This document shows positions 1 through 64,000 of a stretch of DNA of 64,000 bases, piece by piece. The translations under genes were made by a program, and so were the position numbers. Numbering within the stretch: the first letter of the stretch is position 1; every line of letters begins with the position of its first letter. The notes beneath the pieces were generated by a model. The model was not told the DNA's origin. It saw nothing but the letters and a program-made list of their open reading frames with translations, and made no database searches. The stretch is from Desulfitobacterium dehalogenans ATCC 51507 (lineage in GTDB: Bacteria > Bacillota > Desulfitobacteriia > Desulfitobacteriales > Desulfitobacteriaceae), in NCBI RefSeq assembly GCF_000243155.2, contig NC_018017.1, positions 868,001 through 932,000 on the forward strand, read 5' to 3'.

Positions 1-1
1 T

Positions 2-898
2 TCATTATTACTACCAGAATGGCAAACTGCAAATATTACAAATGTACTTATGTATATCCTATTAATAATATTTGCTATATATTTGATGTTAAGATTTTGC
101 AGTATTTTTGCTACTATTCTTCTTATATATAGTTCGACCCTTGTAGGAATTATATCGCTGTTATATATAATTGTAGCTGTAGCATTTGTTTTAAATTACA
201 TAATAAACATGGGCAGTGTCTCTACATTACCTCCATTGGGGGAGGAAAGTCTAATACTCTTGGCAATATATATACCTCAATATTATCCATTTATATGGAT
301 GAGTGTCGTTGTATCCTTGTTAATTCAAATCACAATAATACTAATAAGACCAGCTTATACACTTTCCAAAACAAAAAGCTCTTTTAAGGTTCTTAGTGTT
401 GCTTTTTCAATAGCAACAATTACCCTTTTTCTATTTACTGAGGAGATTCGGAATTACTTCATCCATTTTATACAAACTTTTAAAATTGAACCTGAAGATT
501 TATCAGAATTAACTAAAGTGTTAGGAAATCTTGATTCGGCAATTACAGATAATTTCATTCAGCGTATGATTACAGTTGTATTCTTACCTTATACCATTGG
601 TTCGTACATCTGCTTATATATTATTGAGCTAATCGAAAATCAGCATAAAGAAAAGGCTTGTAAATATTATTATGCTGCACTTTACTATCATTCAAAGAAA
701 TTTGAAGAGAAAACATATAGTAACCTTCGTAAGTGCTTATATTTTGGTGGAGATAACTACGAGATAATAATTTTAAACACCCTCGAACTAAAACCATACT
801 TGGAGAAACTTGGATATTTCAAGAAAATAGAAAATTCTGTTAGTAAAGAAAACAGATTTAAGAAATTGCTTGACTTGATTAAAAGTATAGCGCAATAG
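2..898 (+). CDS. Membrane protein of unknown function (5' end outside window)
   Basis: The frame is open back to the first base of the window, so the ATG at 50 is probably internal and the start lies upstream. The N-terminal half has about four hydrophobic stretches (near residues 1-50, 65-95 and 115-140 from the ATG) and another near residues 170-195. The C-terminal ~90 residues are soluble, charged and rich in Tyr and Lys. I do not recognise the family. It is the cargo of the first, partly visible cassette, whose right end is the site at 952. Confidence 0.6.
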   Translation, partial: SLLLPEWQTANITNVLMYILLIIFAIYLMLRFCSIFATILLIYSSTLVGIISLLYIIVAVAFVLNYIINMGSVSTLPPLGEESLILLAIYIPQYYPFIWMSVVVSLLIQITIILIRPAYTLSKTKSSFKVLSVAFSIATITLFLFTEEIRNYFIHFIQTFKIEPEDLSELTKVLGNLDSAITDNFIQRMITVVFLPYTIGSYICLYIIELIENQHKEKACKYYYAALYYHSKKFEEKTYSNLRKCLYFGGDNYEIIILNTLELKPYLEKLGYFKKIENSVSKENRFKKLLDLIKSIAQ

Positions 899-951
899 AT
901 TAATGTGTAACGTCATCAATTTGGCTTTGGCTTCGAGTAGCGTGGGACTTC

Positions 952-1026
952 GTAGAACAAGGTGTTCCCGTAACTTAGTCTATATGTATGTATTTTGACG
1001 CTACGGGAACACCCAGGACGTTATAT
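952..1026 (+). repeat. attC-like site 1
   Basis: Left box GTAGAAC, right box GTTATAT. The perfect stem GGTGTTCCCGTA/TACGGGAACACC surrounds a loop with the TATGTATG and TTTGACGC motifs. It ends the cassette that begins left of the window. The left box GTAGAAC predicts that this cassette starts with GTTCTAC. Confidence 0.85.
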
Positions 1027-1110
1027 GCCATTTCCTGCAAGACCGCCCGCCGTCCATGGCGGAATTTAGACGAGAACTTAATTTCGTACTTGTAGAAAAT
1101 GTGCAGTAGA
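1027..1110 (+). repeat. Cassette leader element (type I)
   Basis: Conserved ~85-bp block directly after the right box. It begins with cassette-end sequence (CATTTCCTGC), then a GC hairpin CCGCC-GTCCAT-GGCGG at 1047-1062, then a spacer ending in TTCGTACTTGTAG. The same block recurs at 14611, 20217, 23463 and 34824 in front of unrelated genes. Function unknown; part of an extended recombination site, or a promoter/leader travelling with the cassettes, are both possible. Confidence 0.6.
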
Positions 1111-1140
1111 ATAGTTTTGTTTTTTTAAGGTTGTGAAAAG

Positions 1141-1563
1141 ATGAAAAAAATAATCAAGCAGTATATTCTTCCAGTGGTTTTAAGCATGGTATTCGTTTCT
1201 ATTGGTTTCTTTTGGTTGCATGGTGTTCCATTAATTGGGCAGCCCAAAAAGGAAGATGTTTCTTACATTGAGATAGCTGACACTAATTTGACTGATGATA
1301 TACGGACATTTACTGAATACGAAGATATCGAAAAGACTGTAAATATGCTAAATTTTTTGAATTATCAATTAGGGACGCCTGAACAAGAAGCTCCGTTTAT
1401 AACTATTACATATCACTTAAAAAACGGTGAAAAGGTGGATATTTTTGCGAATAAAGATACTGTATATTGGGGAGGCAAAGGCTATACCATTAAAGACGAT
1501 AACGGAACTATTTTTGTAAATATAATCGAAGGTATGTTTTTCTCTGATTTATTAGTTGACTAA
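1141..1563 (+). CDS. Small membrane-anchored extracytoplasmic protein, unknown
   Basis: 140 residues. One N-terminal membrane segment (about 8-30) is followed by an external domain. The C-terminal pattern (YTIKDDNG...IIEGM) resembles the end of the protein at 24602 (YKIKDSEK...VISLVE), so the two may belong to one family. The ribosome site is weak (AAGGTTGTGAAAAG before ATG). Single-gene cassette between sites 1 and 2. Confidence 0.6.
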   Translation: MKKIIKQYILPVVLSMVFVSIGFFWLHGVPLIGQPKKEDVSYIEIADTNLTDDIRTFTEYEDIEKTVNMLNFLNYQLGTPEQEAPFITITYHLKNGEKVDIFANKDTVYWGGKGYTIKDDNGTIFVNIIEGMFFSDLLVD

Positions 1564-1708
1564 AGTAAAAGCAATAAAATCAGATTTGAAGTAGGATTAC
1601 GAACATAATTTGCATTTTAGTTATGACTTCTTCTTATAATGTGCGACAGCTTGAACACCTAGGGGCGCGCCTTCCATGGCGCTCTGGCTTCGCGGGGCAG
1701 GAAACGTC

Positions 1709-1783
1709 ATATAACAGAGGAGTCCCGCAACTAGAGGATGATGAATGTAGTATGACGCTGCGGGACTCCTCGAGACGTTAAAT
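1709..1783 (+). repeat. attC-like site 2 (archetype)
   Basis: Left box ATATAAC + A; 13-bp perfect stem GAGGAGTCCCGCA/TGCGGGACTCCTC; loop beginning CTAGAGGATGATGAATG; then GAGACG and right box GTTAAAT. By analogy with integrons, cleavage would fall between G1777 and T1778. The upstream end GCAGGAAACGTCATATAAC pairs with the start of its own cassette at 1020. Confidence 0.88.
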
Positions 1784-1815
1784 GAAAGTCCTAGCAACTA
1801 ATAGGAGGTTTTTCG

Positions 1816-2433
1816 ATGCATAAATCGTTATCAAATATCTTTGGAGGGTTTTTACTATCTGAAGATATTACTTCTGATGCATTAGGCCTTCTTAATCATC
1901 ATGGGCGACAAGACGTAGCTAAACATGTTTTAACAGTTGCTATTACAGCCCAGCATCTAGCCAAAATTTATAATGTTGATTTGGAACTCGCATATTGTGC
2001 AGGACTACTACATGATATTAGTTTGATTTTGCCAACGTCTCAAATGCTACAAACCTCTATTGAATTGGGTATAGAACCGGTTACTGCTGAGAAAGTGGTA
2101 CCATATTTGATTCATGGTAAATTGTCAGCAGCAATTGCAGAAAATGTTTTTAAAGTAAAAAATGACGGTCTCCTTCATGCTATTAGTTGCCATACAACAC
2201 TATGTGCTAATGCAACTACACTTGATAAAGTATTATTCCTTGCAGATAAAATGTCTTGGGATCAAGAACACTCTCCGTTTAGGACTGAACTTGAGAAGGC
2301 ACTTGAAAAATCTCTTGACGAGGCAGTCAGTTGCTTCTTAACTTGGAATTGGAACCAGAAGGATAAATTGGACTCTATACATCCATGGCTAATTGATGCT
2401 TGGAATAACTATGAAATAGGAGATTATGCATGA
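1816..2433 (+). CDS. HD-domain phosphohydrolase, YqeK-like
   Basis: 205 residues with the HD-superfamily order HGRQDVAKHV, CAGLLHDIS (metal-binding HD), LIHGKLSA and KVLFLADKMS, as in YqeK-type symmetrical Ap4A hydrolases. The family link is established for these motifs; substrate here is inferred. Good ribosome site (ATAGGAGG) eight bases before ATG. A second HD protein is carried in the cassette at 27255. Not in an operon; one gene per cassette. Confidence 0.75.
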   Translation: MHKSLSNIFGGFLLSEDITSDALGLLNHHGRQDVAKHVLTVAITAQHLAKIYNVDLELAYCAGLLHDISLILPTSQMLQTSIELGIEPVTAEKVVPYLIHGKLSAAIAENVFKVKNDGLLHAISCHTTLCANATTLDKVLFLADKMSWDQEHSPFRTELEKALEKSLDEAVSCFLTWNWNQKDKLDSIHPWLIDAWNNYEIGDYA

Positions 2434-2449
2434 CGTAAGACGGACCTTC

Positions 2450-2525
2450 ATCTAACACAGAATTCCCCGCAACTAGCGGATGATGCATGTGGTTAGGACG
2501 CTGCGGGAATTCCTGAACGTTAGAC
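2450..2525 (+). repeat. attC-like site 3
   Basis: Left box ATCTAAC, right box GTTAGAC (perfect match to the integron consensus GTTRRRY). Stem AGAATTCCCCGCA/TGCGGGAATTCCT with a one-base irregularity. Loop CTAGCGGATGATGCATGTGG. Confidence 0.85.
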
Positions 2526-2560
2526 GACATATTCGCTTTGGGGTTATATGCTAGGTAGGA

Positions 2561-3403
2561 GTGAAGAAAGTGTTAAGTGATCTTGTTTTTTCTATAAGCA
2601 AACGACTCGATGCTAACTTTGAAGCAAGTTTGTTTCAAGCATCTATTACAGGTTTAACCGACTACGCAAATCCCTTACGTTATAATAACTTTGCATATAG
2701 CTTTCGTGAATTAACTAGGCATATCTTTACTAGGTTAGCTCCAGATGAAAATGTTTTGCTTTGCAAATGGTATAAAAATGAAACAGATAAGCCAAAAGGA
2801 ATTTCGCGTAAGCAAAGGGTATTTTATGCAATTAAAGGCGGACTCGATGATGACTTTATTGTGACAGAATTAAATTTTGATTTGGGTAGAATTTGGAGAA
2901 CTATGAAAAGTGTAGTTGAGAACCTAAATAGGTATACTCACATCGAAGAGCAAACTTATAATATAGATTCTCAAGTTGGTGATAACTTTGTATTAAACTC
3001 ACTTAATGCTCTGAATATATTCTTGGATTCTATAGATGGTCTTCGAGAAGAAATAATTTCGGCTTATGAGATGCGTTTATGGAAAGTTATTAATCTGGCT
3101 TTAATATCTGATGTAATACAAGAATTAGATGTGTTAGCTACGCATTATTGGATTGAAGGAAGTTCGATAGAGAATATATCTATTGAATCAATCGATAATG
3201 AATATATCCATGTTACAATTTGTGGAAGCGTAGATATTGAGCATCAATACGGTTCAGATGGGGATTATAGACGTGGAGACGGTTTAAGAATGGAGGATTC
3301 GTATCCATTTAATATTTCGCTAAAAATAGATGTAGAAACCCCTCTCGAATTTGATATTAGTGCTGAAGATATTGAAGTCGATAATTCACAATTCTATGTT
3401 TAG
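2561..3403 (+). CDS. Hypothetical protein, 280 residues
   Basis: GTG start at 2561 with TAGGTAGGA just upstream. A helical N-terminal ~200 residues is followed by a beta-rich, acidic C-terminus (residues 200-280). The overall look (N-terminal helical regulator-like part, C-terminal polar beta domain) recalls nucleases associated with prokaryotic Argonaute-like systems, but I cannot support that from motifs. Cargo of the cassette 2519-3496, whose ends GTTAGACGAC and GTCGTCTAAC pair over ten bases. Confidence 0.55.
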   Translation: MKKVLSDLVFSISKRLDANFEASLFQASITGLTDYANPLRYNNFAYSFRELTRHIFTRLAPDENVLLCKWYKNETDKPKGISRKQRVFYAIKGGLDDDFIVTELNFDLGRIWRTMKSVVENLNRYTHIEEQTYNIDSQVGDNFVLNSLNALNIFLDSIDGLREEIISAYEMRLWKVINLALISDVIQELDVLATHYWIEGSSIENISIESIDNEYIHVTICGSVDIEHQYGSDGDYRRGDGLRMEDSYPFNISLKIDVETPLEFDISAEDIEVDNSQFYV

Positions 3404-3428
3404 TTGTGCTAAAGAGTGCGAATACGTC

Positions 3429-3503
3429 GTCTAACACTGGATTCCCGACACTAGAGGATGATGCAAGTGGTTCGGACGCGTCGGGAATCCCAGAACGTTA
3501 TAC
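3429..3503 (+). repeat. attC-like site 4
   Basis: Left box GTCTAAC, right box GTTATAC; stem GATTCCCGAC/GTCGGGAATC. Its right half is the start of the first HNH cassette copy. Confidence 0.85.
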
Positions 3504-3561
3504 GAAAACCTGACTCAGTTTTAATTGTGATATATTTGTGGTTTTTTTGAGGAGGATGTAG

Positions 3562-4266
3562 ATGTCATTTACAGAGAAAGTGAAATTAGAAGCAAAGAGA
3601 AAATCGGCTTTTAGATGTGTAGTATGTAGGGAGCCATTTGTAGAAATACACCATATTATTCCACAAGAGGAAGGTGGCCCAGATACATTAGATAATGCTG
3701 CACCTTTGTGTTCCTCGTGTCATGACTTATATGGAGGCAATCCATATAAAAGAAAACAAATAAAGCAAATGAGAGATTATTGGTTTGAACTGGTTGAAAA
3801 TACTATTATGACTAATGATGGAGCATTACTAGAGATTGAAAAAGATCCATATTTTCTAAACAGTCTTAAGAATAAAGGTATAGCACTTTATCATGTGGTA
3901 TTTGAAAATGAAAGTTTCGAAGAGTCGGCTCAAATGATCTTCGAGATTGTTAGAACTGCTCAAAAAACCCAACCCAATTTGAATAGAGCATTATATTTAG
4001 ATATTGATGGACACAGAAACGAAAATGGTGGTTATGATAATGACATGTTTGAATTGCAAAGACACTTTATTCTTGGTTATTTGTTACCATTTTTAAGTGA
4101 GATACACATACCACTGTGCTCTGCTAAAAATACAAAACTTCAAAAAAATAATATTCCTGATGAATTAAATATATTTTCATCTGATGAAGAGATGATTAAG
4201 CATCTTAAGAAAGAGGGAAAAGAGAAATCTTTTACGATATATTCCGAAGAAGAATCTGGGGTATGA
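3562..4266 (+). CDS. HNH endonuclease-domain protein (copy A)
   Basis: 234 residues. The N-terminal 70 residues carry a zinc-stabilised HNH motif: CVVC near 18, HHIIP near 29, DNAAPLCSSCH near 43-53. The remaining 160 residues show no recognised domain and probably set specificity. Strong ribosome site GAGGAGG before ATG. The protein is identical to copy B at 9808. HNH proteins of this layout occur in phage defence and as mobile-element nucleases; the role here is inferred. Confidence 0.85.
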   Translation: MSFTEKVKLEAKRKSAFRCVVCREPFVEIHHIIPQEEGGPDTLDNAAPLCSSCHDLYGGNPYKRKQIKQMRDYWFELVENTIMTNDGALLEIEKDPYFLNSLKNKGIALYHVVFENESFEESAQMIFEIVRTAQKTQPNLNRALYLDIDGHRNENGGYDNDMFELQRHFILGYLLPFLSEIHIPLCSAKNTKLQKNNIPDELNIFSSDEEMIKHLKKEGKEKSFTIYSEEESGV

Positions 4267-4277
4267 GTCAGGCCTTC

Positions 4278-4352
4278 GCATAATAGGCAGTTCCCAAAAC
4301 TTTGAATTGATGAATGTAGTATGATGCTTCGGGAACTGCCGGGACGTTATAT
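4278..4352 (+). repeat. attC-like site 5
   Basis: Left box GCATAAT (last base C to T compared with the duplicate site 12), right box GTTATAT; stem GGCAGTTCCCAAA/TTCGGGAACTGCC. The single change is the only difference I see between this site and site 12 inside the duplicated cassette. Confidence 0.85.
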
Positions 4353-4379
4353 AAAATCGCGCGCACGAACCGCCACATC

Positions 4380-5279
4380 GTGTGGCGGATTAATTATAAA
4401 GATGCGTTGAAGATTCAAATGAAAGAAAGTGATTTTTTGAATTTACAAAGTGATAAGGTTAAAGAAATATATGATTTTTGTATAACATATGATGGAGAGC
4501 CGATTTCAAGACATAATGACGTTAATCATTTTATACATAGGATTGGGCTACTGCTAGATACTGGCTATGATACAAAGGATGAGGGCATTAAGCAAATAGC
4601 AGAGAAAATATTGTCTAATCAAAGTTGTGAAGGGGCTTTTTTATCTCAAATACAAATATCAACAAACTATGGGGGAACTGGATTACCAGAATTAGGATGG
4701 ATGATATGTGATTTTCCATTGCTTCTTTACTTCCTCATAAAGATGGGATATGGGAAAGATGACCGAGTAATAAAGGCTATAAACTATTTGATTAGTGTTA
4801 GCGATGAAAATGGTTGGCGGTGCAAAAGCTCGTTTGAGAAATTTAGGGGACCTGGCAGAAAGGAAGATCATTGTCCATTAGCCACCCTATATGCTTTAAA
4901 GGTTTTCTCACTTCTACCAGAGTATCATAATGAGCAGTTTGTCAAAAATGGTATAAATGCAATGCTTTATCATTGGCGGATAAGTAATGAACGGAAAATT
5001 TATATGTTTGGAATGGGAAAGAATTTTAGAAAGTTAAAATATCCTACTCATTGGTTTGATATCGTTCACGTTGTTCGTGTTTTGGTGAATTTTGAGTATG
5101 CCAAGGGTACTCAAGAATTCAAGGAAATGATAGGTATTATCAAGAGTAAGAAAACTCAAGAGGGTGATTTTGTCCCTGAAAGTGTTTTTACTGCATACAA
5201 AGGGTGGGATTTTGGACAGAAAAAGAGTCCATCATCTTCATTATCGAATGTGATTAATGAAATTATTGATAAAGTATGA
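4380..5279 (+). CDS. Prenyltransferase/squalene-cyclase-like alpha-alpha toroid protein
   Basis: About 299 residues. Repeating helices with Gly-Trp-rich turns (ENGWRCKSS, PLATLYALKVF, WFDIVHVVRVL, EGDFVPESV) suggest the terpenoid cyclase/protein prenyltransferase alpha-alpha barrel fold. No DxDD catalytic motif is visible, so enzymatic activity is uncertain. The GTG at 4380 lies inside a hairpin (CCGCCAC/GTGGCGG), so ATG 4419 is a plausible true start. The cassette ends pair over ~18 bp (GCGCGCGACTTTACATAAC at the right end). Confidence 0.5.
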   Translation: MWRINYKDALKIQMKESDFLNLQSDKVKEIYDFCITYDGEPISRHNDVNHFIHRIGLLLDTGYDTKDEGIKQIAEKILSNQSCEGAFLSQIQISTNYGGTGLPELGWMICDFPLLLYFLIKMGYGKDDRVIKAINYLISVSDENGWRCKSSFEKFRGPGRKEDHCPLATLYALKVFSLLPEYHNEQFVKNGINAMLYHWRISNERKIYMFGMGKNFRKLKYPTHWFDIVHVVRVLVNFEYAKGTQEFKEMIGIIKSKKTQEGDFVPESVFTAYKGWDFGQKKSPSSSLSNVINEIIDKV

Positions 5280-5340
5280 TTTTGGGTGGTTTAAGGGGCC
5301 GACGTCCTGTCGGCCTCTGAGTTTGGGGGCGCGCGACTTT

Positions 5341-5416
5341 ACATAACAGAGAATTGCCGAAACTTTGCAAAGATGCATGTGGTTGGGACGCTTCGGCAAT
5401 TCTCAAGACGTTATGT
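5341..5416 (+). repeat. attC-like site 6
   Basis: Left box ACATAAC, right box GTTATGT; perfect 13-bp stem GAGAATTGCCGAA/TTCGGCAATTCTC, shared with site 16. Confidence 0.87.
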
Positions 5417-5454
5417 GCAATATTGGCAGTATGGATTAAAACGAGGTGATATAA

Positions 5455-6057
5455 ATGGCTTTACTTGTTGGAAACGATGTTCTAAGTAATTACACATTCG
5501 AAAAGGAAGATGAGTTTGAGCAAGTAGTTGTCAAATTAAGCGACTACGTCTTTGGGCCACAAACAATCTACTTGGACATTAAGAAAGTGATGAAGAGTAA
5601 AAATGTAGCGAGTATTCCAGATGGTTATTTGATTGATATGACTAGTGCAGGAGATCCTAAGCTTTACGTTATAGAAAATGAAATAGTTAAGCATGATCCA
5701 TTCAAACATATCGGAATTCAAATGCTAAAGTTTGCTACGAGTTTCGAAGAGAGTCAAACATCGATCCGTGGATTTCTAATGAATCATATCAGTAAGGACC
5801 CAGATAAATTGAAAAGGCTCGAACAAGGATGCAAAGCATCTAATAGCCGAAACATTGATCACTACTTAGATAAGGTTGTCTACAACGAGTTCAAAGGATT
5901 GGTTCTAATAGATGAAGCACGACCAGAATTACATCGGGTTTTAGAAAAGATTAATGCCGATATATCTGTACTAGAAGTGAAGTGTTTTGTTTCTACCACG
6001 GACAATTTGCATATGAATTTGATACTTTATATTAAGACTATGAAGAACCAGAAATAA
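5455..6057 (+). CDS. PD-(D/E)XK-like nuclease, N-terminal part (probably frameshifted)
   Basis: 200 residues. IPDGYLIDMTS...LYVIENEIVKHDPFKHIGIQMLKF near residues 56-90 fits the D...E-x-E...Q core of PD-(D/E)XK-type nucleases. Good ribosome site GAGGTG. The reading frame stops at 6057, but the -1 frame continues without a stop to 6473 and encodes what looks like the missing C-terminal domain, so the gene is probably one protein broken by a frameshift near 6045-6057. Confidence 0.55.
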   Translation: MALLVGNDVLSNYTFEKEDEFEQVVVKLSDYVFGPQTIYLDIKKVMKSKNVASIPDGYLIDMTSAGDPKLYVIENEIVKHDPFKHIGIQMLKFATSFEESQTSIRGFLMNHISKDPDKLKRLEQGCKASNSRNIDHYLDKVVYNEFKGLVLIDEARPELHRVLEKINADISVLEVKCFVSTTDNLHMNLILYIKTMKNQK

Positions 6058-6473
6058 TCCTTAGTAGTAAAACAAAAAACGTTGCTAACCTTGATAGAAA
6101 TAAGAGACTTCAAAGGCGGGCCGATTCAGATACCATTGTAGTTCCGGCTAAGGAAGAAGGATTTGAGACTGAGTTCTTAAACAATTCTCAATGGTACGCT
6201 ATTCGCATAGGTGCAGCCATGAAAGATCGAATAAAGTATACTGCAGCTTATCAAGTTGTGCCCGTTAGTGCAGTGACTTATATTGCGGAGGTACATGAAA
6301 TAAAGCCATATAAAGACACCGGCAAATATATGATTCTTTTTAAGGGCAATGCGCAAAAACTTACTAACCCTATCCCAGTAAAAGATACAACTAATGCGCC
6401 TCAAGGGCCAGTGTACGTAAAAAGAGAGAGGCTTATAGTATCTGAATTTTTAGAAGACGCTCTTGAAGTATGA
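6058..6473 (+). pseudogene. C-terminal domain of the PD-(D/E)XK-like protein, out of frame
   Basis: Translation in the frame of 6219 runs from before 6060 through SDTIVVPAKEEGFE and WYAIRIGAAM, and continues YTAAYQVVPVSAVTYIAEV to the stop at 6473. I recognise this as the domain usually fused behind the nuclease core. The first ATG in frame is at 6219, but no ribosome site precedes it and the domain clearly starts earlier. Either a disrupted gene or programmed -1 shifting. Confidence 0.5.
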
Positions 6474-6488
6474 AAGCGCCAATACTGC

Positions 6489-6565
6489 ACATAACAGGGC
6501 ATTCCCAACACTTAGAGGATGATGCATGTGGTTAGGACGCGCCGGGAATACCCAAAACGTTATGT
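6489..6565 (+). repeat. attC-like site 7
   Basis: Left box ACATAAC, right box GTTATGT. The stem is imperfect (GGGCATTCCCAAC/GCCGGGAATACCC). The cassette 5410-6558 has ends GTTATGTGCAATATTGGC and GCCAATACTGCACATAAC, complementary at 17 of 18 positions. Confidence 0.86.
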
Positions 6566-6605
6566 GTAATGTGGCTTACGGAGATAATTTTTGGAGAGTG
6601 AATAG

Positions 6606-7400
6606 ATGATACGAATTAACTCTCGGGCTGAATTGAAATCTTTTCTAGAAGAAAACCATTGGTTTGAGGATGGTTATATAACTGAGCTTAATAGTGAAGT
6701 CTTATCAGATAATAAACTTTCGTCAGTCCATATTAGAATTGGCTATCAGATTGCGGGAGATTACCGAGCAGGAAATCCTCGTACGGTCAGAGAGTTCACT
6801 ATTAAAGCTTGCGGTATTAAATTGTGGACTTATGATGATAAGACTTGTTTTAATCCAGAACATTGCATGCAGGGCATTGAGCTTTTAGATGATGGTATGG
6901 GCATTCAATTCGATATTCCCGAAATTGTAACGCTTATCTGTGAAGAGTTAATTGTAAATAGGCCATTTGATATTGAGTCTATCACAAAGCCTTGGCTCAG
7001 CGAGCGGGAGTATATAGCTACCATTCCTGGAAGGGAAGTTCCGTTACCTGAGGAATGGATAAGTTGGTTACAAAAAGAAGGATTTAATGTGTCATGGCGT
7101 TTTGCTGGGAGTGAGGCAAAACTACCCGAAAAAGTTTCTTATCCTGATTATTCCGGCTGGTTCTTACAGAAAACCGATAAAGTGAAGATAACTGATTTTG
7201 GTGTTTTCTTTTTTCATGTTGAAGATAAAGAAGGTAGGCTATTTCTTCATATTGAAAATAAGGATAGTGATGTAGATCTATGGTTTGCAATAACGAAGAT
7301 TATAGCTCAGATGCCGAGAACTACAATTTTGTGCGGAAATTGTACATTTTCAGGTGAGCAATGGATAAAGTATTTAGCTGATGGTACGTATACGGTATAA
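6606..7400 (+). CDS. Hypothetical protein, 264 residues
   Basis: Start ATG preceded by TGGAGAGTG. Soluble, acidic, mixed alpha/beta, with two similar-sized halves separated by a Pro-rich linker near residues 128-145 (TIPGREVPLPEEW). No signal peptide, membrane segment or recognised motif. Single cargo of the cassette 6559-7492, whose ends pair over 17 bp (GTTATGTGTAATGTGGC at the left). Confidence 0.6.
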   Translation: MIRINSRAELKSFLEENHWFEDGYITELNSEVLSDNKLSSVHIRIGYQIAGDYRAGNPRTVREFTIKACGIKLWTYDDKTCFNPEHCMQGIELLDDGMGIQFDIPEIVTLICEELIVNRPFDIESITKPWLSEREYIATIPGREVPLPEEWISWLQKEGFNVSWRFAGSEAKLPEKVSYPDYSGWFLQKTDKVKITDFGVFFFHVEDKEGRLFLHIENKDSDVDLWFAITKIIAQMPRTTILCGNCTFSGEQWIKYLADGTYTV

Positions 7401-7421
7401 ATTTGAGGTCTGCCACACTAC

Positions 7422-7499
7422 ACATAACAGCGATTTCTCGACACTTAGAGGATGATGAATGCGGGTTGGGACGCGTCGGGAATTCACAGGACGTTATAA
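7422..7499 (+). repeat. attC-like site 8
   Basis: Left box ACATAAC, right box GTTATAA; stem partly decayed (GCGATTTCTCGAC/GTCGGGAATTCAC). Loop TTAGAGGATGATGAATGCGG. Confidence 0.82.
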
Positions 7500-7551
7500 G
7501 AAATGGTGCGCGGTTAAGAGAGCTTATTCGGAAGATGTGGAAAGGAATATT

Positions 7552-8256
7552 ATGAGTAGTACTACAAAAGAGTTAATGATTGGTGTACTGAAATCAGGTT
7601 TATCTGCTATTCCCGTTGCGGGCGGTGCGCTAAATGAAGTCCTCTTTGAGATAAGGGGTAGGATTGCACAGCAAAGGTTAAACGATTTTACTAATAGTTT
7701 TATAGATTCAATAAGAGATTTAGGGATCTATATTGATAAGGAAAAGATTACATCTGAGAACTTTAATGATATTTATTTTTCTATCGTTAAGCGTGTTGTT
7801 GAAACAAACTGCAAATATAAACTCGAAATATTCAAAAACATCCTAATCGGTAACATTCAAAGAACTTATAAGTCAGATTTTAGAGAAACATATTTAGATT
7901 TAATTATGAAGCTAGATTTTGTAGAAATTGAAATATTGGAGATGTTTAAGGATACTGGTAGATCCGGTAGCATGGATATAACTAGTGAATCTATCGCAGT
8001 AGTATCCACATTAACGAGTAAATCTTGCAAAGAGGTAATAAAAGAAAGGATTAAGGAGTGTTCACCTGATTTAACTACTTTAGAGACTGAAGGAAAATAT
8101 GAGTATTATATATGTGATCTAATTTCAAAATCACTGTTAATCGATTCAAAAACTACAGGGAATACACATAGAGATTTGGGAAAAGAAGGATTAACAGTAT
8201 TATACATAACCGACTTTGGAAAGGAATTCCTTAAATTCATTCGTGTAGGTTTTTGA
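7552..8256 (+). CDS. Hypothetical protein with hydrophobic N-terminal helix
   Basis: I chose ATG 7552 (AAAGGA six bases upstream) because the longer frame from 7459 would read through the recombination site. 234 residues. LKSGLSAIPVAGGALNEVLF near residues 12-31 is an amphipathic or membrane-seeking helix; the rest is helical, with a winged-helix-like C-terminus (ITDFGKEFLKFI). Proteins with this N-terminal pattern are seen in bacterial defence islands; function not assigned. Confidence 0.55.
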   Translation: MSSTTKELMIGVLKSGLSAIPVAGGALNEVLFEIRGRIAQQRLNDFTNSFIDSIRDLGIYIDKEKITSENFNDIYFSIVKRVVETNCKYKLEIFKNILIGNIQRTYKSDFRETYLDLIMKLDFVEIEILEMFKDTGRSGSMDITSESIAVVSTLTSKSCKEVIKERIKECSPDLTTLETEGKYEYYICDLISKSLLIDSKTTGNTHRDLGKEGLTVLYITDFGKEFLKFIRVGF

Positions 8257-8289
8257 GGATTTAGTCAATCTCTGGGGGCGCACCACTTC

Positions 8290-8364
8290 TTATAACAAGG
8301 TGTTCCCGTAACTTGGCCAATATGAATGTGGTATTGCGCTACGGGAACACCCAGAACGTTATAT
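8290..8364 (+). repeat. attC-like site 9
   Basis: Left box TTATAAC, right box GTTATAT; perfect stem GGTGTTCCCGTA/TACGGGAACACC, the same subtype as site 1. The left box covaries with its cassette start GTTATAA at 7493. Confidence 0.87.
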
Positions 8365-8447
8365 GAAACCCCGGTTTCGGAGAATTCTTTTAGGATCTTA
8401 AAATAGATAATAAATATAAAGTATGATTTGAAATGGAGGAGAATGAA

Positions 8448-8636
8448 ATGACAGCTTCAACACACTTTAGTTTTGGGCTCTTTGCATCACTTACATTTTT
8501 ATTTTACATAGCATTTTTCGGGCTGGTAATTTACTTCATGATAAGCGCAATAATATTCTTTAAGAGAAAGACAAGGAATGATGAAGCATTAATTAATAAG
8601 ATAGATGAGCTGATAAGGTTCAATAGAAAAGAGTAA
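8448..8636 (+). CDS. Small single-pass membrane protein
   Basis: ATG 8448 was chosen because GGAGGAG ends seven bases upstream; the longer frame from 8433 starts inside that ribosome site. 62 residues with one long hydrophobic segment (about 9-37) and a basic then acidic C-terminus. No family recognised. Confidence 0.55.
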   Translation: MTASTHFSFGLFASLTFLFYIAFFGLVIYFMISAIIFFKRKTRNDEALINKIDELIRFNRKE

Positions 8637-8849
8637 GGGAATTATTTTTGGGGCATTTCAAGGCTTCGTTTTGCTGTGGTTGGTCTTTAGGCATTCTGTT
8701 TGTTGGGGTAATTCTATAGGCATTTCTTATGTTGAATCGAATCTATAAGCATTCTTTTTATATAGAAATGCTACTCGGATTTATTTTGTTATTAAGGTAG
8801 TCCTTTCAACATTCAATTTTTAGAGAAATGCTTTGAAGCCCGGGGCTTC
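8637..8849 (+). other. AT-rich non-coding stretch of cassette 9
   Basis: No open reading frame I would support. It contains repeated short words GCATTTCT/AGAAATGC and TCTATA(A)GCATT, which can form small hairpins (AAGCATTCTTTTTATATAGAAATGCT near 8748-8773). It may be the remnant of a second gene or a weak terminator; nothing else seen. Confidence 0.4.
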
Positions 8850-8926
8850 ATATAACACAGAATTTCCCGCAACTTAGAGGATGATGCATGTGGTTGGGAC
8901 GCTGCAGGAATTTCTAAACGTTATCT
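8850..8926 (+). repeat. attC-like site 10
   Basis: Left box ATATAAC, right box GTTATCT; stem AGAATTTCCCGCA/TGCAGGAATTTCT. Its cassette (8358-8919) has ends GTTATATGAAACCCCGG and CCGGGGCTTCATATAAC. Confidence 0.85.
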
Positions 8927-8994
8927 GAAAGATGCCTGAGAACGCTCCATCCATGGCGCGTAAGATTGTGGTAAATCGGAGGAGTTATATAAGA

Positions 8995-9615
8995 ATGATT
9001 CGAAGACGGTTATCAATAATTTGCATTCTTATTATATCTGGGTTACTGAGTTTGACAGGGTGCACTGAACACTCAGAGTCTAAATCAAGTACCGTAAATG
9101 ACTTAGTTGATTCTTACTATAAGAGGTTTGAGCCAACGAACAGAGGAGACTTAAAGATTCTTGCTCAGAAGCCAATAGACAATAAAACGTTGGTTTTAGC
9201 AGAAAAATACTCAGGTGATGGGCATTCGTGCACTGAGCTGTTTTTAATAAATAACGATAAGAGAATTGAGAAGAGGGCAACTGGTCTTACACCAATTAGT
9301 ATGTGTTTTAGTGTAAATTTATTGGAGTATGAAAATAACACCATAGCATTTGGAAATTTTAATAATACGAAATGGGAAATGGAAACTGACACTAAGAAAC
9401 CTGTAAATATACAGAACATCTTAGTTAAGTTTAAAAACGGAGAGATAATTGAGGAGAATGTGGGCCTGGGCTATATTATTTATTCGAAAACTTTATCTGA
9501 TATTGAGATTGTTGAGCTGTATGATAAAAATGGTATATTACAGAGCGATTTGAATGATTTGCGTAAATATGGAAGCGTTTTTACAGAAGTTTCATTTGTT
9601 GATATCGTGCAATAG
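8995..9615 (+). CDS. Lipoprotein, unknown
   Basis: ATG 8995 gives a clean lipoprotein signal: MIRRR, hydrophobic core, lipobox LTGC (Cys at about residue 23). GGAGGAG lies 11 bases upstream. The earlier in-frame ATG at 8932 lies only six bases past the recombination box. The mature part (~185 residues) is polar, with no recognised domain. Probably anchored on the outer face of the membrane. Confidence 0.65.
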   Translation: MIRRRLSIICILIISGLLSLTGCTEHSESKSSTVNDLVDSYYKRFEPTNRGDLKILAQKPIDNKTLVLAEKYSGDGHSCTELFLINNDKRIEKRATGLTPISMCFSVNLLEYENNTIAFGNFNNTKWEMETDTKKPVNIQNILVKFKNGEIIEENVGLGYIIYSKTLSDIEIVELYDKNGILQSDLNDLRKYGSVFTEVSFVDIVQ

Positions 9616-9673
9616 AAAGTGTTCAAGGGGGTGCCGTCCAAGGCAACCTCTGAGTCTGGGGTCGGCATCCTTC

Positions 9674-9749
9674 AGATAACACAGAGTACCCGCAACTTAG
9701 AGGATGATGAATGTGGTTGAGACGCTGCGGGTACTCCTAAACGTTATAC
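9674..9749 (+). repeat. attC-like site 11
   Basis: Left box AGATAAC, right box GTTATAC; stem AGAGTACCCGCA/TGCGGGTACTCCT. The left box matches its cassette start GTTATCT at 8920, an unusual pair that covaries. Confidence 0.86.
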
Positions 9750-9807
9750 GAAAACCTGACTCAGTTTTAATTGTGATATATTTGTGGTTTTTTTGAGGAG
9801 GATGTAG

Positions 9808-10512
9808 ATGTCATTTACAGAGAAAGTGAAATTAGAAGCAAAGAGAAAATCGGCTTTTAGATGTGTAGTATGTAGGGAGCCATTTGTAGAAATACACCAT
9901 ATTATTCCACAAGAGGAAGGTGGCCCAGATACATTAGATAATGCTGCACCTTTGTGTTCCTCGTGTCATGACTTATATGGAGGCAATCCATATAAAAGAA
10001 AACAAATAAAGCAAATGAGAGATTATTGGTTTGAACTGGTTGAAAATACTATTATGACTAATGATGGAGCATTACTAGAGATTGAAAAAGATCCATATTT
10101 TCTAAACAGTCTTAAGAATAAAGGTATAGCACTTTATCATGTGGTATTTGAAAATGAAAGTTTCGAAGAGTCGGCTCAAATGATCTTCGAGATTGTTAGA
10201 ACTGCTCAAAAAACCCAACCCAATTTGAATAGAGCATTATATTTAGATATTGATGGACACAGAAACGAAAATGGTGGTTATGATAATGACATGTTTGAAT
10301 TGCAAAGACACTTTATTCTTGGTTATTTGTTACCATTTTTAAGTGAGATACACATACCACTGTGCTCTGCTAAAAATACAAAACTTCAAAAAAATAATAT
10401 TCCTGATGAATTAAATATATTTTCATCTGATGAAGAGATGATTAAGCATCTTAAGAAAGAGGGAAAAGAGAAATCTTTTACGATATATTCCGAAGAAGAA
10501 TCTGGGGTATGA
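9808..10512 (+). CDS. HNH endonuclease-domain protein (copy B)
   Basis: Identical in protein and, as far as I can read, in nucleotide sequence to copy A (3562-4266), including the 65-bp leader and the ribosome site. HNH motif as in copy A. The duplicated segment runs 9743-10591 versus 3497-4345. The neighbours on both sides differ, so this is a recent duplication or reinsertion of one discrete cassette. Confidence 0.85.
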   Translation: MSFTEKVKLEAKRKSAFRCVVCREPFVEIHHIIPQEEGGPDTLDNAAPLCSSCHDLYGGNPYKRKQIKQMRDYWFELVENTIMTNDGALLEIEKDPYFLNSLKNKGIALYHVVFENESFEESAQMIFEIVRTAQKTQPNLNRALYLDIDGHRNENGGYDNDMFELQRHFILGYLLPFLSEIHIPLCSAKNTKLQKNNIPDELNIFSSDEEMIKHLKKEGKEKSFTIYSEEESGV

Positions 10513-10523
10513 GTCAGGCCTTC

Positions 10524-10598
10524 GCATAACAGGCAGTTCCCAAAACTTTGAATTGATGAATGTAGTATGATGCTTCGGGAACTGCCGGGACGTTATAT
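10524..10598 (+). repeat. attC-like site 12
   Basis: Left box GCATAAC, right box GTTATAT; stem GGCAGTTCCCAAA/TTCGGGAACTGCC. Duplicate of site 5; the two sequences part company just after the shared GTTATAT. Confidence 0.87.
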
Positions 10599-11064
10599 GA
10601 AACGGCGCGGATTTATACCTAAAACATATTTTCCCAAAGATTGGTTAGACAATTCCACAAAGTTTTGGACAGACTTTTTATCTAATAAACCCAATTCAAT
10701 GGAAATCCACCTAGAGAATGTATATGAAGATGACTTTAACCTTCTTAAAGAATTAGTTGATGCAATAGGTGATCCTAAATTTTCAATTTGCTTAGATTTA
10801 GGTCATGTTAATGCAAACTCCACGAAAGAGCTTAACAATTGGATACAAGGTCTAAATGACAGGATTAGGTACGTTCACCTGCATAATAACAATGGAAAAT
10901 TTGACGATCACTTTGGCCTTTGGATGGGTGAAATCGATATGTTAAATACGTTAGAGTTGTTAAAAGTACATTCACCAAAAGCACTCTGGACAATAGAGAC
11001 CCTTTCTGTGGATATTAAACCGTCAATTGACTGGCTGGTGGATAACGGATTTATAAAGGGTTAG
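10597..11064 (+). pseudogene. Sugar-phosphate isomerase/epimerase (TIM barrel), 5'-truncated
   Basis: The protein matches only the C-terminal half of the xylose-isomerase-like/AP-endonuclease-2 TIM-barrel family: MEIHLENV, FSICLDLGHVNA, RIRYVHLHNNNGKFDDHF and WTIETLS are the metal- and substrate-binding strands. The N-terminal half of the barrel is missing, and the frame opens directly at the recombination box (ATG 10597 overlaps GTTATATG). Probably a non-functional gene fragment captured as a cassette or trimmed on its left side. Confidence 0.6.
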
Positions 11065-11097
11065 TTTGTTTAAGTATTGCTTTGGGGGCGCCGCATC

Positions 11098-11173
11098 ATA
11101 TAACGGCGTATTGCCGACACTTAGAATAGATGGATGTGGTTAGGACGCGTCGGCAATACGCGGAACGTTATAT
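11098..11173 (+). repeat. attC-like site 13
   Basis: Left box ATATAAC, right box GTTATAT; perfect stem GCGTATTGCCGAC/GTCGGCAATACGC. It opens an unusually long 3.4-kb interval that runs to site 14 without another site. Confidence 0.86.
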
Positions 11174-11299
11174 GATAGAGCGTGCTATCCTAGCGTGAGT
11201 TTTGGGTACTATATGTCAGTGGAAGGTTTTCGGTAGGATGCGTCCTATGGTACTGCAGGCAAAGAGATTCGCTTTTTTTAATATGAAAGGAGTAAAAAT

Positions 11300-11576
11300 A
11301 TGAAGGATAATGAAAAATATAACTTTTTAAGATTGGACATTACACTAAATAGAGGTGGATACGATTACGAGGACATACAAGAGCTCTTTGAGGAGCCATT
11401 TAGTACTCTTTATCCTACAAGAATTGGATTTGAGTGGCAACCGGCTGCGGTAGGGTAGCAATTTTATCGAATTAAAATTGATATTTGACTTTGCCTTGAT
11501 GGGTGTGGCAACGGTTGTTGTAGGGAAAGTAGCAAGTGACTTCGGCCAAATCGGAATCTTGAGAGAGGGATTAATA
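11300..11576 (+). pseudogene. Small protein gene with frameshift
   Basis: ATG 11300 has a good ribosome site (AAAGGAG). The first frame stops at 11458 after 52 codons, ending EWQPAAVG. A second frame continues directly with NFIELKLIFDFALMGVATVV and runs into the next gene, so one base has probably been lost near 11450. Family not recognised. Confidence 0.4.
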
Positions 11577-12032
11577 ATGGATTTAGTAAATGACTTTGAT
11601 AAAATCATCCGTGATGTATCCAGTGTATTGGGAAAGTCTATCGATAAATCCAAATATGAAATTATCGATAGAGGAATACCGCATCAACCAAGAAGTTTGC
11701 CGACCCGAATGATGGGGGTCTACACCTTTTGGTATGAAGGCGAATTTTTAAAAATAGGAAAAGCGGGACCTAGTAGTAATGCAAGGTTTTTGAGTCAGCA
11801 TTATAATCCCAAATCAGCCCAAAGCACCCTAGCTGCATCGGTTTTGTCAGATAAGAGGATGCAAGATAAAGGTATAACTGAAAATAATGTTGGTGATTGG
11901 ATAAAAAACAATTGTCGTAGGGTAGATATATTACTAGATTCGGATTTAGGAATATTCACATTGGAACTAATTGAAGCGGCACTTCATTATAAATATGAAC
12001 CCATCTATGAAGGATTTGCCACACAAAGATAA
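11577..12032 (+). CDS. GIY-YIG-like nuclease-family protein
   Basis: I place the start at ATG 11577 (GAGAGGGATTA upstream), although the frame is open from 11478. About 151 residues: GVYTFWYEGEFLKIGKAG resembles the GIY...YIG core strands, followed by ARFLSQHYNP and a conserved late Glu (TLELIEAALH). Family assignment is moderate; activity not proven. It belongs to the composite interval 11167-14536. Confidence 0.5.
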   Translation: MDLVNDFDKIIRDVSSVLGKSIDKSKYEIIDRGIPHQPRSLPTRMMGVYTFWYEGEFLKIGKAGPSSNARFLSQHYNPKSAQSTLAASVLSDKRMQDKGITENNVGDWIKNNCRRVDILLDSDLGIFTLELIEAALHYKYEPIYEGFATQR

Positions 12033-12760
12033 ATTGGAATTTGTTGTTTTGAGGTTAAGCGTATGGAAAAAATCATCATTTAGCGGCCTAGTGGTATGAA
12101 ACTGCCAACTCACCAAACATGAGCTTTGGAAGCAAGGAATTTCTTATAGCAGCGAGTTTTGATTCTCAACTTGATTTGTAATACTGCAAGCTGCCATAGG
12201 TCGGTCCAATTACTTTAATAAAATTGTGCAGAACATCATAGTCTGGCAAAAGTACTTGCATCGACTTGACTCTAACTCGCGGCAGTTCGGTTTGAACTGT
12301 ACTCCCAGTGTGCAGGGACTCAATCTCTTTTTCGTGGGACATACCCCACAGACTCATATAGTAGATCAATTCCTTCGTTGCGGGGCGTCATTATTGTTAT
12401 ATGAGAATCCACCGTAATATTGGTTTGTGTGCTACTGGCCTAATGTGTCATGTCCGGTGGAGTTGACTAAGAGATCTACAAACTCTAGCCTTTTTTCATT
12501 AATGCTCGGCAAATGAGTACGCGAAATTGATAAATCAATGGTATGATTGCGAATACATTTTTGATTCACAACTATCTGATCTAATTCATCAACATATTTG
12601 TGTAATACCACGAATGATAAGAGTTGTTAGGCTATCTAAAGCAACTTCTTGCCAGGCTTCAGGTTGTTCTCCACCGCACGGCTCATACTCCACAAATCAC
12701 GACTTAAAAATGGCTTGTGCCATCTTCTCTAAATGATGATTTACCAAAGGAGGCAAGCTG
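12033..12760. other. Degenerate interval without an intact gene
   Basis: No + strand gene or recombination site is visible. A minus-strand remnant (see 12166-12369) and scattered short frames suggest eroded, rearranged DNA inside the long composite cassette. Confidence 0.5.
12166..12369 (-). pseudogene. Possible HsdS (type I restriction specificity) remnant
   Basis: Minus-strand frame ATKELIYYMSLWG...GSTVQTELPRVRVKSMQVLLPD resembles the end of a target-recognition domain, where GST.....VR....LLLP-type strings precede the conserved helices. A preceding piece (GGFSYNNNDA) is in another frame, so at least one frameshift is present. It is the only gene-like signal against the cassette direction in the array. 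Low certainty. Confidence 0.3.
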
Positions 12761-14257
12761 ATGGGTAATTACAATTTCTACTATGACGAGTCAGAGCATA
12801 GTAGGAAGATAAACCAAAAAACAATAACAGCGGATAACTACTACGACAGTTTTATTGCTGTGGTCGTTGGCTGAAACTCCGAAAATGAGGTTGACCTGCT
12901 TAGAAGGTATGTTGCATTTGAAGAGAAGTACCAGTACAGGCAGTCAAAAGGTGAATTAAAAAGCACCACTATCAAACAAAGTCAACTGAAAAGCGGCTTT
13001 GCATCCTTGAACCATGACAATATTTGTTTGTTGGAAGATTTTTTGGCTTTGTTTGATGATAAAACCCTCATATACTACGCAGTCATAAGCAAAATAGAAT
13101 ATATCATCAGGCAACTTTTTGAAGACTATAAAAACAGCCTTTTTGTAGACATGGACGCAATGAAATACTCCATCACAAAGGCATTAGTCTTGTATCAGCC
13201 AACGGAGATAATAGAGGGCCTCTATGAGAATACTGACGAACTTGTTACTCTACTGAAAATTTTCTTTAAGGCTCAAATTGAAAAGGACAAGGCAAACGAA
13301 TCATTGAAGCAAAAGGAAATTGAGCAATTCAGCCAAATACTAATCCTTTTAGATAACGTATCTACAATTAGAACAATAGACTGGAATTACGACATTTCTT
13401 TCGTAGGTTTCAAGAAATACCTTGCCGAAAAAGCAATAGGTAACTATTCATTAACTATAGATAAAGAGGGCGAGAATGGCAACACGGCAAAAGCGGCGGA
13501 GCGGGTAGGCCTACGCACTATTGCAGAAGCAGATTCATTTAACTCCTTCGGAATCCGTATGGCAGATATGTTGGCGGGTGTGATTTCAAAATTGCTTAAA
13601 GCACTGCATAATGCCCTACAATACACTTTGCCCGAAGAACAAGTTCACAAAAAAATTCTCGATAAAAGCTGGTTTATGATTAACGAGCGGCAGCTTGCGC
13701 TTTACAAGAAAATGCACAATGTAGTGGTCGAGCTAAACAAGGCTTGCTATAAAGCGTTCGCAGGAACATACTCAGATGACTTGATTGTGCTTATTGCTTT
13801 CTTGCAATTTATGAACCATTTTGAAATGGCGGAAGCAATAAAAAGTGACATTGATATGCAAGGTGAGTATTTTAACGCTTATTCTTGCAAAAGTTTGGCT
13901 GACTACTACGAACGAATGAGAAACAAGCTGTCTATCGACCCCATAGTCGATACTTCAAATGATTACTTCCTGAATCAAAGGGGCGCAAAAGTTTATTATG
14001 ATAGCAATAAGCAACCGTTGCTTGAATTCAAAAACGGTCGGATTGTCTGTGACGTTTTGGCGGTCGGTTTTAGCAGAGAGATGATTCCATTAATAACGAT
14101 AGCGGAAGCAAGCGAAGCCAAGTGCTATAGGCTTCCAACAGAGTTAGCAGACTGGGCTATGACTTTAGTCGGATTTGCCAATATGGGAGAGAACTTGTTT
14201 CCCTCAAAAGTTATGTTTTCTCATACCAAAGACGGATGTTACGCCGATATTTTGTAA
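12761..14257 (+). pseudogene. DUF3800-like protein with in-frame TGA
   Basis: ATG 12761 has a near-perfect ribosome site (AAAGGAGG). NFYYDESEHSRK at the N-terminus is the DES motif of DUF3800 proteins (RNase H-like fold, often in defence contexts). Codon 38 is TGA (12872-12874), after which the same frame continues unbroken to 14257 (~460 residues). ADMLAGVISKLLKAL near the middle fits the family's C-terminal Asp motif. Probably a nonsense mutation (TGG to TGA); recoding is less likely. An internal ATG at 13007 could restart translation. Confidence 0.5.
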
Positions 14258-14487
14258 CGGATAAGATCCTATAGCATACACCGAAGCCAACTATGAAAAC
14301 GCGGTGATTGTGTTCACGAAAACACAAATGAAGATGAGCTCTTAAAGTCAATAAAAAAATACTATTAAAAATTTGAGACTTATCAGTCAGATAATACATC
14401 ATATAATATTTCTGACTGACTAATCCTGAGGCGTTGTGAACTTCCATTATTCTTATTTGATGTAAATAGGGCTTATCGAATTGTTAA

Positions 14488-14535
14488 AGGGGCCGCCGTC
14501 CGTGGCGTCCTCTGAATATGGGGACGTACGGCATC
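14488..14535 (+). repeat. Cassette trailer element
   Basis: AGGGGCCGCCGTCCGTGGCG hairpin followed by CTCTGAATATGGGGACGTACGGCATC, ending directly at the left box of site 14. Related trailers lie at 20094, 21991, 30211, 33107, 35894, 38595 and 39564. The end GCGTACGGCATC is the part that pairs with the cassette's own start in intact cassettes of this type. Confidence 0.6.
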
Positions 14536-14610
14536 GTATAACACGGTATTTACGTAACTTTGTCAATATGAGAGTAATATGACGCTGCGTAAATGCCGGA
14601 GACGTTATAT
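14536..14610 (+). repeat. attC-like site 14
   Basis: Left box GTATAAC, right box GTTATAT; stem CGGTATTTACGTA/TGCGTAAATGCCG. The left end does not pair with the start at 11167 beyond ten bases, so the interval 11167-14536 is a fusion of different cassettes. Confidence 0.85.
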
Positions 14611-14690
14611 GACATTTCCTGCAGGACCGCCCGCCGTCCATGGCGGGATTTAGACAAGAGCGTTATTTCATACTTCTAGGATTTTATGTT
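14611..14690 (+). repeat. Cassette leader element (type I)
   Basis: Same block as at 1027: CATTTCCTGCAGGACC, hairpin CCCGCC-GTCCAT-GGCGGG at 14630-14647, then TTATTTCATACTTCTAGGAT. It precedes the SpoU methyltransferase gene. Confidence 0.6.
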
Positions 14691-14744
14691 ACAAAAAATC
14701 AAGGTTTGATATGTTTCCACTAACCTCGAACATAAGGAGATAAA

Positions 14745-15572
14745 ATGTCAAATATCATTGAGATAAGCGATTTTTCATCGCCCAATTTGGATGTCTTTGC
14801 TCGCCTGACGGAAACGCAGCTGCGCAACCGGTTGGAGCCGGAGATGGGCATCTTTATTGCTGAGAGTACCAAGGTAATTGGACTTGCCCTCGACGCTGGT
14901 TGCGAGCCTATTTCACTTTTGATGGAGCGCAAATACATTAAAGGGCAGGCACACGATATAATCACCCGCTGCGGAGATATCCCCGTCTATACTGCCGATA
15001 GCAACCTGCTAGCAGGGCTGACTGGCTTTCAGCTGACCCGCGGTGTGTTGTGTGCCATGCGGCGTCCTCATCTACCCAGCGTTGAGGAGGCGTGTGCCGG
15101 TGCAAGTCGAGTGGCTGTGCTTGAAGGTATTGCGGACTCTACCAACGTCGGTGCCATTTTTCGCTCGGCTGCGGCACTAAGCATCGATACCGTGCTGCTT
15201 ACCCCCTCATGCTGTGACCCAATGTGTCGGCGTGCGGTGAGAGTGAGCATGGGAACTATCTTCCAAGTGCCATGGACCCGTATTGGCAGCGAGCCCTCAC
15301 AGTGGCCGCAGCCTGGCATGGAAAGTCTGCGCAAGCTGGGCTTTAAGACCGTTGCCATGGCTTTAAGTGATACCGCTGTCAACATAGACGATCCGCAGCT
15401 CATCGCTCAGGAAAAGCTTGCTATCATACTGGGTACAGAAGGTAATGGACTGGCACCCAACACGGTTGCCCACTGTGATTACACCGCACGTATCCCCATG
15501 TCCCATAACGTGGACTCGCTGAATGTTGCTGCAGCAAGCGCAGTGGCTTTCTGGCAACTCAGAGCCCGGTAA
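14745..15572 (+). CDS. SpoU/TrmH-family RNA 2'-O-methyltransferase (copy 1)
   Basis: 275 residues. C-terminal SPOUT domain with the three family motifs: NVGAIFRSAAA (about 137), IILGTEGNGL (about 227) and IPMSHNVDSLNVAAASAVAF (about 250). The N-terminal ~100 residues are the usual substrate-binding extension. SAM-dependent methylation of tRNA or rRNA ribose is established for the family; the target is unknown. Ribosome site AAGGAG. The gene is clearly GC-richer than the cassettes around it, suggesting capture from another genome. A diverged copy is at 23701. Confidence 0.85.
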   Translation: MSNIIEISDFSSPNLDVFARLTETQLRNRLEPEMGIFIAESTKVIGLALDAGCEPISLLMERKYIKGQAHDIITRCGDIPVYTADSNLLAGLTGFQLTRGVLCAMRRPHLPSVEEACAGASRVAVLEGIADSTNVGAIFRSAAALSIDTVLLTPSCCDPMCRRAVRVSMGTIFQVPWTRIGSEPSQWPQPGMESLRKLGFKTVAMALSDTAVNIDDPQLIAQEKLAIILGTEGNGLAPNTVAHCDYTARIPMSHNVDSLNVAAASAVAFWQLRAR

Positions 15573-15686
15573 ACTTTTATATTCTTATAGTGCATCGTAA
15601 AATTCCTAAACTGTGAACTAGTTGATTAGGAGTTGTCTGGGGGCGCGCCCTCCATGGCACTCTGGCTTCGCGGGGCAGGAAACGTC

Positions 15687-15762
15687 ATATAACAGAGGAG
15701 CCCCGCAACTAGAGGATGATGCATGTGGCTAGGACGCTGCGGAACTCCTCGAAACGTTAAAT
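15687..15762 (+). repeat. attC-like site 15
   Basis: Left box ATATAAC, right box GTTAAAT; stem GAGGAGCCCCGCA/TGCGGAACTCCTC. The right end GCAGGAAACGTCATATAAC pairs with its cassette start GTTATATGACATTTCCTGC. Confidence 0.87.
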
Positions 15763-15882
15763 GAAATTGGTCGCAAAGCCGTGCCGTCATGGCGCGGGTT
15801 GTGTAGGTAGGTTTGAAGGAATTTACGATTTAAAGTTCCAGTTAGTTATATAATATGGACGGTTTTAGAATGAGGATTTCGA

Positions 15883-17352
15883 ATGAAGAATATTATCGTT
15901 ACTATGGCAGCACTACTTATACTATTCACCGGATTCACAGTACCGGTTTATGCATTATCAGACACGCAGTCTGCAGCAATACAAAAATTGTTGGATGATG
16001 CCTGTCGTATATCTGGGGTACCGGGCATATCAACTTCAATCATCAACGGAGATGAAACGCTTTACATTTCTTCCGGTTACGGAAACCGAGAGAGAGGGTT
16101 GCCCGCGAATGAAAACACTCTATATGAACTGGCTTCGGTTAGTAAAGCTTTTACCGGTGCGGGTATTTTGTTGTTGGAGGAGCAGGGGCTACTGTCCATG
16201 ACCGACCCTATTGAAAAATATTTACCTTGGTTTACATTAAAGTATCAAGGGACACCTGTTGATATGCAAAGCCTTACGCTTAATCACTTTTTGCATCATA
16301 CCAGCGGCTTGACAAATATCAAGCATGCTCAAAACATTCCGCAAGGGAGTACGCCGGATATGCTGAGAAAAACCGTAGAAATGTTGGTGGATGCTGAACT
16401 GGCATTTGCGCCCGGCGAGCAATACAATTATGGGACTGTAAATTATGACGTTTTAGGTTTGGTTATTGAGGTTGTGTCGGATCAAAGCTATGAAAGATTT
16501 ATGACGGAGCAGGTGTTCCAGCCCTTAGGGTTATCTCATACTTACGTTTACAAAGAAGATGCGCAAGCAATAGGGCAGCTGGCGCAAGGCTATCGTACTT
16601 CTTTTTTCACAACAACTCCATATGATGCGCCGGATTTTGGCGGTAACAAGCCAGCGGGATATATCATATCCAGTACGACGGATATGGCGCGTTGGATGGG
16701 CATACAGATGGGCGTTGTACAAGATATACCCGACGTGTTCAAAGCGATTATTAGGAACTCACATCAAGGAAATATGACAGTTTTAGATAGCAACGGAATG
16801 TATTATGGGGCAGGATGGATGGTAAATGCCGATAAAACAATAATCGAGCATTCGGGGGGCAATCCCAATTTCGCAACCAAAGTAGCAATATTTCCGAATG
16901 AGCAAATAGCCATCTGTCTTTTATCCAACGGTGCAAGCACGAATATTGGCTTGGTGATGAATATCAAAGAGATTCTGGACGGCAACCTATCTCAAACATA
17001 TACAATGAGTGGTACACAGCTTTTGGATGTAGCACTTTCCTCCGCAACAATGATTGCCTGCCTGTTGGCGGTGGTATTCTTTGCTTTGGGATTGCGCACA
17101 AAGAGAAAGAATGAGCGGCAACCAATAACAAAAAAGAAAATATTCATAACAGTTGCTTGGCTGACGCTTGCTGTTGCCATGAGTACTTTATTATGTTGGG
17201 TTTTACCAATGTTCATCGGATACGATTGGTCAACGATTCTTGTTTGGCAAACATATAGTATCCTTACAATCTTCATTTCGTTGACACTATTGGCTGCATC
17301 TATCACATGGTTTGCATATGCTCGTCGATCTAGTGCTATATCCCGAAAATAA
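15883..17352 (+). CDS. Serine hydrolase, beta-lactamase/penicillin-binding type, membrane-anchored
   Basis: 489 residues. A signal peptide (1-25) precedes a class C-like domain: nucleophile motif SVSK (about residues 88-91) and EHSGG (about 323), the KTG equivalent. The second motif reads YGT where YSN is usual. The last ~110 residues hold three membrane helices (about 380-400, 418-440, 455-480). Family members act on peptidoglycan peptides, peptides or esters; the altered second motif leaves the substrate open. Cassette ends pair over 19 bp (GTTAAATGAAATTGGTCGC at the left). Confidence 0.8.
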   Translation: MKNIIVTMAALLILFTGFTVPVYALSDTQSAAIQKLLDDACRISGVPGISTSIINGDETLYISSGYGNRERGLPANENTLYELASVSKAFTGAGILLLEEQGLLSMTDPIEKYLPWFTLKYQGTPVDMQSLTLNHFLHHTSGLTNIKHAQNIPQGSTPDMLRKTVEMLVDAELAFAPGEQYNYGTVNYDVLGLVIEVVSDQSYERFMTEQVFQPLGLSHTYVYKEDAQAIGQLAQGYRTSFFTTTPYDAPDFGGNKPAGYIISSTTDMARWMGIQMGVVQDIPDVFKAIIRNSHQGNMTVLDSNGMYYGAGWMVNADKTIIEHSGGNPNFATKVAIFPNEQIAICLLSNGASTNIGLVMNIKEILDGNLSQTYTMSGTQLLDVALSSATMIACLLAVVFFALGLRTKRKNERQPITKKKIFITVAWLTLAVAMSTLLCWVLPMFIGYDWSTILVWQTYSILTIFISLTLLAASITWFAYARRSSAISRK

Positions 17353-17408
17353 GCGGGATTTGAGGAGTCGCCCTCCATGGCGACTTCGAGTATGGGGCGA
17401 CCAACTTC

Positions 17409-17484
17409 ATTTAACAGAGAATTGCCGAAACTTCGCAAAGATGAATGTTGTTCGGAAGCTTCGGCAATTCTCAGGACGTTATAT
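17409..17484 (+). repeat. attC-like site 16
   Basis: Left box ATTTAAC, right box GTTATAT; perfect stem GAGAATTGCCGAA/TTCGGCAATTCTC. ATTTAAC covaries with its cassette start GTTAAAT at 15756. Confidence 0.88.
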
Positions 17485-17496
17485 GCAACCCTAGTC

Positions 17497-17646
17497 ATGT
17501 TGATTATTTTTATTAGCTTGGGTAGTTTCGTATATGTGAAACAATCCGAGCTTTTTTACAAGATTAAGAAGGATTTGGTCAATTCTCCACGAAGTGGTAA
17601 ATGCGCATGTTGGCCAGGAGTGCAGTCGAAATTTATGTGGGGCTAG
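17497..17646 (+). CDS. Possible 49-residue protein
   Basis: ATG 17497 opens a short frame with a hydrophobic N-terminus (MLIIFISLGSFVYV) and a basic middle. No ribosome site is obvious. It is the only candidate gene in the 430-bp cassette 17478-17913, and could be the truncated start of a larger membrane-anchored protein. Confidence 0.25.
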   Translation: MLIIFISLGSFVYVKQSELFYKIKKDLVNSPRSGKCACWPGVQSKFMWG

Positions 17647-17753
17647 GTACTATACGATTTTGGTTATGCTGGGGAAGTCATGCAAGCTTCGATTAGCCCG
17701 GGGAAGTATGCATGCTTCATGTTTCGATTGTTATGGTATTTCCGACGGGCAGC

Positions 17754-17920
17754 ATATAACACGAGGATTCCCGCGAGGGTGCGGTAAAGAAAGCTTTTGG
17801 GGTATGCCGTATCACATGTCCTCTGTCACAAGACTTGCAATTTAGAGTTGAATAAAGAGAAGCAAGTCTTGCGCCAGCCCTAGCGGGACGGACACGTCGG
17901 GACTCCCTAGAACGTTCTAC
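17754..17920 (+). repeat. attC-like site 17, extra-long variant
   Basis: Left box ATATAAC, right box GTTCTAC, 167 bp apart instead of ~75. Outer stem CCCGCGAGGG/CCCTAGCGGG; the terminal region holds a second 10-bp inverted repeat CAAGACTTGC/GCAAGTCTTG. The unusual right box GTTCTAC is matched by the left box GTAGAAC at the far end of the same cassette (site 18). Confidence 0.7.
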
Positions 17921-18132
17921 GACATATCATGTAAAGACCGCGCCATCCTTGACGCGGATGAAAAACTGGGGTATTCCTTCATATTTGTAGGAAAATGTGT
18001 AGTAAAGATTATAGACATATTGTGGCAATAGCCCACTGCTGGCTCGAAGGGTATGGTATATTTATGTAAAATAATGAAATATGATTTGTGCAGTAGTTTT
18101 TGAAACGAAATCAATGATGGAGATGGTGTGAG

Positions 18133-19965
18133 TTGAAAGTGCGCACTTTGCAAAAATATATCAGAGGATTGTTATGCCTCGGACTAATTCTGGTTATGGT
18201 TTCCGCTATTGCAGGCTGCGCCCAACACTCTGAAGGAAAAACCGATACCGAAAACGTTCTCACGGACAACAAACCGATAATCGTTGAGATTACCGATCCG
18301 GCTGAGCTGGAGCATCTCTGGCAGGAGTATATATATGATGCCATTTATACCATCGGTAGTACTTGGGAGTTTCATTCGGCGCAGGAGATCGACCCGGCAG
18401 TCGTGGCTCAGTTTTGTTGGGTGAAATATCAGGAAGAAAACGATACTGCCAATCTCAAGACAGTGAGTGAGGAGAACATGAGCCTGCTTTTTCCGCTGGC
18501 AGATGCCCTGAAGTACGCCGAGCGCTATTTTAACCTAACAACCCTGGAAGTGAGCAAGATACCGAATCATTACTTTAACCCGGAAAAACAGGCCTTTGTA
18601 TTGGGAAAGAATTCGGAAAAACCCAAGCCCGGTTATGCGGAACGGAACAGTTGGGGCGTTCATCCGGCTAAAGTAACCAGGGGCGCTGACGGTACCCTCA
18701 CGGTTGAGTTGGAACACTATGATACATATGAAAACCGCCGCGTTGACAGCAGGCAGACATTTACTTTAAAAGAGCGTCCTAACGGCAGCCTCTATTTTGT
18801 GGAAGGCCGCAGGGAGTTTATCAATAATCATTTGGTAGCCTTGACCGGGGACGTTAAGGATTTTCCGGCAATCGACGGCTTTGACGGTGATTTACAGGAA
18901 ATTTATATGGTTGGAGAGGTGGAAGGGAAACTGCTTCTTTCCTACACACCGAACAATGAGAACCAAAGCCCTGCTTTGATGCTGCTTAATCCGGATAATA
19001 TGAAGATTGAGAAGAAAGTGAATCTAAAAGGCAGTATTAACGGCACCGAAGTAGAATATAAAGGCGGCAGATTGGTCGTTCGTTTCAAGGATAAGGTATT
19101 AATATATCGCGGAGATTTGGAAGTTGAGAATGAAATCCCCCTGCCCGGTGTCATTACAGCTAAAATTGACAGGGAACCACAATATGATCAAAATGGTTTT
19201 TCAGAAGTATATTTCGGTGGTTATGACATAGCCTCCGACTTGAACCGGATTGTCTATTCCGATGAAATAGGCGTCAAACTGGTCACGCTGGAAGACGGAA
19301 AAGAAACGCTCCTCGCCAAAACGGTTCAGCCTAAGCTACCCGAGCCGTCCAGGGGGGCGCCTGTTGGCCCTTCTTATCACTTTTCCCCCCGGTTTGTCGC
19401 GGGTGACAGGAAAATAATCACGACGCTGACCGGTTATGAATGGACTTCAGGTTTTACGTTCTGCGATTTGGAAGAAGGAACAAGCAGAACGTATGATATC
19501 ATAACGGAAGGATCCTTTGCAACCGGCGCCATTCGTTATGATACCGGTCTTTTGTTTGTTAATGAGTATTGGCCTGATGAGAGCGTCGGGGAGAATAACC
19601 GGAAAACGGATCAGTATAAAACTTTCTTCCTGGACTTTCATACCGGCAAAGTAACGGAGATAGAGATCGGCCAACCGGGAGATACAGGTTACATCCGCTC
19701 TGATCATCAATGCTATGTCGGTCAGGACTTTGCGGCCTTTGTCACGAGCAAAAGGTCCGGTGGCGATAGAGCAAATGATAGACATTACTTGAACCGGATT
19801 AAGCTGGAGACACTTGAGCCCGAACAGGAGATCGTCTCAATTACGGCAGCAGAGCCCCATATCCTGGGGGTTATGGCCGACGGGCGCATTGTTTTCTGGT
19901 ATCAGTTCAACCTGGAGGAAAAAGGGATTTGCATTACCTCAACCACTTCAGCATCGAGAGAATAG
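18133..19965 (+). CDS. Large lipoprotein, probable beta-propeller-like
   Basis: TTG start with GGAGATGGTG upstream. The signal peptide ends in lipobox AIAGC (Cys about 29), so it is membrane-anchored and external. 610 residues; from about 240 on there are repeated ~45-residue units with hydrophobic strands and Asp/Gly turns (YMVGEVEGKLLLSYT, FCDLEEGTSRTYD, FFLDFHTGKVTEIE), which suggests a propeller. GC is higher than in neighbouring cassettes. Distantly reminiscent of the lipoprotein at 52667. Ligand unknown. Confidence 0.65.
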   Translation: MKVRTLQKYIRGLLCLGLILVMVSAIAGCAQHSEGKTDTENVLTDNKPIIVEITDPAELEHLWQEYIYDAIYTIGSTWEFHSAQEIDPAVVAQFCWVKYQEENDTANLKTVSEENMSLLFPLADALKYAERYFNLTTLEVSKIPNHYFNPEKQAFVLGKNSEKPKPGYAERNSWGVHPAKVTRGADGTLTVELEHYDTYENRRVDSRQTFTLKERPNGSLYFVEGRREFINNHLVALTGDVKDFPAIDGFDGDLQEIYMVGEVEGKLLLSYTPNNENQSPALMLLNPDNMKIEKKVNLKGSINGTEVEYKGGRLVVRFKDKVLIYRGDLEVENEIPLPGVITAKIDREPQYDQNGFSEVYFGGYDIASDLNRIVYSDEIGVKLVTLEDGKETLLAKTVQPKLPEPSRGAPVGPSYHFSPRFVAGDRKIITTLTGYEWTSGFTFCDLEEGTSRTYDIITEGSFATGAIRYDTGLLFVNEYWPDESVGENNRKTDQYKTFFLDFHTGKVTEIEIGQPGDTGYIRSDHQCYVGQDFAAFVTSKRSGGDRANDRHYLNRIKLETLEPEQEIVSITAAEPHILGVMADGRIVFWYQFNLEEKGICITSTTSASRE

Positions 19966-20093
19966 CTAATTTATAGTCCTCACTTATGACCGTAATCATT
20001 ATCTCAAAAGGTAGATCACCTAAATTTTCAGTAAGATCACCTGTTATCTCGAAAGTAATGACAAAAATGTAATCCTTCGTCCAGTGATTGTTT

Positions 20094-20141
20094 AAGGCAG
20101 CGCCATCCGTGGCGCTGCTGAGTCTGGGGACATGATACGTC
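20094..20141 (+). repeat. Cassette trailer element
   Basis: Hairpin GCAGCGCCATCCGTGGCGCTGC, then GAGTCTGGGGACATGATACGTC up to the left box. ACATGATACGTC pairs with GACATATCATGT at the start of the same cassette (17921). Confidence 0.65.
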
Positions 20142-20216
20142 GTAGAACAGACAGTTCACGAAACTCTGAATATATGAATGGAGAATGACGCTTCGTGAAC
20201 TGTCGGAACGTTATAT
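20142..20216 (+). repeat. attC-like site 18
   Basis: Left box GTAGAAC, right box GTTATAT; perfect stem GACAGTTCACGAA/TTCGTGAACTGTC. It pairs with the start GTTCTACGACATATCATGT of its cassette at 17914 over 19 bases with one T/G wobble. Confidence 0.88.
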
Positions 20217-20290
20217 GACATTTCCAGCAGGAACGCCCGCCGTCCATGGCGGGATTTAGACAAGAGATTATTTCGTACTTGTAGGTTTTT
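20217..20290 (+). repeat. Cassette leader element (type I)
   Basis: CATTTCCAGCAGGAACG, hairpin CCCGCC/GGCGGG at 20236-20253, then TTATTTCGTACTTGTAGG. Precedes the B3/4 gene. Confidence 0.6.
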
Positions 20291-20319
20291 ACTAAATAAT
20301 GAATGGGGGTACCCTTTTA

Positions 20320-20979
20320 ATGCAAGTTCAGATCAGCCACGATCTAAAAGAACGATGGGATAATGTATGTTTAGGCGTATTGATATATTCTGCCAACGTC
20401 GAGGGGAGTTCTCCTCAATTGGTCGAGTTCTTTCAGAGAACGATTGATCAATTGAATAATCAGTATTCGATGCCTGAAATTGCCGATATACCACATATTC
20501 GGTCAACACGAAATGCCTATAAAGCGTTGGGCAAATCTCCTTCAGACTACAGAAATGCTGCCGAGGCAATGCTTCGTCGAATCGTAAAGAGTAATGGTCT
20601 TTATCATATCAATAATGTTATTGATATTAACAATTTGATGTCTGTCACAACAGGTTATTCCATTGGTTCGTATGATACTGAGCAGCTTTCGGAACTAGTG
20701 GAGTTAAGAAGGGCGCCCGACGGAGAAAACTACCAGGGAATAGGGAAGGAGGCAGTCAATATTGAGCATTTGCCAACGCTTTACGATAGGCTGAGTGCTT
20801 TTGGCAATCCTACAAGCGATAGTAGGAGAGCAATGATTCAGACGGGAAATCGAACGATTATGACCGTGATTTATTCATTCGATGGTAAAAGTGATTTGCA
20901 AGAGGTGATCGATAGGTATTGTGAATTACTAATACAATACTGTTGCGTTGAGGAAATTAATACTATATTTGTCCTTTAG
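20320..20979 (+). CDS. B3/4 tRNA-editing-like domain protein
   Basis: ATG 20320 was preferred over 20299 because GGGGG lies ten bases upstream. 219 residues match the stand-alone B3/B4 domain of phenylalanyl-tRNA synthetase beta: RSTRNAYKALGKSPSDYRNAAEAMLRRI, LYHINNVIDINNLMSVTTGYSIGSYD, GIGKEAVNIEHLPTLYD and FGNPTSDS. In PheRS this domain hydrolyses mischarged Tyr-tRNA; free-standing members are presumed trans-editing factors, which I infer here. Confidence 0.8.
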   Translation: MQVQISHDLKERWDNVCLGVLIYSANVEGSSPQLVEFFQRTIDQLNNQYSMPEIADIPHIRSTRNAYKALGKSPSDYRNAAEAMLRRIVKSNGLYHINNVIDINNLMSVTTGYSIGSYDTEQLSELVELRRAPDGENYQGIGKEAVNIEHLPTLYDRLSAFGNPTSDSRRAMIQTGNRTIMTVIYSFDGKSDLQEVIDRYCELLIQYCCVEEINTIFVL

Positions 20980-21094
20980 AGAGCAAATCCAAATTGGCAT
21001 GTATCGCATTATTCTTAAATTGTAAACTAGTTATAGGAGTTGTCTGGGGGCGCGCCGTCCATGGCGCTCTGGCTTCGCGGGGCAGGGAAACGTC

Positions 21095-21170
21095 ATATAA
21101 CACAGAATTCCCCGCAACTAGAGGATGATGCATGTGGTTAGGACGCTGCGGGAATTCCTAAATGTTATAC
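21095..21170 (+). repeat. attC-like site 19
   Basis: Left box ATATAAC, right box GTTATAC (preceded by ATG rather than ACG); stem AGAATTCCCCGCA/TGCGGGAATTCCT. The upstream tail CTGGCTTCGCGGGGCAGG is shared with sites 2, 15, 23, 31 and 32. Confidence 0.86.
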
Positions 21171-21229
21171 AATATGTGGCGAGTGCAGACAACCGCCATC
21201 CTTGGCGGTTGGGATAAGGAGCAGTGCGG

Positions 21230-21988
21230 ATGAGGAAAACTGATTATCGAAACATTGCCGACAAGTATGATAAGAACAAGTACCGACAAGAAATTAAACC
21301 AGATGAAGACTTGAAGAGGTACGTTGATAAATGGACTAGCCAAGGTATAAATGTTCTTGATTTAGCCTGCGGTACTGGAATCTATTTGCAAAATCAAATT
21401 AACATTTTCCAGAATGCTAGCATTGATTGGCATGGGCTAGATGCATCAGAGGAAATGTTACACATAGCTAAAAGTAAAACTGATAGATGTAGTTTTACTA
21501 ACGGCTTGGCGGAAGCTCTTCCGTATGAATCAGACTCATTTGATTTTATTATCAACAACTATGCGTTCCACCATTTTTGTCAGAAAGCTGATGTGTTAGA
21601 CGAAGTGTTCAGGGTAATAAAGAAAAACGGAGTTCTAAAGATACATAACATTTCAATTCATGACATGAGGCACTGGTGGATATATGAGTTTTTTCCATCC
21701 ACGTATTACGAAGATCTTAAACGATTTTGGTCAAAAGAATTGATCTTTAATGAGTTGTTGAGTAGGGGGTTCGACGTTAACGTTCGCATGGAATTTGTAA
21801 TGAAAAGCAATAAGATAACTGAATTTATGGATCATGTCTATAACCGCGACATCTCTGCTCTTACATTGATCAGTGATGCAGAGTATCATCACGGACTAGA
21901 GATGATGGAATATAGAATTAAAAATGATCCAGAAGCATTAGTGATAAATGATTTTGCTGACATAGTTTTTATTGCAACAAAAAGGTGA
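21230..21988 (+). CDS. Class I SAM-dependent methyltransferase
   Basis: ATG 21230 with AAGGAG nine bases upstream. 252 residues with the Rossmann methyltransferase signature: VLDLACGTGIYL (SAM-binding loop, about 37-48), GLDASEEML (acidic loop), NGLAEALPYESDSFDFIINNYAFHHF and EVFRVIKKNGVLKI. Similar in layout to UbiE/menaquinone-type and small-molecule methyltransferases; substrate unknown. It is one of three methyltransferase cargos besides the SpoU pair. Confidence 0.8.
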   Translation: MRKTDYRNIADKYDKNKYRQEIKPDEDLKRYVDKWTSQGINVLDLACGTGIYLQNQINIFQNASIDWHGLDASEEMLHIAKSKTDRCSFTNGLAEALPYESDSFDFIINNYAFHHFCQKADVLDEVFRVIKKNGVLKIHNISIHDMRHWWIYEFFPSTYYEDLKRFWSKELIFNELLSRGFDVNVRMEFVMKSNKITEFMDHVYNRDISALTLISDAEYHHGLEMMEYRIKNDPEALVINDFADIVFIATKR

Positions 21989-22044
21989 AAATCGAGGGCG
22001 GCCCTCCATGGCCGCACTGAGTTTGAGGGCACCCGCCATACATC

Positions 22045-22123
22045 GTATAACAGAGGGTTCACGACATCGGGTAAGAGCAACTTTTGGGGTGGCCCGACGT
22101 CGTGAACCCTCAGGACGTTAGGC
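22045..22123 (+). repeat. attC-like site 20
   Basis: Left box GTATAAC, right box GTTAGGC (exact integron consensus). Very long 19-bp stem GAGGGTTCACGACATCGGG/CCCGACGTCGTGAACCCTC. The single A/C mismatch in it becomes a T/G wobble on the bottom strand. Short loop. Confidence 0.88.
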
Positions 22124-22228
22124 GACAGAAATTGATTTGGGGTCTATCGAAGGAATGACCTAGGGGGATGAACAATTAGAACACCGATCAGAATTCGCAA
22201 AGCTATATATCGGAGTATTGTTTATATC

Positions 22229-22738
22229 ATGTTTAGCGGATTAGTTGTCTTAACAGCTTGCTCTACTTTAGATACGTCATCAATAAATTCTGCACATCAG
22301 TTTGTTGTAGATACTGGTACTGGTGACCAGGGACCAGTTCTTAGACTTTTAACCCAGGATAGAAAGGGGAAAATTGAAATCTTCGACGGAGAGTTTGCAG
22401 ACGGAACGAAGATTTTGGAATCGGTTGTTTACGAAGTGAGATTTGATAAATGGAACCAGATAACCATGGGGCAATCACCTTACAAATCTAACGACCCAGT
22501 GAGGATATCTGGTGGAGGCCAATTCGGAATAATAGAAGTCATTGATCCAAACATCATTTACGTGGACTATGAAACGCAAAAGGATAAGATACAATTGACT
22601 ATCATTCAGGTGAAATCTCGTAGGTTCGTTGCCTACCAAAAGGTCCAAGGAAGCAAGGAGTACTTTCAAATTCGCGGTGTCAGTAAAGATGGCGAAATCA
22701 TATGGCAACTCTTCCCTGAGGGGTATTGGAAACAGTGA
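22229..22738 (+). CDS. Lipoprotein, N-terminus unclear
   Basis: 169 residues from ATG 22229; the lipobox LTAC comes after only ten residues. The same frame is open upstream (RIRKAIYRSIVYI), which would complete a normal signal peptide but has no ATG, GTG or TTG start. A good start (GGGGGATGAAC at 22166) lies in another frame, so the 5' end may carry a frameshift. The mature domain is beta-rich and unrecognised. Confidence 0.5.
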   Translation: MFSGLVVLTACSTLDTSSINSAHQFVVDTGTGDQGPVLRLLTQDRKGKIEIFDGEFADGTKILESVVYEVRFDKWNQITMGQSPYKSNDPVRISGGGQFGIIEVIDPNIIYVDYETQKDKIQLTIIQVKSRRFVAYQKVQGSKEYFQIRGVSKDGEIIWQLFPEGYWKQ

Positions 22739-22771
22739 GTATATGGAGAAAAGTAGGAAGTGATTTCCGTC

Positions 22772-22845
22772 GCCTAACACGTCCATTTCCGCAACTTGCC
22801 AATATGAATGTAATATGGCGCTGCGGGAATGGCGAAACGTTATGC
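22772..22845 (+). repeat. attC-like site 21
   Basis: Left box GCCTAAC, right box GTTATGC; stem CATTTCCGCA/TGCGGGAATG. GCCTAAC covaries with its cassette start GTTAGGC at 22117. Confidence 0.86.
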
Positions 22846-22881
22846 GAAATGGTGCTTATGATAATTTTTGGGGAGGGGAAA

Positions 22882-23325
22882 ATGGGAATTATGAATGATC
22901 ATTATAGAAAGCTAGAACGGATGTACTTAAGCGCTCCAATTAATAGTCAATTATATAAAGGTATTGATATAACCATTTCCAAAGAGGCTGCGGAGATCGC
23001 TCTTAAAATCGAACCGGTCTATTTTCATGCGGCAAATGCTATACACGGTTCCGTCTATTTTAAACTGTTAGACGATGCTGCATTTTTTGCGGTGAACTCT
23101 ATTGTAGAAGATGTATTTGTATATACGGTTTCCTTCAACACCCATCTGTTACGCCCGATTAGTAAGGGAATAATCAAAGCGATTGGTCAGTTGAAATTTA
23201 AATCTCAGAACCTATTTATATCAGAATCAACTCTATATGATGACCAGGGTAAGGTTGCAGGTTTCGGAACGGGAAACTTTATGAAAAGTAAAATTGGCCT
23301 AACATCGGATATCGGATATAAATAG
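22882..23325 (+). CDS. PaaI/hotdog-fold thioesterase
   Basis: ATG 22882 follows GGGGAGGGG. 147 residues with the hotdog pattern ANAIHGSVYFKLLDDAAFFAVNSI: HG-x-x-x-K-x-x-D-x-A, where the Asp is the usual catalytic position. YTVSFNTHLLRPI and GKVAGFGTGNF are the following strands. Acyl-CoA thioesterase activity is known for the family; the acyl group is unknown. Confidence 0.75.
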   Translation: MGIMNDHYRKLERMYLSAPINSQLYKGIDITISKEAAEIALKIEPVYFHAANAIHGSVYFKLLDDAAFFAVNSIVEDVFVYTVSFNTHLLRPISKGIIKAIGQLKFKSQNLFISESTLYDDQGKVAGFGTGNFMKSKIGLTSDIGYK

Positions 23326-23388
23326 GGATTAAACTGTTAACGGAAAACGTTCATTACTAATATAGGCTGGGTTTGGGGGCACCACATC

Positions 23389-23462
23389 GCATAACATGGT
23401 ATTCACGAAACTTGCCAAGATAAAGGAAGTATGACGCTTCGTGAATGCCCGGAACGTTATAT
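23389..23462 (+). repeat. attC-like site 22
   Basis: Left box GCATAAC, right box GTTATAT; stem GGTATTCACGAA/TTCGTGAATGCC. GCATAAC covaries with its cassette start GTTATGC at 22839. Confidence 0.86.
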
Positions 23463-23540
23463 GACATTTCCTTCAAGACCGCCCGCCGTCCATGGCGGGA
23501 TATAGACGAGAACTTAATTTCGTACTTGTAGATTATTGTT
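23463..23540 (+). repeat. Cassette leader element (type I)
   Basis: CATTTCCTTCAAGACCG, hairpin CCCGCC/GGCGGG at 23482-23499, then TTAATTTCGTACTTGTAG. About 160 bp of AT-rich sequence without a gene follows before the methyltransferase at 23701. Confidence 0.6.
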
Positions 23541-23700
23541 TCGTAGTGGTAGAAAGATGTATCTTATATGCAATATAGTGTAGTTAATAGTATAGTATGT
23601 TGATGGTGGTGTAATTCTTACTTACGGTAAAAAAGGATTTTATATTGCAAAAAAATCAAGGTTTATATGTTTCCACTAACCTCGAACATAAGGCGATAAG

Positions 23701-24510
23701 ATGTCAAATATCATTGAGATAAGCGATTTTTCATTGCCCAATTTGGATGTCTTTGCTCGCCTGACGGAAACGCAGCTGCGCAACCGGTTGGAGCCGGAGA
23801 TGGGCATCTTTATTGCGGAGAGTACCAAGGTAATTGGACTTGCCCTCGACGCTGGATGCGAGCCTATTTCACTTTTGATGGAGCGCAAATACATTGCAGG
23901 GCAGGCGCACGGTATAATCACCCGCTGCGGAGATATCCCCGTCTATACTGCCGATAGCAACCTGCTAGCAGGGCTGACTGGCTTTCAGCTGACCCGCGGT
24001 GTGCTGTGTGCCATGCGGCGTCCTCATCTACCCAGCGTTGAGGAGGCGTGTGCCGGTGCAAGTCGAGTGGCTGTGCTTGAAGGTATTGCGGACTCTACCA
24101 ACGTCGGTGCCATTTTTCGCTCGGCTGCGGCACTAGGCATCGATACAGTGTTGCTTACCCCCTCATGCTGTGACCCACTGTGCCGGCGTGCGGTGAGGGT
24201 GAGCATGGGTACCATCTTTCAAGTGCCATGGGCCCGTATTGGCAGCGAGCCCTCGCAGTGGCCGCAGCAGGGCATGAAGAGTCTACGCAAGCTGGGCTTT
24301 AAGACCGTTGCCATGGCTTTAAATGATAACGCTGTCAGCATAGACGATCCGCAGCTCATGGCAGAAGAAAAACTTGCTATCGTATTGGGTTCAGAAGGTA
24401 ATGGACTGGCGCCCTGCACGATTGCTGACTGCGATTACACCGCGTGCATCCCTATGTCCCATAACGTGGACTCTTTGAACGTTGCTGCAGCCAGCACCGT
24501 GGCTTTTTAG
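23701..24510 (+). CDS. SpoU/TrmH-family RNA methyltransferase (copy 2, C-terminally clipped)
   Basis: Same protein as copy 1 at 14745 with scattered substitutions; motifs NVGAIFRSAAA, IVLGSEGNGL and IPMSHNVDSLNVAAAS are all kept. The TGG that encodes Trp in copy 1 (AFWQLRAR) is TAG here, so it ends six residues early, after the SPOUT knot, and may still be active. GC-rich like copy 1. Shares its cassette with the gene at 24602. Confidence 0.8.
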   Translation: MSNIIEISDFSLPNLDVFARLTETQLRNRLEPEMGIFIAESTKVIGLALDAGCEPISLLMERKYIAGQAHGIITRCGDIPVYTADSNLLAGLTGFQLTRGVLCAMRRPHLPSVEEACAGASRVAVLEGIADSTNVGAIFRSAAALGIDTVLLTPSCCDPLCRRAVRVSMGTIFQVPWARIGSEPSQWPQQGMKSLRKLGFKTVAMALNDNAVSIDDPQLMAEEKLAIVLGSEGNGLAPCTIADCDYTACIPMSHNVDSLNVAAASTVAF

Positions 24511-24601
24511 CAACTCAGGGTCCGGTAAGCTTTTATATGCACATAATACGTCGTAAAAATAGGAAAATATGCAACGAAGATTATTATTGGAGGTGATTTG
24601 C

Positions 24602-25015
24602 TTGCAAAAGAAATTGGTTCTGACAGTTGTAATAGCAATCGCCTTTGTAGGTATTTCTATTTACCTTTTACAACCCAGATTGATAGCAAAAGATATAGAT
24701 TTACTAGATATAGATACGGTCATCCACAATGTAGATAACGAAGAACGTACTGATATCACAGAGCAAATAGATTTAGATTTACTGAAGGAACTTATCGGCC
24801 GTTATAAATGCAGTCGAATACCCCATTCTTTCTCACCCTATCAGGGGCAAGATGTTCTTTACATGATTGATGGGTTTTATGATAACAAGCCAATACATAT
24901 CATTTTAGGTGAAATAAATGTTGTATATGAGAGTAGTGACAAGGGTGGGTATAAGATTAAGGATAGTGAAAAAATGCTTGAAGAAGTTATCTCATTGGTA
25001 GAAAGTAATAATTGA
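24602..25015 (+). CDS. Small membrane-anchored external protein, unknown
   Basis: TTG 24602 was chosen because GGAGGTG lies six bases upstream; the longer frame from 24569 includes that ribosome site. The N-terminal segment MQKKLVLTVVIAIAFVGI is a signal anchor; the external domain is ~110 residues. The C-terminus (GGYKIKDSEKMLEEVISLVE) resembles that of the protein at 1141. Second gene in a two-gene cassette. Confidence 0.55.
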   Translation: MQKKLVLTVVIAIAFVGISIYLLQPRLIAKDIDLLDIDTVIHNVDNEERTDITEQIDLDLLKELIGRYKCSRIPHSFSPYQGQDVLYMIDGFYDNKPIHIILGEINVVYESSDKGGYKIKDSEKMLEEVISLVESNN

Positions 25016-25077
25016 ACAATTGAACACCTAGGGGCGCGCTGTCCATGGCGCTCTCGCTTCGTGGGGCAGGAAACGTC

Positions 25078-25153
25078 ATATAACACGTTCATTCCCGCAA
25101 CTTAGAAAATATGAATGTAATATGACGCTGCGGGAATGGCGAAAACGTTAGAT
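25078..25153 (+). repeat. attC-like site 23
   Basis: Left box ATATAAC, right box GTTAGAT; stem CATTCCCGCA/TGCGGGAATG. The right box contains the first ATG of the next frame. Confidence 0.86.
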
Positions 25154-25172
25154 GAAATATTTGCTAAAGGTG

Positions 25173-25679
25173 ATGAAAGTGATTCTAGAAGAATATAACG
25201 AAGATGAGCATAGTAAAGAATTATATGCTTACTTTGGTTTAGCAGTTTTTCATGCTCAAGTTTTAGAACATCAACTGGTGAACATGATTGTTCTAATGAA
25301 ATACTTACAAAAAGAAGTTATTACGAGTAATGATATTGAACAACTATATTCAAGAAAATTATCAAATACGATGGGGAAATTGATTAACGAAATAAAACAG
25401 ATTTTTTGGCTTGAAGATGATGAGGTTAAGCAACATAAAACAATATTGGAAAAGAGGAATTTTATTGTTCACGATTACTTTAAAGATCGAATTGCATTAG
25501 CATACAGTAAAGATGGAAGAGACTCAATGATAATTGAATTAAAAGATTTTATAGAGCAAGCAAAAATAACTGATAACAAACTTGAAAGATTTACGGATGA
25601 TATGAGTAGCAAAGTTGGAGTTACCAAAGAAATGCTAATCGCGCAATTAGACAAAATGATGGCAAAAGATAAGTATTGA
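25173..25679 (+). CDS. Hypothetical helical protein
   Basis: ATG 25173 (AAAGGTG directly upstream) was preferred over ATG 25152, which overlaps the recombination box. 168 residues, nearly all helical and highly charged. HAQVLEHQLVN and EKRNFIVHDYF are reminiscent of small HEPN-like or swt1-type helical proteins (R-x4-6-H pattern RNFIVH), but I cannot assign it firmly. RNFIVH could be a HEPN ribonuclease motif. Confidence 0.5.
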   Translation: MKVILEEYNEDEHSKELYAYFGLAVFHAQVLEHQLVNMIVLMKYLQKEVITSNDIEQLYSRKLSNTMGKLINEIKQIFWLEDDEVKQHKTILEKRNFIVHDYFKDRIALAYSKDGRDSMIIELKDFIEQAKITDNKLERFTDDMSSKVGVTKEMLIAQLDKMMAKDKY

Positions 25680-25704
25680 GCAATGCTTCGAAGGCAAATA
25701 CTTC

Positions 25705-25780
25705 ATCTAACAGAGGAGTCCCGCAACTGGAGGATGATGAATGTGGTTGGGACGCTGCGGGACTCCTCAGAACGTTATGC
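25705..25780 (+). repeat. attC-like site 24
   Basis: Left box ATCTAAC, right box GTTATGC; perfect stem GAGGAGTCCCGCA/TGCGGGACTCCTC. The cassette ends GTTAGATGAAATATTTGC and GCAAATACTTCATCTAAC pair at 17 of 18 positions. Confidence 0.88.
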
Positions 25781-25815
25781 GCCATTTGGGTCATTAAAAG
25801 GAGGAGGGAAGAAGA

Positions 25816-26254
25816 GTGAATGGACGTGAAATTGGAAACATTGCTTGTAAAATTCTCGGAATCTTCTTTATTGTACAAGGGACGAATACATTGGCCAGTA
25901 TAATTTCATTTACAGCTTCAACGCCGGGCTTGAATGGTTATCAAAGTTTGTTAAACATTTGTTTCGCACTAATTTACATTATTTGTGGAATTTTGTTATG
26001 TAGCTTTTTCAGTTCTTGGACTCTACTTTATAGGGAGTTCATTACCTAAGTTAGTATCATCTTTAATAAATATGTATTTTCTAACGAATGCCCCTAATTC
26101 TACGACAATATTTATGCTTGGCCTAGGAGGGATACTAACTCAATTTATTATAGGATTAGGAATTTTTCTCGGCTCACAAGGCTTAGTTAACTTCCTTAAA
26201 GCGATGAGGAGTGCGGGTATTAAAAGAGAAAATGATTCAGAGGAAAAGATATAA
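25816..26254 (+). pseudogene. Four-helix membrane protein with frameshift
   Basis: GTG start with GGAGGAGGG. The first frame reads ICGILLCSFFSSW and stops at 26049; the next frame reads FSVLGLYFIGSSLPKLVSS and continues to 26254. Joined at about 26008-26015 they form one four-segment membrane protein of ~145 residues. Inactive unless the shift is a sequencing error. Family unknown. Confidence 0.5.
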
Positions 26255-26277
26255 TAGGGTATTCCTCTGCCAACGGC

Positions 26278-26353
26278 GCATAACAGAGGAGTCCCGCAAC
26301 TAGAGGATGATGGATGCGGTTGTGATGCTGCGGGAATGGCGGGAACGTTATAT
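26278..26353 (+). repeat. attC-like site 25, mismatched arms
   Basis: Left box GCATAAC, right box GTTATAT. The left arm GAGGAGTCCCGCA is of the site-2 subtype, while the right arm TGCGGGAATGGCG is of the site-21/23 subtype, so the outer stem no longer pairs. A chimera formed by recombination or gene conversion between sites. Confidence 0.82.
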
Positions 26354-26448
26354 GAAATCGGTTTGCTTGATAATTTTAAGGGTCGAACAAATTATCTCAT
26401 GTATTCATGGTTCCATATGTGGCATCATATAATTAGAGGGGAGATATA

Positions 26449-26700
26449 ATGACTAAACTAGACAAGCTATTTGCAGAGATAGTCAATAATCCAAAAGATG
26501 TTAAATTTGAAGATATTGATAAAGTTTTGAAGTACTATGGTTTTGAGCGCAGGAATGCTAAGGGTGGATCGAGTCATTACACATATTTTCATAGCTCACT
26601 ACCCGATATTTTGACTATACCGAAGAACAGACCCATTAAGGCAGTTTATGTAAAGAAAGCGATTAGTGCGATCCAACGATTAGATAGGGGCGAAGAATGA
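26449..26700 (+). CDS. hicA: HicA-family toxin (mRNA interferase)
   Basis: 83 residues with the double-stranded-RNA-binding-like HicA fold: KVLKYYGFERRNAKGGSSHYTYFHS, where the His in GSSH is the catalytic residue, and PIKAVYVKKAI at the end. Cleaves mRNA when free (family knowledge). Good ribosome site GAGGGGAG. Overlaps hicB by four bases (ATGA), implying translational coupling. Toxin-antitoxin pairs are typical stabilisers of long cassette arrays. Confidence 0.88.
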   Translation: MTKLDKLFAEIVNNPKDVKFEDIDKVLKYYGFERRNAKGGSSHYTYFHSSLPDILTIPKNRPIKAVYVKKAISAIQRLDRGEE

Positions 26701-27065
26701 TGGGTAAAGATTTAGAGTATTACCTCAACCTAGAATATGAAATTAAACTTAAGAAGCTTTCCCAAGAAGAAGGTGACGGGTGGTTTGCAGAAATACCTTT
26801 ACTTCCTGGTTGCATGTCAGACGGTGAATCTTTAGAAGAAGCAGTTGAGAATCTAGGCGGTGCGAAAAGGGAATGGATTGAGGCCAGCTTGGAATTAGGC
26901 AGAGAAATTCCTGAACCCACAACTGATGAATTTTCGGGGCAATTGAGAGTTAGGATGCCTAAATCATTACATCGTACTCTTTCACAAATGGCTAAGGATG
27001 AAAATGTAAGTTTGAATCAGTTGATAATTCATCAATTATCTAAAGGAATTGGGTATAGATTATAA
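26697..27065 (+). CDS. hicB: HicB-family antitoxin
   Basis: 122 residues. The N-terminal HicB domain (WFAEIPLLPGCMSDGESLEEAVENL) neutralises HicA; the C-terminus (LRVRMPKSLHRTLSQMAKDENVSLNQLIIHQLS) is a ribbon-helix-helix DNA-binding domain that usually autorepresses the pair. Its ATG overlaps the hicA stop. Both genes share the cassette 26347-27149. Confidence 0.88.
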   Translation: MMGKDLEYYLNLEYEIKLKKLSQEEGDGWFAEIPLLPGCMSDGESLEEAVENLGGAKREWIEASLELGREIPEPTTDEFSGQLRVRMPKSLHRTLSQMAKDENVSLNQLIIHQLSKGIGYRL

Positions 27066-27078
27066 GATAGCCGACTTC

Positions 27079-27156
27079 ATATAACAGAGGGTTTGCGACA
27101 TCGGGGAATACATCTTGGGTATTATTCCGACGTCGCAAACCCTCAAAACGTTATCT
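27079..27156 (+). repeat. attC-like site 26
   Basis: Left box ATATAAC, right box GTTATCT; long stem GAGGGTTTGCGACATCGG/CCGACGTCGCAAACCCTC with one bottom-strand wobble, the same subtype as sites 20 and 42. Confidence 0.87.
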
Positions 27157-27254
27157 GACAGATAAGGCAAAGGGCCGCGCATCCTTGCGCAGATTATAAA
27201 AGCAGCGGTTGAAGAGTTAGTTTATCATATAAAGAATAGTTGAGAGGTAAGAAT

Positions 27255-27869
27255 ATGTATAAAGAGGGATTGCCTGCACTAGATGAAGCACAAATGATAC
27301 TTGAAGAGGCTTCGCAGTTGAATCCAGGACCTTGGGTGCAACATTCAATTTATACGGCGCAAGCGGCCCAAATAATAGCAAGTAATTGTAAGGAGCTGGA
27401 TTCGAAAAAAGCATATATATTGGGAATGCTTCATGACATAGGCAGAAGGTTTGGTGTAACAAACATGCGGCATAGTTTAGATGGATATACATTTTCGATA
27501 GGAAAAGGGTATGATGTGTTAGGCAAAATATGCTTAACGCATTCATGTCCAACAAAAAATATGAGGGAAGCTTTTGGAAAGTGGGACTGCAGTAATGAAG
27601 AATATGCTTTTGTTGAAAGTTATTTGAGATCTGTAGTATACGATGATTATGATAGATTAATCCAGCTATGTGATGCGCTAGCTTTACCAAGTGGTTTTTC
27701 ACTAATGGAAAAAAGAATGATCGATGTTGCCTTAAGGCACGGACTTCACGAGTATATTATACCTAAGTGGAAAGCTACCTTTGAAATAAAGCAGTACCTT
27801 GAAAAGCTAATAGGAACTTCTATATATAGTTTATTACCTGGTGTTGTTGAAAATACCTTTAATAATTGA
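27255..27869 (+). CDS. HD-domain phosphohydrolase
   Basis: ATG 27255 follows GAGAGGTAAG. 204 residues. QHSIYTAQAAQII, LGMLHDIGRRFG (HD pair), RHSLDGYTF and LIQLCDALALP follow the HD metal-site order. Probably a nucleotide or phosphate-ester hydrolase; different from the YqeK-like protein at 1816. The cassette's right-end site is lost (see 27925 and 28231). Confidence 0.7.
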   Translation: MYKEGLPALDEAQMILEEASQLNPGPWVQHSIYTAQAAQIIASNCKELDSKKAYILGMLHDIGRRFGVTNMRHSLDGYTFSIGKGYDVLGKICLTHSCPTKNMREAFGKWDCSNEEYAFVESYLRSVVYDDYDRLIQLCDALALPSGFSLMEKRMIDVALRHGLHEYIIPKWKATFEIKQYLEKLIGTSIYSLLPGVVENTFNN

Positions 27870-27924
27870 TTGGTTATTTATCGCCAAGTCTTGGGGAGGG
27901 GAAGTTTAAGGGGCTACCATCCGT

Positions 27925-28153
27925 GGTCAATATTAAAGAACCTGTTATTTGGATTTGGAACGAAAATAAATGGGATAAATCAAATTTTGGTGCAGTTACA
28001 TTTGATTTCGTTGCGATGATCTTGATAAAACATACCATGAACTAAAAGAAAAAAAGTGTCATTCTTGACCCGCCAATTACTGCTGTTTGGGGCGGGAAAG
28101 AGCTTAATGTTAAAGATCTTGACGGCAATAATATTCTTATGTTGGAGGAATAG
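27925..28153 (+). pseudogene. VOC/glyoxalase-family remnant
   Basis: Pieces of a vicinal-oxygen-chelate protein are readable in shifting frames: KEPVIWIWNENKWDKSNFGAV, then DDLDKTYHELKEKK, then DPPITAVWGGKELNVKDLDGNN with ILMLEE and a stop at 28151. The N-terminus and the original cassette boundary are missing; at least two frameshifts. Family members include fosfomycin/bleomycin resistance proteins and glyoxalases. Confidence 0.6.
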
Positions 28154-28230
28154 ACCAATAAAACAAAATTAACACATGTTAGAGCAAACGTTTATGCTGC
28201 CGGTTTCTGTATTTCTAGTTTGCCATAAAC

Positions 28231-28257
28231 AGCTACGGGATCCCAGGGGCGTTATAC
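28231..28257 (+). repeat. attC-like site 27, right half only
   Basis: GCTACGGGATCCCAGGGGCG followed by right box GTTATAC. The left arm and loop are gone. It still provides an intact start for the next cassette, whose right end GGCATCGTATAAC pairs with it. Confidence 0.6.
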
Positions 28258-28346
28258 GACACTGTACGCAATAGATTACGAGAAAGCTTGCAGCATTCAC
28301 ATGGTAAAATATTGCGAATTAAGATGGTTTATATTAATGGAGAAAC

Positions 28347-29084
28347 ATGATGAGTAATGATTTAAAAACATATTATGAAAACATAAAAAAACCTTGGAAT
28401 ACTCTATATTATAGAATTGTTTGGGAACAACTATCTCGAATTCATCCCATAATCAATTCTAAAATTCTTGACTTCGGAAGTGGACTGGGAATTACTGCAG
28501 ATTATTTATCAAAGAACAATGATGTGGTTGCAATTGAACCAAATGTTGTAATGGTGGAAATGCGAATATGTAAAAATGGTTATCAACAGATAGTAGGGGA
28601 TTTAGAACAATTAAGACAGCAGCAAGATGCTTCGTTTGATGTTGTAGTATGCCACAATGTTTTAGAATATACGAAAGAGCGAAACGATATATTTAAAGAG
28701 CTCTACCGAGTGCTTAAACCCAATGGAGTATTATCTATCGTAAAACATAATCATGCAGGAAGAATCATGCAAAAAGTTGTTTTTGAAAATAATTTGGATG
28801 CGGCAATCATGTTACTCAACGGGGGGAAGGCCGAAGCGGCTTATTTTGGAGAAGTTAATTATTATGAGTTGAATGATATTGAAGAGTGGATGAGTGGTTT
28901 AGACATTAATATTGAGAGAGTACTTGGAATTAGAGCGTTTTTTGCTTTACACTCAAACAATGAAGTTAGATATGACACAAATTGGCAAGAAAAGATGTTT
29001 GACCTTGAAATGAAGGTATCGGATATAAGAGATTTTATAAATATCTCCTTTTTTAATCATGTATTGCTAAAAAAGATTAGATAA
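28347..29084 (+). CDS. Class I SAM-dependent methyltransferase
   Basis: 245 residues: ILDFGSGLGITADYL (SAM loop, about 39-53), VAIEPN, SFDVVVCHNVLEYTKERNDIF and LYRVLKPNGVLSIVKHN. GGAGAAAC upstream. Resembles methyltransferases of small molecules or tRNA wobble positions; target unknown. Neighbouring cassettes are unrelated. Confidence 0.78.
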   Translation: MMSNDLKTYYENIKKPWNTLYYRIVWEQLSRIHPIINSKILDFGSGLGITADYLSKNNDVVAIEPNVVMVEMRICKNGYQQIVGDLEQLRQQQDASFDVVVCHNVLEYTKERNDIFKELYRVLKPNGVLSIVKHNHAGRIMQKVVFENNLDAAIMLLNGGKAEAAYFGEVNYYELNDIEEWMSGLDINIERVLGIRAFFALHSNNEVRYDTNWQEKMFDLEMKVSDIRDFINISFFNHVLLKKIR

Positions 29085-29207
29085 GTACAAGAGAAACAAT
29101 TCTGTACAGTAATTTAGTACCTAATTTTCTTATTGTATAAAAAAGATTATACGGTGGATACAGGGCAGGACTGCTATGAATGCCTGGCTCTGGGGGCGTA
29201 CGGCATC

Positions 29208-29283
29208 GTATAACAAAGGAGTCCCGCAACTAGAGGATGATGAATGTGGTTGGGACGCTGCAGGACTCCTCGAAACGATATGC
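29208..29283 (+). repeat. attC-like site 28
   Basis: Left box GTATAAC, right box mutated to GATATGC (T to A at the second base); stem AGGAGTCCCGCA/TGCAGGACTCCT. The mutation would be expected to weaken cleavage. Confidence 0.8.
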
Positions 29284-29399
29284 GACATATTGTGCAAAGG
29301 CCGCGCCGTTCATGGCCCGGGAAACGAATCTAGATTTCCTTTCGCGTTAAGTAGGATAACGCGACATAAGCATACTTGTATTTTTAAGGGGAAACAAAA

Positions 29400-30167
29400 A
29401 TGATAGATGCTCATATTCATATCGAAAGAGGTCAATATACAAAAGAATGGGTTCAGCAATTTATCAATCAAGCTGTGAAAATGGGTTTAGATGAAATATA
29501 TTTGCTGGAACATTCTCATCGTTTCAAGGAATTTAAACCCATGTATCAGTCCGTGAAGGAGTATAGTGATTATCAAAAAGTCTGGCTTCAAAGGAAGAGT
29601 AATTTATCAATTAACGAATACACATCTTTAATTACAGAAATTCGACAGTACAAATTCCCAATTCAAGTCAAGTGGGGGTTAGAGGTGTGTTATTTCCCTG
29701 AAAGTGAAGAACTGATTTCAGATATAATAAATAGTTTTGATTTTATAACAGGTTCAATACATTGGGTAGACGGGTTTGGGTTTGACCATAAGGCAGAATT
29801 ATGGAACGGTGTAGATGTTGATAAATTATATAAACGATATTATGAGCTTATGTTGCAACTCATTGATAGCAAATTATTCACCGGTCTTGCACATCCAGAT
29901 TCGGTTAAATGTTTCAAATGTTTTCCATCATTTGACCTGACTCCTATATATGAACTACTTGCCAATGCATTAAGAAATAGTAACATGTATGCCGAACAAA
30001 GCGGAGGGCTTGCATTGAACTATGGCTATCCAACAATAGGAATGAATGACAAAATGCTAAACATATTTAAGCAACGAGGAGTGATTATGCTTACGGCCTC
30101 TGATGCGCATAGGCCTGAAGATGTTGGGGCCAATATATCTAAAATGGCAGTGGCATCAATGGCGTAA
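29400..30167 (+). CDS. PHP-domain phosphatase, HisJ-like
   Basis: 255 residues with the full PHP metal-site order: DAHIHIE (3-9), LLEHSHR, GLEVCYF, GSIHWVDG, LAHPD and TASDAHRPEDVG. The family comprises histidinol-phosphate phosphatases and related phosphoesterases. No his genes are nearby, so the substrate is open. AAGGGGAA precedes ATG. Confidence 0.8.
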   Translation: MIDAHIHIERGQYTKEWVQQFINQAVKMGLDEIYLLEHSHRFKEFKPMYQSVKEYSDYQKVWLQRKSNLSINEYTSLITEIRQYKFPIQVKWGLEVCYFPESEELISDIINSFDFITGSIHWVDGFGFDHKAELWNGVDVDKLYKRYYELMLQLIDSKLFTGLAHPDSVKCFKCFPSFDLTPIYELLANALRNSNMYAEQSGGLALNYGYPTIGMNDKMLNIFKQRGVIMLTASDAHRPEDVGANISKMAVASMA

Positions 30168-30210
30168 TTGTTCTTATTTTTTGACTTAATGGTTAACGGA
30201 TGATATGTTC

Positions 30211-30259
30211 AAGACAGCTCCGTCCATGGCGCTGTCCTAGTCTGGGGGCACGATACGTC
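30211..30259 (+). repeat. Cassette trailer element
   Basis: GACAGCTCCGTCCATGGCGCTGTC hairpin-like block, then TAGTCTGGGGGCACGATACGTC joining site 29. The last part pairs with the cassette start (GACATATTGTGC at 29284). Confidence 0.6.
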
Positions 30260-30335
30260 GTAGAAAGTGTATTACCGATACCTTAGAAAGGATGAATGTG
30301 GTTGGGACGCGACGGTAATACACAAAACGTTAGAC
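30260..30335 (+). repeat. attC-like site 29
   Basis: Left box GTAGAAA (final C lost), right box GTTAGAC; stem GTGTATTACCGATA/GACGGTAATACAC. Confidence 0.8.
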
Positions 30336-30374
30336 GACATCTAAGTCTTATACTGGGACTAAGGAGGTATTGGA

Positions 30375-30968
30375 ATGTTAAAAAGGTCTTTGGCGCTTAT
30401 ATCTTGTTTGCTGAGTTTAACTTTACTTGGTTGCAGTTCGCCGATACAGACCGGTAATTCATCCCAAGAGGTAAATGTTATTATATATGAAGCTGATACA
30501 AGCTCTACTTTTACGAACGAAATCATTTCATCTATGAAGGACCCTCTTACAGCCAGATTTAAGAGTTTGGGTTTTGAGTCAATAGTTATAAATCAAGCTG
30601 CTAATCAAGTGAGGGTAGAATTAACGCCAAGTAATCCTGATATTAAACAGATTGCTGAAATCGTCGGTAAACCAAATAGATTCAAACTTGTAGGGCCGAA
30701 CAACGAAATTATTCTATTTGAAAAAGATTTAATAAGTGCTACACCGTGCATGGATGAAACATACAAAACTTTTGAAGTTAGATTTACAGATGAAGCCGAA
30801 AAGAAGTTGGAAACTGCCACACAGAAATTAATTGGTCAGAGAGTGAGTTTTTACTTAGATGATAGACAATTAGCGAACCTGCTGGTAGCAAATCCAATAA
30901 GTGGTGAAGGAATTCAGGTTCCTGGTAGCGCGACTGTACAAGAAGCAAAGATTCTAACGGCGGTATGA
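30375..30968 (+). CDS. SecD-head-like lipoprotein
   Basis: ATG with ribosome site AAGGAGG. Lipobox LLGC (Cys about 20). The domain after residue 70 follows the SecD P1-head pattern: FKLVGPNNEIILFEKDLISAT, FEVRFTDEAEKKLETATQKLIGQRVSFYLDDRQLANLLV and ISGEGIQVPG. Free-standing, without the SecD membrane part, so a role in export is uncertain. An internally deleted copy of this cassette is at 34552-34816. Confidence 0.7.
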   Translation: MLKRSLALISCLLSLTLLGCSSPIQTGNSSQEVNVIIYEADTSSTFTNEIISSMKDPLTARFKSLGFESIVINQAANQVRVELTPSNPDIKQIAEIVGKPNRFKLVGPNNEIILFEKDLISATPCMDETYKTFEVRFTDEAEKKLETATQKLIGQRVSFYLDDRQLANLLVANPISGEGIQVPGSATVQEAKILTAV

Positions 30969-31065
30969 ATTCGGGAGGAACATTACCTTTTCCACTTGAA
31001 GTTATTTCTATTGACCAATCTTAATGGAAAAAGCTATTTTCTGATTGAGTCGCCTAACCGGCATC

Positions 31066-31142
31066 GTATAACAGGCAGTTCCCAAAACTTTGAATTGATG
31101 AATGTAGTATGACGCTTCGGGAACTGCCGAGGGACGTTATAA
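31066..31142 (+). repeat. attC-like site 30
   Basis: Left box GTATAAC, right box GTTATAA; stem GGCAGTTCCCAAA/TTCGGGAACTGCC, nearly identical to the sites of the HNH cassettes. Just upstream, GTCGCCTAAC looks like the left box of a second, lost site, so the cassette tail is a fusion. Confidence 0.83.
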
Positions 31143-31202
31143 GACATGTGGCGGAATTTATTGTTGATTATACTTTTTAGTATTTTTGCAGGAGCTGATC
31201 AC

Positions 31203-31757
31203 TTGAGTATATTTCTTCCAATACAATCCGTACGTCTAACTTTAAGGGAGTTTAGAGAAGAAGATTTAAATGAAATGCATCATTACCTATCTGATTCAGA
31301 AGTTCTTCAATTTATGATGCAAGATACTAATACGGAAGAAGGCTCAAATGCGTATTTAAAGAAGTTCCTTCAATTTCAGAAAGATAATCCTCGATTCTTT
31401 GTGCGATTTGCTATAATTGAAAAACTTAGTAATTGTTTAATCGGAGAATGTGGTTTGAATATGCCCAATATCCAACACAAAGAAGGGGAGCTTGTGTACA
31501 GGCTTAATAAAAAATATTGGGGAAACGGATATGCTACTGAAGCAGCAAGTGAGGTTGTAGGCTTGGGATTTGAAAAGCTAGGATTACATAGAATTGAAGC
31601 AATGTGTGATTCAAGAAATGCCTCATCTATAAAAGTATTGGAAAAGATAGGTATGATAAAAGAAGGTTGCTATAGGGAACATAGATGGATTAAAGGGCGG
31701 TGGAGAGATTCGGTAGTATACTCTATTTTGGATAGTGAATATTTTATTCAAAAATAA
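31203..31757 (+). CDS. GNAT acetyltransferase, RimJ/RimL type
   Basis: TTG 31203 (GGAG eight bases upstream) was preferred; the frame is open from 31146 but its N-terminus is hydrophobic and unlike the family. 184 residues: VRLTLREFREEDL (family start), GECGLN, LVYRLNKKYWGNGYATEAASEVV (acetyl-CoA loop) and NASSIKVLEKIGM. RimJ/L members acetylate protein N-termini or antibiotics; target unknown. Confidence 0.78.
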   Translation: MSIFLPIQSVRLTLREFREEDLNEMHHYLSDSEVLQFMMQDTNTEEGSNAYLKKFLQFQKDNPRFFVRFAIIEKLSNCLIGECGLNMPNIQHKEGELVYRLNKKYWGNGYATEAASEVVGLGFEKLGLHRIEAMCDSRNASSIKVLEKIGMIKEGCYREHRWIKGRWRDSVVYSILDSEYFIQK

Positions 31758-31814
31758 GCGGTATGAAAGGGCTTGCCGTCCATGGCGCTCTGGCTTCGTG
31801 GGGCAGGAAACGTC

Positions 31815-31890
31815 ATATAACAGAGAAGTCCCGCAACTAGAGGATGATGCATGTGGTTAGGATGCTGCGGGAACACAAAAACTGTTCTTT
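31815..31890 (+). repeat. attC-like site 31, right end decayed
   Basis: Left box ATATAAC and left arm GAAGTCCCGCA are intact; the right arm breaks into GGGAACACAAAAACT and the right box has become GTTCTTT or been lost. Confidence 0.65.
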
Positions 31891-31911
31891 ATTGTATTGG
31901 GGGAGTTTTTA

Positions 31912-32256
31912 ATGAAAAGGACTATATTTTTTGTTTTAGTGGTCTCATTATTATTAGCTTGTACGACATCTTACTTTGCTAATATAAAGATATCAGCACA
32001 TCAAATCTATAAGACAGAAATTATGGAACAAAGAGAGGGTTATGAAAAAGTAAAAATAACCAATCTTGAAACAGGAAAAGTTGAGTATCTTGAATCTATT
32101 TTAGATGATGACGGTTTATATATGTATCTAGCAACAAGTGAAGAAGGTTCTTTTGAGATAAAACTCATGGTTCTTCTATCAGGACGACAAATCTGGATAC
32201 TAACGAAACAACATTATCAGAAATCGAAAGTACTGAAGTGGAAAAGGGAGATATAG
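31912..32256 (+). CDS. Short lipoprotein
   Basis: ATG 31912 with GGGGGAG upstream. Signal MKRTIFFVLVVSLLLAC gives Cys about 17 as lipid anchor. The ~98-residue mature part is polar, with no recognised domain. Confidence 0.55.
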   Translation: MKRTIFFVLVVSLLLACTTSYFANIKISAHQIYKTEIMEQREGYEKVKITNLETGKVEYLESILDDDGLYMYLATSEEGSFEIKLMVLLSGRQIWILTKQHYQKSKVLKWKREI

Positions 32257-32370
32257 AGGAGAACTTTTTAATGATTCTTCATATGAAGCAAATTGAATAT
32301 AAAGCAAACTGAACGATGAATATGATTGATATATTGGTATGTAGTCCGGCTTCGCGGGGCAGGAACCGTC

Positions 32371-32446
32371 ATATAACAGAGGAGTCCCACAACTAGAGAA
32401 TGATGAATGTGGTTGGGATGCTGCGGGACTCCTCGGAACGTTATCC
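32371..32446 (+). repeat. attC-like site 32
   Basis: Left box ATATAAC, right box GTTATCC; stem GAGGAGTCCCACA/TGCGGGACTCCTC (A/C pair, T/G on the bottom strand). Confidence 0.86.
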
Positions 32447-32576
32447 GAAACCGTATGCAGGGCCGCGCGTCCATGCGCGGATTAGCCTGAGAAATTGCTG
32501 GTTATAGCACATTTGTAGGATATTACGAAGTAAGGACTCTCTTTAGTAATGCAGTAAGAAGGGAAGTAATAATAAC

Positions 32577-33056
32577 ATGGGGTTCATAATAGAGAGATTA
32601 CCACGAAATTATAAGGAAAAAGCTCTTATTCTATTGGGAGAAGTTTTTACTGATGAGCAGAATATTCCGGTAGAGTTACATTATATAAATGAAGACTTAA
32701 AACCAATTTGGTGGTACGCAAAAATTGATTCGGAGATTGTTGGTATAGTAGCTAGTTGGATTGAAAAAGAAGAATGGCATTGGGGGAGATTTGCAGTTAA
32801 TAAAAGAATGCGAGGCCTAGGCATAGGTAAAAAATTAGCCATGTTTTCACTGAATGAAGTTTTCAATCTTGGTGCTGAGAAAATTTCTATTGAAGCAAGA
32901 GATGTTACTGTAGGCATATTAGAAAAGTTTGGAGGTAAAGTAGTAGGAGAGCCAATAAATTTTTATAAGGATTCCATTACTCCTATAGTACTTAAAAAAG
33001 ATGATTTTATAAATTCTTTGAGTACAAATTCAAACGGCTTAGAAACAAACTGTTAA
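32577..33056 (+). CDS. GNAT acetyltransferase
   Basis: 159 residues: IVGIVASWIE, WGRFAVNKRMRGLGIGKKLAMFSL (Q/R-x-x-G-x-G/A loop) and KISIEARDVTVGILEKFGGKVVGEP. General GNAT fold; substrate unknown. GAAGGGAAGTAA upstream. The cassette ends GTTATCCGAAACCGTA and TACGACATCGGATAAC covary. Confidence 0.75.
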   Translation: MGFIIERLPRNYKEKALILLGEVFTDEQNIPVELHYINEDLKPIWWYAKIDSEIVGIVASWIEKEEWHWGRFAVNKRMRGLGIGKKLAMFSLNEVFNLGAEKISIEARDVTVGILEKFGGKVVGEPINFYKDSITPIVLKKDDFINSLSTNSNGLETNC

Positions 33057-33106
33057 AGTTTATTACGCAATATTCTTACATAGCGTACTAAAAAATGCGG
33101 AGGCTA

Positions 33107-33155
33107 AAGGGTCCACCGTCCATGGTGGCCTCTTAATCTGGGGGCGTACGACATC
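33107..33155 (+). repeat. Cassette trailer element
   Basis: GGGTCCACCGTCCATGGTGGCC hairpin with changes on both arms compared with other trailers (CCACC/GGTGG instead of CCGCC/GGCGG), a compensated stem. Followed by GGGGGCGTACGACATC. Confidence 0.65.
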
Positions 33156-33327
33156 GGATAACAGGATATTTGATAATTACAAAGAAAAAGACTTTAATAC
33201 TACGGTGAATTTCTGATTTAGGGTTATGAGCGTATTTAGCAAGGGCAATTTCAATTAACACAGAATTCCCGCAACTAGAGGATGATGAATGTGGTTAGGG
33301 CGCGTCGGGAACTCCTGAACGTTAGGC
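33156..33327 (+). repeat. attC-like site 33, compound
   Basis: A left box GGATAAC (33156-33162) is followed by ~90 bp of decayed sequence, then a second left box AATTAAC (33253) with arm AGAATTCCCGCA, loop, right arm GTCGGGAACTCCT and right box GTTAGGC (33321). Two sites partly merged. The second left box is the only one lacking the C at position -11. Confidence 0.7.
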
Positions 33328-33388
33328 GACAGACCATGCAAGGGTACCGAGATAATTCAATCCGTGTGTAATGAAGGAAGTGTTTCAG

Positions 33389-33847
33389 ATGTTGAAGCAT
33401 GTAAATATCAAAAGATATAAGAATATAATCATTTTTATCTCTATTTTAATTATTATAATGTCGTTTTTTGGTTTTAAGAAAGAGAAAATTTTCTTCATTG
33501 TATATACCCATAAAGGTTTTTTAAACGAATGCATCAAGAACCAGACATATGAGAAAGCAAGCAAAATAATAGGAATAAATAAGATCACCCCATATCCACT
33601 GCGTAACAAAGAGAAATTTGTTGATTTCTATTGTTCTGGAAGTGGATTAGTTCCGAATTCTGTCTATTATGGTTTCTATTACATCAGTAATGATAAGCCT
33701 TTGGGATTTCAAGCTCAACCTGTGGAGTTTAAACTAGATGGGGATGGTTGGAGATGGGAGGAAAAGTGGGAAAATCCAAATAGTGATAATTGGATGTATA
33801 CCGAGAAGATTATAGATAATTGGTATTATTATGAAACTGGATTCTAA
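33389..33847 (+). CDS. Membrane-anchored external protein, unknown
   Basis: ATG 33389 (GGAAGTG upstream). One N-terminal membrane segment (about 12-30), then a Trp/Tyr-rich external domain (FYCSGSGLVPNSVYYGFYYI, GDGWRWEEKWENP). I recognise the pattern from small Firmicute exported proteins of unknown function. Confidence 0.55.
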   Translation: MLKHVNIKRYKNIIIFISILIIIMSFFGFKKEKIFFIVYTHKGFLNECIKNQTYEKASKIIGINKITPYPLRNKEKFVDFYCSGSGLVPNSVYYGFYYISNDKPLGFQAQPVEFKLDGDGWRWEEKWENPNSDNWMYTEKIIDNWYYYETGF

Positions 33848-33964
33848 TTAACAGAAGTACATGAATCAAGCATATACGAAATCTTGAAGATAAACATAGT
33901 AAAATTTGAATTGTTTTAGGAATTTCCATTCATGGTAGTCTCTGAGCTTGGGGCATAGTTCGTC

Positions 33965-34041
33965 GCCTAACAGCGAATTCCTAAAATCTGAGATATTATT
34001 AATGTAATAACCAGACTTCGGGAATTCACGAAATGTTATCC
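33965..34041 (+). repeat. attC-like site 34
   Basis: Left box GCCTAAC, right box GTTATCC; stem GAATTCCTAAA/TTCGGGAATTC. Contains the string AATAACCAGACTTCGGGA that recurs as a fossil at 45373. Confidence 0.82.
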
Positions 34042-34159
34042 GAAACCGTACACAAAGGCCGCGTGTCCATGCGCGGATTAGGAATCGGTGCGATTTTTAC
34101 ACACTTGTAGGATTTTGTAGCTAACTCACCGCTGACTAAAATAACAGGAAGGTGAAATT

Positions 34160-34369
34160 TTGGATATAAAAGATGAACAGGATAAACATGAGAAACGCAA
34201 AAGAGAAGAATATAGAAAAAATCCAATGATAAATTTTGCAGACTCAGTAAACCGTGCACAGTTTGGTGACTTAAGGGGACTAACACAAGGTGGTTGCCTT
34301 AATCAGATTATTACTACAGTTATAATCATTGTGGTTTTATTTTTTCTTTTTCAATTCATAAACAAGTAA
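34160..34369 (+). CDS. Small membrane protein, DUF6366-like
   Basis: TTG start with GGAAGGTG six bases upstream. 69 residues: a charged N-terminus (KHEKRKREEYRKNPMINFADSVNRA), then a Gly-rich turn and one C-terminal membrane helix. This order (KNP...FADSVNRA...L...G) fits the DUF6366 family as I recall it. Function unknown. Confidence 0.5.
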   Translation: MDIKDEQDKHEKRKREEYRKNPMINFADSVNRAQFGDLRGLTQGGCLNQIITTVIIIVVLFFLFQFINK

Positions 34370-34498
34370 AAATATTTTGAGTAAAATTGAGTTACCCGTA
34401 TATGTTTATTTCGAGGTATTCATAGAATGTGAAACAAATGGACGAAGGGCTCAAAGCTCCGCCGTCGATGGCGGCCTCTGAATCTGGGTGCGTACGGC

Positions 34499-34558
34499 CC
34501 ACAACTAGAGGATGATGCATGTGGTTAGGACGCTGTGGGACTCCTCGAAACGTTAGAC
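34499..34558 (+). repeat. attC-like site 35, left arm deleted
   Basis: The trailer GCGTACGGC is joined directly to CCACAACTAGAGGATGATGC: left box and left arm are gone. The right arm TGTGGGACTCCTC and right box GTTAGAC remain. Confidence 0.7.
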
Positions 34559-34816
34559 TACATCTAAGTCTAATACTGGGACTAAGGAGGATTGAAATGT
34601 TAAAAAGGTCTTTGGCGCTTATATCTTGTTTCCTGAATTTAACTTATTGAATTCAGGAGGAACATTACCTTTTCCACTTGAAGTTATTTCTATTGACCAA
34701 TCTTAATGGAAAAAGCCATTTTTTGATTGAGCCGCCTAACCGGCATCGTCTAAAAGAGGAGTCCCGTAACTAGAGAATGATGAATGTGGTTGGGACGCTG
34801 CGGGGCTCCTCGGAAC
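34552..34816 (+). pseudogene. Internally deleted copy of the SecD-like lipoprotein cassette
   Basis: Starts GTTAGACTACATCTAAGTCTA with the same leader and ribosome site as the cassette at 30329. It keeps the first ~14 codons (ATG 34596, MLKRSLALISCFLNLTY, stop), then jumps to the sequence that follows the gene (GAATTCAGGAGGAACATTACC). About 540 bp of coding sequence is deleted; leader and tail are preserved. Confidence 0.75.
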
Positions 34817-34823
34817 GTTATAT
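34748..34823 (+). repeat. attC-like site 36
   Basis: Left box GTCTAAA (final base changed), right box GTTATAT; stem GAGGAGTCCCGTA/TGCGGGGCTCCTC, pairing by G/T. Confidence 0.78.
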
Positions 34824-34893
34824 GACATTTCCTGTAGGACCGCCCGCCGTCCATGGCTGGATTTAGACAAGAGCTTATTTCGTACTTGTAGAA
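34824..34893 (+). repeat. Cassette leader element (type I), decayed
   Basis: CATTTCCTGTAGGACCG, hairpin CCGCCGTCCATGGCTGG with one mismatch, then GCTTATTTCGTACTTGTAG. Precedes the SnoaL-like gene. Confidence 0.55.
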
Positions 34894-34935
34894 TAAGGTG
34901 AAGTAAAGATTATTACATAACAGGGGGTAACTTAT

Positions 34936-35289
34936 ATGAAACCTAAAGAAATACTTTGTCAATGGGTTGATGCATTTAACAATGCAGATACAGAAACTAT
35001 TGCAAATCTATATGATGATAATGCAATAAACCACCAGGTTGCTAATGAGCCAGTTATCGGTAAAGAGGCTATAAAGAAAATGTTTGAAAAAGAGTTTTCT
35101 CAAGCAAAAATGGTTTGTATTGTTGAAAATATTTTTGAAGATGGACAATGGGCAATACTGGAGTGGCGTGACCCATTAGGTTTGAGAGGTTGTGGCTTTT
35201 TTCAGATAGTGAATAATAAGATATTATTTCAGAGAGGTTACTGGGATAAACTATCTTTCTTAAAACAGCACAATTTACCAATTGAATAA
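34936..35289 (+). CDS. SnoaL-like / NTF2-fold protein
   Basis: 117 residues: ILCQWVDAFNNADTETIANLYDDNAINH (the classic cone-fold start), PVIGKEAIKKMFEKEF, GCGFFQIVNNKILFQRGYWDK. The fold serves enzymes and ligand binders; no specific activity inferred. AGGGGG upstream. Confidence 0.75.
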   Translation: MKPKEILCQWVDAFNNADTETIANLYDDNAINHQVANEPVIGKEAIKKMFEKEFSQAKMVCIVENIFEDGQWAILEWRDPLGLRGCGFFQIVNNKILFQRGYWDKLSFLKQHNLPIE

Positions 35290-35319
35290 TACGAGTATCA
35301 AGTTGACAAAATCAGCTTT

Positions 35320-35856
35320 ATGAAGCGAGAGAGTCAAAGTCTACTTCTGTTAGATAAGGACGCAATTATAGAACCGTTTCCCCCTACGAGTGATTCCGAT
35401 TTTATTGTTAAGCAGCCGACCGAGAAAATTTACAATGACTGCTGTAATGAGTTTTGGTGGATATGTACTTATGTAGCCAAAGGAATATGGCGTGATGAAC
35501 TACCATACGCCATGTGCATGTATGATAGGCTTCTTAGGGATATGCTTTTTAAAATGATATTGTGGTATATAGGCATAAAGACGGATTTTACTATTAGCGT
35601 AGGGAAATGCGGGAAACATTTTAAGAAATATCTTGAAGCTGAAGTTTGGGATATGTACCTCAAAACGTACTGTGATAGTAACTATGAAAACCTATGGGAA
35701 GCTTTATTTACGGCAGGCAATTTATTTAGGGTTATGGCAGAAAAGGTTGCAGACCAATTTGGCTTTATATATCCATATAGTGACGATAGACGTGTGACCG
35801 CACATTTAAACCATGTAAGAGAGTTACCAAAAACGGCAACAGAAATGTATTCCTGA
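35320..35856 (+). pseudogene. Aminoglycoside 6-adenylyltransferase ANT(6), N-terminally truncated
   Basis: The frame matches the C-terminal ~170 residues of ANT(6)/AadE-type enzymes: SLLLLDKDAIIEPFPPTSDS, CCNEFWWICTYVAKGIWRDE, LPYAMCMYDRLLRDML, IGIKTDFTISVGKCGKHFKKYL, YENLWEALFTAGNLFRVMAE and HVRELPKTA. The N-terminal nucleotidyltransferase part with the catalytic G-S and D-x-D residues is absent, so it should not confer streptomycin resistance. It lies behind the SnoaL gene in the same interval. Confidence 0.8.
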
Positions 35857-35893
35857 GGCAATTAAATATGTGTACAAAAAGACACGGAGGTTC

Positions 35894-35942
35894 AAGGGGC
35901 CGCCGCCCATAGCGGCCTCAGGATCCAGGGGTGTACGGCATC
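35894..35942 (+). repeat. Cassette trailer element
   Basis: AAGGGGCCGCCGCCCATAGCGGCC hairpin region, then AGGGGTGTACGGCATC joining site 37. Confidence 0.55.
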
Positions 35943-36018
35943 GGATAACAGGGGATTCCCTCAACTAGAGGATGATGAATGTGGTTGGGACGCTGAGGGG
36001 CTCCTCAGGACGTTATCC
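35943..36018 (+). repeat. attC-like site 37
   Basis: Left box GGATAAC, right box GTTATCC; stem GGGGATTCCCTCA/TGAGGGGCTCCTC with several wobbles. Confidence 0.8.
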
Positions 36019-36079
36019 GAAACTGTACGCAAAGAGCCGCTCATCCATGTGCGGAATATACGAGAAATAGATAGTGTAT

Positions 36080-36362
36080 TTTTAGGCATTCCTCAGTTTC
36101 CCATTAATGGACCAAATTCCCAAACGCTTGGGAATTTGAGGGGAAGACAAGCTGTCTATAGCTACCACGCCTTGATAAACCTCAAAATCGTCACTGGTAC
36201 GATTTTGAGCTGTCGTCTAAGGAGGTGATCAGGTAGGACCTATTTAAATCAGAAAAACTACCGGCAAAGATGATTTTGCAGGTCAGATACGAAAGTTTGA
36301 GGAAGGTTCAGGCACCACATCTCCCCACCTAAGATAAGAGCTATCTAAGGCGGGTGGACGTC
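36080..36362 (+). other. Structured non-coding segment with three hairpins
   Basis: No gene. Three inverted repeats: AAATTCCCAA/TTGGGAATTT (36110-36133), CTCAAAATCGT/ACGATTTTGAG (36181-36209) and CCACC...AGATA/TATCT...GGGTGG (36328-36359). The element ends in GTCGGGAATACCTAGAACG at a recombination right box. It could be a structured RNA, an insertion into a recombination site, or a long-loop site like site 17. Confidence 0.5.
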
Positions 36363-36384
36363 GGGAATACCTAGAACGTTAAAC
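36359..36384 (+). repeat. attC-like site 38, right half
   Basis: Right arm GTCGGGAATACCT, AGAACG and right box GTTAAAC. No convincing left box; GTCGTCTAAG at 36213 is a possible decayed one. Confidence 0.55.
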
Positions 36385-36486
36385 GACACCCCTATAAGCA
36401 AATGTGTTGTCTTTGTGAAGTGTTCTAAGCTACATATTCTATTTGAGATAATTCTTGAAAATATTTAGTTAGGATGGTTAAAAGGT

Positions 36487-36951
36487 ATGAACTCACAAAT
36501 TATATTAAGCACTTTAATGGGACTCTTACCTTTAGTAATGCTTATTGTTTTATTGGTTTTAATAAAAAAGTCAGGGAGAATTTTACTTAGGGTAAAAAGT
36601 CTTGAGACAATTCCCTATGCCGCATTAAGCCTAATTTGTTTTGTAGGATGTATATATTTATTTTTCATAAGAGGTGAAGGATACGGATACTATGCTATAT
36701 CCACTTTTCTGATAGGTGTATATATGATTAGTCATAGTTTAATAAGTAAAAAAACTATAAGAGAAAAAGGAATTATAATTTTAAATCCATTTCCGAGTTT
36801 GTTAAAATGGGTTGATATTGATTCTTTTGGAGTATATGGGAGAAAGATTTATTTCAAGAAGAACAAAGGCTTTGTATCAATCGTTGGATCCAATGGAGAT
36901 ATAGAAGATATTGTAAAAGTAATTTCGATAAATGTTACTCATAAAATCTAA
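36487..36951 (+). CDS. Membrane protein, DUF5673-like
   Basis: 154 residues. Three membrane helices (about 5-27, 44-60, 70-86), then a ~60-residue cytoplasmic domain (EKGIIILNPFPSLLKWVDIDSFGVYG, KKNKGFVSIVGS), the layout of DUF5673-type proteins. AGGATGG upstream. Shares its cassette with the GNAT at 36975 (23-bp gap). Confidence 0.5.
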   Translation: MNSQIILSTLMGLLPLVMLIVLLVLIKKSGRILLRVKSLETIPYAALSLICFVGCIYLFFIRGEGYGYYAISTFLIGVYMISHSLISKKTIREKGIIILNPFPSLLKWVDIDSFGVYGRKIYFKKNKGFVSIVGSNGDIEDIVKVISINVTHKI

Positions 36952-36974
36952 GGTAAATTTGGGAAGGTTACATT

Positions 36975-37502
36975 ATGAACATTCATATTGAATTGGGACA
37001 AGCAAATGATATTGATGAATTAGAACAGCTTTATAATGATTTGAATGACCACTTGGCAAAAGGAATAAACTTTCCTGGATGGAAAAAGGGGGTTTATCCT
37101 ATAAGACAAGATGCAATTGATGGAATAGAGCAGGGTAATCTCTATGTGGCAAAATATAATAGTAAAATAGTTGGTTCGGTAATTTTAAATCATGTACCTG
37201 AAGTTGCATACTATAAAGCTAAATGGGAATATGAATCTGACTATTCAGATGTTTTTGTTATACATACATTTGTTGTACACCCAAACTTTTGGAGATGTGG
37301 TGTAGGTAATGCATTGATTGGCTTTTCAATGGAACATGGTATTGAATCACAAGTCAGATCAATTCGTTTGGATGTATACGAAGGAAATATACCTGCCATA
37401 AGGTTGTATGAAAAATGTGGTTTTAAATATATTGATACGGTTGACTTAGGATTAGGAAACTACGGATTAAATTGGTTTAAATTATATGAAAAACTACTCT
37501 AA
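36975..37502 (+). CDS. GNAT acetyltransferase
   Basis: 175 residues: NLYVAKYNSKIVGSVILNH, VIHTFVVHPNFWRCGVGNALIGFSMEHG (acetyl-CoA loop) and IRLDVYEGNIPAIRLYEKCGFKYIDTVDLGLG. Ribosome site GGGAAGG. Second gene of a two-gene cassette. Confidence 0.8.
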   Translation: MNIHIELGQANDIDELEQLYNDLNDHLAKGINFPGWKKGVYPIRQDAIDGIEQGNLYVAKYNSKIVGSVILNHVPEVAYYKAKWEYESDYSDVFVIHTFVVHPNFWRCGVGNALIGFSMEHGIESQVRSIRLDVYEGNIPAIRLYEKCGFKYIDTVDLGLGNYGLNWFKLYEKLL

Positions 37503-37560
37503 CATAATGAGATCATTCGGGTAGCACTGGGTGTGTGGCAGCTGTACATGCTTGGCTCCG

Positions 37561-37590
37561 GGGGGCGTACCGCCCAGCTTCTAACAAGCA
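37561..37590 (+). repeat. attC-like site 39, left box remnant
   Basis: GGGGGGCGTACCGCCCAGC followed by TTCTAACAAGC. It has the left box, the A after it and the C at position -11, but no arm or right box. Confidence 0.5.
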
Positions 37591-37614
37591 ATACTTATTA
37601 TTTGGAGTTGACTT

Positions 37615-38001
37615 ATGAAAGCATATATTGGAATTAAGTATCATCATGACTGCAGAAATAGGGTTATAATCGAAAAAATATCTTCGATTCTCGAAGGTGC
37701 AGGGTACGAGACCAGTTGCATCATCCGAGACATAGAAAAATGGGGATCAGTGACGGTTACTCCAAACGAACTAATGGAAATAACTTTCAAAGAAATTGAT
37801 TCGAGCAACGTTGTTGTAATCGATGTAACCGAAAAAGGTGTTGGTTTAGGAATAGAGTCGGGATACGCATATGCAAAAGGAATACCAGTTTACATAATTG
37901 CAAAGAAGGGTTCTGAAATCTCAAATACAATGCTCGGGATTTCAAAGAAAGTACTTATTTATGAACAACTTGAGGATATAGAAACAATGTTTAATGGATA
38001 A
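37615..38001 (+). CDS. Nucleoside 2-deoxyribosyltransferase-like protein
   Basis: 128 residues: KAYIGIKYHHD, KISSILEGAGYETSCIIRD, EITFKEIDSSNVVVIDVTEKGVGLGIESGYAYAKGIPVYII. The D-x-x...G-x-E-x-G-x-A pattern is that of nucleoside 2-deoxyribosyltransferases and related TIR/MazG-like Rossmann proteins. The Glu of GIESGYA is the usual nucleophile. Nucleotide substrate not assigned. Confidence 0.65.
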   Translation: MKAYIGIKYHHDCRNRVIIEKISSILEGAGYETSCIIRDIEKWGSVTVTPNELMEITFKEIDSSNVVVIDVTEKGVGLGIESGYAYAKGIPVYIIAKKGSEISNTMLGISKKVLIYEQLEDIETMFNG

Positions 38002-38103
38002 CACATTGTTCCAGAGCCGCGCATCTATGCACGGATTACGGAGTGCTTTGCTGGTGTACATTTGTAAGGAATTGTGTGACAAAGCTATAAGGAAGGGTAG
38101 ATA

Positions 38104-38544
38104 ATGGAGATAGTAAATATGCTTAAAAATAAGAAGGTTAAGGTAACTGAAATGCCGAAGAGGGGAGCTTTCCTACGAAAGCAGTGGGAAAATAATTTTG
38201 CTAATCATTTAAGTAACGAAGAGAAAAAGAATATCTGTCTCTGGGACAATAGTGAATTTTGCGGATACTTATGGCATTTGTTTAGTTATAAGAAAAGAGA
38301 TTGTCTAAAGGGCGAAGAAGCTGAAAAAGCCTTTAATAATGAGAATAAAGGCTCCTGCTATATTTTTTGGGAACACACAGATCATGCTTTGATTCTTGAG
38401 AATGCATATATATTGGACTCAGAAGATTTAGAGGACGAATATGATATCTATGTTGTGGATAAAGAGTTTAGCTGGACTTATGTGAAGACACATGAAACTT
38501 TGCTATGTGGACCATACTTTGGTCGGAAAGATACCAAAATATAA
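38104..38544 (+). CDS. DUF4275 family protein
   Basis: 146 residues. WENNFANHLSNEEKKNICLW, GYLWHLFSYKKRDCLKGEEAEKAF, YIFWEHTDHALILENA, DIYVVDKEFSWTYVKTHE and LLCGPYFG match the DUF4275 family as I know it from bacilli. Function unknown. Preceded by a decayed leader (GCCGCGCATCTATGCACGG at 38014). Confidence 0.7.
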   Translation: MEIVNMLKNKKVKVTEMPKRGAFLRKQWENNFANHLSNEEKKNICLWDNSEFCGYLWHLFSYKKRDCLKGEEAEKAFNNENKGSCYIFWEHTDHALILENAYILDSEDLEDEYDIYVVDKEFSWTYVKTHETLLCGPYFGRKDTKI

Positions 38545-38594
38545 AATTACTTGGCACGCATTTCTTATTAAAGCGTACCAAAATATGCGGAAGT

Positions 38595-38665
38595 TCAAGG
38601 GGCCCCTGTCATTGGCGGCCTCTGGGTCTGGGGGTATACAGCATCGAATAACAGAGGAGTTTCTT
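38595..38665 (+). repeat. Trailer plus attC-like site 40, left part only
   Basis: AAGGGGCCCCTGTCATTGGCGGCC, GGGGGTATACAGCATC, left box GAATAAC, then AGAGGAGT and loss of the rest. The next gene starts 24 bases later. Confidence 0.6.
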
Positions 38666-38688
38666 AATCTCCGACGGAGGCTATCTAA

Positions 38689-39555
38689 ATGAAGTTTAAT
38701 AGAAAAAAGAAGATACAACATTTTCTAATTGTTGTTTTGATAATGATTATTGGGGCTTTATATTTCGGTAATAACACGGTGGGAGTATCCAGGTATCAAA
38801 TTAGCACGACACGGTTGCCGGCTGAATTTAATAATTTCAAAATTCTGCAGTTATCTGATTTGCATAGCAAACAATTTGGCAGGGAGAGCTGGAGACTGAT
38901 TCGAATAATAGATAAAGAAGAACCTGACATCATTGTAATGACGGGTGATATGGTCAATACCTCTGATGAAAATTATGATGTCTTCTATCAATTATCAGCT
39001 GATTTAGCTAAACGATACAAAATATATTATATAGTTGGTAATCATGAACAAATTCTAATGGATTATAGAATTGTTCAATTTCTTAATAATAACGGAATTA
39101 CAGTCTTAGATAATGAAGGGGTTAAAATAGAGAGAGGAAACGATCATATTAATTTGTACGGATTATGGTTCAATCTCAAGTATTATAAAGATAGGAATGA
39201 TCCTTATACAAAAGATCTTTATTATGATCTTGACACAATGCAGGAGACGCTGGGTAGCTCCAATTCCAATGAGTATAATATCCTCTTAACTCATAATCCT
39301 TTGTATTTTACTACTTATGCTAAGTGGGGAGCAGATTTAACCTTATCAGGTCATGTTCACGGAGGAATAGTAATTATACCATTCAAAGGAGGGCTGCTTT
39401 CACCGGAGAGAGATTTTTTTCCTGAATATTATGGAGGTATTTATTCTATTGAGGATCGAAATATGATAGTCAATAGAGGATTAGGAAACGGCAACTTTGG
39501 CATTCGAGTTTTTAATAAACCTGAAATATCAGTAATTACTTTATCTAATAAGTAG
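38689..39555 (+). CDS. Membrane-anchored metallophosphoesterase, YkuE-like
   Basis: 288 residues. An N-terminal anchor (about 10-28) precedes a calcineurin-type phosphoesterase with all metal motifs: LQLSDLHS (D-x-H), VMTGDMV (GD), IVGNHEQ (GNHE), LLTHNP and LSGHVHGG. YkuE-type enzymes act on phospholipid-type or nucleotide substrates outside or at the membrane. GACGGAGG upstream. Confidence 0.82.
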   Translation: MKFNRKKKIQHFLIVVLIMIIGALYFGNNTVGVSRYQISTTRLPAEFNNFKILQLSDLHSKQFGRESWRLIRIIDKEEPDIIVMTGDMVNTSDENYDVFYQLSADLAKRYKIYYIVGNHEQILMDYRIVQFLNNNGITVLDNEGVKIERGNDHINLYGLWFNLKYYKDRNDPYTKDLYYDLDTMQETLGSSNSNEYNILLTHNPLYFTTYAKWGADLTLSGHVHGGIVIIPFKGGLLSPERDFFPEYYGGIYSIEDRNMIVNRGLGNGNFGIRVFNKPEISVITLSNK

Positions 39556-39563
39556 ATGTATAT

Positions 39564-39620
39564 AAGGGACCGCCATCCATGGCGGCCTCTAGAACGAGGG
39601 CGTACGGCATCGGATACAGC
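39564..39620 (+). repeat. Trailer plus attC-like site 41, decayed
   Basis: AAGGGACCGCCATCCATGGCGGCC hairpin, CGAGGGCGTACGGCATC, then a broken left box CGGATACAG. The PadR promoter follows within ~45 bp. Confidence 0.55.
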
Positions 39621-39662
39621 GAATCCGGGGGTGACATTTGGGAACTCAAAGAGTCGAATTTA

Positions 39663-39691
39663 TTGACATATATAGATTGTCGATATATCAT
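39663..39691 (+). promoter_or_regulatory. Sigma-A-type promoter of padR-ftsW operon
   Basis: TTGACA (39663-39668), 17-bp spacer, TATCAT (39686-39691). The spacer contains TATATAGATTGTCGATATAT, similar to the operator just downstream. Confidence 0.75.
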
Positions 39692-39695
39692 ACCC

Positions 39696-39716
39696 TTATA
39701 TAGATCATCTATATAA
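39696..39716 (+). promoter_or_regulatory. Palindromic operator, probable PadR site
   Basis: TTATATAGAT-C-ATCTATATAA, a 21-bp perfect palindrome between the -10 box and the ribosome site AAGGAGG (39715-39721). Position and symmetry fit autorepression by the PadR protein encoded next. Confidence 0.7.
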
Positions 39717-39729
39717 GGAGGCTGTTCTT

Positions 39730-40077
39730 ATGTCAATTGATAAAAGTCTATTAACCGGTAGCACCACCATGCTTATCCTAAAACTACTGGAAGAAACGGA
39801 TAGGTATGGGTATGAAATGATTGAAGAACTAAGCAAGAAATCGCAGAACATATTTGAATTAAAAGCGGGAACATTATATCCGCTACTCCACAGCTTGGAA
39901 CAAAAAAATATGCTCACTTCTTACGAAAAAAACTCGGGCAATCTGAGGGTGCGTAAGTACTACAGTATTACAAAAACAGGCCGCAAGTATTTGAGCGAGA
40001 AAACAAAAGAATGGAAAGTTTATACCTCTGCCGTAAATAATGTCCTGGGAGGTGTAGACTTTGCTACAGTCAAATAA
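39730..40077 (+). CDS. PadR-family transcriptional regulator
   Basis: 115 residues: TMLILKLLEETDRYGYEMIEEL, FELKAGTLYPLLHSLEQKNML and RKYYSITKTGRKYL form the PadR winged helix. It overlaps the next gene by 17 bp, a common PadR plus membrane-protein pair in Firmicutes. Own promoter and operator directly upstream, unlike most cassettes here. Confidence 0.88.
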   Translation: MSIDKSLLTGSTTMLILKLLEETDRYGYEMIEELSKKSQNIFELKAGTLYPLLHSLEQKNMLTSYEKNSGNLRVRKYYSITKTGRKYLSEKTKEWKVYTSAVNNVLGGVDFATVK

Positions 40078-41446
40078 GTTTGCCGATTATTTGGAAACTG
40101 TCCGCCAGCAGATACGATGGAAAAGGGCTCAAACCTATGTTTTAGAAGAAATCGAAAACCACCTGGCTGATCAAAAGGATGCGTTTCAAAGAGACGGATT
40201 TGACGAGGAAATGGCTACGATTAAGGCTATAGCAGAAATGGGTGATCCTGTGGTGGTCGGTGAGCAGCTTGACCGTACTCATAGGCCCAAGCCGGATTGG
40301 CCGCTGCTGGCCATGACAGCGATGCTGATTATTTTAGGTCTCACTCTTCAATTCATTGTGGGAACGGATATCAACAATGGAATGGAAATGTTCTACAGAC
40401 AGGTTACTTGGGCCGGACTGGCCGTTATAGTTTTTCTGGTCGCTTATTTTTTGGATTTTACGATCGTAGGGAAATACTCATTGATTATTTACTTGCTGCT
40501 CATTGCCATAACCTTAGGTGATTATTGGTTTTTCGGTGTCAGAGCTGCCGGGTATAATACCGTAATTTATCCGTTTTTGTTGTTTCCTACCATATTTGCT
40601 GGGCTTGTTTACAGGATGCGGAATGAGGGGTATTGGGGTCTTGCTTTTTGTGGGGCGTCAGTAATTGTCCCGGTATTTTTAATATTACTTATCCATAACT
40701 CAACGGTTCTTTTTCTGATTGGTACTTCCTGTCTTATTATTTTGACAGTTGCCATTGCCAAAGGATGGTTTAACGTAAGAAAATTATACGCTTTGCTTAT
40801 GTTATATCTTTCCTCCGCGGTTATTTTTTTAACTATGTTTTTTATGATGATAAATCAAGATTATGTTAGAATTAGACTGCAACTTGCATTGAATCCGTCG
40901 TCAGACCCCATGGGAGTCGGATATATGCCAACTCTTATCCGAAGGTTACTGCTTCATTCACAACTATTTGGAGAGGGGTTACCTGTAAGTGATTATGGAC
41001 AATATCCGATAGCAAAGATTTTTCCTGGAATAAATACTGACTTCCTGTTAACTTACTTGACTTATAAATTTGGCTGGATTTTATTGATCGGTATTCTACT
41101 CGTTTTTGTAGCCTTTATTGTTCGATCTGTTATCATCAGTAAAAGACAAAAAAGTATCCTTAGTCAGATAGTTTCATTAGCGATTATTTTAACATTTGCT
41201 ATACAATTCTTGACATATATTGCTTCCAATTTAGGCTTTTTACTGTTTGGTCCTGTGTCATTACCTTTAATCTCTTACGGCGGGCGAGCCTTGTTAATAA
41301 ATATGTGTCTGATAGGATTTTTGCTTTCAATATTCCGTACCGGTGGTTTGGTAAGTGATAACATTGGCGTAGCTGGAATAAAGTCAAGTCCCTTAATTCA
41401 ATATGAGGATGGAAAGATTATAATTAATCTTAAAGCGGCTCAATAA
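40061..41446 (+). CDS. FtsW/RodA/SpoVE-family protein with N-terminal HAAS-type domain
   Basis: TTG start (GGGAGGTG seven bases upstream). Residues 1-75 are a cytosolic prefix domain (FADYLETVRQQIRWKRAQTYV, ENHLADQKDAF, AEMGDP) of the type paired with PadR regulators. About ten membrane helices follow, with SEDS-family features: INTDFLLTYLTYKFGW and PVSLPLISYGGRALLINMCLIGFLLS. SEDS proteins polymerise peptidoglycan. This prefixed form is probably a stress or envelope-maintenance version. Confidence 0.82.
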   Translation: MLQSNKFADYLETVRQQIRWKRAQTYVLEEIENHLADQKDAFQRDGFDEEMATIKAIAEMGDPVVVGEQLDRTHRPKPDWPLLAMTAMLIILGLTLQFIVGTDINNGMEMFYRQVTWAGLAVIVFLVAYFLDFTIVGKYSLIIYLLLIAITLGDYWFFGVRAAGYNTVIYPFLLFPTIFAGLVYRMRNEGYWGLAFCGASVIVPVFLILLIHNSTVLFLIGTSCLIILTVAIAKGWFNVRKLYALLMLYLSSAVIFLTMFFMMINQDYVRIRLQLALNPSSDPMGVGYMPTLIRRLLLHSQLFGEGLPVSDYGQYPIAKIFPGINTDFLLTYLTYKFGWILLIGILLVFVAFIVRSVIISKRQKSILSQIVSLAIILTFAIQFLTYIASNLGFLLFGPVSLPLISYGGRALLINMCLIGFLLSIFRTGGLVSDNIGVAGIKSSPLIQYEDGKIIINLKAAQ

Positions 41447-41533
41447 GTTGGCTAAGCCCATAATAAGTTTTTCGATAAGATCCTTTACAAAGGATGTTGA
41501 ATTTTAAATGAGTGGAATAAGGACGGGAGCGTC

Positions 41534-41609
41534 ATTTAGCAGAGGGTTTGCGACAACGGGGAGTACTATGAATGTAATAACCGACATCGCAAACCCTCAA
41601 ACGTTATGT
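41534..41609 (+). repeat. attC-like site 42 (last near-complete site)
   Basis: Left box ATTTAGC (AAC to AGC), right box GTTATGT; long stem GAGGGTTTGCGACA/TGTCGCAAACCCTC with small defects, the same subtype as site 26. Position-11 A and position -11 C are both kept. Confidence 0.8.
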
Positions 41610-41660
41610 GATACTTTCGGATTAAGGGGAAATTTCGAGAGAAGGTAGGGATTTGAATAT

Positions 41661-42191
41661 ATGAAGAAAGAATACAAAAAGCAAATTAAAGAAGCTGTAA
41701 AAATAATTGTATTTGCATTTGTTCTTTCATGGGGACTAAGAGCGACAGTGGTAGATGCTAGAGTTGTACCAACCCCATCAATGCTTCCGACAATTCAAGT
41801 TAATGACAGGTTGCTGGTTGATAAGATCTCTTACAGATTTAAAGACATTAATAGGGGAGATATTGTTGTATTTCATGCTCCATTAAATGTAGATCAAAAA
41901 GGAGTCGATTATGTAAAAAGAGTTATTGGACTTCCCGGCGATAAGATTGAGATTAAGGACGGAAAAGTCTTTATCAACGAAAAAGAATTAATTGAATCGT
42001 ATGAAATGGAGGAACCGAACTATACATATGGACCAGAAATTGTTCCGGAAGAGACCTACTTCGTAATGGGTGATAATCGGAACAATAGTAATGATAGTCA
42101 TTATTGGGGTGTACTGCCTAAGACGAAGATCATAGGGAAGGTTTTCATTCGATATTGGCCTTTAGAAGGTTTTGGAAGGTTAGCAAAGTAA
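41661..42191 (+). CDS. lepB: Signal peptidase I
   Basis: 176 residues. Membrane anchor (about 11-30), catalytic Ser in PTPSMLPTI (about 40), catalytic Lys in DYVKRVIGLPGD (about 85), and the family box VMGDNRNNSNDSHYWG. Removes signal peptides from exported proteins. AAGGTAGGG upstream. The length is that of typical Gram-positive SipS-type enzymes. It begins 52 bp after the right box of site 42. Confidence 0.92.
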   Translation: MKKEYKKQIKEAVKIIVFAFVLSWGLRATVVDARVVPTPSMLPTIQVNDRLLVDKISYRFKDINRGDIVVFHAPLNVDQKGVDYVKRVIGLPGDKIEIKDGKVFINEKELIESYEMEEPNYTYGPEIVPEETYFVMGDNRNNSNDSHYWGVLPKTKIIGKVFIRYWPLEGFGRLAK

Positions 42192-42272
42192 AATTGATTT
42201 TCGGCTGAATTTGGGGCCCGGGAGCACATGAGGTGTGGACCATCATCCATCTTAAGGGGGTGATCTTGATCA

Positions 42273-42722
42273 ATGATAAGCATAAAAAGGGCAGTTCCGG
42301 CTGATTTGGACGTAGTATTAGCCTTGCGGTATGAAATGCTCATGAAAGTCAATAAGTTGGATAATCATGTGTTCAATGAGGGTTTCAGACATATTACAAA
42401 AGATTATTTTGTTAACGGAAATCAGACTACGATAGTAGCAATGGATGGGATGGTGCCTATTGGTTGCGCGACGATATGTTATATCGATGTAATGCCAACA
42501 TTCAGTCATCCTACTGGCAAGCGTGCACATTTTATGAATGTTTATACGCGGGATGCATATCGCAGACAGGGAATTGCGAAAAAAATGATGGAGCTACTGA
42601 TATTCGAAGCGAAAGAAAAAGGTGTTACCCATCTAAATCTAGATGCAACTGAAGTTGGCAAACAATTATATTATAAGCTGGGATTTTCAAAGACAGCGGA
42701 AGGTATGGAGCTAAGCTTGTAG
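42273..42722 (+). CDS. GNAT acetyltransferase
   Basis: 149 residues: MISIKRAVPADLDVVLALRYEM, PIGCATICYIDVMPT, AHFMNVYTRDAYRRQGIAKKMMELLIFEAKEKG and YKLGFSKTAEGMEL. AAGGGGGTG upstream. First of a run of four GNAT genes within 5.7 kb. Confidence 0.8.
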   Translation: MISIKRAVPADLDVVLALRYEMLMKVNKLDNHVFNEGFRHITKDYFVNGNQTTIVAMDGMVPIGCATICYIDVMPTFSHPTGKRAHFMNVYTRDAYRRQGIAKKMMELLIFEAKEKGVTHLNLDATEVGKQLYYKLGFSKTAEGMELSL

Positions 42723-42808
42723 GATAAATTCCGATTTGTCGGTAGGTTATAAGCATGATCATTGGTTGCATTGAATAGGAATTTTATTTTAAGCAAGGGA
42801 AGAAGCAA

Positions 42809-43270
42809 ATGTTAAATATTCGTCGAGCCAAGGCTTGTGATTGGCAATTATTATCGGACATAGCTTATCATTCCGAGGCCTATTGGGGATATGACTCCGA
42901 TTATATGGAAAAGTTCAAATCAATGTATCAGGTAACTGAATATTTTATAAAGAATAATGAGACTTATGTGATTGAGGATCATTGTGGTGTGTTTGGGTTC
43001 TATGGTCTGTTAGTAAACGATAAAGTGAGTTCTTTAGAATACTTCTTTATCGAACCCCGATGCATAGGTAAGGGGTATGGAAAATTATTATGGAACCATA
43101 TGGTGGATATTACTTGTGAAAACTTAAGAATTCGTGAGTTCGTGATAGTAACAAGCCCACAAGCAAAAGATTTTTATATAAAGCTAGGTGCCATTTTTCT
43201 TGGCGAAGTTGAATCATTACTTAAAAGGGGACGTATGATACCTCAATTATTGTATAAGGTACATAAGTAA
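42809..43270 (+). CDS. GNAT acetyltransferase
   Basis: 153 residues: LNIRRAKACDWQLLSDIAYHSE, VFGFYGLLVND, LEYFFIEPRCIGKGYGKLLWNHMVDI and SPQAKDFYIKLGAIFLGEVES. Substrate unknown. AAGGGAAGAAG upstream. Confidence 0.78.
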   Translation: MLNIRRAKACDWQLLSDIAYHSEAYWGYDSDYMEKFKSMYQVTEYFIKNNETYVIEDHCGVFGFYGLLVNDKVSSLEYFFIEPRCIGKGYGKLLWNHMVDITCENLRIREFVIVTSPQAKDFYIKLGAIFLGEVESLLKRGRMIPQLLYKVHK

Positions 43271-43340
43271 TTTGGGGTGCGCCGATGAGAAAGTTAGAAC
43301 ATATGAACGTAATGATGCTCAGGAATCCTGGGGAGGTCTA
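43268..43340 (+). repeat. Fossil attC-like site
   Basis: TTTGGGGTGCGCCGATGAGA resembles a trailer end, and ATATGAACGTAATGATGCTC plus AGGAATCCTGG matches the loop and right arm of intact sites (ATATGAATGTAATATGACGC). No right box remains. Confidence 0.4.
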
Positions 43341-43367
43341 GCATTTTAAGAAAGGTTGAAGATTTCA

Positions 43368-43799
43368 ATGATAGTGCGTACCATGATTATAGAGGATATT
43401 CCTCAACTGGCTCAATTATATAAACAATTTTGGGGAGAGGAATCCTCTATTGATACGATGTACAAACAGTTTAAGAAGTTTCAAGAAAATGGTTCTCACA
43501 TATTACTTAGTGCAGTTGAGGATAACCAGCTTATTGGTTCTGTTATGGGGGTGATTTGTGAAGAATTGTATGGGGATTGTAAATCGTTTTTGGTTCTTGA
43601 AAATATGATAGTCGATAAAGACCATAGAAATCGTGGAATTGGTAGGGCTTTGATATCAGAGATTGAAAGAAGAGCAGTAGAAAAATGTAGCCAAATAATT
43701 CTTGTTACTGAAGCGAATAGAATTGATGCATGTAATTTTTATGAATCTGTAGGATATAGACCGGAAGTATATAAGGGATTTAAGAAGAAGTTAAAATAA
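43368..43799 (+). CDS. GNAT acetyltransferase
   Basis: ATG 43368 (AAAGG 12 bases upstream) rather than TTG 43356. 143 residues: MIIEDIPQLAQLYKQFWGEESS, LIGSVMGVICEE, LVLENMIVDKDHRNRGIGRALISEIERRA and EANRIDACNFYESVGYRPEVYKGFKKKL. Aminoglycoside- or amino-acid-type GNAT; target unknown. Confidence 0.8.
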   Translation: MIVRTMIIEDIPQLAQLYKQFWGEESSIDTMYKQFKKFQENGSHILLSAVEDNQLIGSVMGVICEELYGDCKSFLVLENMIVDKDHRNRGIGRALISEIERRAVEKCSQIILVTEANRIDACNFYESVGYRPEVYKGFKKKLK

Positions 43800-43939
43800 T
43801 TTTGATGAGCCGGAAACGAGCGTTTAATCCTTAAAGTTTTTCAACCATAGGTTGAATATACTGGATTTTCAACTATTGAGTTATTGAAACGAACCTTTCC
43901 GAACAATAAAATAAATCCTATAGAGAGGAGTGTGAAAAT

Positions 43940-44773
43940 ATGAAAGAGGAATTGGCTAAAAATATCTGCAGATATCGTAAGGAAAAAGGGTTTACACAAG
44001 AGGAGCTTTCTAGAAAGCTGGGAGTGACATTTCAAGCTGTTTCAAAGTGGGAAACGGCTCAGACTTTACCTGATATAACTCTGTTGCCAAGGTTGTCACA
44101 AGTATTGGACATAAGTATTGATAAATTACTGGGTTACATCTCTTATGATAAGCAAATAACCATCTACGAAGAAGAATATAAGACTCAGGAATATTATTGG
44201 GGTATGGTGCCTTCAAAAATGTGTTTACGTGTACTTGAATTAATGCCGCCATCTACTCATTTAAAACTATTAGATATCGGATGCGGTGAAGGGAAGGACG
44301 CTGTGTTCTTTGCAAGGAATGGTTATGACGTAACTGCATTTGATATTTCTGATGCTGGTATAGAGAAGACCAAACGTCTCGCTGACAATGCCGGCGTCCA
44401 AGTTAAAGTTTTTAAGGCGGATATTTTAGATTTCCGCTTGGATACTAATTTTGATATTCTATTTTCCAGTGGTGTTTTTCATTATGTGAAACCTCAATTG
44501 CGGGAAGAAATGTTTAGCAACTATAAACAATTTACTAATCCCAATGGTTTGCACGTTTTTAATGTATTCGTAAACAAACCATTCATAGATCCACCTCCTG
44601 AAAAGGAGCCGACTGCGTGTAAATGGGTTTCAGGAGAACTGTTCACATATTATCATGATTGGCTGATTCAAGAATGCTCAGAAGTGATTGTTGACTGTGA
44701 TTCCTCTGGTATACCGCACCAACATGCGATGAATAAGATTATTACTCAGAGATACCAGTGTAAGAAAAAGTAG
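43940..44773 (+). CDS. XRE-type HTH fused to SAM methyltransferase
   Basis: 277 residues. Residues 4-65 are a Cro/CI helix-turn-helix (YRKEKGFTQEELSRKLGVTF, then QAVSKWETAQTLPDITLLPRL). Residues 95-270 are a TehB-like methyltransferase (LKLLDIGCGEGKDAVFFARNG, DILDFRLDTNFDILFSSGVFHYV). GAGAGGAG upstream. The fusion suggests a DNA-binding sensor linked to detoxifying or small-molecule methylation. Confidence 0.82.
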   Translation: MKEELAKNICRYRKEKGFTQEELSRKLGVTFQAVSKWETAQTLPDITLLPRLSQVLDISIDKLLGYISYDKQITIYEEEYKTQEYYWGMVPSKMCLRVLELMPPSTHLKLLDIGCGEGKDAVFFARNGYDVTAFDISDAGIEKTKRLADNAGVQVKVFKADILDFRLDTNFDILFSSGVFHYVKPQLREEMFSNYKQFTNPNGLHVFNVFVNKPFIDPPPEKEPTACKWVSGELFTYYHDWLIQECSEVIVDCDSSGIPHQHAMNKIITQRYQCKKK

Positions 44774-44774
44774 A

Positions 44775-44842
44775 AGTCCCTCGGGTCTAAACGCTGCATG
44801 TCCATGTGTGGGTTAGGAGACTCCTTTGTAGATATTATTTTT
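44775..44842 (+). repeat. Fossil cassette leader
   Basis: GGGTCTAAACGCTGCATGTCCATGTGTGGGTTAGG...CTTTGTAGAT matches the type II leaders at 32447 and 34042 (GCCGCG-CGTCCATG-CGCGGATTA...TTTGTAGGAT) with substitutions. Confidence 0.4.
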
Positions 44843-44909
44843 GGGGGCTATTGTGATCGCATATATTCATATAACATACAGATAAACATGAATCGAGTGA
44901 GGATAAGCA

Positions 44910-45377
44910 ATGGGGCATTTAGGTTTTTCATACGTAGGACTGATTTTCTTGCTGATGTTGACAATTCCTAATCTCATATGGATAAGACATCAGCCAAAGG
45001 GATATGATTCTCAAAGTGAAAACAAGATCTTGCTGATCTTTGAACGTGTCGGTCAGGTTCTTGTTACCTGTACAGCACTCATTTTCTCAGACTTTAATCT
45101 TCGTCCGTGGTCGGCATGGACGTTGTGGCTTATTGCCGCAGTGATATTAATGCTCATGTATGAAGGCTGGTGGGTTAGATATTTCAGAAGCCAAAAGACA
45201 TTGAGGGATTTTTATAGCAGCTTTTGCGGTGTACCTGTAGCTGGTGCGACACTGCCTGTTATTGCGTTTTTGTTGCTTGGTATATATGGGAAAGTAGTCT
45301 GGCTTTTGATTTCGGTAGTGATTTTAGGGATCGGACATATTGGCATTCACCTACAGCATCGCAAAGAAATCTATTAA
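44910..45377 (+). CDS. Integral membrane protein, unknown
   Basis: 155 residues, about five membrane helices (8-26, 45-60, 70-90, 107-128, 132-148). GATTCTCAAAGTGAAA forms a short polar loop. No family recognised. CGAGTGAGGA upstream. Confidence 0.6.
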   Translation: MGHLGFSYVGLIFLLMLTIPNLIWIRHQPKGYDSQSENKILLIFERVGQVLVTCTALIFSDFNLRPWSAWTLWLIAAVILMLMYEGWWVRYFRSQKTLRDFYSSFCGVPVAGATLPVIAFLLLGIYGKVVWLLISVVILGIGHIGIHLQHRKEIY

Positions 45378-45390
45378 CCAGACTTCGGGA
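45373..45390 (+). repeat. Fossil attC-like arm
   Basis: ATTAACCAGACTTCGGGA is nearly identical to the loop and right arm of site 34 (AATAACCAGACTTCGGGA at 34006-34023). It overlaps the end of the preceding gene. Confidence 0.45.
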
Positions 45391-45571
45391 GGGGGCTGCA
45401 CTAAAGGAAAGGTTAATGGATATGCCAGGGTGAATTATGAAGGCAAGGAAGCAATATTATCACAGAAAGTTGTAGATGAGGAATGCCGGAATCAAGGCTT
45501 AGAAAGTGAATTAGTAAAGCGCGCATCTGTAGGTGATGATTGTTGGAACAAAACGAAAAGAGGTACTCTTT

Positions 45572-46024
45572 ATGTCGGAAGTAATTGTGAGGCTGTGTGA
45601 AACGGATGATCTGACTGGCGTAGTTACTTTGATGAATGAGCTTAGGGAAGTAGCTCAGGGTGATGAAGTCACATTTCAAAGTATAAGCAAAGTTTTTTCA
45701 GAAATGGAGCAACTGCCGGAAGTATATTTGAATGTGGTTGCAGAGTTTTCGGGAAAAGTAGTTGGATTCATCTCGGTAATTTTTTATAGAACGGTTTTCC
45801 ATAAGGGTGGCACAGCACTTATTAATGAATTAATTATTACGCAGGCAGAGCGCGGAAAAGGAATTGGAAAAAGGTTGGTTCTGATGGCTCAAGAAGAAGC
45901 TTTAAAAAGAGGTTTTGATGAAATTGAAGTAGGAACAGAGAAGACAAATATGGTGGCGCAAGGATTCTATCGAAGATGTGGTTTCAATGAGGAATATGTG
46001 TTATTGGGAATGGAGTTTGAATGA
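45572..46024 (+). CDS. GNAT acetyltransferase
   Basis: ATG 45572 (AGAGG upstream). 150 residues: VIVRLCETDDLTGVVTLMNEL, VVGFISVIFYRTV, ALINELIITQAERGKGIGKRLVLMAQEEALKRG and GFYRRCGFNEEYVLLGMEF. The preceding 45420-45540 stretch reads EGKEAILSQKVVDEECRNQGLESELVKR, a possible remnant of another GNAT. Confidence 0.8.
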   Translation: MSEVIVRLCETDDLTGVVTLMNELREVAQGDEVTFQSISKVFSEMEQLPEVYLNVVAEFSGKVVGFISVIFYRTVFHKGGTALINELIITQAERGKGIGKRLVLMAQEEALKRGFDEIEVGTEKTNMVAQGFYRRCGFNEEYVLLGMEFE

Positions 46025-46049
46025 AGCTTTCGAGTAGGAAGGGTAAGCT

Positions 46050-46328
46050 ATGTGGATCAAAATTATACCATTTGAGTATTTAGGGGTTTTTTCGGTGGGG
46101 ATGTTCTTTATACCACCAATAGTTTCCCTGGCTATGTTCTACATTTTAAAAAGAGAGTTAATCTGGTTGTCGATACTGATTACGGTAATAGTTGATGTCA
46201 TTGTATTTCAGGATGTGTTAACCTATTACGAAACGCGGAGTCTGGCATTGTTGTTTTTAATTCCGCAAGTTTTTGTGGTTGCAGTCATATCTTTATACCT
46301 TACTTATAAAAAGCGTCAAAGAAAATAA
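46050..46328 (+). CDS. Small membrane protein, unknown
   Basis: 92 residues with three membrane segments (about 8-30, 33-52, 62-84). AGGAAGGG upstream of ATG. No family recognised. Confidence 0.55.
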   Translation: MWIKIIPFEYLGVFSVGMFFIPPIVSLAMFYILKRELIWLSILITVIVDVIVFQDVLTYYETRSLALLFLIPQVFVVAVISLYLTYKKRQRK

Positions 46329-46438
46329 TTTATCTGGCTGGGGAAACGATTTATGGCACCAATCATATAGTAAGAATCGTACAAGAAATGAAAAAAGATG
46401 GTATTGGGAACCGCCTAGTTAGAAAAGGAGAGAGTAGG

Positions 46439-47131
46439 ATGAAGAAGGGAATCTGGGCTATAGTGCTTCTGACCTTATTGATTTTAGTCACTGGATGCGA
46501 TTTAGATCTTACCAAAATGTCATCCAGTGGAAGTGAAGAAAATAGTGAAGTACAACAACAATCCTCAAGTCAATCAGACCCCTCTTTATATGAGACGGAA
46601 GAAGAATCGGCAAGAGCACCATCAACACATGAAGATCAGTTCACGATTACAACATTGAATCATGAGTGGAAAGAGCTTTCGGCTAAGGTTTCGCTAAGCG
46701 AAATGATCTTTTATGGGGAGAGCAGGGGATCTACAAACTTAGCAGGAGATGAAAGAGTCGAATATTCCATGAATTTTCCGGCGGATTGGGCATTGCAGGG
46801 CACGGTATTTGAAGACAGCAATAAAAAGAAGGTGGCTGAAATAGCTCCGGTCATCTTGCTCAAACAGGGTGAAGAAATACAGTTTTTGGATTATGAAACC
46901 ATTGAGGGACAAATTCTTACGAAAGAACCTATATCTTTTTATAAGTATAAAGGAACAAAAATTATTTTATTAATGGGCACAGAGGTTGGAAAGTGGTATC
47001 CTCATATGTATATGATCAGTGATGGTACATACGGATTCACGGTTACCATATACTCGCATAACCAAATCAGAGATGAAGTCGAAGAAAGGTTGTTTGACGA
47101 TATAGTTAAAACTTTTAGATTTAAGCCCTAA
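46439..47131 (+). CDS. Lipoprotein, unknown
   Basis: ATG 46439 follows AAAGGAGAGAG. Signal with lipobox LVTGC (Cys about 18), a Ser/Gln-rich low-complexity linker (about 25-60), then a ~160-residue domain (YSMNFPADWALQG...YGFTVTIYSHNQIRDEVEERLFDDIVKTFRF). The last part looks like a PsbP/MOG1-type fold. Cell-surface protein. Confidence 0.65.
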   Translation: MKKGIWAIVLLTLLILVTGCDLDLTKMSSSGSEENSEVQQQSSSQSDPSLYETEEESARAPSTHEDQFTITTLNHEWKELSAKVSLSEMIFYGESRGSTNLAGDERVEYSMNFPADWALQGTVFEDSNKKKVAEIAPVILLKQGEEIQFLDYETIEGQILTKEPISFYKYKGTKIILLMGTEVGKWYPHMYMISDGTYGFTVTIYSHNQIRDEVEERLFDDIVKTFRFKP

Positions 47132-47144
47132 AGATTAGTCGCTG

Positions 47145-47507
47145 AAGGAATATCAAGAATACCACAAAGAAGTATCAGAATCTTTAGACACAGAGATCAT
47201 TGAAAAAATGAATTTTCATGATTGTAAGATTATTACTACGATAAGGGCTGGGCAGGAAATATTTGATAAGCTATGTGACTGTGATGTAATTGTATTAGCT
47301 ACACCTATTTATTCCTGGTTTTGTACGCCACCAATGAAGTCATTGCTGGACCGATTAGTATATGGAATGAATAAATACTATGGTGATGAAAAGGGACCTT
47401 CCCTTTGGGCTATGGCTGCGCAAAGAGATTTAGGATATAAATCTATATTTGTCCCATATGATATACTTTCCCGGACATTTGCGCATCAAATAATAAGCTT
47501 CGTATAA
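47145..47507 (+). pseudogene. Flavodoxin-family NAD(P)H oxidoreductase remnant
   Basis: The frame SLKEYQEYHKEVSES...IFDKLCDCDVIVLATPIYSW, then FCTPPMKSLLDRLVYGM, matches the middle of NADPH-dependent FMN reductases. The N-terminal flavin-binding part is missing, and after the AMAAQRDLGY region the C-terminus is scrambled. The apparent ATG 47208 has no ribosome site. Confidence 0.6.
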
Positions 47508-47533
47508 CAGAAATTGTTTTGGGGGATTTATGA

Positions 47534-47947
47534 TTGAGATGGGAATTTGGGAGATACACAATAAATACTGATAAATCTCTGATATCTGCGGATCGGGTGA
47601 AGGAGTTTTTGTCCGATAGTTACTGGGCTAGGGATAGGTCAAAAGAGCTTATTGAAAAAACTATAGAGAATTCTTTTTGTTACGGAGTATATCATGAAGA
47701 AGAGTTAGTTGGTTTTGCTCGTGTTGTGACCGACTATTCAACGATAGTATGGATATCCGATGTTTATATAGATAGAATTCATAGGGAAAAAGGTCTTGGC
47801 AAAAAAATAATAGCATGTATTCTGGAAACGCCGGAGTTCAAAAATGTCAGGAGCGCTTTAGTAACTAGAGATGCTCATGGGTTGTATGAACAATTTGGTT
47901 TTGAAAGTGTTGAGTCAATATTCATGGTGCGAAAACCCACAGAATAA
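47534..47947 (+). CDS. GNAT acetyltransferase
   Basis: TTG start; GGGGGATTTATGATTGAGATGG suggests an original ATG just upstream now out of frame by one base. 137 residues: WEFGRYTINTDKSLISADRVKEFL, LVGFARVVTDYSTIVWISDVYIDRIHREKGLGKKIIACIL and DAHGLYEQFGFESVESIFMVR. Close to the YitI/YjdJ-like stand-alone GNATs. Confidence 0.75.
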   Translation: MRWEFGRYTINTDKSLISADRVKEFLSDSYWARDRSKELIEKTIENSFCYGVYHEEELVGFARVVTDYSTIVWISDVYIDRIHREKGLGKKIIACILETPEFKNVRSALVTRDAHGLYEQFGFESVESIFMVRKPTE

Positions 47948-47972
47948 TGTGAAGACCCGCCATTCATGGCGG
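47948..47972 (+). repeat. Fossil leader hairpin
   Basis: GACCCGCCATTCATGGCGGGA: the leader-type stem CCCGCC/GGCGGG with the CATGG core, still perfect, 6.3 kb beyond the last near-complete site. Confidence 0.5.
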
Positions 47973-47992
47973 GATGGAATGGGGCGATTTAT

Positions 47993-48466
47993 TTGAGTAG
48001 ATTTACTTTTATGGCATCTGACTATCAGTTGCCGGAGGTTAATTATTCGGGTGTAATAGAGCTGACTGTAAAGGATCTGAAAGAGATGAATCCCCGGCCT
48101 CAATCGTTTTGGAACCTTGATGAACTTCCTGATGATTGTAAAGCACTGTATATTCCAGATGAAAATGATACAGGTGGACTCTCCGTTTCACTATGTACCA
48201 ACCCTCCTGACGGATTGGAGAACTATGTTAAAAAGGAGTATATCTATTGGCTCAATGGAAAATTTCGTATGAACAAATGTATCAATCAACTTTTGGAATA
48301 TCTCCATTCGAATATTAATGAAGGAGGTGGTATAGAGCTTTGGTCATTATGGTTTGGAGATGAAATGGATAATATTGTGCATCATAAGTGGAGTTTGTCC
48401 CAAACCAATAATCTTCGTTTTGAACTACTTGAGGATACAGACTGCTGTCTTCGTATAATAAAATGA
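47993..48466 (+). CDS. Hypothetical protein
   Basis: TTG 47993 (GGGGCG upstream) was chosen because ATG 47966 lies in the fossil hairpin. 157 residues, soluble, acidic, Trp-rich near the end (GGIELWSLWFGDE). No family recognised. Confidence 0.5.
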   Translation: MSRFTFMASDYQLPEVNYSGVIELTVKDLKEMNPRPQSFWNLDELPDDCKALYIPDENDTGGLSVSLCTNPPDGLENYVKKEYIYWLNGKFRMNKCINQLLEYLHSNINEGGGIELWSLWFGDEMDNIVHHKWSLSQTNNLRFELLEDTDCCLRIIK

Positions 48467-48642
48467 TTATTTAGTGGAACGGACGACATAAGGGCATGGC
48501 ATATAAAATGAAGAACAGGGATTTGGCTGAAAGCTGAGTTTCAGTGGGAGATAACTTAATAATTATCAAATAATTAAATTGATAGATATTTTTTAGTACC
48601 GCTTATCATAGCGGGATGTAGAGAAAGGGGGGGAGTCTTATA

Positions 48643-49167
48643 CTGAAACGCCTATCAACATTAATTTTTATGGCCACGTGTTTAATCCTTATTACAGGGA
48701 GTTTGGTTATTGATGAATGTACTTCGACTGTAAATATAAAAATCCCTATAAATAAAAAAGCTTCAAGGGAGTCTATTGACATAGCAGACTGGAAGCCTAC
48801 AACATACTATGCAGTCAATAATCTTGATGGCGTTATTATGACCATAAAGAAAGGAACAGTGCCCACAACCAAATTGACAGTAACTATTGTGAATAACTCA
48901 AACAATGAATGTACTTATGGAGATTTCTTTGATTTAGAAAAGAAAATCAACAGAATATGGTATAAGGTTCCGGTTAGCATAGAGGGTGACTACGGATTTC
49001 ATCTTATAGGTTATGGAGTATCTCCTGGATATGCGCGGGAATGGACAGTCGATTGGAGTCATCTTTATAGGGCTTTGGAAGCAGGTGATTACCGCATAAT
49101 AAAAGGGGTTAGCGGTACAGAGGAGTACACTAATTACTATTTAGCAGCGGAATTTACTATTAATTAA
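48643..49167 (+). CDS. Exported Ig-like-fold protein
   Basis: The frame with a good ribosome site (GGGGGGAG) begins at CTG 48643 (LKRLSTLIFMATCLILITGSL), which gives a full signal peptide; ATG 48670 would cut it. 174 residues. LTVTIVNNSNNECTYGDFFDLEKKI, WYKVPVSIEG and LEAGDYRIIKGV are the strands of a bacterial Ig-like (Big_14-type) domain. Non-standard start or mutated ATG. Confidence 0.6.
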   Translation: MKRLSTLIFMATCLILITGSLVIDECTSTVNIKIPINKKASRESIDIADWKPTTYYAVNNLDGVIMTIKKGTVPTTKLTVTIVNNSNNECTYGDFFDLEKKINRIWYKVPVSIEGDYGFHLIGYGVSPGYAREWTVDWSHLYRALEAGDYRIIKGVSGTEEYTNYYLAAEFTIN

Positions 49168-49316
49168 CTCATTAATTATTGAATTTATAGGCACTTCGTT
49201 TTCATTAAAGAAAGAATCAGCAATTGAAGCGGAGATTTAGAATAGGGCGGCTCAAGAATTTTGCGGTCTATGAGTCGTTCTAACGATGTTCCATAGGGTA
49301 GGTTTAGTGGAAGTGG

Positions 49317-50219
49317 GTGAAGCTTTTGCAAAAGAGAGTATTTTTCATAATGTTGTGCTTAATAAGCATACTTATCATGCCCGCACCGGCCTATGCAGAT
49401 ATGGGGCCCAAACCTTCAGTGGTGATTGACTTCAAAGGCCTTGGAAATGATAAATATTATGTAACATTACTATCTGAAATAGCTTCCACAGGGCCTCATA
49501 GTGCCTTAGGTGAACATCCTAATAACCAGAGATATCATGAAGATGATGAAGACTATGAGATTTGGGAAAAGTTCATTTCCTATCAGGATAAAGACGGGTA
49601 TTATTTTCTGCAGTACTTCAGAGAATGCAGTGAAACCTCCCAGTTCACCTGGGGGTATTATCCTCCACCTGAGTTTAAAATCTTAATTTACTTCCCTGAA
49701 TACGACCAATTTGCTGTTAGTGAAGATGTCTATGATCGTTATGCTTTTCACAGTTATTATAGTGTAGATGCGAAAGGTTTGGAGTTAGGGTCAATTACAC
49801 CCACTGAGAATATAAAAGCCGTAAGGAACTATGATTATACCTGGGAACTAATTTCTCTTTTTGTCAGAATTATTGCAACCATAGCAATTGAAATTTTGGT
49901 TGCGTTACTGTTTGGTTTCAGAGCCAAAAAGCAACTGTTGATTATAGGGGCTGTAAATATTGTTACTCAATCCATACTTAACATTTTGCTTAATGTCATC
50001 AATTATAGTCAAGGCAGTATGATGTTTGTTTTTTACTATATTTGGATGGAAGCATTCGTGTTTATCATTGAAGCAGGAATATATTCTATTCTTCTCCCCA
50101 AGTATAGTAGTATGGTAGTGACGAAAAAAAGACTTGCTATTCTATATGCCCTGACTGCAAATATAGTATCCTTTGGTCTTGGGCTTTATATTGCCTACCT
50201 AATACCTGGGATTTTTTAG
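49317..50219 (+). CDS. Exported/membrane protein, unknown
   Basis: GTG start. Signal peptide (about 1-27, APAYA), a ~150-residue external domain rich in Tyr and acidic residues, then four membrane helices (about 180-200, 205-228, 233-258, 272-298). No recognised family. Confidence 0.6.
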   Translation: MKLLQKRVFFIMLCLISILIMPAPAYADMGPKPSVVIDFKGLGNDKYYVTLLSEIASTGPHSALGEHPNNQRYHEDDEDYEIWEKFISYQDKDGYYFLQYFRECSETSQFTWGYYPPPEFKILIYFPEYDQFAVSEDVYDRYAFHSYYSVDAKGLELGSITPTENIKAVRNYDYTWELISLFVRIIATIAIEILVALLFGFRAKKQLLIIGAVNIVTQSILNILLNVINYSQGSMMFVFYYIWMEAFVFIIEAGIYSILLPKYSSMVVTKKRLAILYALTANIVSFGLGLYIAYLIPGIF

Positions 50220-50288
50220 TTGCCCAGGGAGTGGTATTGCGGGAAAGAGAGTGCTTTAAAAGCACTAAATAAAGGAGTGTTCTAGGTT

Positions 50289-50696
50289 ATGACTAATGGA
50301 AAAATGAAAAAAGTATCGCCATCAATTGATGAATGGCTCAAAGAGGCAAAAGCTGACCCAGTGGCTATACAGGAAGGGATGTTCTTAGTTCATAATGGCG
50401 TTGTGCGCCAAACGCCTAAAGCAAAGGTCCGCCAAGGAATTGATGACGGGTCCATGGTTAAGGGAATGGAATTCGCTTACGATGCAGCAAAGGTTGATGA
50501 GGTGATTGCCGAAACCTATAAGATGAAGGGGATTTTTTATGTTAGGGTTTGGCTTAATGAAGGCCAGCTTGAATTAGGAGATGACATTATGTATGTACTG
50601 ATAGGGGGCGACATCAGGCCTCATGTGGTGGATGCTCTCCAATATCTGGTAGGGAAGATTAAAAACGAATGTGTTACCGAAATTGAGCAAAAATAG
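50289..50696 (+). CDS. MoaE-like molybdopterin synthase large-subunit protein
   Basis: 135 residues: SIDEWLKEAKADP, GMFLVHNGVVRQTPKAKVRQGI, GMEFAYDAAKVDEVIAETYKMKGIFYVRVWLNEGQLELGDDIMYVLIGGDIRPHV. This follows the MoaE-like variant of clostridia. Canonical MoaE transfers sulfur to precursor Z; catalytic Lys conservation here is unclear. AAAGGAGTG upstream. Confidence 0.7.
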   Translation: MTNGKMKKVSPSIDEWLKEAKADPVAIQEGMFLVHNGVVRQTPKAKVRQGIDDGSMVKGMEFAYDAAKVDEVIAETYKMKGIFYVRVWLNEGQLELGDDIMYVLIGGDIRPHVVDALQYLVGKIKNECVTEIEQK

Positions 50697-50716
50697 TCAG
50701 GCAATGGGAGACAGGT

Positions 50717-51581
50717 ATGGACTATAAATCCCTGATAATAAACTTTATGAGTGGAACAGGAAATTCCTTCAGAGCCGCCGCATGGATGACGAAAGTGGGT
50801 AGCCAAAGAGGGATAAGGTCGGAACTATATCCGATCACCAGATGCCGGAATGAGTCTGCTTTGGATAAAGGCTCTGGTGATCTGTTGGGAGTGGTGTTTC
50901 CGACCCATCGGTTTACAGCACCTTGGCATGTAATTAAAGGGGTACAGTGTTCGGGGAGTTATGGGACTTGATATGCCATCCAACTGGATGGCATTGCACC
51001 GGGGGCTGAATTTTGTAAATTCCAGATTCATCATTGACAGGGCAAAGGCTAAGGCTGATGTTTTTATGAACAGCGTTTTAGAAGGGAAAAAAGAGTTTAG
51101 GGGCGTTTTTTTCTGTCGAAACTGTTTTTTGCTTCCGAGGATTGCAGGTTGTGGTTTATGTGCTGAAAGCTGCCCGGTTAAGGCTATAAAAATGGTGGGA
51201 AATATCAAACCTCGGCCATATTGGACATTTACTTGTGAAAGCTGCATGAGATGCATGGGTTATTGCCCTAACAAAGCCGTTGAAGTGAGTCACTCCTTTG
51301 CCATTATCTTGTATTTTTTGACGACACTGCCGGTATCCGTCTATATATTAAATGGACTTAGTGAGCTCATGCCCACAGGACCCTATTTTTTCGTTGTTAA
51401 TGCTCTGCTTAATTATAGTTACATCTTGTTTGCACTTTTTATAGCCTATCTTGTTCTTTTTTGGCTTATTCATATTTCACTGCTTAACAAGCTTTGCACC
51501 TACACGACATTGACCCATATTTACCGCCGTTATCACGAGCCTGATACAAAATTAGGGGATATGCTCAAAAACCAAGGCTAG
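50717..51581 (+). pseudogene. EFR1-type flavodoxin-ferredoxin, frameshifted
   Basis: The N-terminal flavodoxin part (IINFMSGTGNSFRAAAWM, LLGVVFPTHRFTAPWHVIK) stops near 50971. The rest continues in another frame from ~50960 to 51581 with two 4Fe-4S clusters (GCGLCAESCPVKAI, TCESCMRCMGYCPNKAVE) and two C-terminal membrane helices. A middle piece of the flavodoxin is missing. Non-functional unless repaired. Confidence 0.7.
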
Positions 51582-51662
51582 GGCCGAGCTTAAGTGAACT
51601 TGATTTGGGGATGGCATCTGGGTTTTGGAATAGAAAATGTAACTAAGAGGGGAGGAGTTCAA

Positions 51663-52025
51663 GTGATAAGCCTTATAAATTCATTTCAAAAAATGAATAG
51701 GATAGGCAGAGTTGGAGCATTTATTGGTTTAGCAGCTTCGGTGAGCGGAATTATATTATGGGCAATTTTAAATATATTTAAAGAAGTGCTGCCAATAACT
51801 TTTGTAGGACTTGGACTCCCGGCGATTCTCGGATTAGTTGCTTCGATTTATGGAGTAATTTGGTTAATGTATGTTGTGTTTATTTACTCCTTGCCACTAA
51901 GTCTTTACTTAGTAATGACCCCTAGCGCCTTTAGACCTTTTTTGTTGGTTTCACTTGGTTATTTAGCTTCAGCTATTTTATTGACATTGGATAGAAGAGC
52001 CCGGGATAAAGATAAATTGAATTAA
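51663..52025 (+). CDS. Integral membrane protein, unknown
   Basis: GTG 51663 with GGGGAGGAG upstream; the longer frame from 51594 contains that ribosome site. 120 residues, three to four membrane helices. No family recognised. Confidence 0.55.
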   Translation: MISLINSFQKMNRIGRVGAFIGLAASVSGIILWAILNIFKEVLPITFVGLGLPAILGLVASIYGVIWLMYVVFIYSLPLSLYLVMTPSAFRPFLLVSLGYLASAILLTLDRRARDKDKLN

Positions 52026-52115
52026 AGCAAAAAGATGCTCCTGGGTAAAAATAGTATAATGAATTATATGAACCGAATACGTAGAGGGCAGCTTTAAGGG
52101 TCGGGGGGAGATGGA

Positions 52116-52622
52116 ATGGATCTAAAGTCAAATCTAAAATCATTTGGTATTTTGGCATTGTTGCTGCAAATTATTATTGTAATGCTAATCATTAAAACGG
52201 GTGCATCTTCTCTAGCCTTGGGATTTAGCTTTTTGATACTGGCTGTATTGCTGAGTATTAATGAAAATTTTTATCATAGATTTTTTTCTTTTCTGAATCC
52301 ACACTTCTATCGAAACTGTGCTGAGAAAGATAGAAACCTATATAGGAAGGGAAGAAAAGCTTATATCATGAATTTCTATATGCTGGCGGCTGTTAACACT
52401 TTCAATGGGTATAGGGTATTGGTGTTGGACACAGATCCTGGATTACTATTGGGTTTAAATCCATTCATACCCTTTGCACTTGTTGCTTTTGCGCTGCTCC
52501 TTATAATCGTTTTCTTTTCGATTATATTAAGCAAAAGTTCAGATGAGGATATATTGTGGAATATGCTCATGGGAATTCTATTCGTCGCCAACTTATTTAT
52601 AGTATACTTTTCTTTTTTATAA
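52116..52622 (+). CDS. Integral membrane protein, unknown
   Basis: 168 residues, five hydrophobic segments (about 9-26, 30-45, 85-100, 112-134, 148-167). GGGGGGAG upstream. A basic loop (RNCAEKDRNLYRKGRKA) follows the second helix. Not recognised. Confidence 0.55.
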   Translation: MDLKSNLKSFGILALLLQIIIVMLIIKTGASSLALGFSFLILAVLLSINENFYHRFFSFLNPHFYRNCAEKDRNLYRKGRKAYIMNFYMLAAVNTFNGYRVLVLDTDPGLLLGLNPFIPFALVAFALLLIIVFFSIILSKSSDEDILWNMLMGILFVANLFIVYFSFL

Positions 52623-52666
52623 TTCCTTTGGGAAATCCTCATATCCAATTTTTAAAGGGGTGGGGA

Positions 52667-53935
52667 ATGAAAATGAAAAGAAAAAGAAGGATAATGCTAA
52701 TGCTTCTAATACTAATATTTGTACTGATATTTGGTGTAACCGGATGCGTACAAGAGGCAGGCACATCATTAGATATTCCAGAAGCAGAAAAACTAAATTT
52801 AGCAGAGGAGTACACCACTCAGGTAGTGTTTATCAAGAAAACAAATAATACCTGGTTGGCAGTAGATGAACGGGGAAATATCCATCAGGTCAATGTTGCA
52901 GAAGTTGATCCTTCGGTTCAATCCGGGTGTACGACAAGAGGAAAGGTAACGATTAATCCTTCCGGGGATTTTTTGCTGGATATTGATTCTGGATATGGGA
53001 TGAGTTATATACAGCAGATAAAAGCATCCTATGAGGAGGCTCCTAAAGCCTATGCAGAGCTGCTTCTCGACAACTTCTTATACAGCAGCAATCCGGATTA
53101 CGCAGTATCGGAGTATGACCTTAAAACCGTACAAGTTAAGAAGGCCTATCGTTCCGGACGGATAGACGCAGTGATCATTTTTGATGTGAAACCTAGGGAA
53201 GGTGCTTATTGGTGGGGGGAAAGTGATCACGAGGGTTATGCTAGAAACAGGCAAGTTGGCTTTACACTATATGGTGCAGAAGAAACATGGCTGTCGGTAG
53301 AGCAAATAGCTCAGTATTTTAGTCCGGATTATAAACCCATCGAGATGCCAAAGACTCAATATGCGCCATCTGAAAAACAAAATGTGATTTATGAAGATGA
53401 GCTGTGGTCCTACTACGGAGATAAGGATTTTCTACCACCCAGAAATAATGAGCCGGCCTATGCAACTATTAAAGAATATTTAGGGTCAATACATCGTGTC
53501 AACCGTCAATCCGGTGAAACCGAACGCCTGTATCAAGGTGATAGAAATTATACTTATAACCTATTAGGCAAGTATGACAATAAATTATATATTCTTTCCG
53601 ATACTTGGGAACCGGCGAGTGAAGGCAGACCGGGTTACTTCGGAGTACTTGATTTAGAAACAAAAAAGTACAGAAAATTAATCGAAGGTGGAGTAATCAG
53701 AGCCGCTATCGATGGTGAAAAAGGATATCTGTTTGCAAATGATAAACTGATGAGAATTGATTTAGGAACAGCGGCTATTGAAAGAACTTACTCCTTGGGC
53801 TTTTATCCGAATTATTCATATGACGTTATCCGGGTCAACCGTATTAGGGATGGAAAAATGTACTTTGGTTTTTGGGGTTTTACTATGAAGCACTATGTTA
53901 TTGACCTGGAATCCGGGGATATAGAGGAACTATGA
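52667..53935 (+). CDS. Large lipoprotein, unknown
   Basis: ATG 52667 (AAAGGGGTGGGG upstream). Signal with lipobox VTGC (Cys about 28). ~422 residues; the second half has propeller-like repeats (TYNLLGKYDNKLYILSD, YFGVLDLETKKYRKLI, GYLFANDKLMRIDLGTAAIE). The layout recalls the lipoprotein at 18133. Overlaps the next frame by four bases. Confidence 0.65.
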   Translation: MKMKRKRRIMLMLLILIFVLIFGVTGCVQEAGTSLDIPEAEKLNLAEEYTTQVVFIKKTNNTWLAVDERGNIHQVNVAEVDPSVQSGCTTRGKVTINPSGDFLLDIDSGYGMSYIQQIKASYEEAPKAYAELLLDNFLYSSNPDYAVSEYDLKTVQVKKAYRSGRIDAVIIFDVKPREGAYWWGESDHEGYARNRQVGFTLYGAEETWLSVEQIAQYFSPDYKPIEMPKTQYAPSEKQNVIYEDELWSYYGDKDFLPPRNNEPAYATIKEYLGSIHRVNRQSGETERLYQGDRNYTYNLLGKYDNKLYILSDTWEPASEGRPGYFGVLDLETKKYRKLIEGGVIRAAIDGEKGYLFANDKLMRIDLGTAAIERTYSLGFYPNYSYDVIRVNRIRDGKMYFGFWGFTMKHYVIDLESGDIEEL

Positions 53936-53973
53936 ATCAGATGCCGTGTATCGGCGTGGATGAAAGGGGATTA

Positions 53974-54546
53974 ATGATGAAGAAAGGGGCTTCTATTGTC
54001 GTTTGTCTGGCTTGCTTCTTAGTGTTGCTTACAGGCAGCGTTACCGTGGTACAGCAAAGCTCTCCCCTTGATTTTTCTTTCGACAATATGGACCAGTACA
54101 CTGGATTTAATAGTTTACCATCAAGGTACACGCTTGAAATGGCTCAAAATGCCGGATATTACGTCATGAATGATTCAGAGGTAGTTGCCAACGGTAGTTT
54201 GTGGGATGGTTTTCTGGCGGCTTCTTCCCAGGGAAAAACTGCCTCTCTGCGCATGGCAAAGTTCTATTCAGAGCATGAAGGCAACCCATTTTTTACTGAC
54301 TTATTCTACAAGGAGGGTTACTACTATTTATTTGATTCCAGTGCGAAGGATTTAAGTGGAAAGCCCTTTAAGCATCTTTTAACTCTAAAAGGGCAGTTTG
54401 GTAATCCGTTAAGAGATAGTGGTGTCATCGTATTAGCCAACGACCGTTCCCTGACCTTTGATTTGATAATGTCCGGCATGCTTTCAAGCAACTCTGAATA
54501 CATCAAAAGTATACCGGAATACCAACTCATTATGTTTCTTATATAA
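53974..54546 (+). CDS. Exported protein, unknown
   Basis: ATG 53974 (AAAGGGGATTA upstream); a frame opens at 53932 overlapping the previous stop. N-terminal signal (about 1-27), 190 residues. YTLEMAQNAGYYVMNDSEVVAN and WDGFLAASSQGKTASLRMAKFY suggest a small exported domain. Probably cotranscribed with 52667. Last gene of the cassette-like region. Confidence 0.55.
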   Translation: MMKKGASIVVCLACFLVLLTGSVTVVQQSSPLDFSFDNMDQYTGFNSLPSRYTLEMAQNAGYYVMNDSEVVANGSLWDGFLAASSQGKTASLRMAKFYSEHEGNPFFTDLFYKEGYYYLFDSSAKDLSGKPFKHLLTLKGQFGNPLRDSGVIVLANDRSLTFDLIMSGMLSSNSEYIKSIPEYQLIMFLI

Positions 54547-54751
54547 GAACTGTGGCAGTGAAGGGCTATTAGAGGACGCTTTATAAGCGCAATGTGCTTA
54601 AGAGGCGCCCTTCATTTTTGTAAGCAATACTCGGGAGATATTCCCTCCTGAAGGCAGTAATTTGGAGTTTTCATATAAAGCGTGGTAAACTATAAAAATA
54701 GTAATTGTTTTACCAAGACCTTATGAGTTTTTAAACAGAAAGGAAAAGGCT

Positions 54752-56350
54752 ATGAAAAAATCCAACAGTAAGTTTATCCTCGCTGCAATTTGGATAGCGT
54801 TCATTTTAATCTCCTATTATTTTGCGCTCGTTCCCATCAACCTGCAATCTCCCGGTTTTTGGGTGTTTTTGATTTATGTTTTGGGGATAGGTGCCGGGCT
54901 GTTCTTGCTTCATCAAATATTTGTGGAAAAAAGACTGACCCTCACAAAGCATATTGGCTCCTATCTCGTTATGGCTACCCTGCTTGTGACCATTGTTGGC
55001 GGGATTATGTTCCTTTACTCCATGCCCATCTTCCATGCCAAAACTTACGCCAATCTTATTAACAAGCAAGAAGGAGATTTTGCCAAGGATGTAGCGGAAC
55101 TTCCCATCAATCAAATTCCCACAGTAGACCGGGATACTGCCTTGAGGCTTGGCGACCGAAAAATGGGTGAGATCGTCGAGTTGGTTTCCCAATTCAATGT
55201 AGCTCCCGATTACACGCAAATCAATTATCAAGGAAAACCGGTCCGGGTATCTCCTTTGCAGTATGCAGACTTCTTTAAATGGCTGAATAACACCAAAGAG
55301 GGACTTCCCAGCTATATCAGGGTGGATATGGTCACTGGAGTCGTGGATCTCGTTACCCCGGAACAAAGCATCAAATACTCTGAGAGTGAGCTCTTCTTTA
55401 AAAATGTGCGGCGTTATCTGCGGATGAACTATCCTATGGATATCTTTGGCGATTTCAGCTTCGAAATCGATGAACAAGGAGTACCTTATTGGATTGTTTC
55501 TGTGCGGTATAATACCATTGGACTCTTTGGGGGAACGGATATTAAGGAAGTTATCATGCTTAATGCGACCACCGGTGAACATCAGAAGCTTAAATTAGAA
55601 GAGGTTCCGGAATGGGTGGACCGGGTCTATGATGCCGATCTTGTCATTGGTCAGGTTAATTATAACGGTCGCTATCAAAACGGCTTTATCAACTCGATTT
55701 TTGGTCAGAAGGGTGTTCTTGCCACCACCGAAGGGTATAATTACCTGGCTCTCAACGACGATGTATATCTGTATACAGGGATCACTTCCGTGGTGCGGGA
55801 TGAATCCAACATCGGATTTATCCTGATCAATATGCGGACGAAAGAAACCACGTTCTACAGCATTCCCTCTGCCGAAGAATACTCGGCTATGGACAGCGCT
55901 CAAGGGGCAGTTCAGGAGAAACGCTATTTATCCACTTTCCCTCTTCTCCTTAATATTGAAGGTGAGCCGGTCTATTTTATGTCTTTAAAGGATGCGGCAG
56001 GGTTAATCAAGATGTATGCACTGGTGGATGCTCAGAATTACCAAAAGGTTATTGTGGGGAACTCGGTTGAAGAGGTTGTAAAATCATTTACCGGCAGAAC
56101 TGGAACGGTGACAGAGCCTACGCCTGAGGAACCGAAAGAAGAGTTCGGCATCCAAGGGAAAATCACAGATATTAAGAGCGTGGTTATGGATGGCAACACC
56201 TATTTCTACATCCTTCTCGATGGCCGGAGTGATGTCTTCATAGCCAATGTCAAAGTCTCAGAAAAATTACCCTTCTTAAAAATTGGTGATGAAATCCAAG
56301 GTCAATATGTGGAGAGATATAAGGGAGTTCATGAGATAGTTAGGTTGTAG
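54752..56350 (+). CDS. Conserved membrane protein with large external domain
   Basis: 532 residues. Three N-terminal membrane helices (about 8-25, 34-53, 69-90); the remainder is external: DYTQINYQGKPVRVSPLQYADFFKWL, YPMDIFGDFSFEIDEQGVPYWIVSVRY and a C-terminal OB-like domain after an acidic Pro-rich linker (about 450). I know this as a conserved clostridial membrane protein without assigned role. AAAGGAAAAGG upstream, terminator downstream. First gene with core-genome composition. Confidence 0.65.
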   Translation: MKKSNSKFILAAIWIAFILISYYFALVPINLQSPGFWVFLIYVLGIGAGLFLLHQIFVEKRLTLTKHIGSYLVMATLLVTIVGGIMFLYSMPIFHAKTYANLINKQEGDFAKDVAELPINQIPTVDRDTALRLGDRKMGEIVELVSQFNVAPDYTQINYQGKPVRVSPLQYADFFKWLNNTKEGLPSYIRVDMVTGVVDLVTPEQSIKYSESELFFKNVRRYLRMNYPMDIFGDFSFEIDEQGVPYWIVSVRYNTIGLFGGTDIKEVIMLNATTGEHQKLKLEEVPEWVDRVYDADLVIGQVNYNGRYQNGFINSIFGQKGVLATTEGYNYLALNDDVYLYTGITSVVRDESNIGFILINMRTKETTFYSIPSAEEYSAMDSAQGAVQEKRYLSTFPLLLNIEGEPVYFMSLKDAAGLIKMYALVDAQNYQKVIVGNSVEEVVKSFTGRTGTVTEPTPEEPKEEFGIQGKITDIKSVVMDGNTYFYILLDGRSDVFIANVKVSEKLPFLKIGDEIQGQYVERYKGVHEIVRL

Positions 56351-56375
56351 TAGAGGTTAGGATATGACATTTTAT

Positions 56376-56423
56376 AGAGTATCGCTGACTGTTCGATCAG
56401 GAACAGAGCGATACTCTTTTTTT
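56376..56423 (+). terminator. Rho-independent terminator
   Basis: AGAGTATCGCT...AGCGATACTCT (11-bp stem, 20-nt loop) followed by TTTTTTT. It ends the 54752 gene, 26 bp after its stop. Confidence 0.88.
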
Positions 56424-56460
56424 ACCCGCCTTCTATTGACAAGCCCATGTGGGGATCGGC

Positions 56461-58314
56461 TTATAGTTCCAATTGAACCTGGTAGGTCTCAAACCAATAA
56501 TCCAGCTGCACCAGCCAAGCCATTAATTGAGGAACCCCCATCAGCTGGCCAAACCAGGTCTTGTTTTCAGGATTTATAAGGCGATTGAGCACATCCTTTT
56601 GCAATAGTTCCGCCAGTACTCCGCTGCCGGAGCCCAGACGCTTGCGGAAAAGATGGAATACCAGCTGTTCATAATGAGGGTCATGGGTTTTGGGGAAGGG
56701 GCTTTTTTTACGATAGAGGATTTTATCGGGGAGATAGTCTTGCATAGCGGCCCGGAGCAGTGATTTTTCCACACCGCCTTTGAATTTTATCTCCCAAGGG
56801 ACATTATAGACATACTGGACCAATCGGTGATCTGAAAAAGGAACCCGGACTTCCAAGCCCGAGGCCATACTCATCCGGTCTTTGCGTTCCAGCAAGGAGG
56901 TCATAAAGTAATGAATGGAAAGCCAGCTGGCGATGCGGGAATTTCTCATAGTTTCCGATTCGCCGGGGAGCGTAGGGCAAGCTTCCACGCTCCGGCGGAA
57001 AATTCCCGAAGTATATTCAAAGCCCTCTTGGGGACGAACCAGTTCGGGCTTGAACAAGCCGATACGGGCATGGGGGTCGTGGATCCAGGGAAAAAAGCTG
57101 CGTGTGAGCATTTCCGGGCGATAGAACCAGGGGTAGCCTCCGAAAACTTCATCTGAGCATTCTCCGGATAAAGCCACCGTATGGTGGTTTTTTACTTGGC
57201 GGCAGTAAAAGAGCAGGGAGGAGTCGATGTCTGCCATCCCGGGATAGTCCCGATAATTTACCGCATCATTCAGGTAGCCTACCAAATCCTCCTTTGTAGC
57301 GGTCAGAGTCCGATGATGAGTATGCAAATGCTGGGCCAGATAAAGTGCAAACTCCTCATCCCTTTGAGGCTGGAAGAGAGTCTGCTGAAAATGATCCTTA
57401 TTCCCTTCATGTTCAAAGGAATAGGTGGCAAGCTGCCGTCCCTCGGTTTTGTATTTTTGGGCCGCCACTGCGGTGATGACTGAAGAATCCAGCCCTCCGG
57501 AAAGGAAAGAGCAAAGGGGGACATCGGAGACCAGCTGACGTTCAATGGCATCCACCAAAAGACCCCGGGTGGTTTCCACGATAGTATCTTCGCTGTCCCT
57601 ATTCTCATAAGCTTCCAGGGTCCAATAGTTGGAGATCTTCAGCCCTTCTTCAGGAGATCCCGGAGTAGGAGTATAAAAAGCATGGGAGGCAGTGGGCAGC
57701 TCGGAGATACCCTTAAAGAGAGCGGTGCCCTCTTCCTTGACAGGCATCATATAGAGAAGCTGCCACAAGCCTTGGTGATCCAGTTGGGGCTGCACTTGGG
57801 GATGCTTAAGGAGGGCTTTGATTTCCGAAGCGAAGAGCAGGGCATCCTCTACAAAGGTGTAGAAAAAAGGCTTGACGCCGAAGCGGTCGCGGGAAAGATA
57901 GGCCCTTTTTTCTTTAGAGTCGTAGATCACAAAGGAATAGATACCGTTAAGCTTGCTGGAGCATTGTTCTCCCCAGAGGATATAGGAGTACAGCACCACT
58001 TCCGTATCACAATAGGTTCTGAACTTAACTCCAAGCTTAAGGAGTTCTTGGCGTAAATCCCCGGTGTTGTAAAGCTCTCCATTGTAGACGATGGTATATT
58101 CGTAGCCCTCGTGGCTGGCGGTCATGGGCTGCCTGCCCTTTTCGATGTCGATAATGGCTAAACGGTTATGTTGAAAAGCAAAATGATCTCCATAATAAAG
58201 GCCGTTTTGGTCCGGCCCTCGATGAATTAAAGTTTTTCCCATAGTGTTAAGAGTTTGTATCTCCTGGGGAGAAATTTTTCGGGTAAAATTCAATAAACCA
58301 AGAATGGAACACAT
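56461..58314 (-). CDS. asnB: Asparagine synthase (glutamine-hydrolysing)
   Basis: 617 residues starting MCSILG, where Cys2 is the glutaminase nucleophile; GAGGTG precedes this start, and a longer frame exists but buries the Cys. The N-terminal class II amidotransferase (RGPDQNGLY, YNGELYNT, RFGVKPFFY) is followed by the synthase domain with the ATP loop FLSGGLDSSVI, GECSDEVFGGY and LEVRVPFSDHRL. Makes Asn from Asp, Gln and ATP. Next to glnA it forms a glutamine-centred cluster. Confidence 0.93.
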   Translation of the reverse strand: MCSILGLLNFTRKISPQEIQTLNTMGKTLIHRGPDQNGLYYGDHFAFQHNRLAIIDIEKGRQPMTASHEGYEYTIVYNGELYNTGDLRQELLKLGVKFRTYCDTEVVLYSYILWGEQCSSKLNGIYSFVIYDSKEKRAYLSRDRFGVKPFFYTFVEDALLFASEIKALLKHPQVQPQLDHQGLWQLLYMMPVKEEGTALFKGISELPTASHAFYTPTPGSPEEGLKISNYWTLEAYENRDSEDTIVETTRGLLVDAIERQLVSDVPLCSFLSGGLDSSVITAVAAQKYKTEGRQLATYSFEHEGNKDHFQQTLFQPQRDEEFALYLAQHLHTHHRTLTATKEDLVGYLNDAVNYRDYPGMADIDSSLLFYCRQVKNHHTVALSGECSDEVFGGYPWFYRPEMLTRSFFPWIHDPHARIGLFKPELVRPQEGFEYTSGIFRRSVEACPTLPGESETMRNSRIASWLSIHYFMTSLLERKDRMSMASGLEVRVPFSDHRLVQYVYNVPWEIKFKGGVEKSLLRAAMQDYLPDKILYRKKSPFPKTHDPHYEQLVFHLFRKRLGSGSGVLAELLQKDVLNRLINPENKTWFGQLMGVPQLMAWLVQLDYWFETYQVQLEL

Positions 58315-58339
58315 GAACCAGCACCTCACAAGCAAAAAT

Positions 58340-58373
58340 GACAAAGAAGTACCCGTCAGAGTACTCCTTTGTC
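58340..58373. promoter_or_regulatory. Hairpin in the asnB leader
   Basis: GACAAAGAAGTAC-(8)-GTACTCCTTTGTC, a 13-bp near-perfect inverted repeat 26 bp upstream of the asnB start, with no T-run on the asnB strand. Could be a regulator site or an RNA structure; proximity to an ANTAR RNA-binding protein gene makes the latter worth testing. Confidence 0.5.
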
Positions 58374-58640
58374 TCAGAATCAATATATGTGAGAGAGGAA
58401 GAATCGTGCCTCTATGAAAACAAATTTTGGTTTTGCTATGAATACAGCATGCATGAAGTCCTTGTATTGACAGCGGACTTTCACAAAGTATATATTAGGT
58501 ATAGAACAAAGGCGTTCTAAGGACCCTAATAGGGAGCTTAGTGCGCCCTTTTTTATAGGTATCAGGTTTCCATGCCTTTTAGCGGCAGCGCAGAGGGATA
58601 AAACCGGTTATTTCACCCATTTGGAAAGGAGAGCTTAATC
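58374..58640. other. Divergent asnB-glnA intergenic region
   Basis: About 270 bp without a gene. It should hold the glnA promoter (TTGACA at 58467 on the + strand). It also holds GGACCCTAATAGGGAGCTTAGTGCGCCCTTTTTT near 58520-58553, a weak hairpin with a T-run that could attenuate glnA transcription. Confidence 0.4.
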
Positions 58641-59969
58641 ATGGGGTTTACTAAAGAAGAGTGTCTTAAGTATGTAGGAGAAAATGATGTCCGCTTTATC
58701 CGTATGCAATTCACAGATATTTTTGGCCAGATGAAAAATATCGCCATAACCCATAACCAGCTTGCTCAGGCCTTGGATGAGGGTGTGCTGTTTGACGGCT
58801 CGGCGGTCAAAGGGTTTGCAGGGGTTGAGGCTTCGGATATGCTTCTTCTTCCCGACCCTGGTACATTCACCATTATTCCCTGGCGTCCTCAGCAGGGGAA
58901 GGTAGCAAGAATCATTTGCGATGTGAAGAATCACGATGGCTCTCAATTTGAGGGGGATCCCCGCTATATTCTTAAGCGAACCTTGAAAAAAGCTCAGGAC
59001 TTAGGTTATGTATTCCAGGTGGGCCCGGAATGTGAATTCTTTTTATTCCATACGGACAGTGAAGGGCGGCCCACCACAACGACCCACGACACTGCCGGGT
59101 ATTGTGATTTAGCCCCTATCGATCAGGGAGAAAATACCCGTCGGGAAATTTGTTTAGTTCTGGAAGAGATGGGGTTCGAAATAGAGACCTCTCATCATGA
59201 ATCTGCTGCAGGGCAACATGAAATTGATTTCAAATATTCTGATGCCTTGATGGCGGCGGATCATATTATGACCTTCAAATATGTAGTGAAAATTGTGGCG
59301 CAAAGGAACGGCCTTCATGCCACCTTTATGCCCAAACCTCTTCCCGGAGTCAATGGTTCGGGGATGCACATCAATATGTCCTTAGCCAAAGAGGGAAACA
59401 ATGTATTTAATCACCCTGAAAAACCTGGTGAGCTCTCCGAAACAGCGAAGCAATTCATTGCCGGATTATTGGAGCATATCAAGGGGATTACAGCCATTGC
59501 CAATCCTTTGGTCAACTCCTATAAACGCTTAACCCCCGGCTATGAAGCACCTGTCCATATTGCCTGGTCCCCGATGAACCGCAGTCCGCTGCTGCGGGTG
59601 CCGTCCCCACGAGGAGCGGGAACCCGTCTTGAACTGCGCAGCCCTGATCCCAGCTGCAATCCCTATCTGACCTTGGCATTACTCCTGGAAGCCGGTCTGG
59701 ACGGACTCCAACGGGAAATGAAGGTGCCTGAGCCTGTTAATGTGAATATCTATCACCTTACCCCGGAGCAGGAAAAGTCTCTGAATCTGGAGCGCTTACC
59801 CTCCAATCTGCTCATGGCTCTTGAAGAGATGCAAAAAGATCCCTTGATTCAATCCACCTTAGGCGGGCATATTTTTACCAAGTACACTGCGGCCAAGGCT
59901 AGAGAATGGAAAGCTTATGATGATATGGTCCATCAATGGGAGATTGACAGTTATCTCAAAGCTTATTAG
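58641..59969 (+). CDS. glnA: Glutamine synthetase type I
   Basis: 442 residues, the length of the GSI-alpha (Gram-positive) class without the adenylylation insert. Motifs: DGSAVKGFAG, GPECEFFLFH (metal Glu), AGQHEIDF, NGLHATFMPKPLPGVNGSGMH (ATP and ammonium site), RVPSPRGAGTRLELRSPDPSCNPYL. Makes Gln from Glu, NH3 and ATP. Strong ribosome site AAAGGAGAG. Followed 31 bp later by its probable regulator. Confidence 0.95.
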   Translation: MGFTKEECLKYVGENDVRFIRMQFTDIFGQMKNIAITHNQLAQALDEGVLFDGSAVKGFAGVEASDMLLLPDPGTFTIIPWRPQQGKVARIICDVKNHDGSQFEGDPRYILKRTLKKAQDLGYVFQVGPECEFFLFHTDSEGRPTTTTHDTAGYCDLAPIDQGENTRREICLVLEEMGFEIETSHHESAAGQHEIDFKYSDALMAADHIMTFKYVVKIVAQRNGLHATFMPKPLPGVNGSGMHINMSLAKEGNNVFNHPEKPGELSETAKQFIAGLLEHIKGITAIANPLVNSYKRLTPGYEAPVHIAWSPMNRSPLLRVPSPRGAGTRLELRSPDPSCNPYLTLALLLEAGLDGLQREMKVPEPVNVNIYHLTPEQEKSLNLERLPSNLLMALEEMQKDPLIQSTLGGHIFTKYTAAKAREWKAYDDMVHQWEIDSYLKAY

Positions 59970-60000
59970 ATAGGGAACCCTGCATAAGGGGGGATGAGTT

Positions 60001-60573
60001 ATGAGCGCAGGGAATGTCCTCATCGTCTGTGGAAAATCTGAAGTGGCCGGCAGCATAGAAAACACACTTATCAAAGAGGGGTACCATCCGGTCAACTGCG
60101 CTCATTCAGCCAATGAGGCACGACGGCAGTTTTTTTTCGCACAGCCGGATTTGATCATCGTGAGTACGCCCCTTCCTGATGAGCAAGGGATTGATTTAGT
60201 CTTTGATGCCCATGAGAAAACTTCGGCTGGAATTATTGTTATAGCGCGGCCGGAGCAGGTGTCCCATATGCAGGATGCCCTGGAATCCACAGGGGCGATG
60301 ATTCTGCCTAAACCCATCAACCGCCTTACTTTGATTCAAAGCGCCCGCTTTGCATTATCTGTAAGGAACTCCATGTATCAGTTAAGAAGTGAGCGGGATC
60401 AGCTCAAAAAGCGCATGGATGAGCGTAAGATTATCGAACAAGCCAAATGGCTGCTGGTGGAAAAGGTAAACATGAGTGAACCGGAGGCCTTCCGTCATAT
60501 CCAGAAAAAAGCGATGGATTTGCGCCTTCCCCAACTCCAGGTGGCTGAAGAGATCATCAAGGACTATACTTAA
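60001..60573 (+). CDS. ANTAR-domain regulator with degenerate receiver
   Basis: 190 residues. Residues 5-120 are a CheY-like receiver lacking its active site: the acidic DD pair is CG (VLIVCGKSE) and the phospho-Asp is Ser (LIIVSTPLPD). A coiled coil follows (about 122-140), then the ANTAR domain (IIEQAKWLLVEKVNMSEPEAFRHIQKKAMD...VAEEII), which binds paired RNA hairpins to prevent termination. Cotranscribed with glnA, as is common in clostridia. Confidence 0.88.
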   Translation: MSAGNVLIVCGKSEVAGSIENTLIKEGYHPVNCAHSANEARRQFFFAQPDLIIVSTPLPDEQGIDLVFDAHEKTSAGIIVIARPEQVSHMQDALESTGAMILPKPINRLTLIQSARFALSVRNSMYQLRSERDQLKKRMDERKIIEQAKWLLVEKVNMSEPEAFRHIQKKAMDLRLPQLQVAEEIIKDYT

Positions 60574-60604
60574 AAGGAGAAACCCTCGAGAGGGTTTCTC
60601 CTTT
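60573..60604. terminator. Bidirectional terminator
   Basis: AAAGGAGAAACCCTC-GA-GAGGGTTTCTCCTTT, a perfect 15-bp stem with A- and T-rich flanks between convergent genes. It overlaps the last base of the ANTAR gene. Confidence 0.85.
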
Positions 60605-60606
60605 GG

Positions 60607-61971
60607 CTACTGCGCCGTATTGGCTGATTGTACAAAATCTTTAAGAGCCCGTTCTGCCAGGGGACGGGCAATCATTGTCCGGGGCCCGTTAATGCAGCCG
60701 CCCTCACAAGCCATGCATTCCAGAAAACCTTTGTCCTCGTTCTTGACATGGGTTTCCAGGGCTTTCAGACTGTTTTGAATCCCCTCGGTCTGATAGGTAG
60801 GGGGAGCATCCTTGCCCAGATAAGCGCTGAGTGCCGCAGCCACCCCTCCCGCTTTGGAGAACTCCCGGGCAAAGGAGCTGGGTCCGGTTAAAACTTGAGT
60901 GGGCTCTTCGGCAGGATCGATACCTTCATAGTCGAACCAGACCAGCAACTCTTCAAAGGTAAGCACAAAATCCACTTTAGTCTCAGGCCGCTTTCCTTCT
61001 TCTTTTTTGGCAATACAGGGGCCGATAAAGGCGACCTTTGCTTCAGGATTTTCTTCCTTAAGGATATGGGCAACCTGGGCCATAGGGGAGAGGGTGGTAG
61101 AAATATGGTGGAATAAATCGGGCTTTTCTTTTATAACGGCACTAACATAAGCCGGGCAGCAGGAACTGGTCATGAATTCTTTTCCGTGGGCCAGGCGTTC
61201 ATCATATTCCTGGGCTTCCAATTCAATGGTGCGATCGGCTCCCAGGGCAGCTTCCAGAACATCTTTGAAACCCAGCTTTAAAAGGGCTGACTTCACCTGT
61301 CCTGGTGAAACTTTTCTTCCGAATTGCCCTACAAAGGCCGGTGCGATGACAGCATAGACCGTGTTCGACCGTTTGCGCAGTTCCTCAAAAAGGTTGACAA
61401 GCTGAGAGGATTCAGCTACGGCTCCGAAAGGGCAGCTGACAATGCACTTTCCGCAGCTTGTACAATGGGCTTCCGCAATACTGGCAATACGATCCTCCCG
61501 GACTGAGATCGCTTTGGTGGGGCAACTGTCTTCACAGGGCCGCCGATGTTCGATGATGGCATGATATGGACAGTTCCGGGCGCAAAGACCGCACTCTACA
61601 CAGCGGGTCTGGTCAATAAAAGCTTTATTGTTAATAAAGAGAATCGCTTTTTTAGGGCAGTTGGAGAAACAGAAATGGCCAACGCAATTTTGGCAATGGT
61701 CGGTTACACTATAGCGGTGCATTTCACATCCGTTGCACCCTTCCTTGAGAACACGTACCACCGGACCTTCATCCGGTTCAAGTACAGCTTTTAAACGTTC
61801 TTCAATAACAGCCCGCTCTTTATGGATACAGCAACGGTAACGGGGCGTTCCATCGGGAATAATCAGACGAGCCAAGGTCGCGCGGTCATTGCGGTCCTGG
61901 TCACGACTGACCCAGTCCAAGGCAGATTTTAAGACTTGGCGGCGGATATTTAAAATTTCTGATCGGGCCAT
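60607..61971 (-). CDS. [FeFe]-hydrogenase, group B-like, monomeric
   Basis: 454 residues. N-terminal ferredoxin part with several CxxCxxC and CxxxC clusters (CQNCVGHFCFSNCPKKA, CVECGLCARNCPYHA, CTSCGKCIVSCPFGA). The C-terminal H-cluster domain has L1 MTSSCCPAYVS, L2 FIGPCIAKKEE and L3 ECMACEGGCINGP. All four H-cluster cysteines are present. Reversible H2 oxidation/proton reduction is known for the family; electron partner unknown. Monocistronic, - strand. Confidence 0.9.
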   Translation of the reverse strand: MARSEILNIRRQVLKSALDWVSRDQDRNDRATLARLIIPDGTPRYRCCIHKERAVIEERLKAVLEPDEGPVVRVLKEGCNGCEMHRYSVTDHCQNCVGHFCFSNCPKKAILFINNKAFIDQTRCVECGLCARNCPYHAIIEHRRPCEDSCPTKAISVREDRIASIAEAHCTSCGKCIVSCPFGAVAESSQLVNLFEELRKRSNTVYAVIAPAFVGQFGRKVSPGQVKSALLKLGFKDVLEAALGADRTIELEAQEYDERLAHGKEFMTSSCCPAYVSAVIKEKPDLFHHISTTLSPMAQVAHILKEENPEAKVAFIGPCIAKKEEGKRPETKVDFVLTFEELLVWFDYEGIDPAEEPTQVLTGPSSFAREFSKAGGVAAALSAYLGKDAPPTYQTEGIQNSLKALETHVKNEDKGFLECMACEGGCINGPRTMIARPLAERALKDFVQSANTAQ

Positions 61972-62272
61972 AGCCGGCTTCCCCCTTAATAGATTAATTT
62001 ATTTAATCTTTAAAATTAAGAAACTACTTATTTAGTATAATTCCTTCTAAAAGAAGTGTAGCAATTGAGGGATAAGAATTCAATGAAGATGTGAAATGTT
62101 TAACTTGGAAGTTTATTTCCTCAATAGAATATTTTCAAAAAATGACAGGGGATTGGCCCTGTTTCCCTACAGAAAAAGAGTTTTGCCTCGATGACCATTC
62201 CTTCCTTTATGGAAGATATGATCCTTTGCACAAAACTCTTTACACTCTGCGGCTATCCAATACCTTTATTGA
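61972..62272. other. Intergenic region upstream of the hydrogenase
   Basis: 300 bp. GGGGGAAG next to the hydrogenase start is its ribosome site. The AT-rich stretch 61990-62050 (TTAATTTTAAAGATTAAATAAATTAATC on the - strand) probably holds its promoter. 62060-62270 shows no gene I would support. Confidence 0.4.
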
Positions 62273-62608
62273 TTATTGTTGTTGGTCCTTTCTGGTTTCG
62301 AGGATTTCCTTAATGGCCAGATTGGAAGCGTCAAAACGAACCGAAGCATCCGTATCCAAAGGAATAATATGTTTTTCTTCGATGCATTTGTCACAGGCCA
62401 TCATTGTATATCCTGCTTCGTAATTTTCCGAGAGTTTACCCTCCGGATAATAAGGGATTTGGTGAACTTCCCAGGCGAGACAGGTTTCTCCGCATACATC
62501 ACAGGATAATTCGGTGCGCAGCATGCTGGTTCCTTCGCCTTTCATCATGAGACCGATAGTGTATTTTACCACAAAGTTACTTTTAAGATCAGAAAGACTT
62601 TTTGCCAT
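62273..62608 (-). CDS. Small zinc-ribbon-like protein
   Basis: 111 residues with two cysteine pairs (CDVCGETC about 36-43, CDKC about 72-75), suggesting one structural zinc. AGGAGGAGTACC upstream of ATG. No enzyme motif. Unknown function; nucleic-acid or protein binding is possible. Confidence 0.6.
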   Translation of the reverse strand: MAKSLSDLKSNFVVKYTIGLMMKGEGTSMLRTELSCDVCGETCLAWEVHQIPYYPEGKLSENYEAGYTMMACDKCIEEKHIIPLDTDASVRFDASNLAIKEILETRKDQQQ

Positions 62609-62794
62609 TAGGTACTCCTCCTCTGATAATGGTCGACATCATCCATTATACAGTATTTGTGCTGAAGATTCATCCGTCACCTGCTTCAAATCCCCTTCAA
62701 AGCAGGTGTTGGGTCTATAAAATATAATTCGCATAAGTATAAGTTTTTTCTATTGTAAGATAGTCCTACGGTGACGGGGACCAAGCAGACAGCT

Positions 62795-63370
62795 TTATCG
62801 ACTTTGTTCAGACTGTATGTTTCTATCTGCTGCTTGAGCGTGACGCTTAATGAGCTGATTTCCCACCCAGGCGGCTATTCCACCTTTAATCAGATCGCCG
62901 GCAATGAAGGGGAGAAAGCCTGTGGTGATGACGAGAGCCATGGTGGTGGGTTTATGGAGAACAAAATGCATGACCAGATAAAAATAGGTTAAGCCAATGA
63001 TATATAAAGCAATAATACCGCCTAGAACGGCCAGTAGGGCAGATAAGAGATTTTGCCGGTTGTAGAGTTTACCCACCACATAAGCGGCGGCAATATCCCC
63101 CGGGAGGTAGCCAAAGGAAGGCTTTAATACATAGCCTATGCCGCCAAAAGGTGGGCTGGCAAAGACCGGCAAGCCCAATAAACCGAGAAATACATAGACT
63201 ATGACAGCTAAGCTTCCGTATTTGGGTCCTAAGATCAGGCCGGCTAAGAAGACAAAGACAGGGAGAATACTGAAAGGAACTAAGGCTGGGGAAGCCCAGC
63301 GCATGATCATACCTGCTAAACATAAAAGAGCAGCCATAGCCGCAGTCTTGGCTAAATGTTGGGCGTTCAT
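62795..63370 (-). CDS. bioY: BioY biotin transporter S component
   Basis: 191 residues, six membrane helices. FVFLAGLILGPKYG, GLLGLPVFASP, GGIGYVLKPSFGYLPGDIAAAYVVG and GFLPFIAGDLIKGGIAA are the BioY signatures that form the biotin pocket. It works with an ECF ATPase/transmembrane module or alone. AAAGGATG upstream, and a BirA-type operator at 63396. Confidence 0.92.
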   Translation of the reverse strand: MNAQHLAKTAAMAALLCLAGMIMRWASPALVPFSILPVFVFLAGLILGPKYGSLAVIVYVFLGLLGLPVFASPPFGGIGYVLKPSFGYLPGDIAAAYVVGKLYNRQNLLSALLAVLGGIIALYIIGLTYFYLVMHFVLHKPTTMALVITTGFLPFIAGDLIKGGIAAWVGNQLIKRHAQAADRNIQSEQSR

Positions 63371-63395
63371 TGAGGAACATCCTTTCTAAAAAGAT

Positions 63396-63428
63396 TTGTA
63401 AACTTAACTGGTGAATTTAAGTTTACAA
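63396..63428. promoter_or_regulatory. BirA-type biotin operator
   Basis: TTGTAAACTTAA-(9)-TTAAGTTTACAA, a perfect 12-bp inverted repeat between bioY and the divergent ABC gene. Spacing and the TTGTAAAC half-site fit known Firmicute BirA operators upstream of bioY. Expected to repress bioY when biotin is sufficient. Confidence 0.78.
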
Positions 63429-63551
63429 TATGTTATTATAACTGACAAGAGATTTTTTTACATATCAGATTCCGATATCTCATGGCAGAATCGCTGATGG
63501 CCGGGAGTATTGGTTGGATTTAGGTAGTAGTAGTATATGGAGTGTAAAACT

Positions 63552-64000
63552 ATGACGAAATCACTGGAAGGAAGAACCCTCAGCTTTGGCATAATTCAGG
63601 AAATTAATTTTACCCTCCACCAAGGGGAAGCTATTGCCTTAATGGGGCCTAATGGAGCAGGTAAATCCACCTTGGCCCGGCTCCTTGCCGGCTTCCAGGA
63701 ACCCACTTCGGGGGAGCTTAATTTGTTCAAGGATGGCCGGGTAATTCCCTGGACGGAAGTCCGGCGCTGGCAGGAGATTGGGATCATTGGTCAGCATCCC
63801 AGAAGACAGACCATCGGAGCGACGGTTGGAGAAGAGCTGGGCTTTGGACTTTTGAACTTGGGTTATGAAGTGAAGAAGGTTCAGGAGATGGTCAAGGAAT
63901 TGGCTTTCCGGATGGGTCTTGAAGGTAAACTCAATCAATCCCCCGCCACCCTTTCCGGAGGAGAGCGGCAACGCTTGGTGCTGGGGGCTGTCCTTGCTCT
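63552..64000 (+). CDS. ABC transporter ATPase, ECF/cobalt type (3' end outside window)
   Basis: 149 residues visible: Walker A GPNGAGKST (about 35), Q-loop near GQHPRRQ, signature LSGGERQRL (about 134). Layout of EcfA/BioM-type ATPases. Divergent from bioY across the BirA operator, so it may energise BioY; this is inferred from position only. Confidence 0.8.
   Translation, partial: MTKSLEGRTLSFGIIQEINFTLHQGEAIALMGPNGAGKSTLARLLAGFQEPTSGELNLFKDGRVIPWTEVRRWQEIGIIGQHPRRQTIGATVGEELGFGLLNLGYEVKKVQEMVKELAFRMGLEGKLNQSPATLSGGERQRLVLGAVLA

Follow-up and report, generated by a model that had tools for sequence, protein, structure and literature searches.

Two copies of an HNH nuclease cassette in an integron-like array of Desulfitobacterium dehalogenans whose head recombinase lacks the I2 region

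The closest described systems are the sedentary chromosomal integrons of the Vibrio type (superintegrons), in which single-gene cassettes stand head to tail, are joined at G|TT in attC sites that form hairpins through their R''/L''/L'/R' boxes, are in part duplicated within the array, and are preceded by an attI site next to the integrase gene. The I2 region of their integrase, IntI, is held to be the innovation that enabled a Xer-like enzyme to recombine folded single-stranded attC sites; since deletion of I2 kills IntI1, proof of causality is lacking, and intermediate forms are not known (PMC7790495). On the DNA side, all known substrates have in common that the L stem of attC carries two or three extrahelical bases (PMC2727003). 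The joint origin of I2 and these bases has been called a chicken-and-egg paradox, and their coevolution has been proposed (PMC4792948). Among the Firmicutes, one complete integron has been reported with IntegronFinder 2.0 (PMC9024848). The array described here shares the listed features of the Vibrio-type superintegrons but differs from them in its Gram-positive family of hosts, in an integrase that lacks I2, carries an extra N-terminal domain, and is oriented towards the array, with attI located past the stop codon, and in attC sites that mostly do without extrahelical bases in the L stem and have a one-sided (5:1) central spacer. We consider it likely, with a probability of roughly four in five, that the two HNH segments reported below represent one and the same mobile cassette, present twice in an integron-type array of a Gram-positive host, with the I2-less recombinase at its head as the enzyme; the latter role is inferred, without a recombination assay.

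The window, i.e., the whole stretch of 64,000 nucleotides that was analyzed, covers positions 868,001 to 932,000 of the single-contig, 4,321,753-bp genome of D. dehalogenans ATCC 51507. An attC covariance model built from 26 sites and searched against this genome found 62 to 63 attC sites, and three arrays were recognized: the main one at 853,647 to 909,611, a second at 2.68 to 2.69 Mb, and a third at 3.37 Mb. The main array (Table 1), whose recombinase and attI lie 15 to 16 kb left of the window, is a row of single-gene cassettes that all point the same way and are each terminated by an attC site, which satisfies the corresponding integron criterion. It is located between gltBD (G000 C1:840-853 kb) and asparagine synthase/glutamine synthetase genes (window positions 56461 to 59969); an array in genome G002 also follows gltBD, which suggests a chromosomal site common to different species.

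Table 1. Features of the main cassette array, in window coordinates
Feature	Position	Strand	Remarks
In-window part of main cassette array	1..41611	+	>50 attC in whole array, all on + strand
HNH cassette copy 1	3498..4346	+	849 bp, cut at G|TT
HNH cassette copy 2	9744..10592	+	849 bp, cut at G|TT
HNH protein copy 1	3562..4266	+	234 aa, N-terminal HNH nuclease domain PF01844
HNH protein copy 2	9808..10512	+	Same length; ORF without any difference from copy 1
attC of HNH copy 1	4274..4354	+	74.1 bits; R'' box AAC to AAT at 4284
attC of HNH copy 2	10520..10600	+	85.9 bits; R'' box intact
attC of cassette preceding HNH copy 1	3425..3505	+	81.0 bits; provides left G|TT joint
attC of cassette preceding HNH copy 2	9670..9751	+	80.7 bits; provides left G|TT joint
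Duplicated cassette	20211..21164	+	Second copy at genome 853,721-854,673, 99.4%, end to end
Duplicated cassette	22118..22839	+	Second copy at genome 855,714-856,437, 93.6%, end to end
Duplicated cassette	26348..27150	+	Second copy at genome 863,139-863,941, 99.75%, end to end

A first-pass annotation, made from the sequence alone, had proposed that an HNH cassette is present twice in this array, with a single base difference and with similarity ending at the G|TT joint on both sides, and alignment bore this out. At an offset of 6246, positions 3494 to 4352 and 9740 to 10598 are identical save for 4284 T versus 10530 C, so that the units cut at G|TT agree in 848 of 849 bp (99.88%); the unit had been recognized correctly, and only its numbering (3497 to 4345 and 9743 to 10591) was one base low. 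Beyond the joints, the exact run is limited to AACG (4 nt) to the left and TTATAT (6 nt) to the right, neither being more than conserved attC core, and the neighbors of the two copies do differ, with only 47% (left, where a second attC is located) and 38% (right) of the flanking 100 bp matching. Identity extending into the flanking cassettes, the observation that would have refuted a discrete unit, was looked for by alignment and is absent. With one mismatch in 849 bp, chance cannot be the source of the pair. A search for the same cassette in four genomes of the genus, which had been suggested as a further check, returned only the two known copies and, otherwise, matches confined to attC. Each cassette holds one gene, followed by the attC site at its end; the encoded protein weakly resembles the HNH domains of McrA and IscB in sequence, and its AlphaFold model reaches a mean pLDDT of 60. 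The sole base difference sits in the R'' box of the copy 1 attC site (CATAAC to CATAAT) and is the only such change among the aligned sites. By inference, it probably impairs further excision of copy 1.

In a comparison of cassettes whose limits had been set at G|TT, four pairs aligned end to end, with identities of 99.88% (the HNH pair), 99.75%, 99.4%, and 93.6%. These pairs could, in principle, be the products of segmental duplication, homologous recombination, or gene conversion, with breakpoints falling in attC by chance, and the fact that three of the four pairs keep their relative order along the array could hint at duplication of a block. However, all four pairs end, on both sides, within the 3 to 6 nt of attC core to which the exact match past the joint is limited, their neighbors differ, the cassettes lying between pairs are unrelated, and divergence is unequal (0.1%, 0.25%, 0.6%, and 6.4%). 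Block duplication was rejected on the breakpoints and the unequal divergence, and, together with the complementarity data below, ordinary segmental duplication is excluded as the main cause of the cassette copies; we regard an origin of this kind as scarcely credible. Two further cassettes (14605 to 15756 and 23457 to 25147) share 925 bp at 92.5% but, unlike the four true duplicates, not end to end.

Movement of the cassettes as circles has left a record of its own. The first bases of a cassette make up the R' box of its own attC site only in the circular state. In a second test, independent of the first, exact complementarity of the R'' box to the start of its own cassette was seen in 32 of 40 cases and to the start of the next cassette in only 4 of 40, which points to circular cassettes cut at G|TT; of the 6 variable positions, 5.75 are complementary to the own start, where 4.04 were expected, and the observed sum was not reached in any of 20,000 permutations. 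The HNH cassettes fit this pattern with one mismatch in common. Judged from sequence alone, the array satisfies the criterion that crossover takes place at G|TT and that cassettes move in circular form, and the four end-to-end duplicates together with the own-start/R'' complementarity make a discrete unit moved by G|TT recombination, as the first-pass annotation had it, the best reading. On the proposed mechanism, a cassette would be excised as a circle by a cut at G|TT within the R' box of its attC and reenter the array; the second HNH copy may derive from a sister chromosome, by excision, or from acquisition of the cassette a second time. One attC site in the array (29204 to 29285), with an R' box reading ACGATATG and thus no GTT, is probably a dead recombination site.

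The attC sites satisfy the criterion of a hairpin formed through R''/R' and L''/L' complementarity, with 10 of 18 pairs showing double (compensatory) changes. Further details of the hairpin rest on thermodynamic prediction, in which the bottom strand folds more stably than the top strand in 35 of the 46 sites, a one-sided central spacer (5 nt versus 1 nt) is seen in 27 of 46, and only 7 of 46 carry a single-base bulge in the L stem, counted over its first 14 bp. Class 1 attC controls folded in the same way did present bulges and two-sided spacers. In most of the 46 predicted folds, then, the criterion of two or three extrahelical bases in the L stem is not met. I2 and, by predicted fold, most of the extrahelical bases are thus absent together here. 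That folded single-stranded attC serves as the substrate is an inference.

Directly left of the main array, outside the window, a tyrosine recombinase is encoded at genome positions 851,704 to 852,806. It comprises an N-terminal PF13495 domain and a catalytic PF00589 domain, as does IntI (VchIntIA/IntI4, PDB 2A3V; IntI1), with which it also shares the HSLRHSFATHLL and YTHV motifs, and it has an extra, WNP-type N-terminal domain. Its best match in the PDB, and its closest solved sequence, is 2A3V, the integron integrase from Vibrio, 42 residues of whose I2 region fall in a gap of the alignment; likewise, the I2 region is empty in the alignment with IntI1, while RHRY-type catalytic motifs are retained. 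Unlike IntI, therefore, the head recombinase misses 41 to 42 residues of the I2 region, and the criterion of an integron-specific additional (I2) domain in the integrase is not met. In D. dehalogenans, the gene is broken by a frameshift that splits it from its N-terminal domain, so that the movements either predate the break or occurred in trans. Homologs of the same clade, whole or fragmentary, head arrays in 12 other genomes from several genera; intact frames of 392 to 400 aa are present in three genomes (G004, G039, and G040), and many other head recombinases are damaged. The broken integrase gene, here and at several other array heads, speaks against our main reading.

Between the stop codon of the recombinase and the first cassette, we found a conserved attI-like site that ends in ...CGG(G/T)AAAAAGACG^TT and whose palindromic modules are spaced at constant intervals. 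The R'' box of the first cassette is complementary to the sequence after the attI joint at 9 of 9 positions in genomes G000, G297, G223, and G248 and at 8 of 9 in G004, G015, and G041, and a copy of the site lies at or near the head of all three D. dehalogenans arrays as well as of arrays in G001 and G002. The integron criterion of an attI site beside the integrase, receiving the first cassette, is therefore met. Moreover, within 5 kb of the head recombinase (13 loci), 37 attC sites are situated downstream and none upstream. The enzyme is inferred to be this tyrosine recombinase encoded just upstream of attI.

On sequence grounds, the array would thus behave like an integron, yet it fails the defining integrase test. 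No integron integrase above the curated IntI cutoff was found in the D. dehalogenans genome; every match skips the I2 positions, and a canonical IntI was rejected as none covers them. Tools that define a CALIN (cluster of attC sites lacking an integron integrase) by attC sites without IntI would score the arrays as such. This raises the possibility that they are ordinary CALINs, with cassettes moved by a canonical IntI that has since been lost or acts from elsewhere and with the I2-less head recombinase as a mere passenger: CALINs are known from some Firmicutes (PMC9024848), and a foreign IntI can recombine canonical attC sites (PMC9668308). However, attC sites of the D. dehalogenans type are present in 39 of the 46 genomes of the family, and canonical IntI, at the curated cutoff, in 0 of 46; in a sample of 398 genomes from the phylum, the attC type occurs in 25, canonical IntI in 2, and both together in 0. 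In addition, several genera have attI behind the head recombinase and a correct junction between it and the first cassette, and the strictly downstream placement of attC is at odds with a passenger. We therefore hold this explanation to be unlikely; with a dedicated candidate recombinase and attI at the head of the arrays, "lacking an integrase" probably does not fit.

In our tree, IntI formed a clade (100/100), and the head recombinases formed one of their own (98/92; 93/93 with IntI1 added), which joined the IS91-associated recombinases, not IntI. An exclusive clade of IntI and head recombinases without the IS91 types was disfavored (AU p 0.012), so that the data do not support a mere loss of I2 by a member of the IntI clade. 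Within the limits of the IntI sampling (one proteobacterial class plus IntI1 only), the absence of I2 looks original rather than a late loss. Since they group with IS91-associated recombinases, not with IntI, the head recombinases could be bystanders. Another possibility is that IS91-type elements with accessory tyrosine recombinases move the cassettes. The head recombinases are indeed like these accessory enzymes and XerA-like NF040815 in having no I2, in being their neighbors in the tree, and in matching the same NCBIfam model; the presence of closely related IS91-type recombinases inside some arrays likewise counts against our main reading. IS91-like elements with an overlapping tyrosine recombinase were located in or near arrays at L036:11802-13332 (G002), L056:8321-10343 (G017), and L068:6755-8796; in G017, the head recombinase is closely followed by a complete element that has a recombinase of its own. 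However, the IS91-associated recombinases in or near arrays overlap or abut TnpA and are without the N-terminal domain, whereas the head clade has the WNP-type domain and attI, and no IS91 TnpA belonging to a head recombinase was found beside any of them. Given also their separate clade and the absence of IS91 genes flanking the HNH copies, we consider movement by IS91-type elements very unlikely. A recombinase near the array of G002, initially read as an ortholog, was rejected as belonging to an IS91-like element.

Beyond the main reading of the HNH segments as copies of one integron-type cassette, we lean, by a narrow margin, toward the view that Bacillota have a second kind of integron, with an integrase that never had I2 and attC sites mostly devoid of extrahelical bases, either of independent origin or a survivor from before I2 (the missing intermediate). 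If this is true, cassette arrays would be a common feature of a Gram-positive family for which the usual tools would list integrase-less clusters at best, and the pairing of an I2-less recombinase with mostly extrahelical-base-free attC sites would make the question of the joint origin of I2 and the extrahelical bases directly testable; such arrays could reveal how integrons function, or came into being, in the absence of I2. In a literature search limited to open-access papers, we found no description of a cassette system with an I2-less recombinase.

As for the cargo, relatives of the HNH protein were detected in Clostridium and Lachnospiraceae MAGs (L012 and L013), without attC sites of the D. 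dehalogenans type, and none were found in viral contigs. In the Clostridium MAG (L012:6001-7323), a tandem pair of HNH-family copies is present, and the HNH motif of the second is degenerate. In a gammaproteobacterial MAG, an HNH relative directly adjoins a genuine IntI gene, at the place expected of a first cassette, which suggests that nucleases of this family are carried by integrons of distantly related phyla. Finally, a neighboring cassette in the window (2561 to 3403) encodes a predicted pPIWI-associating nuclease (PF18165/PF18166) with a strong match to the PADLOC Aga_Nuclease model, suggesting that part of a defense gene travels as a cassette.
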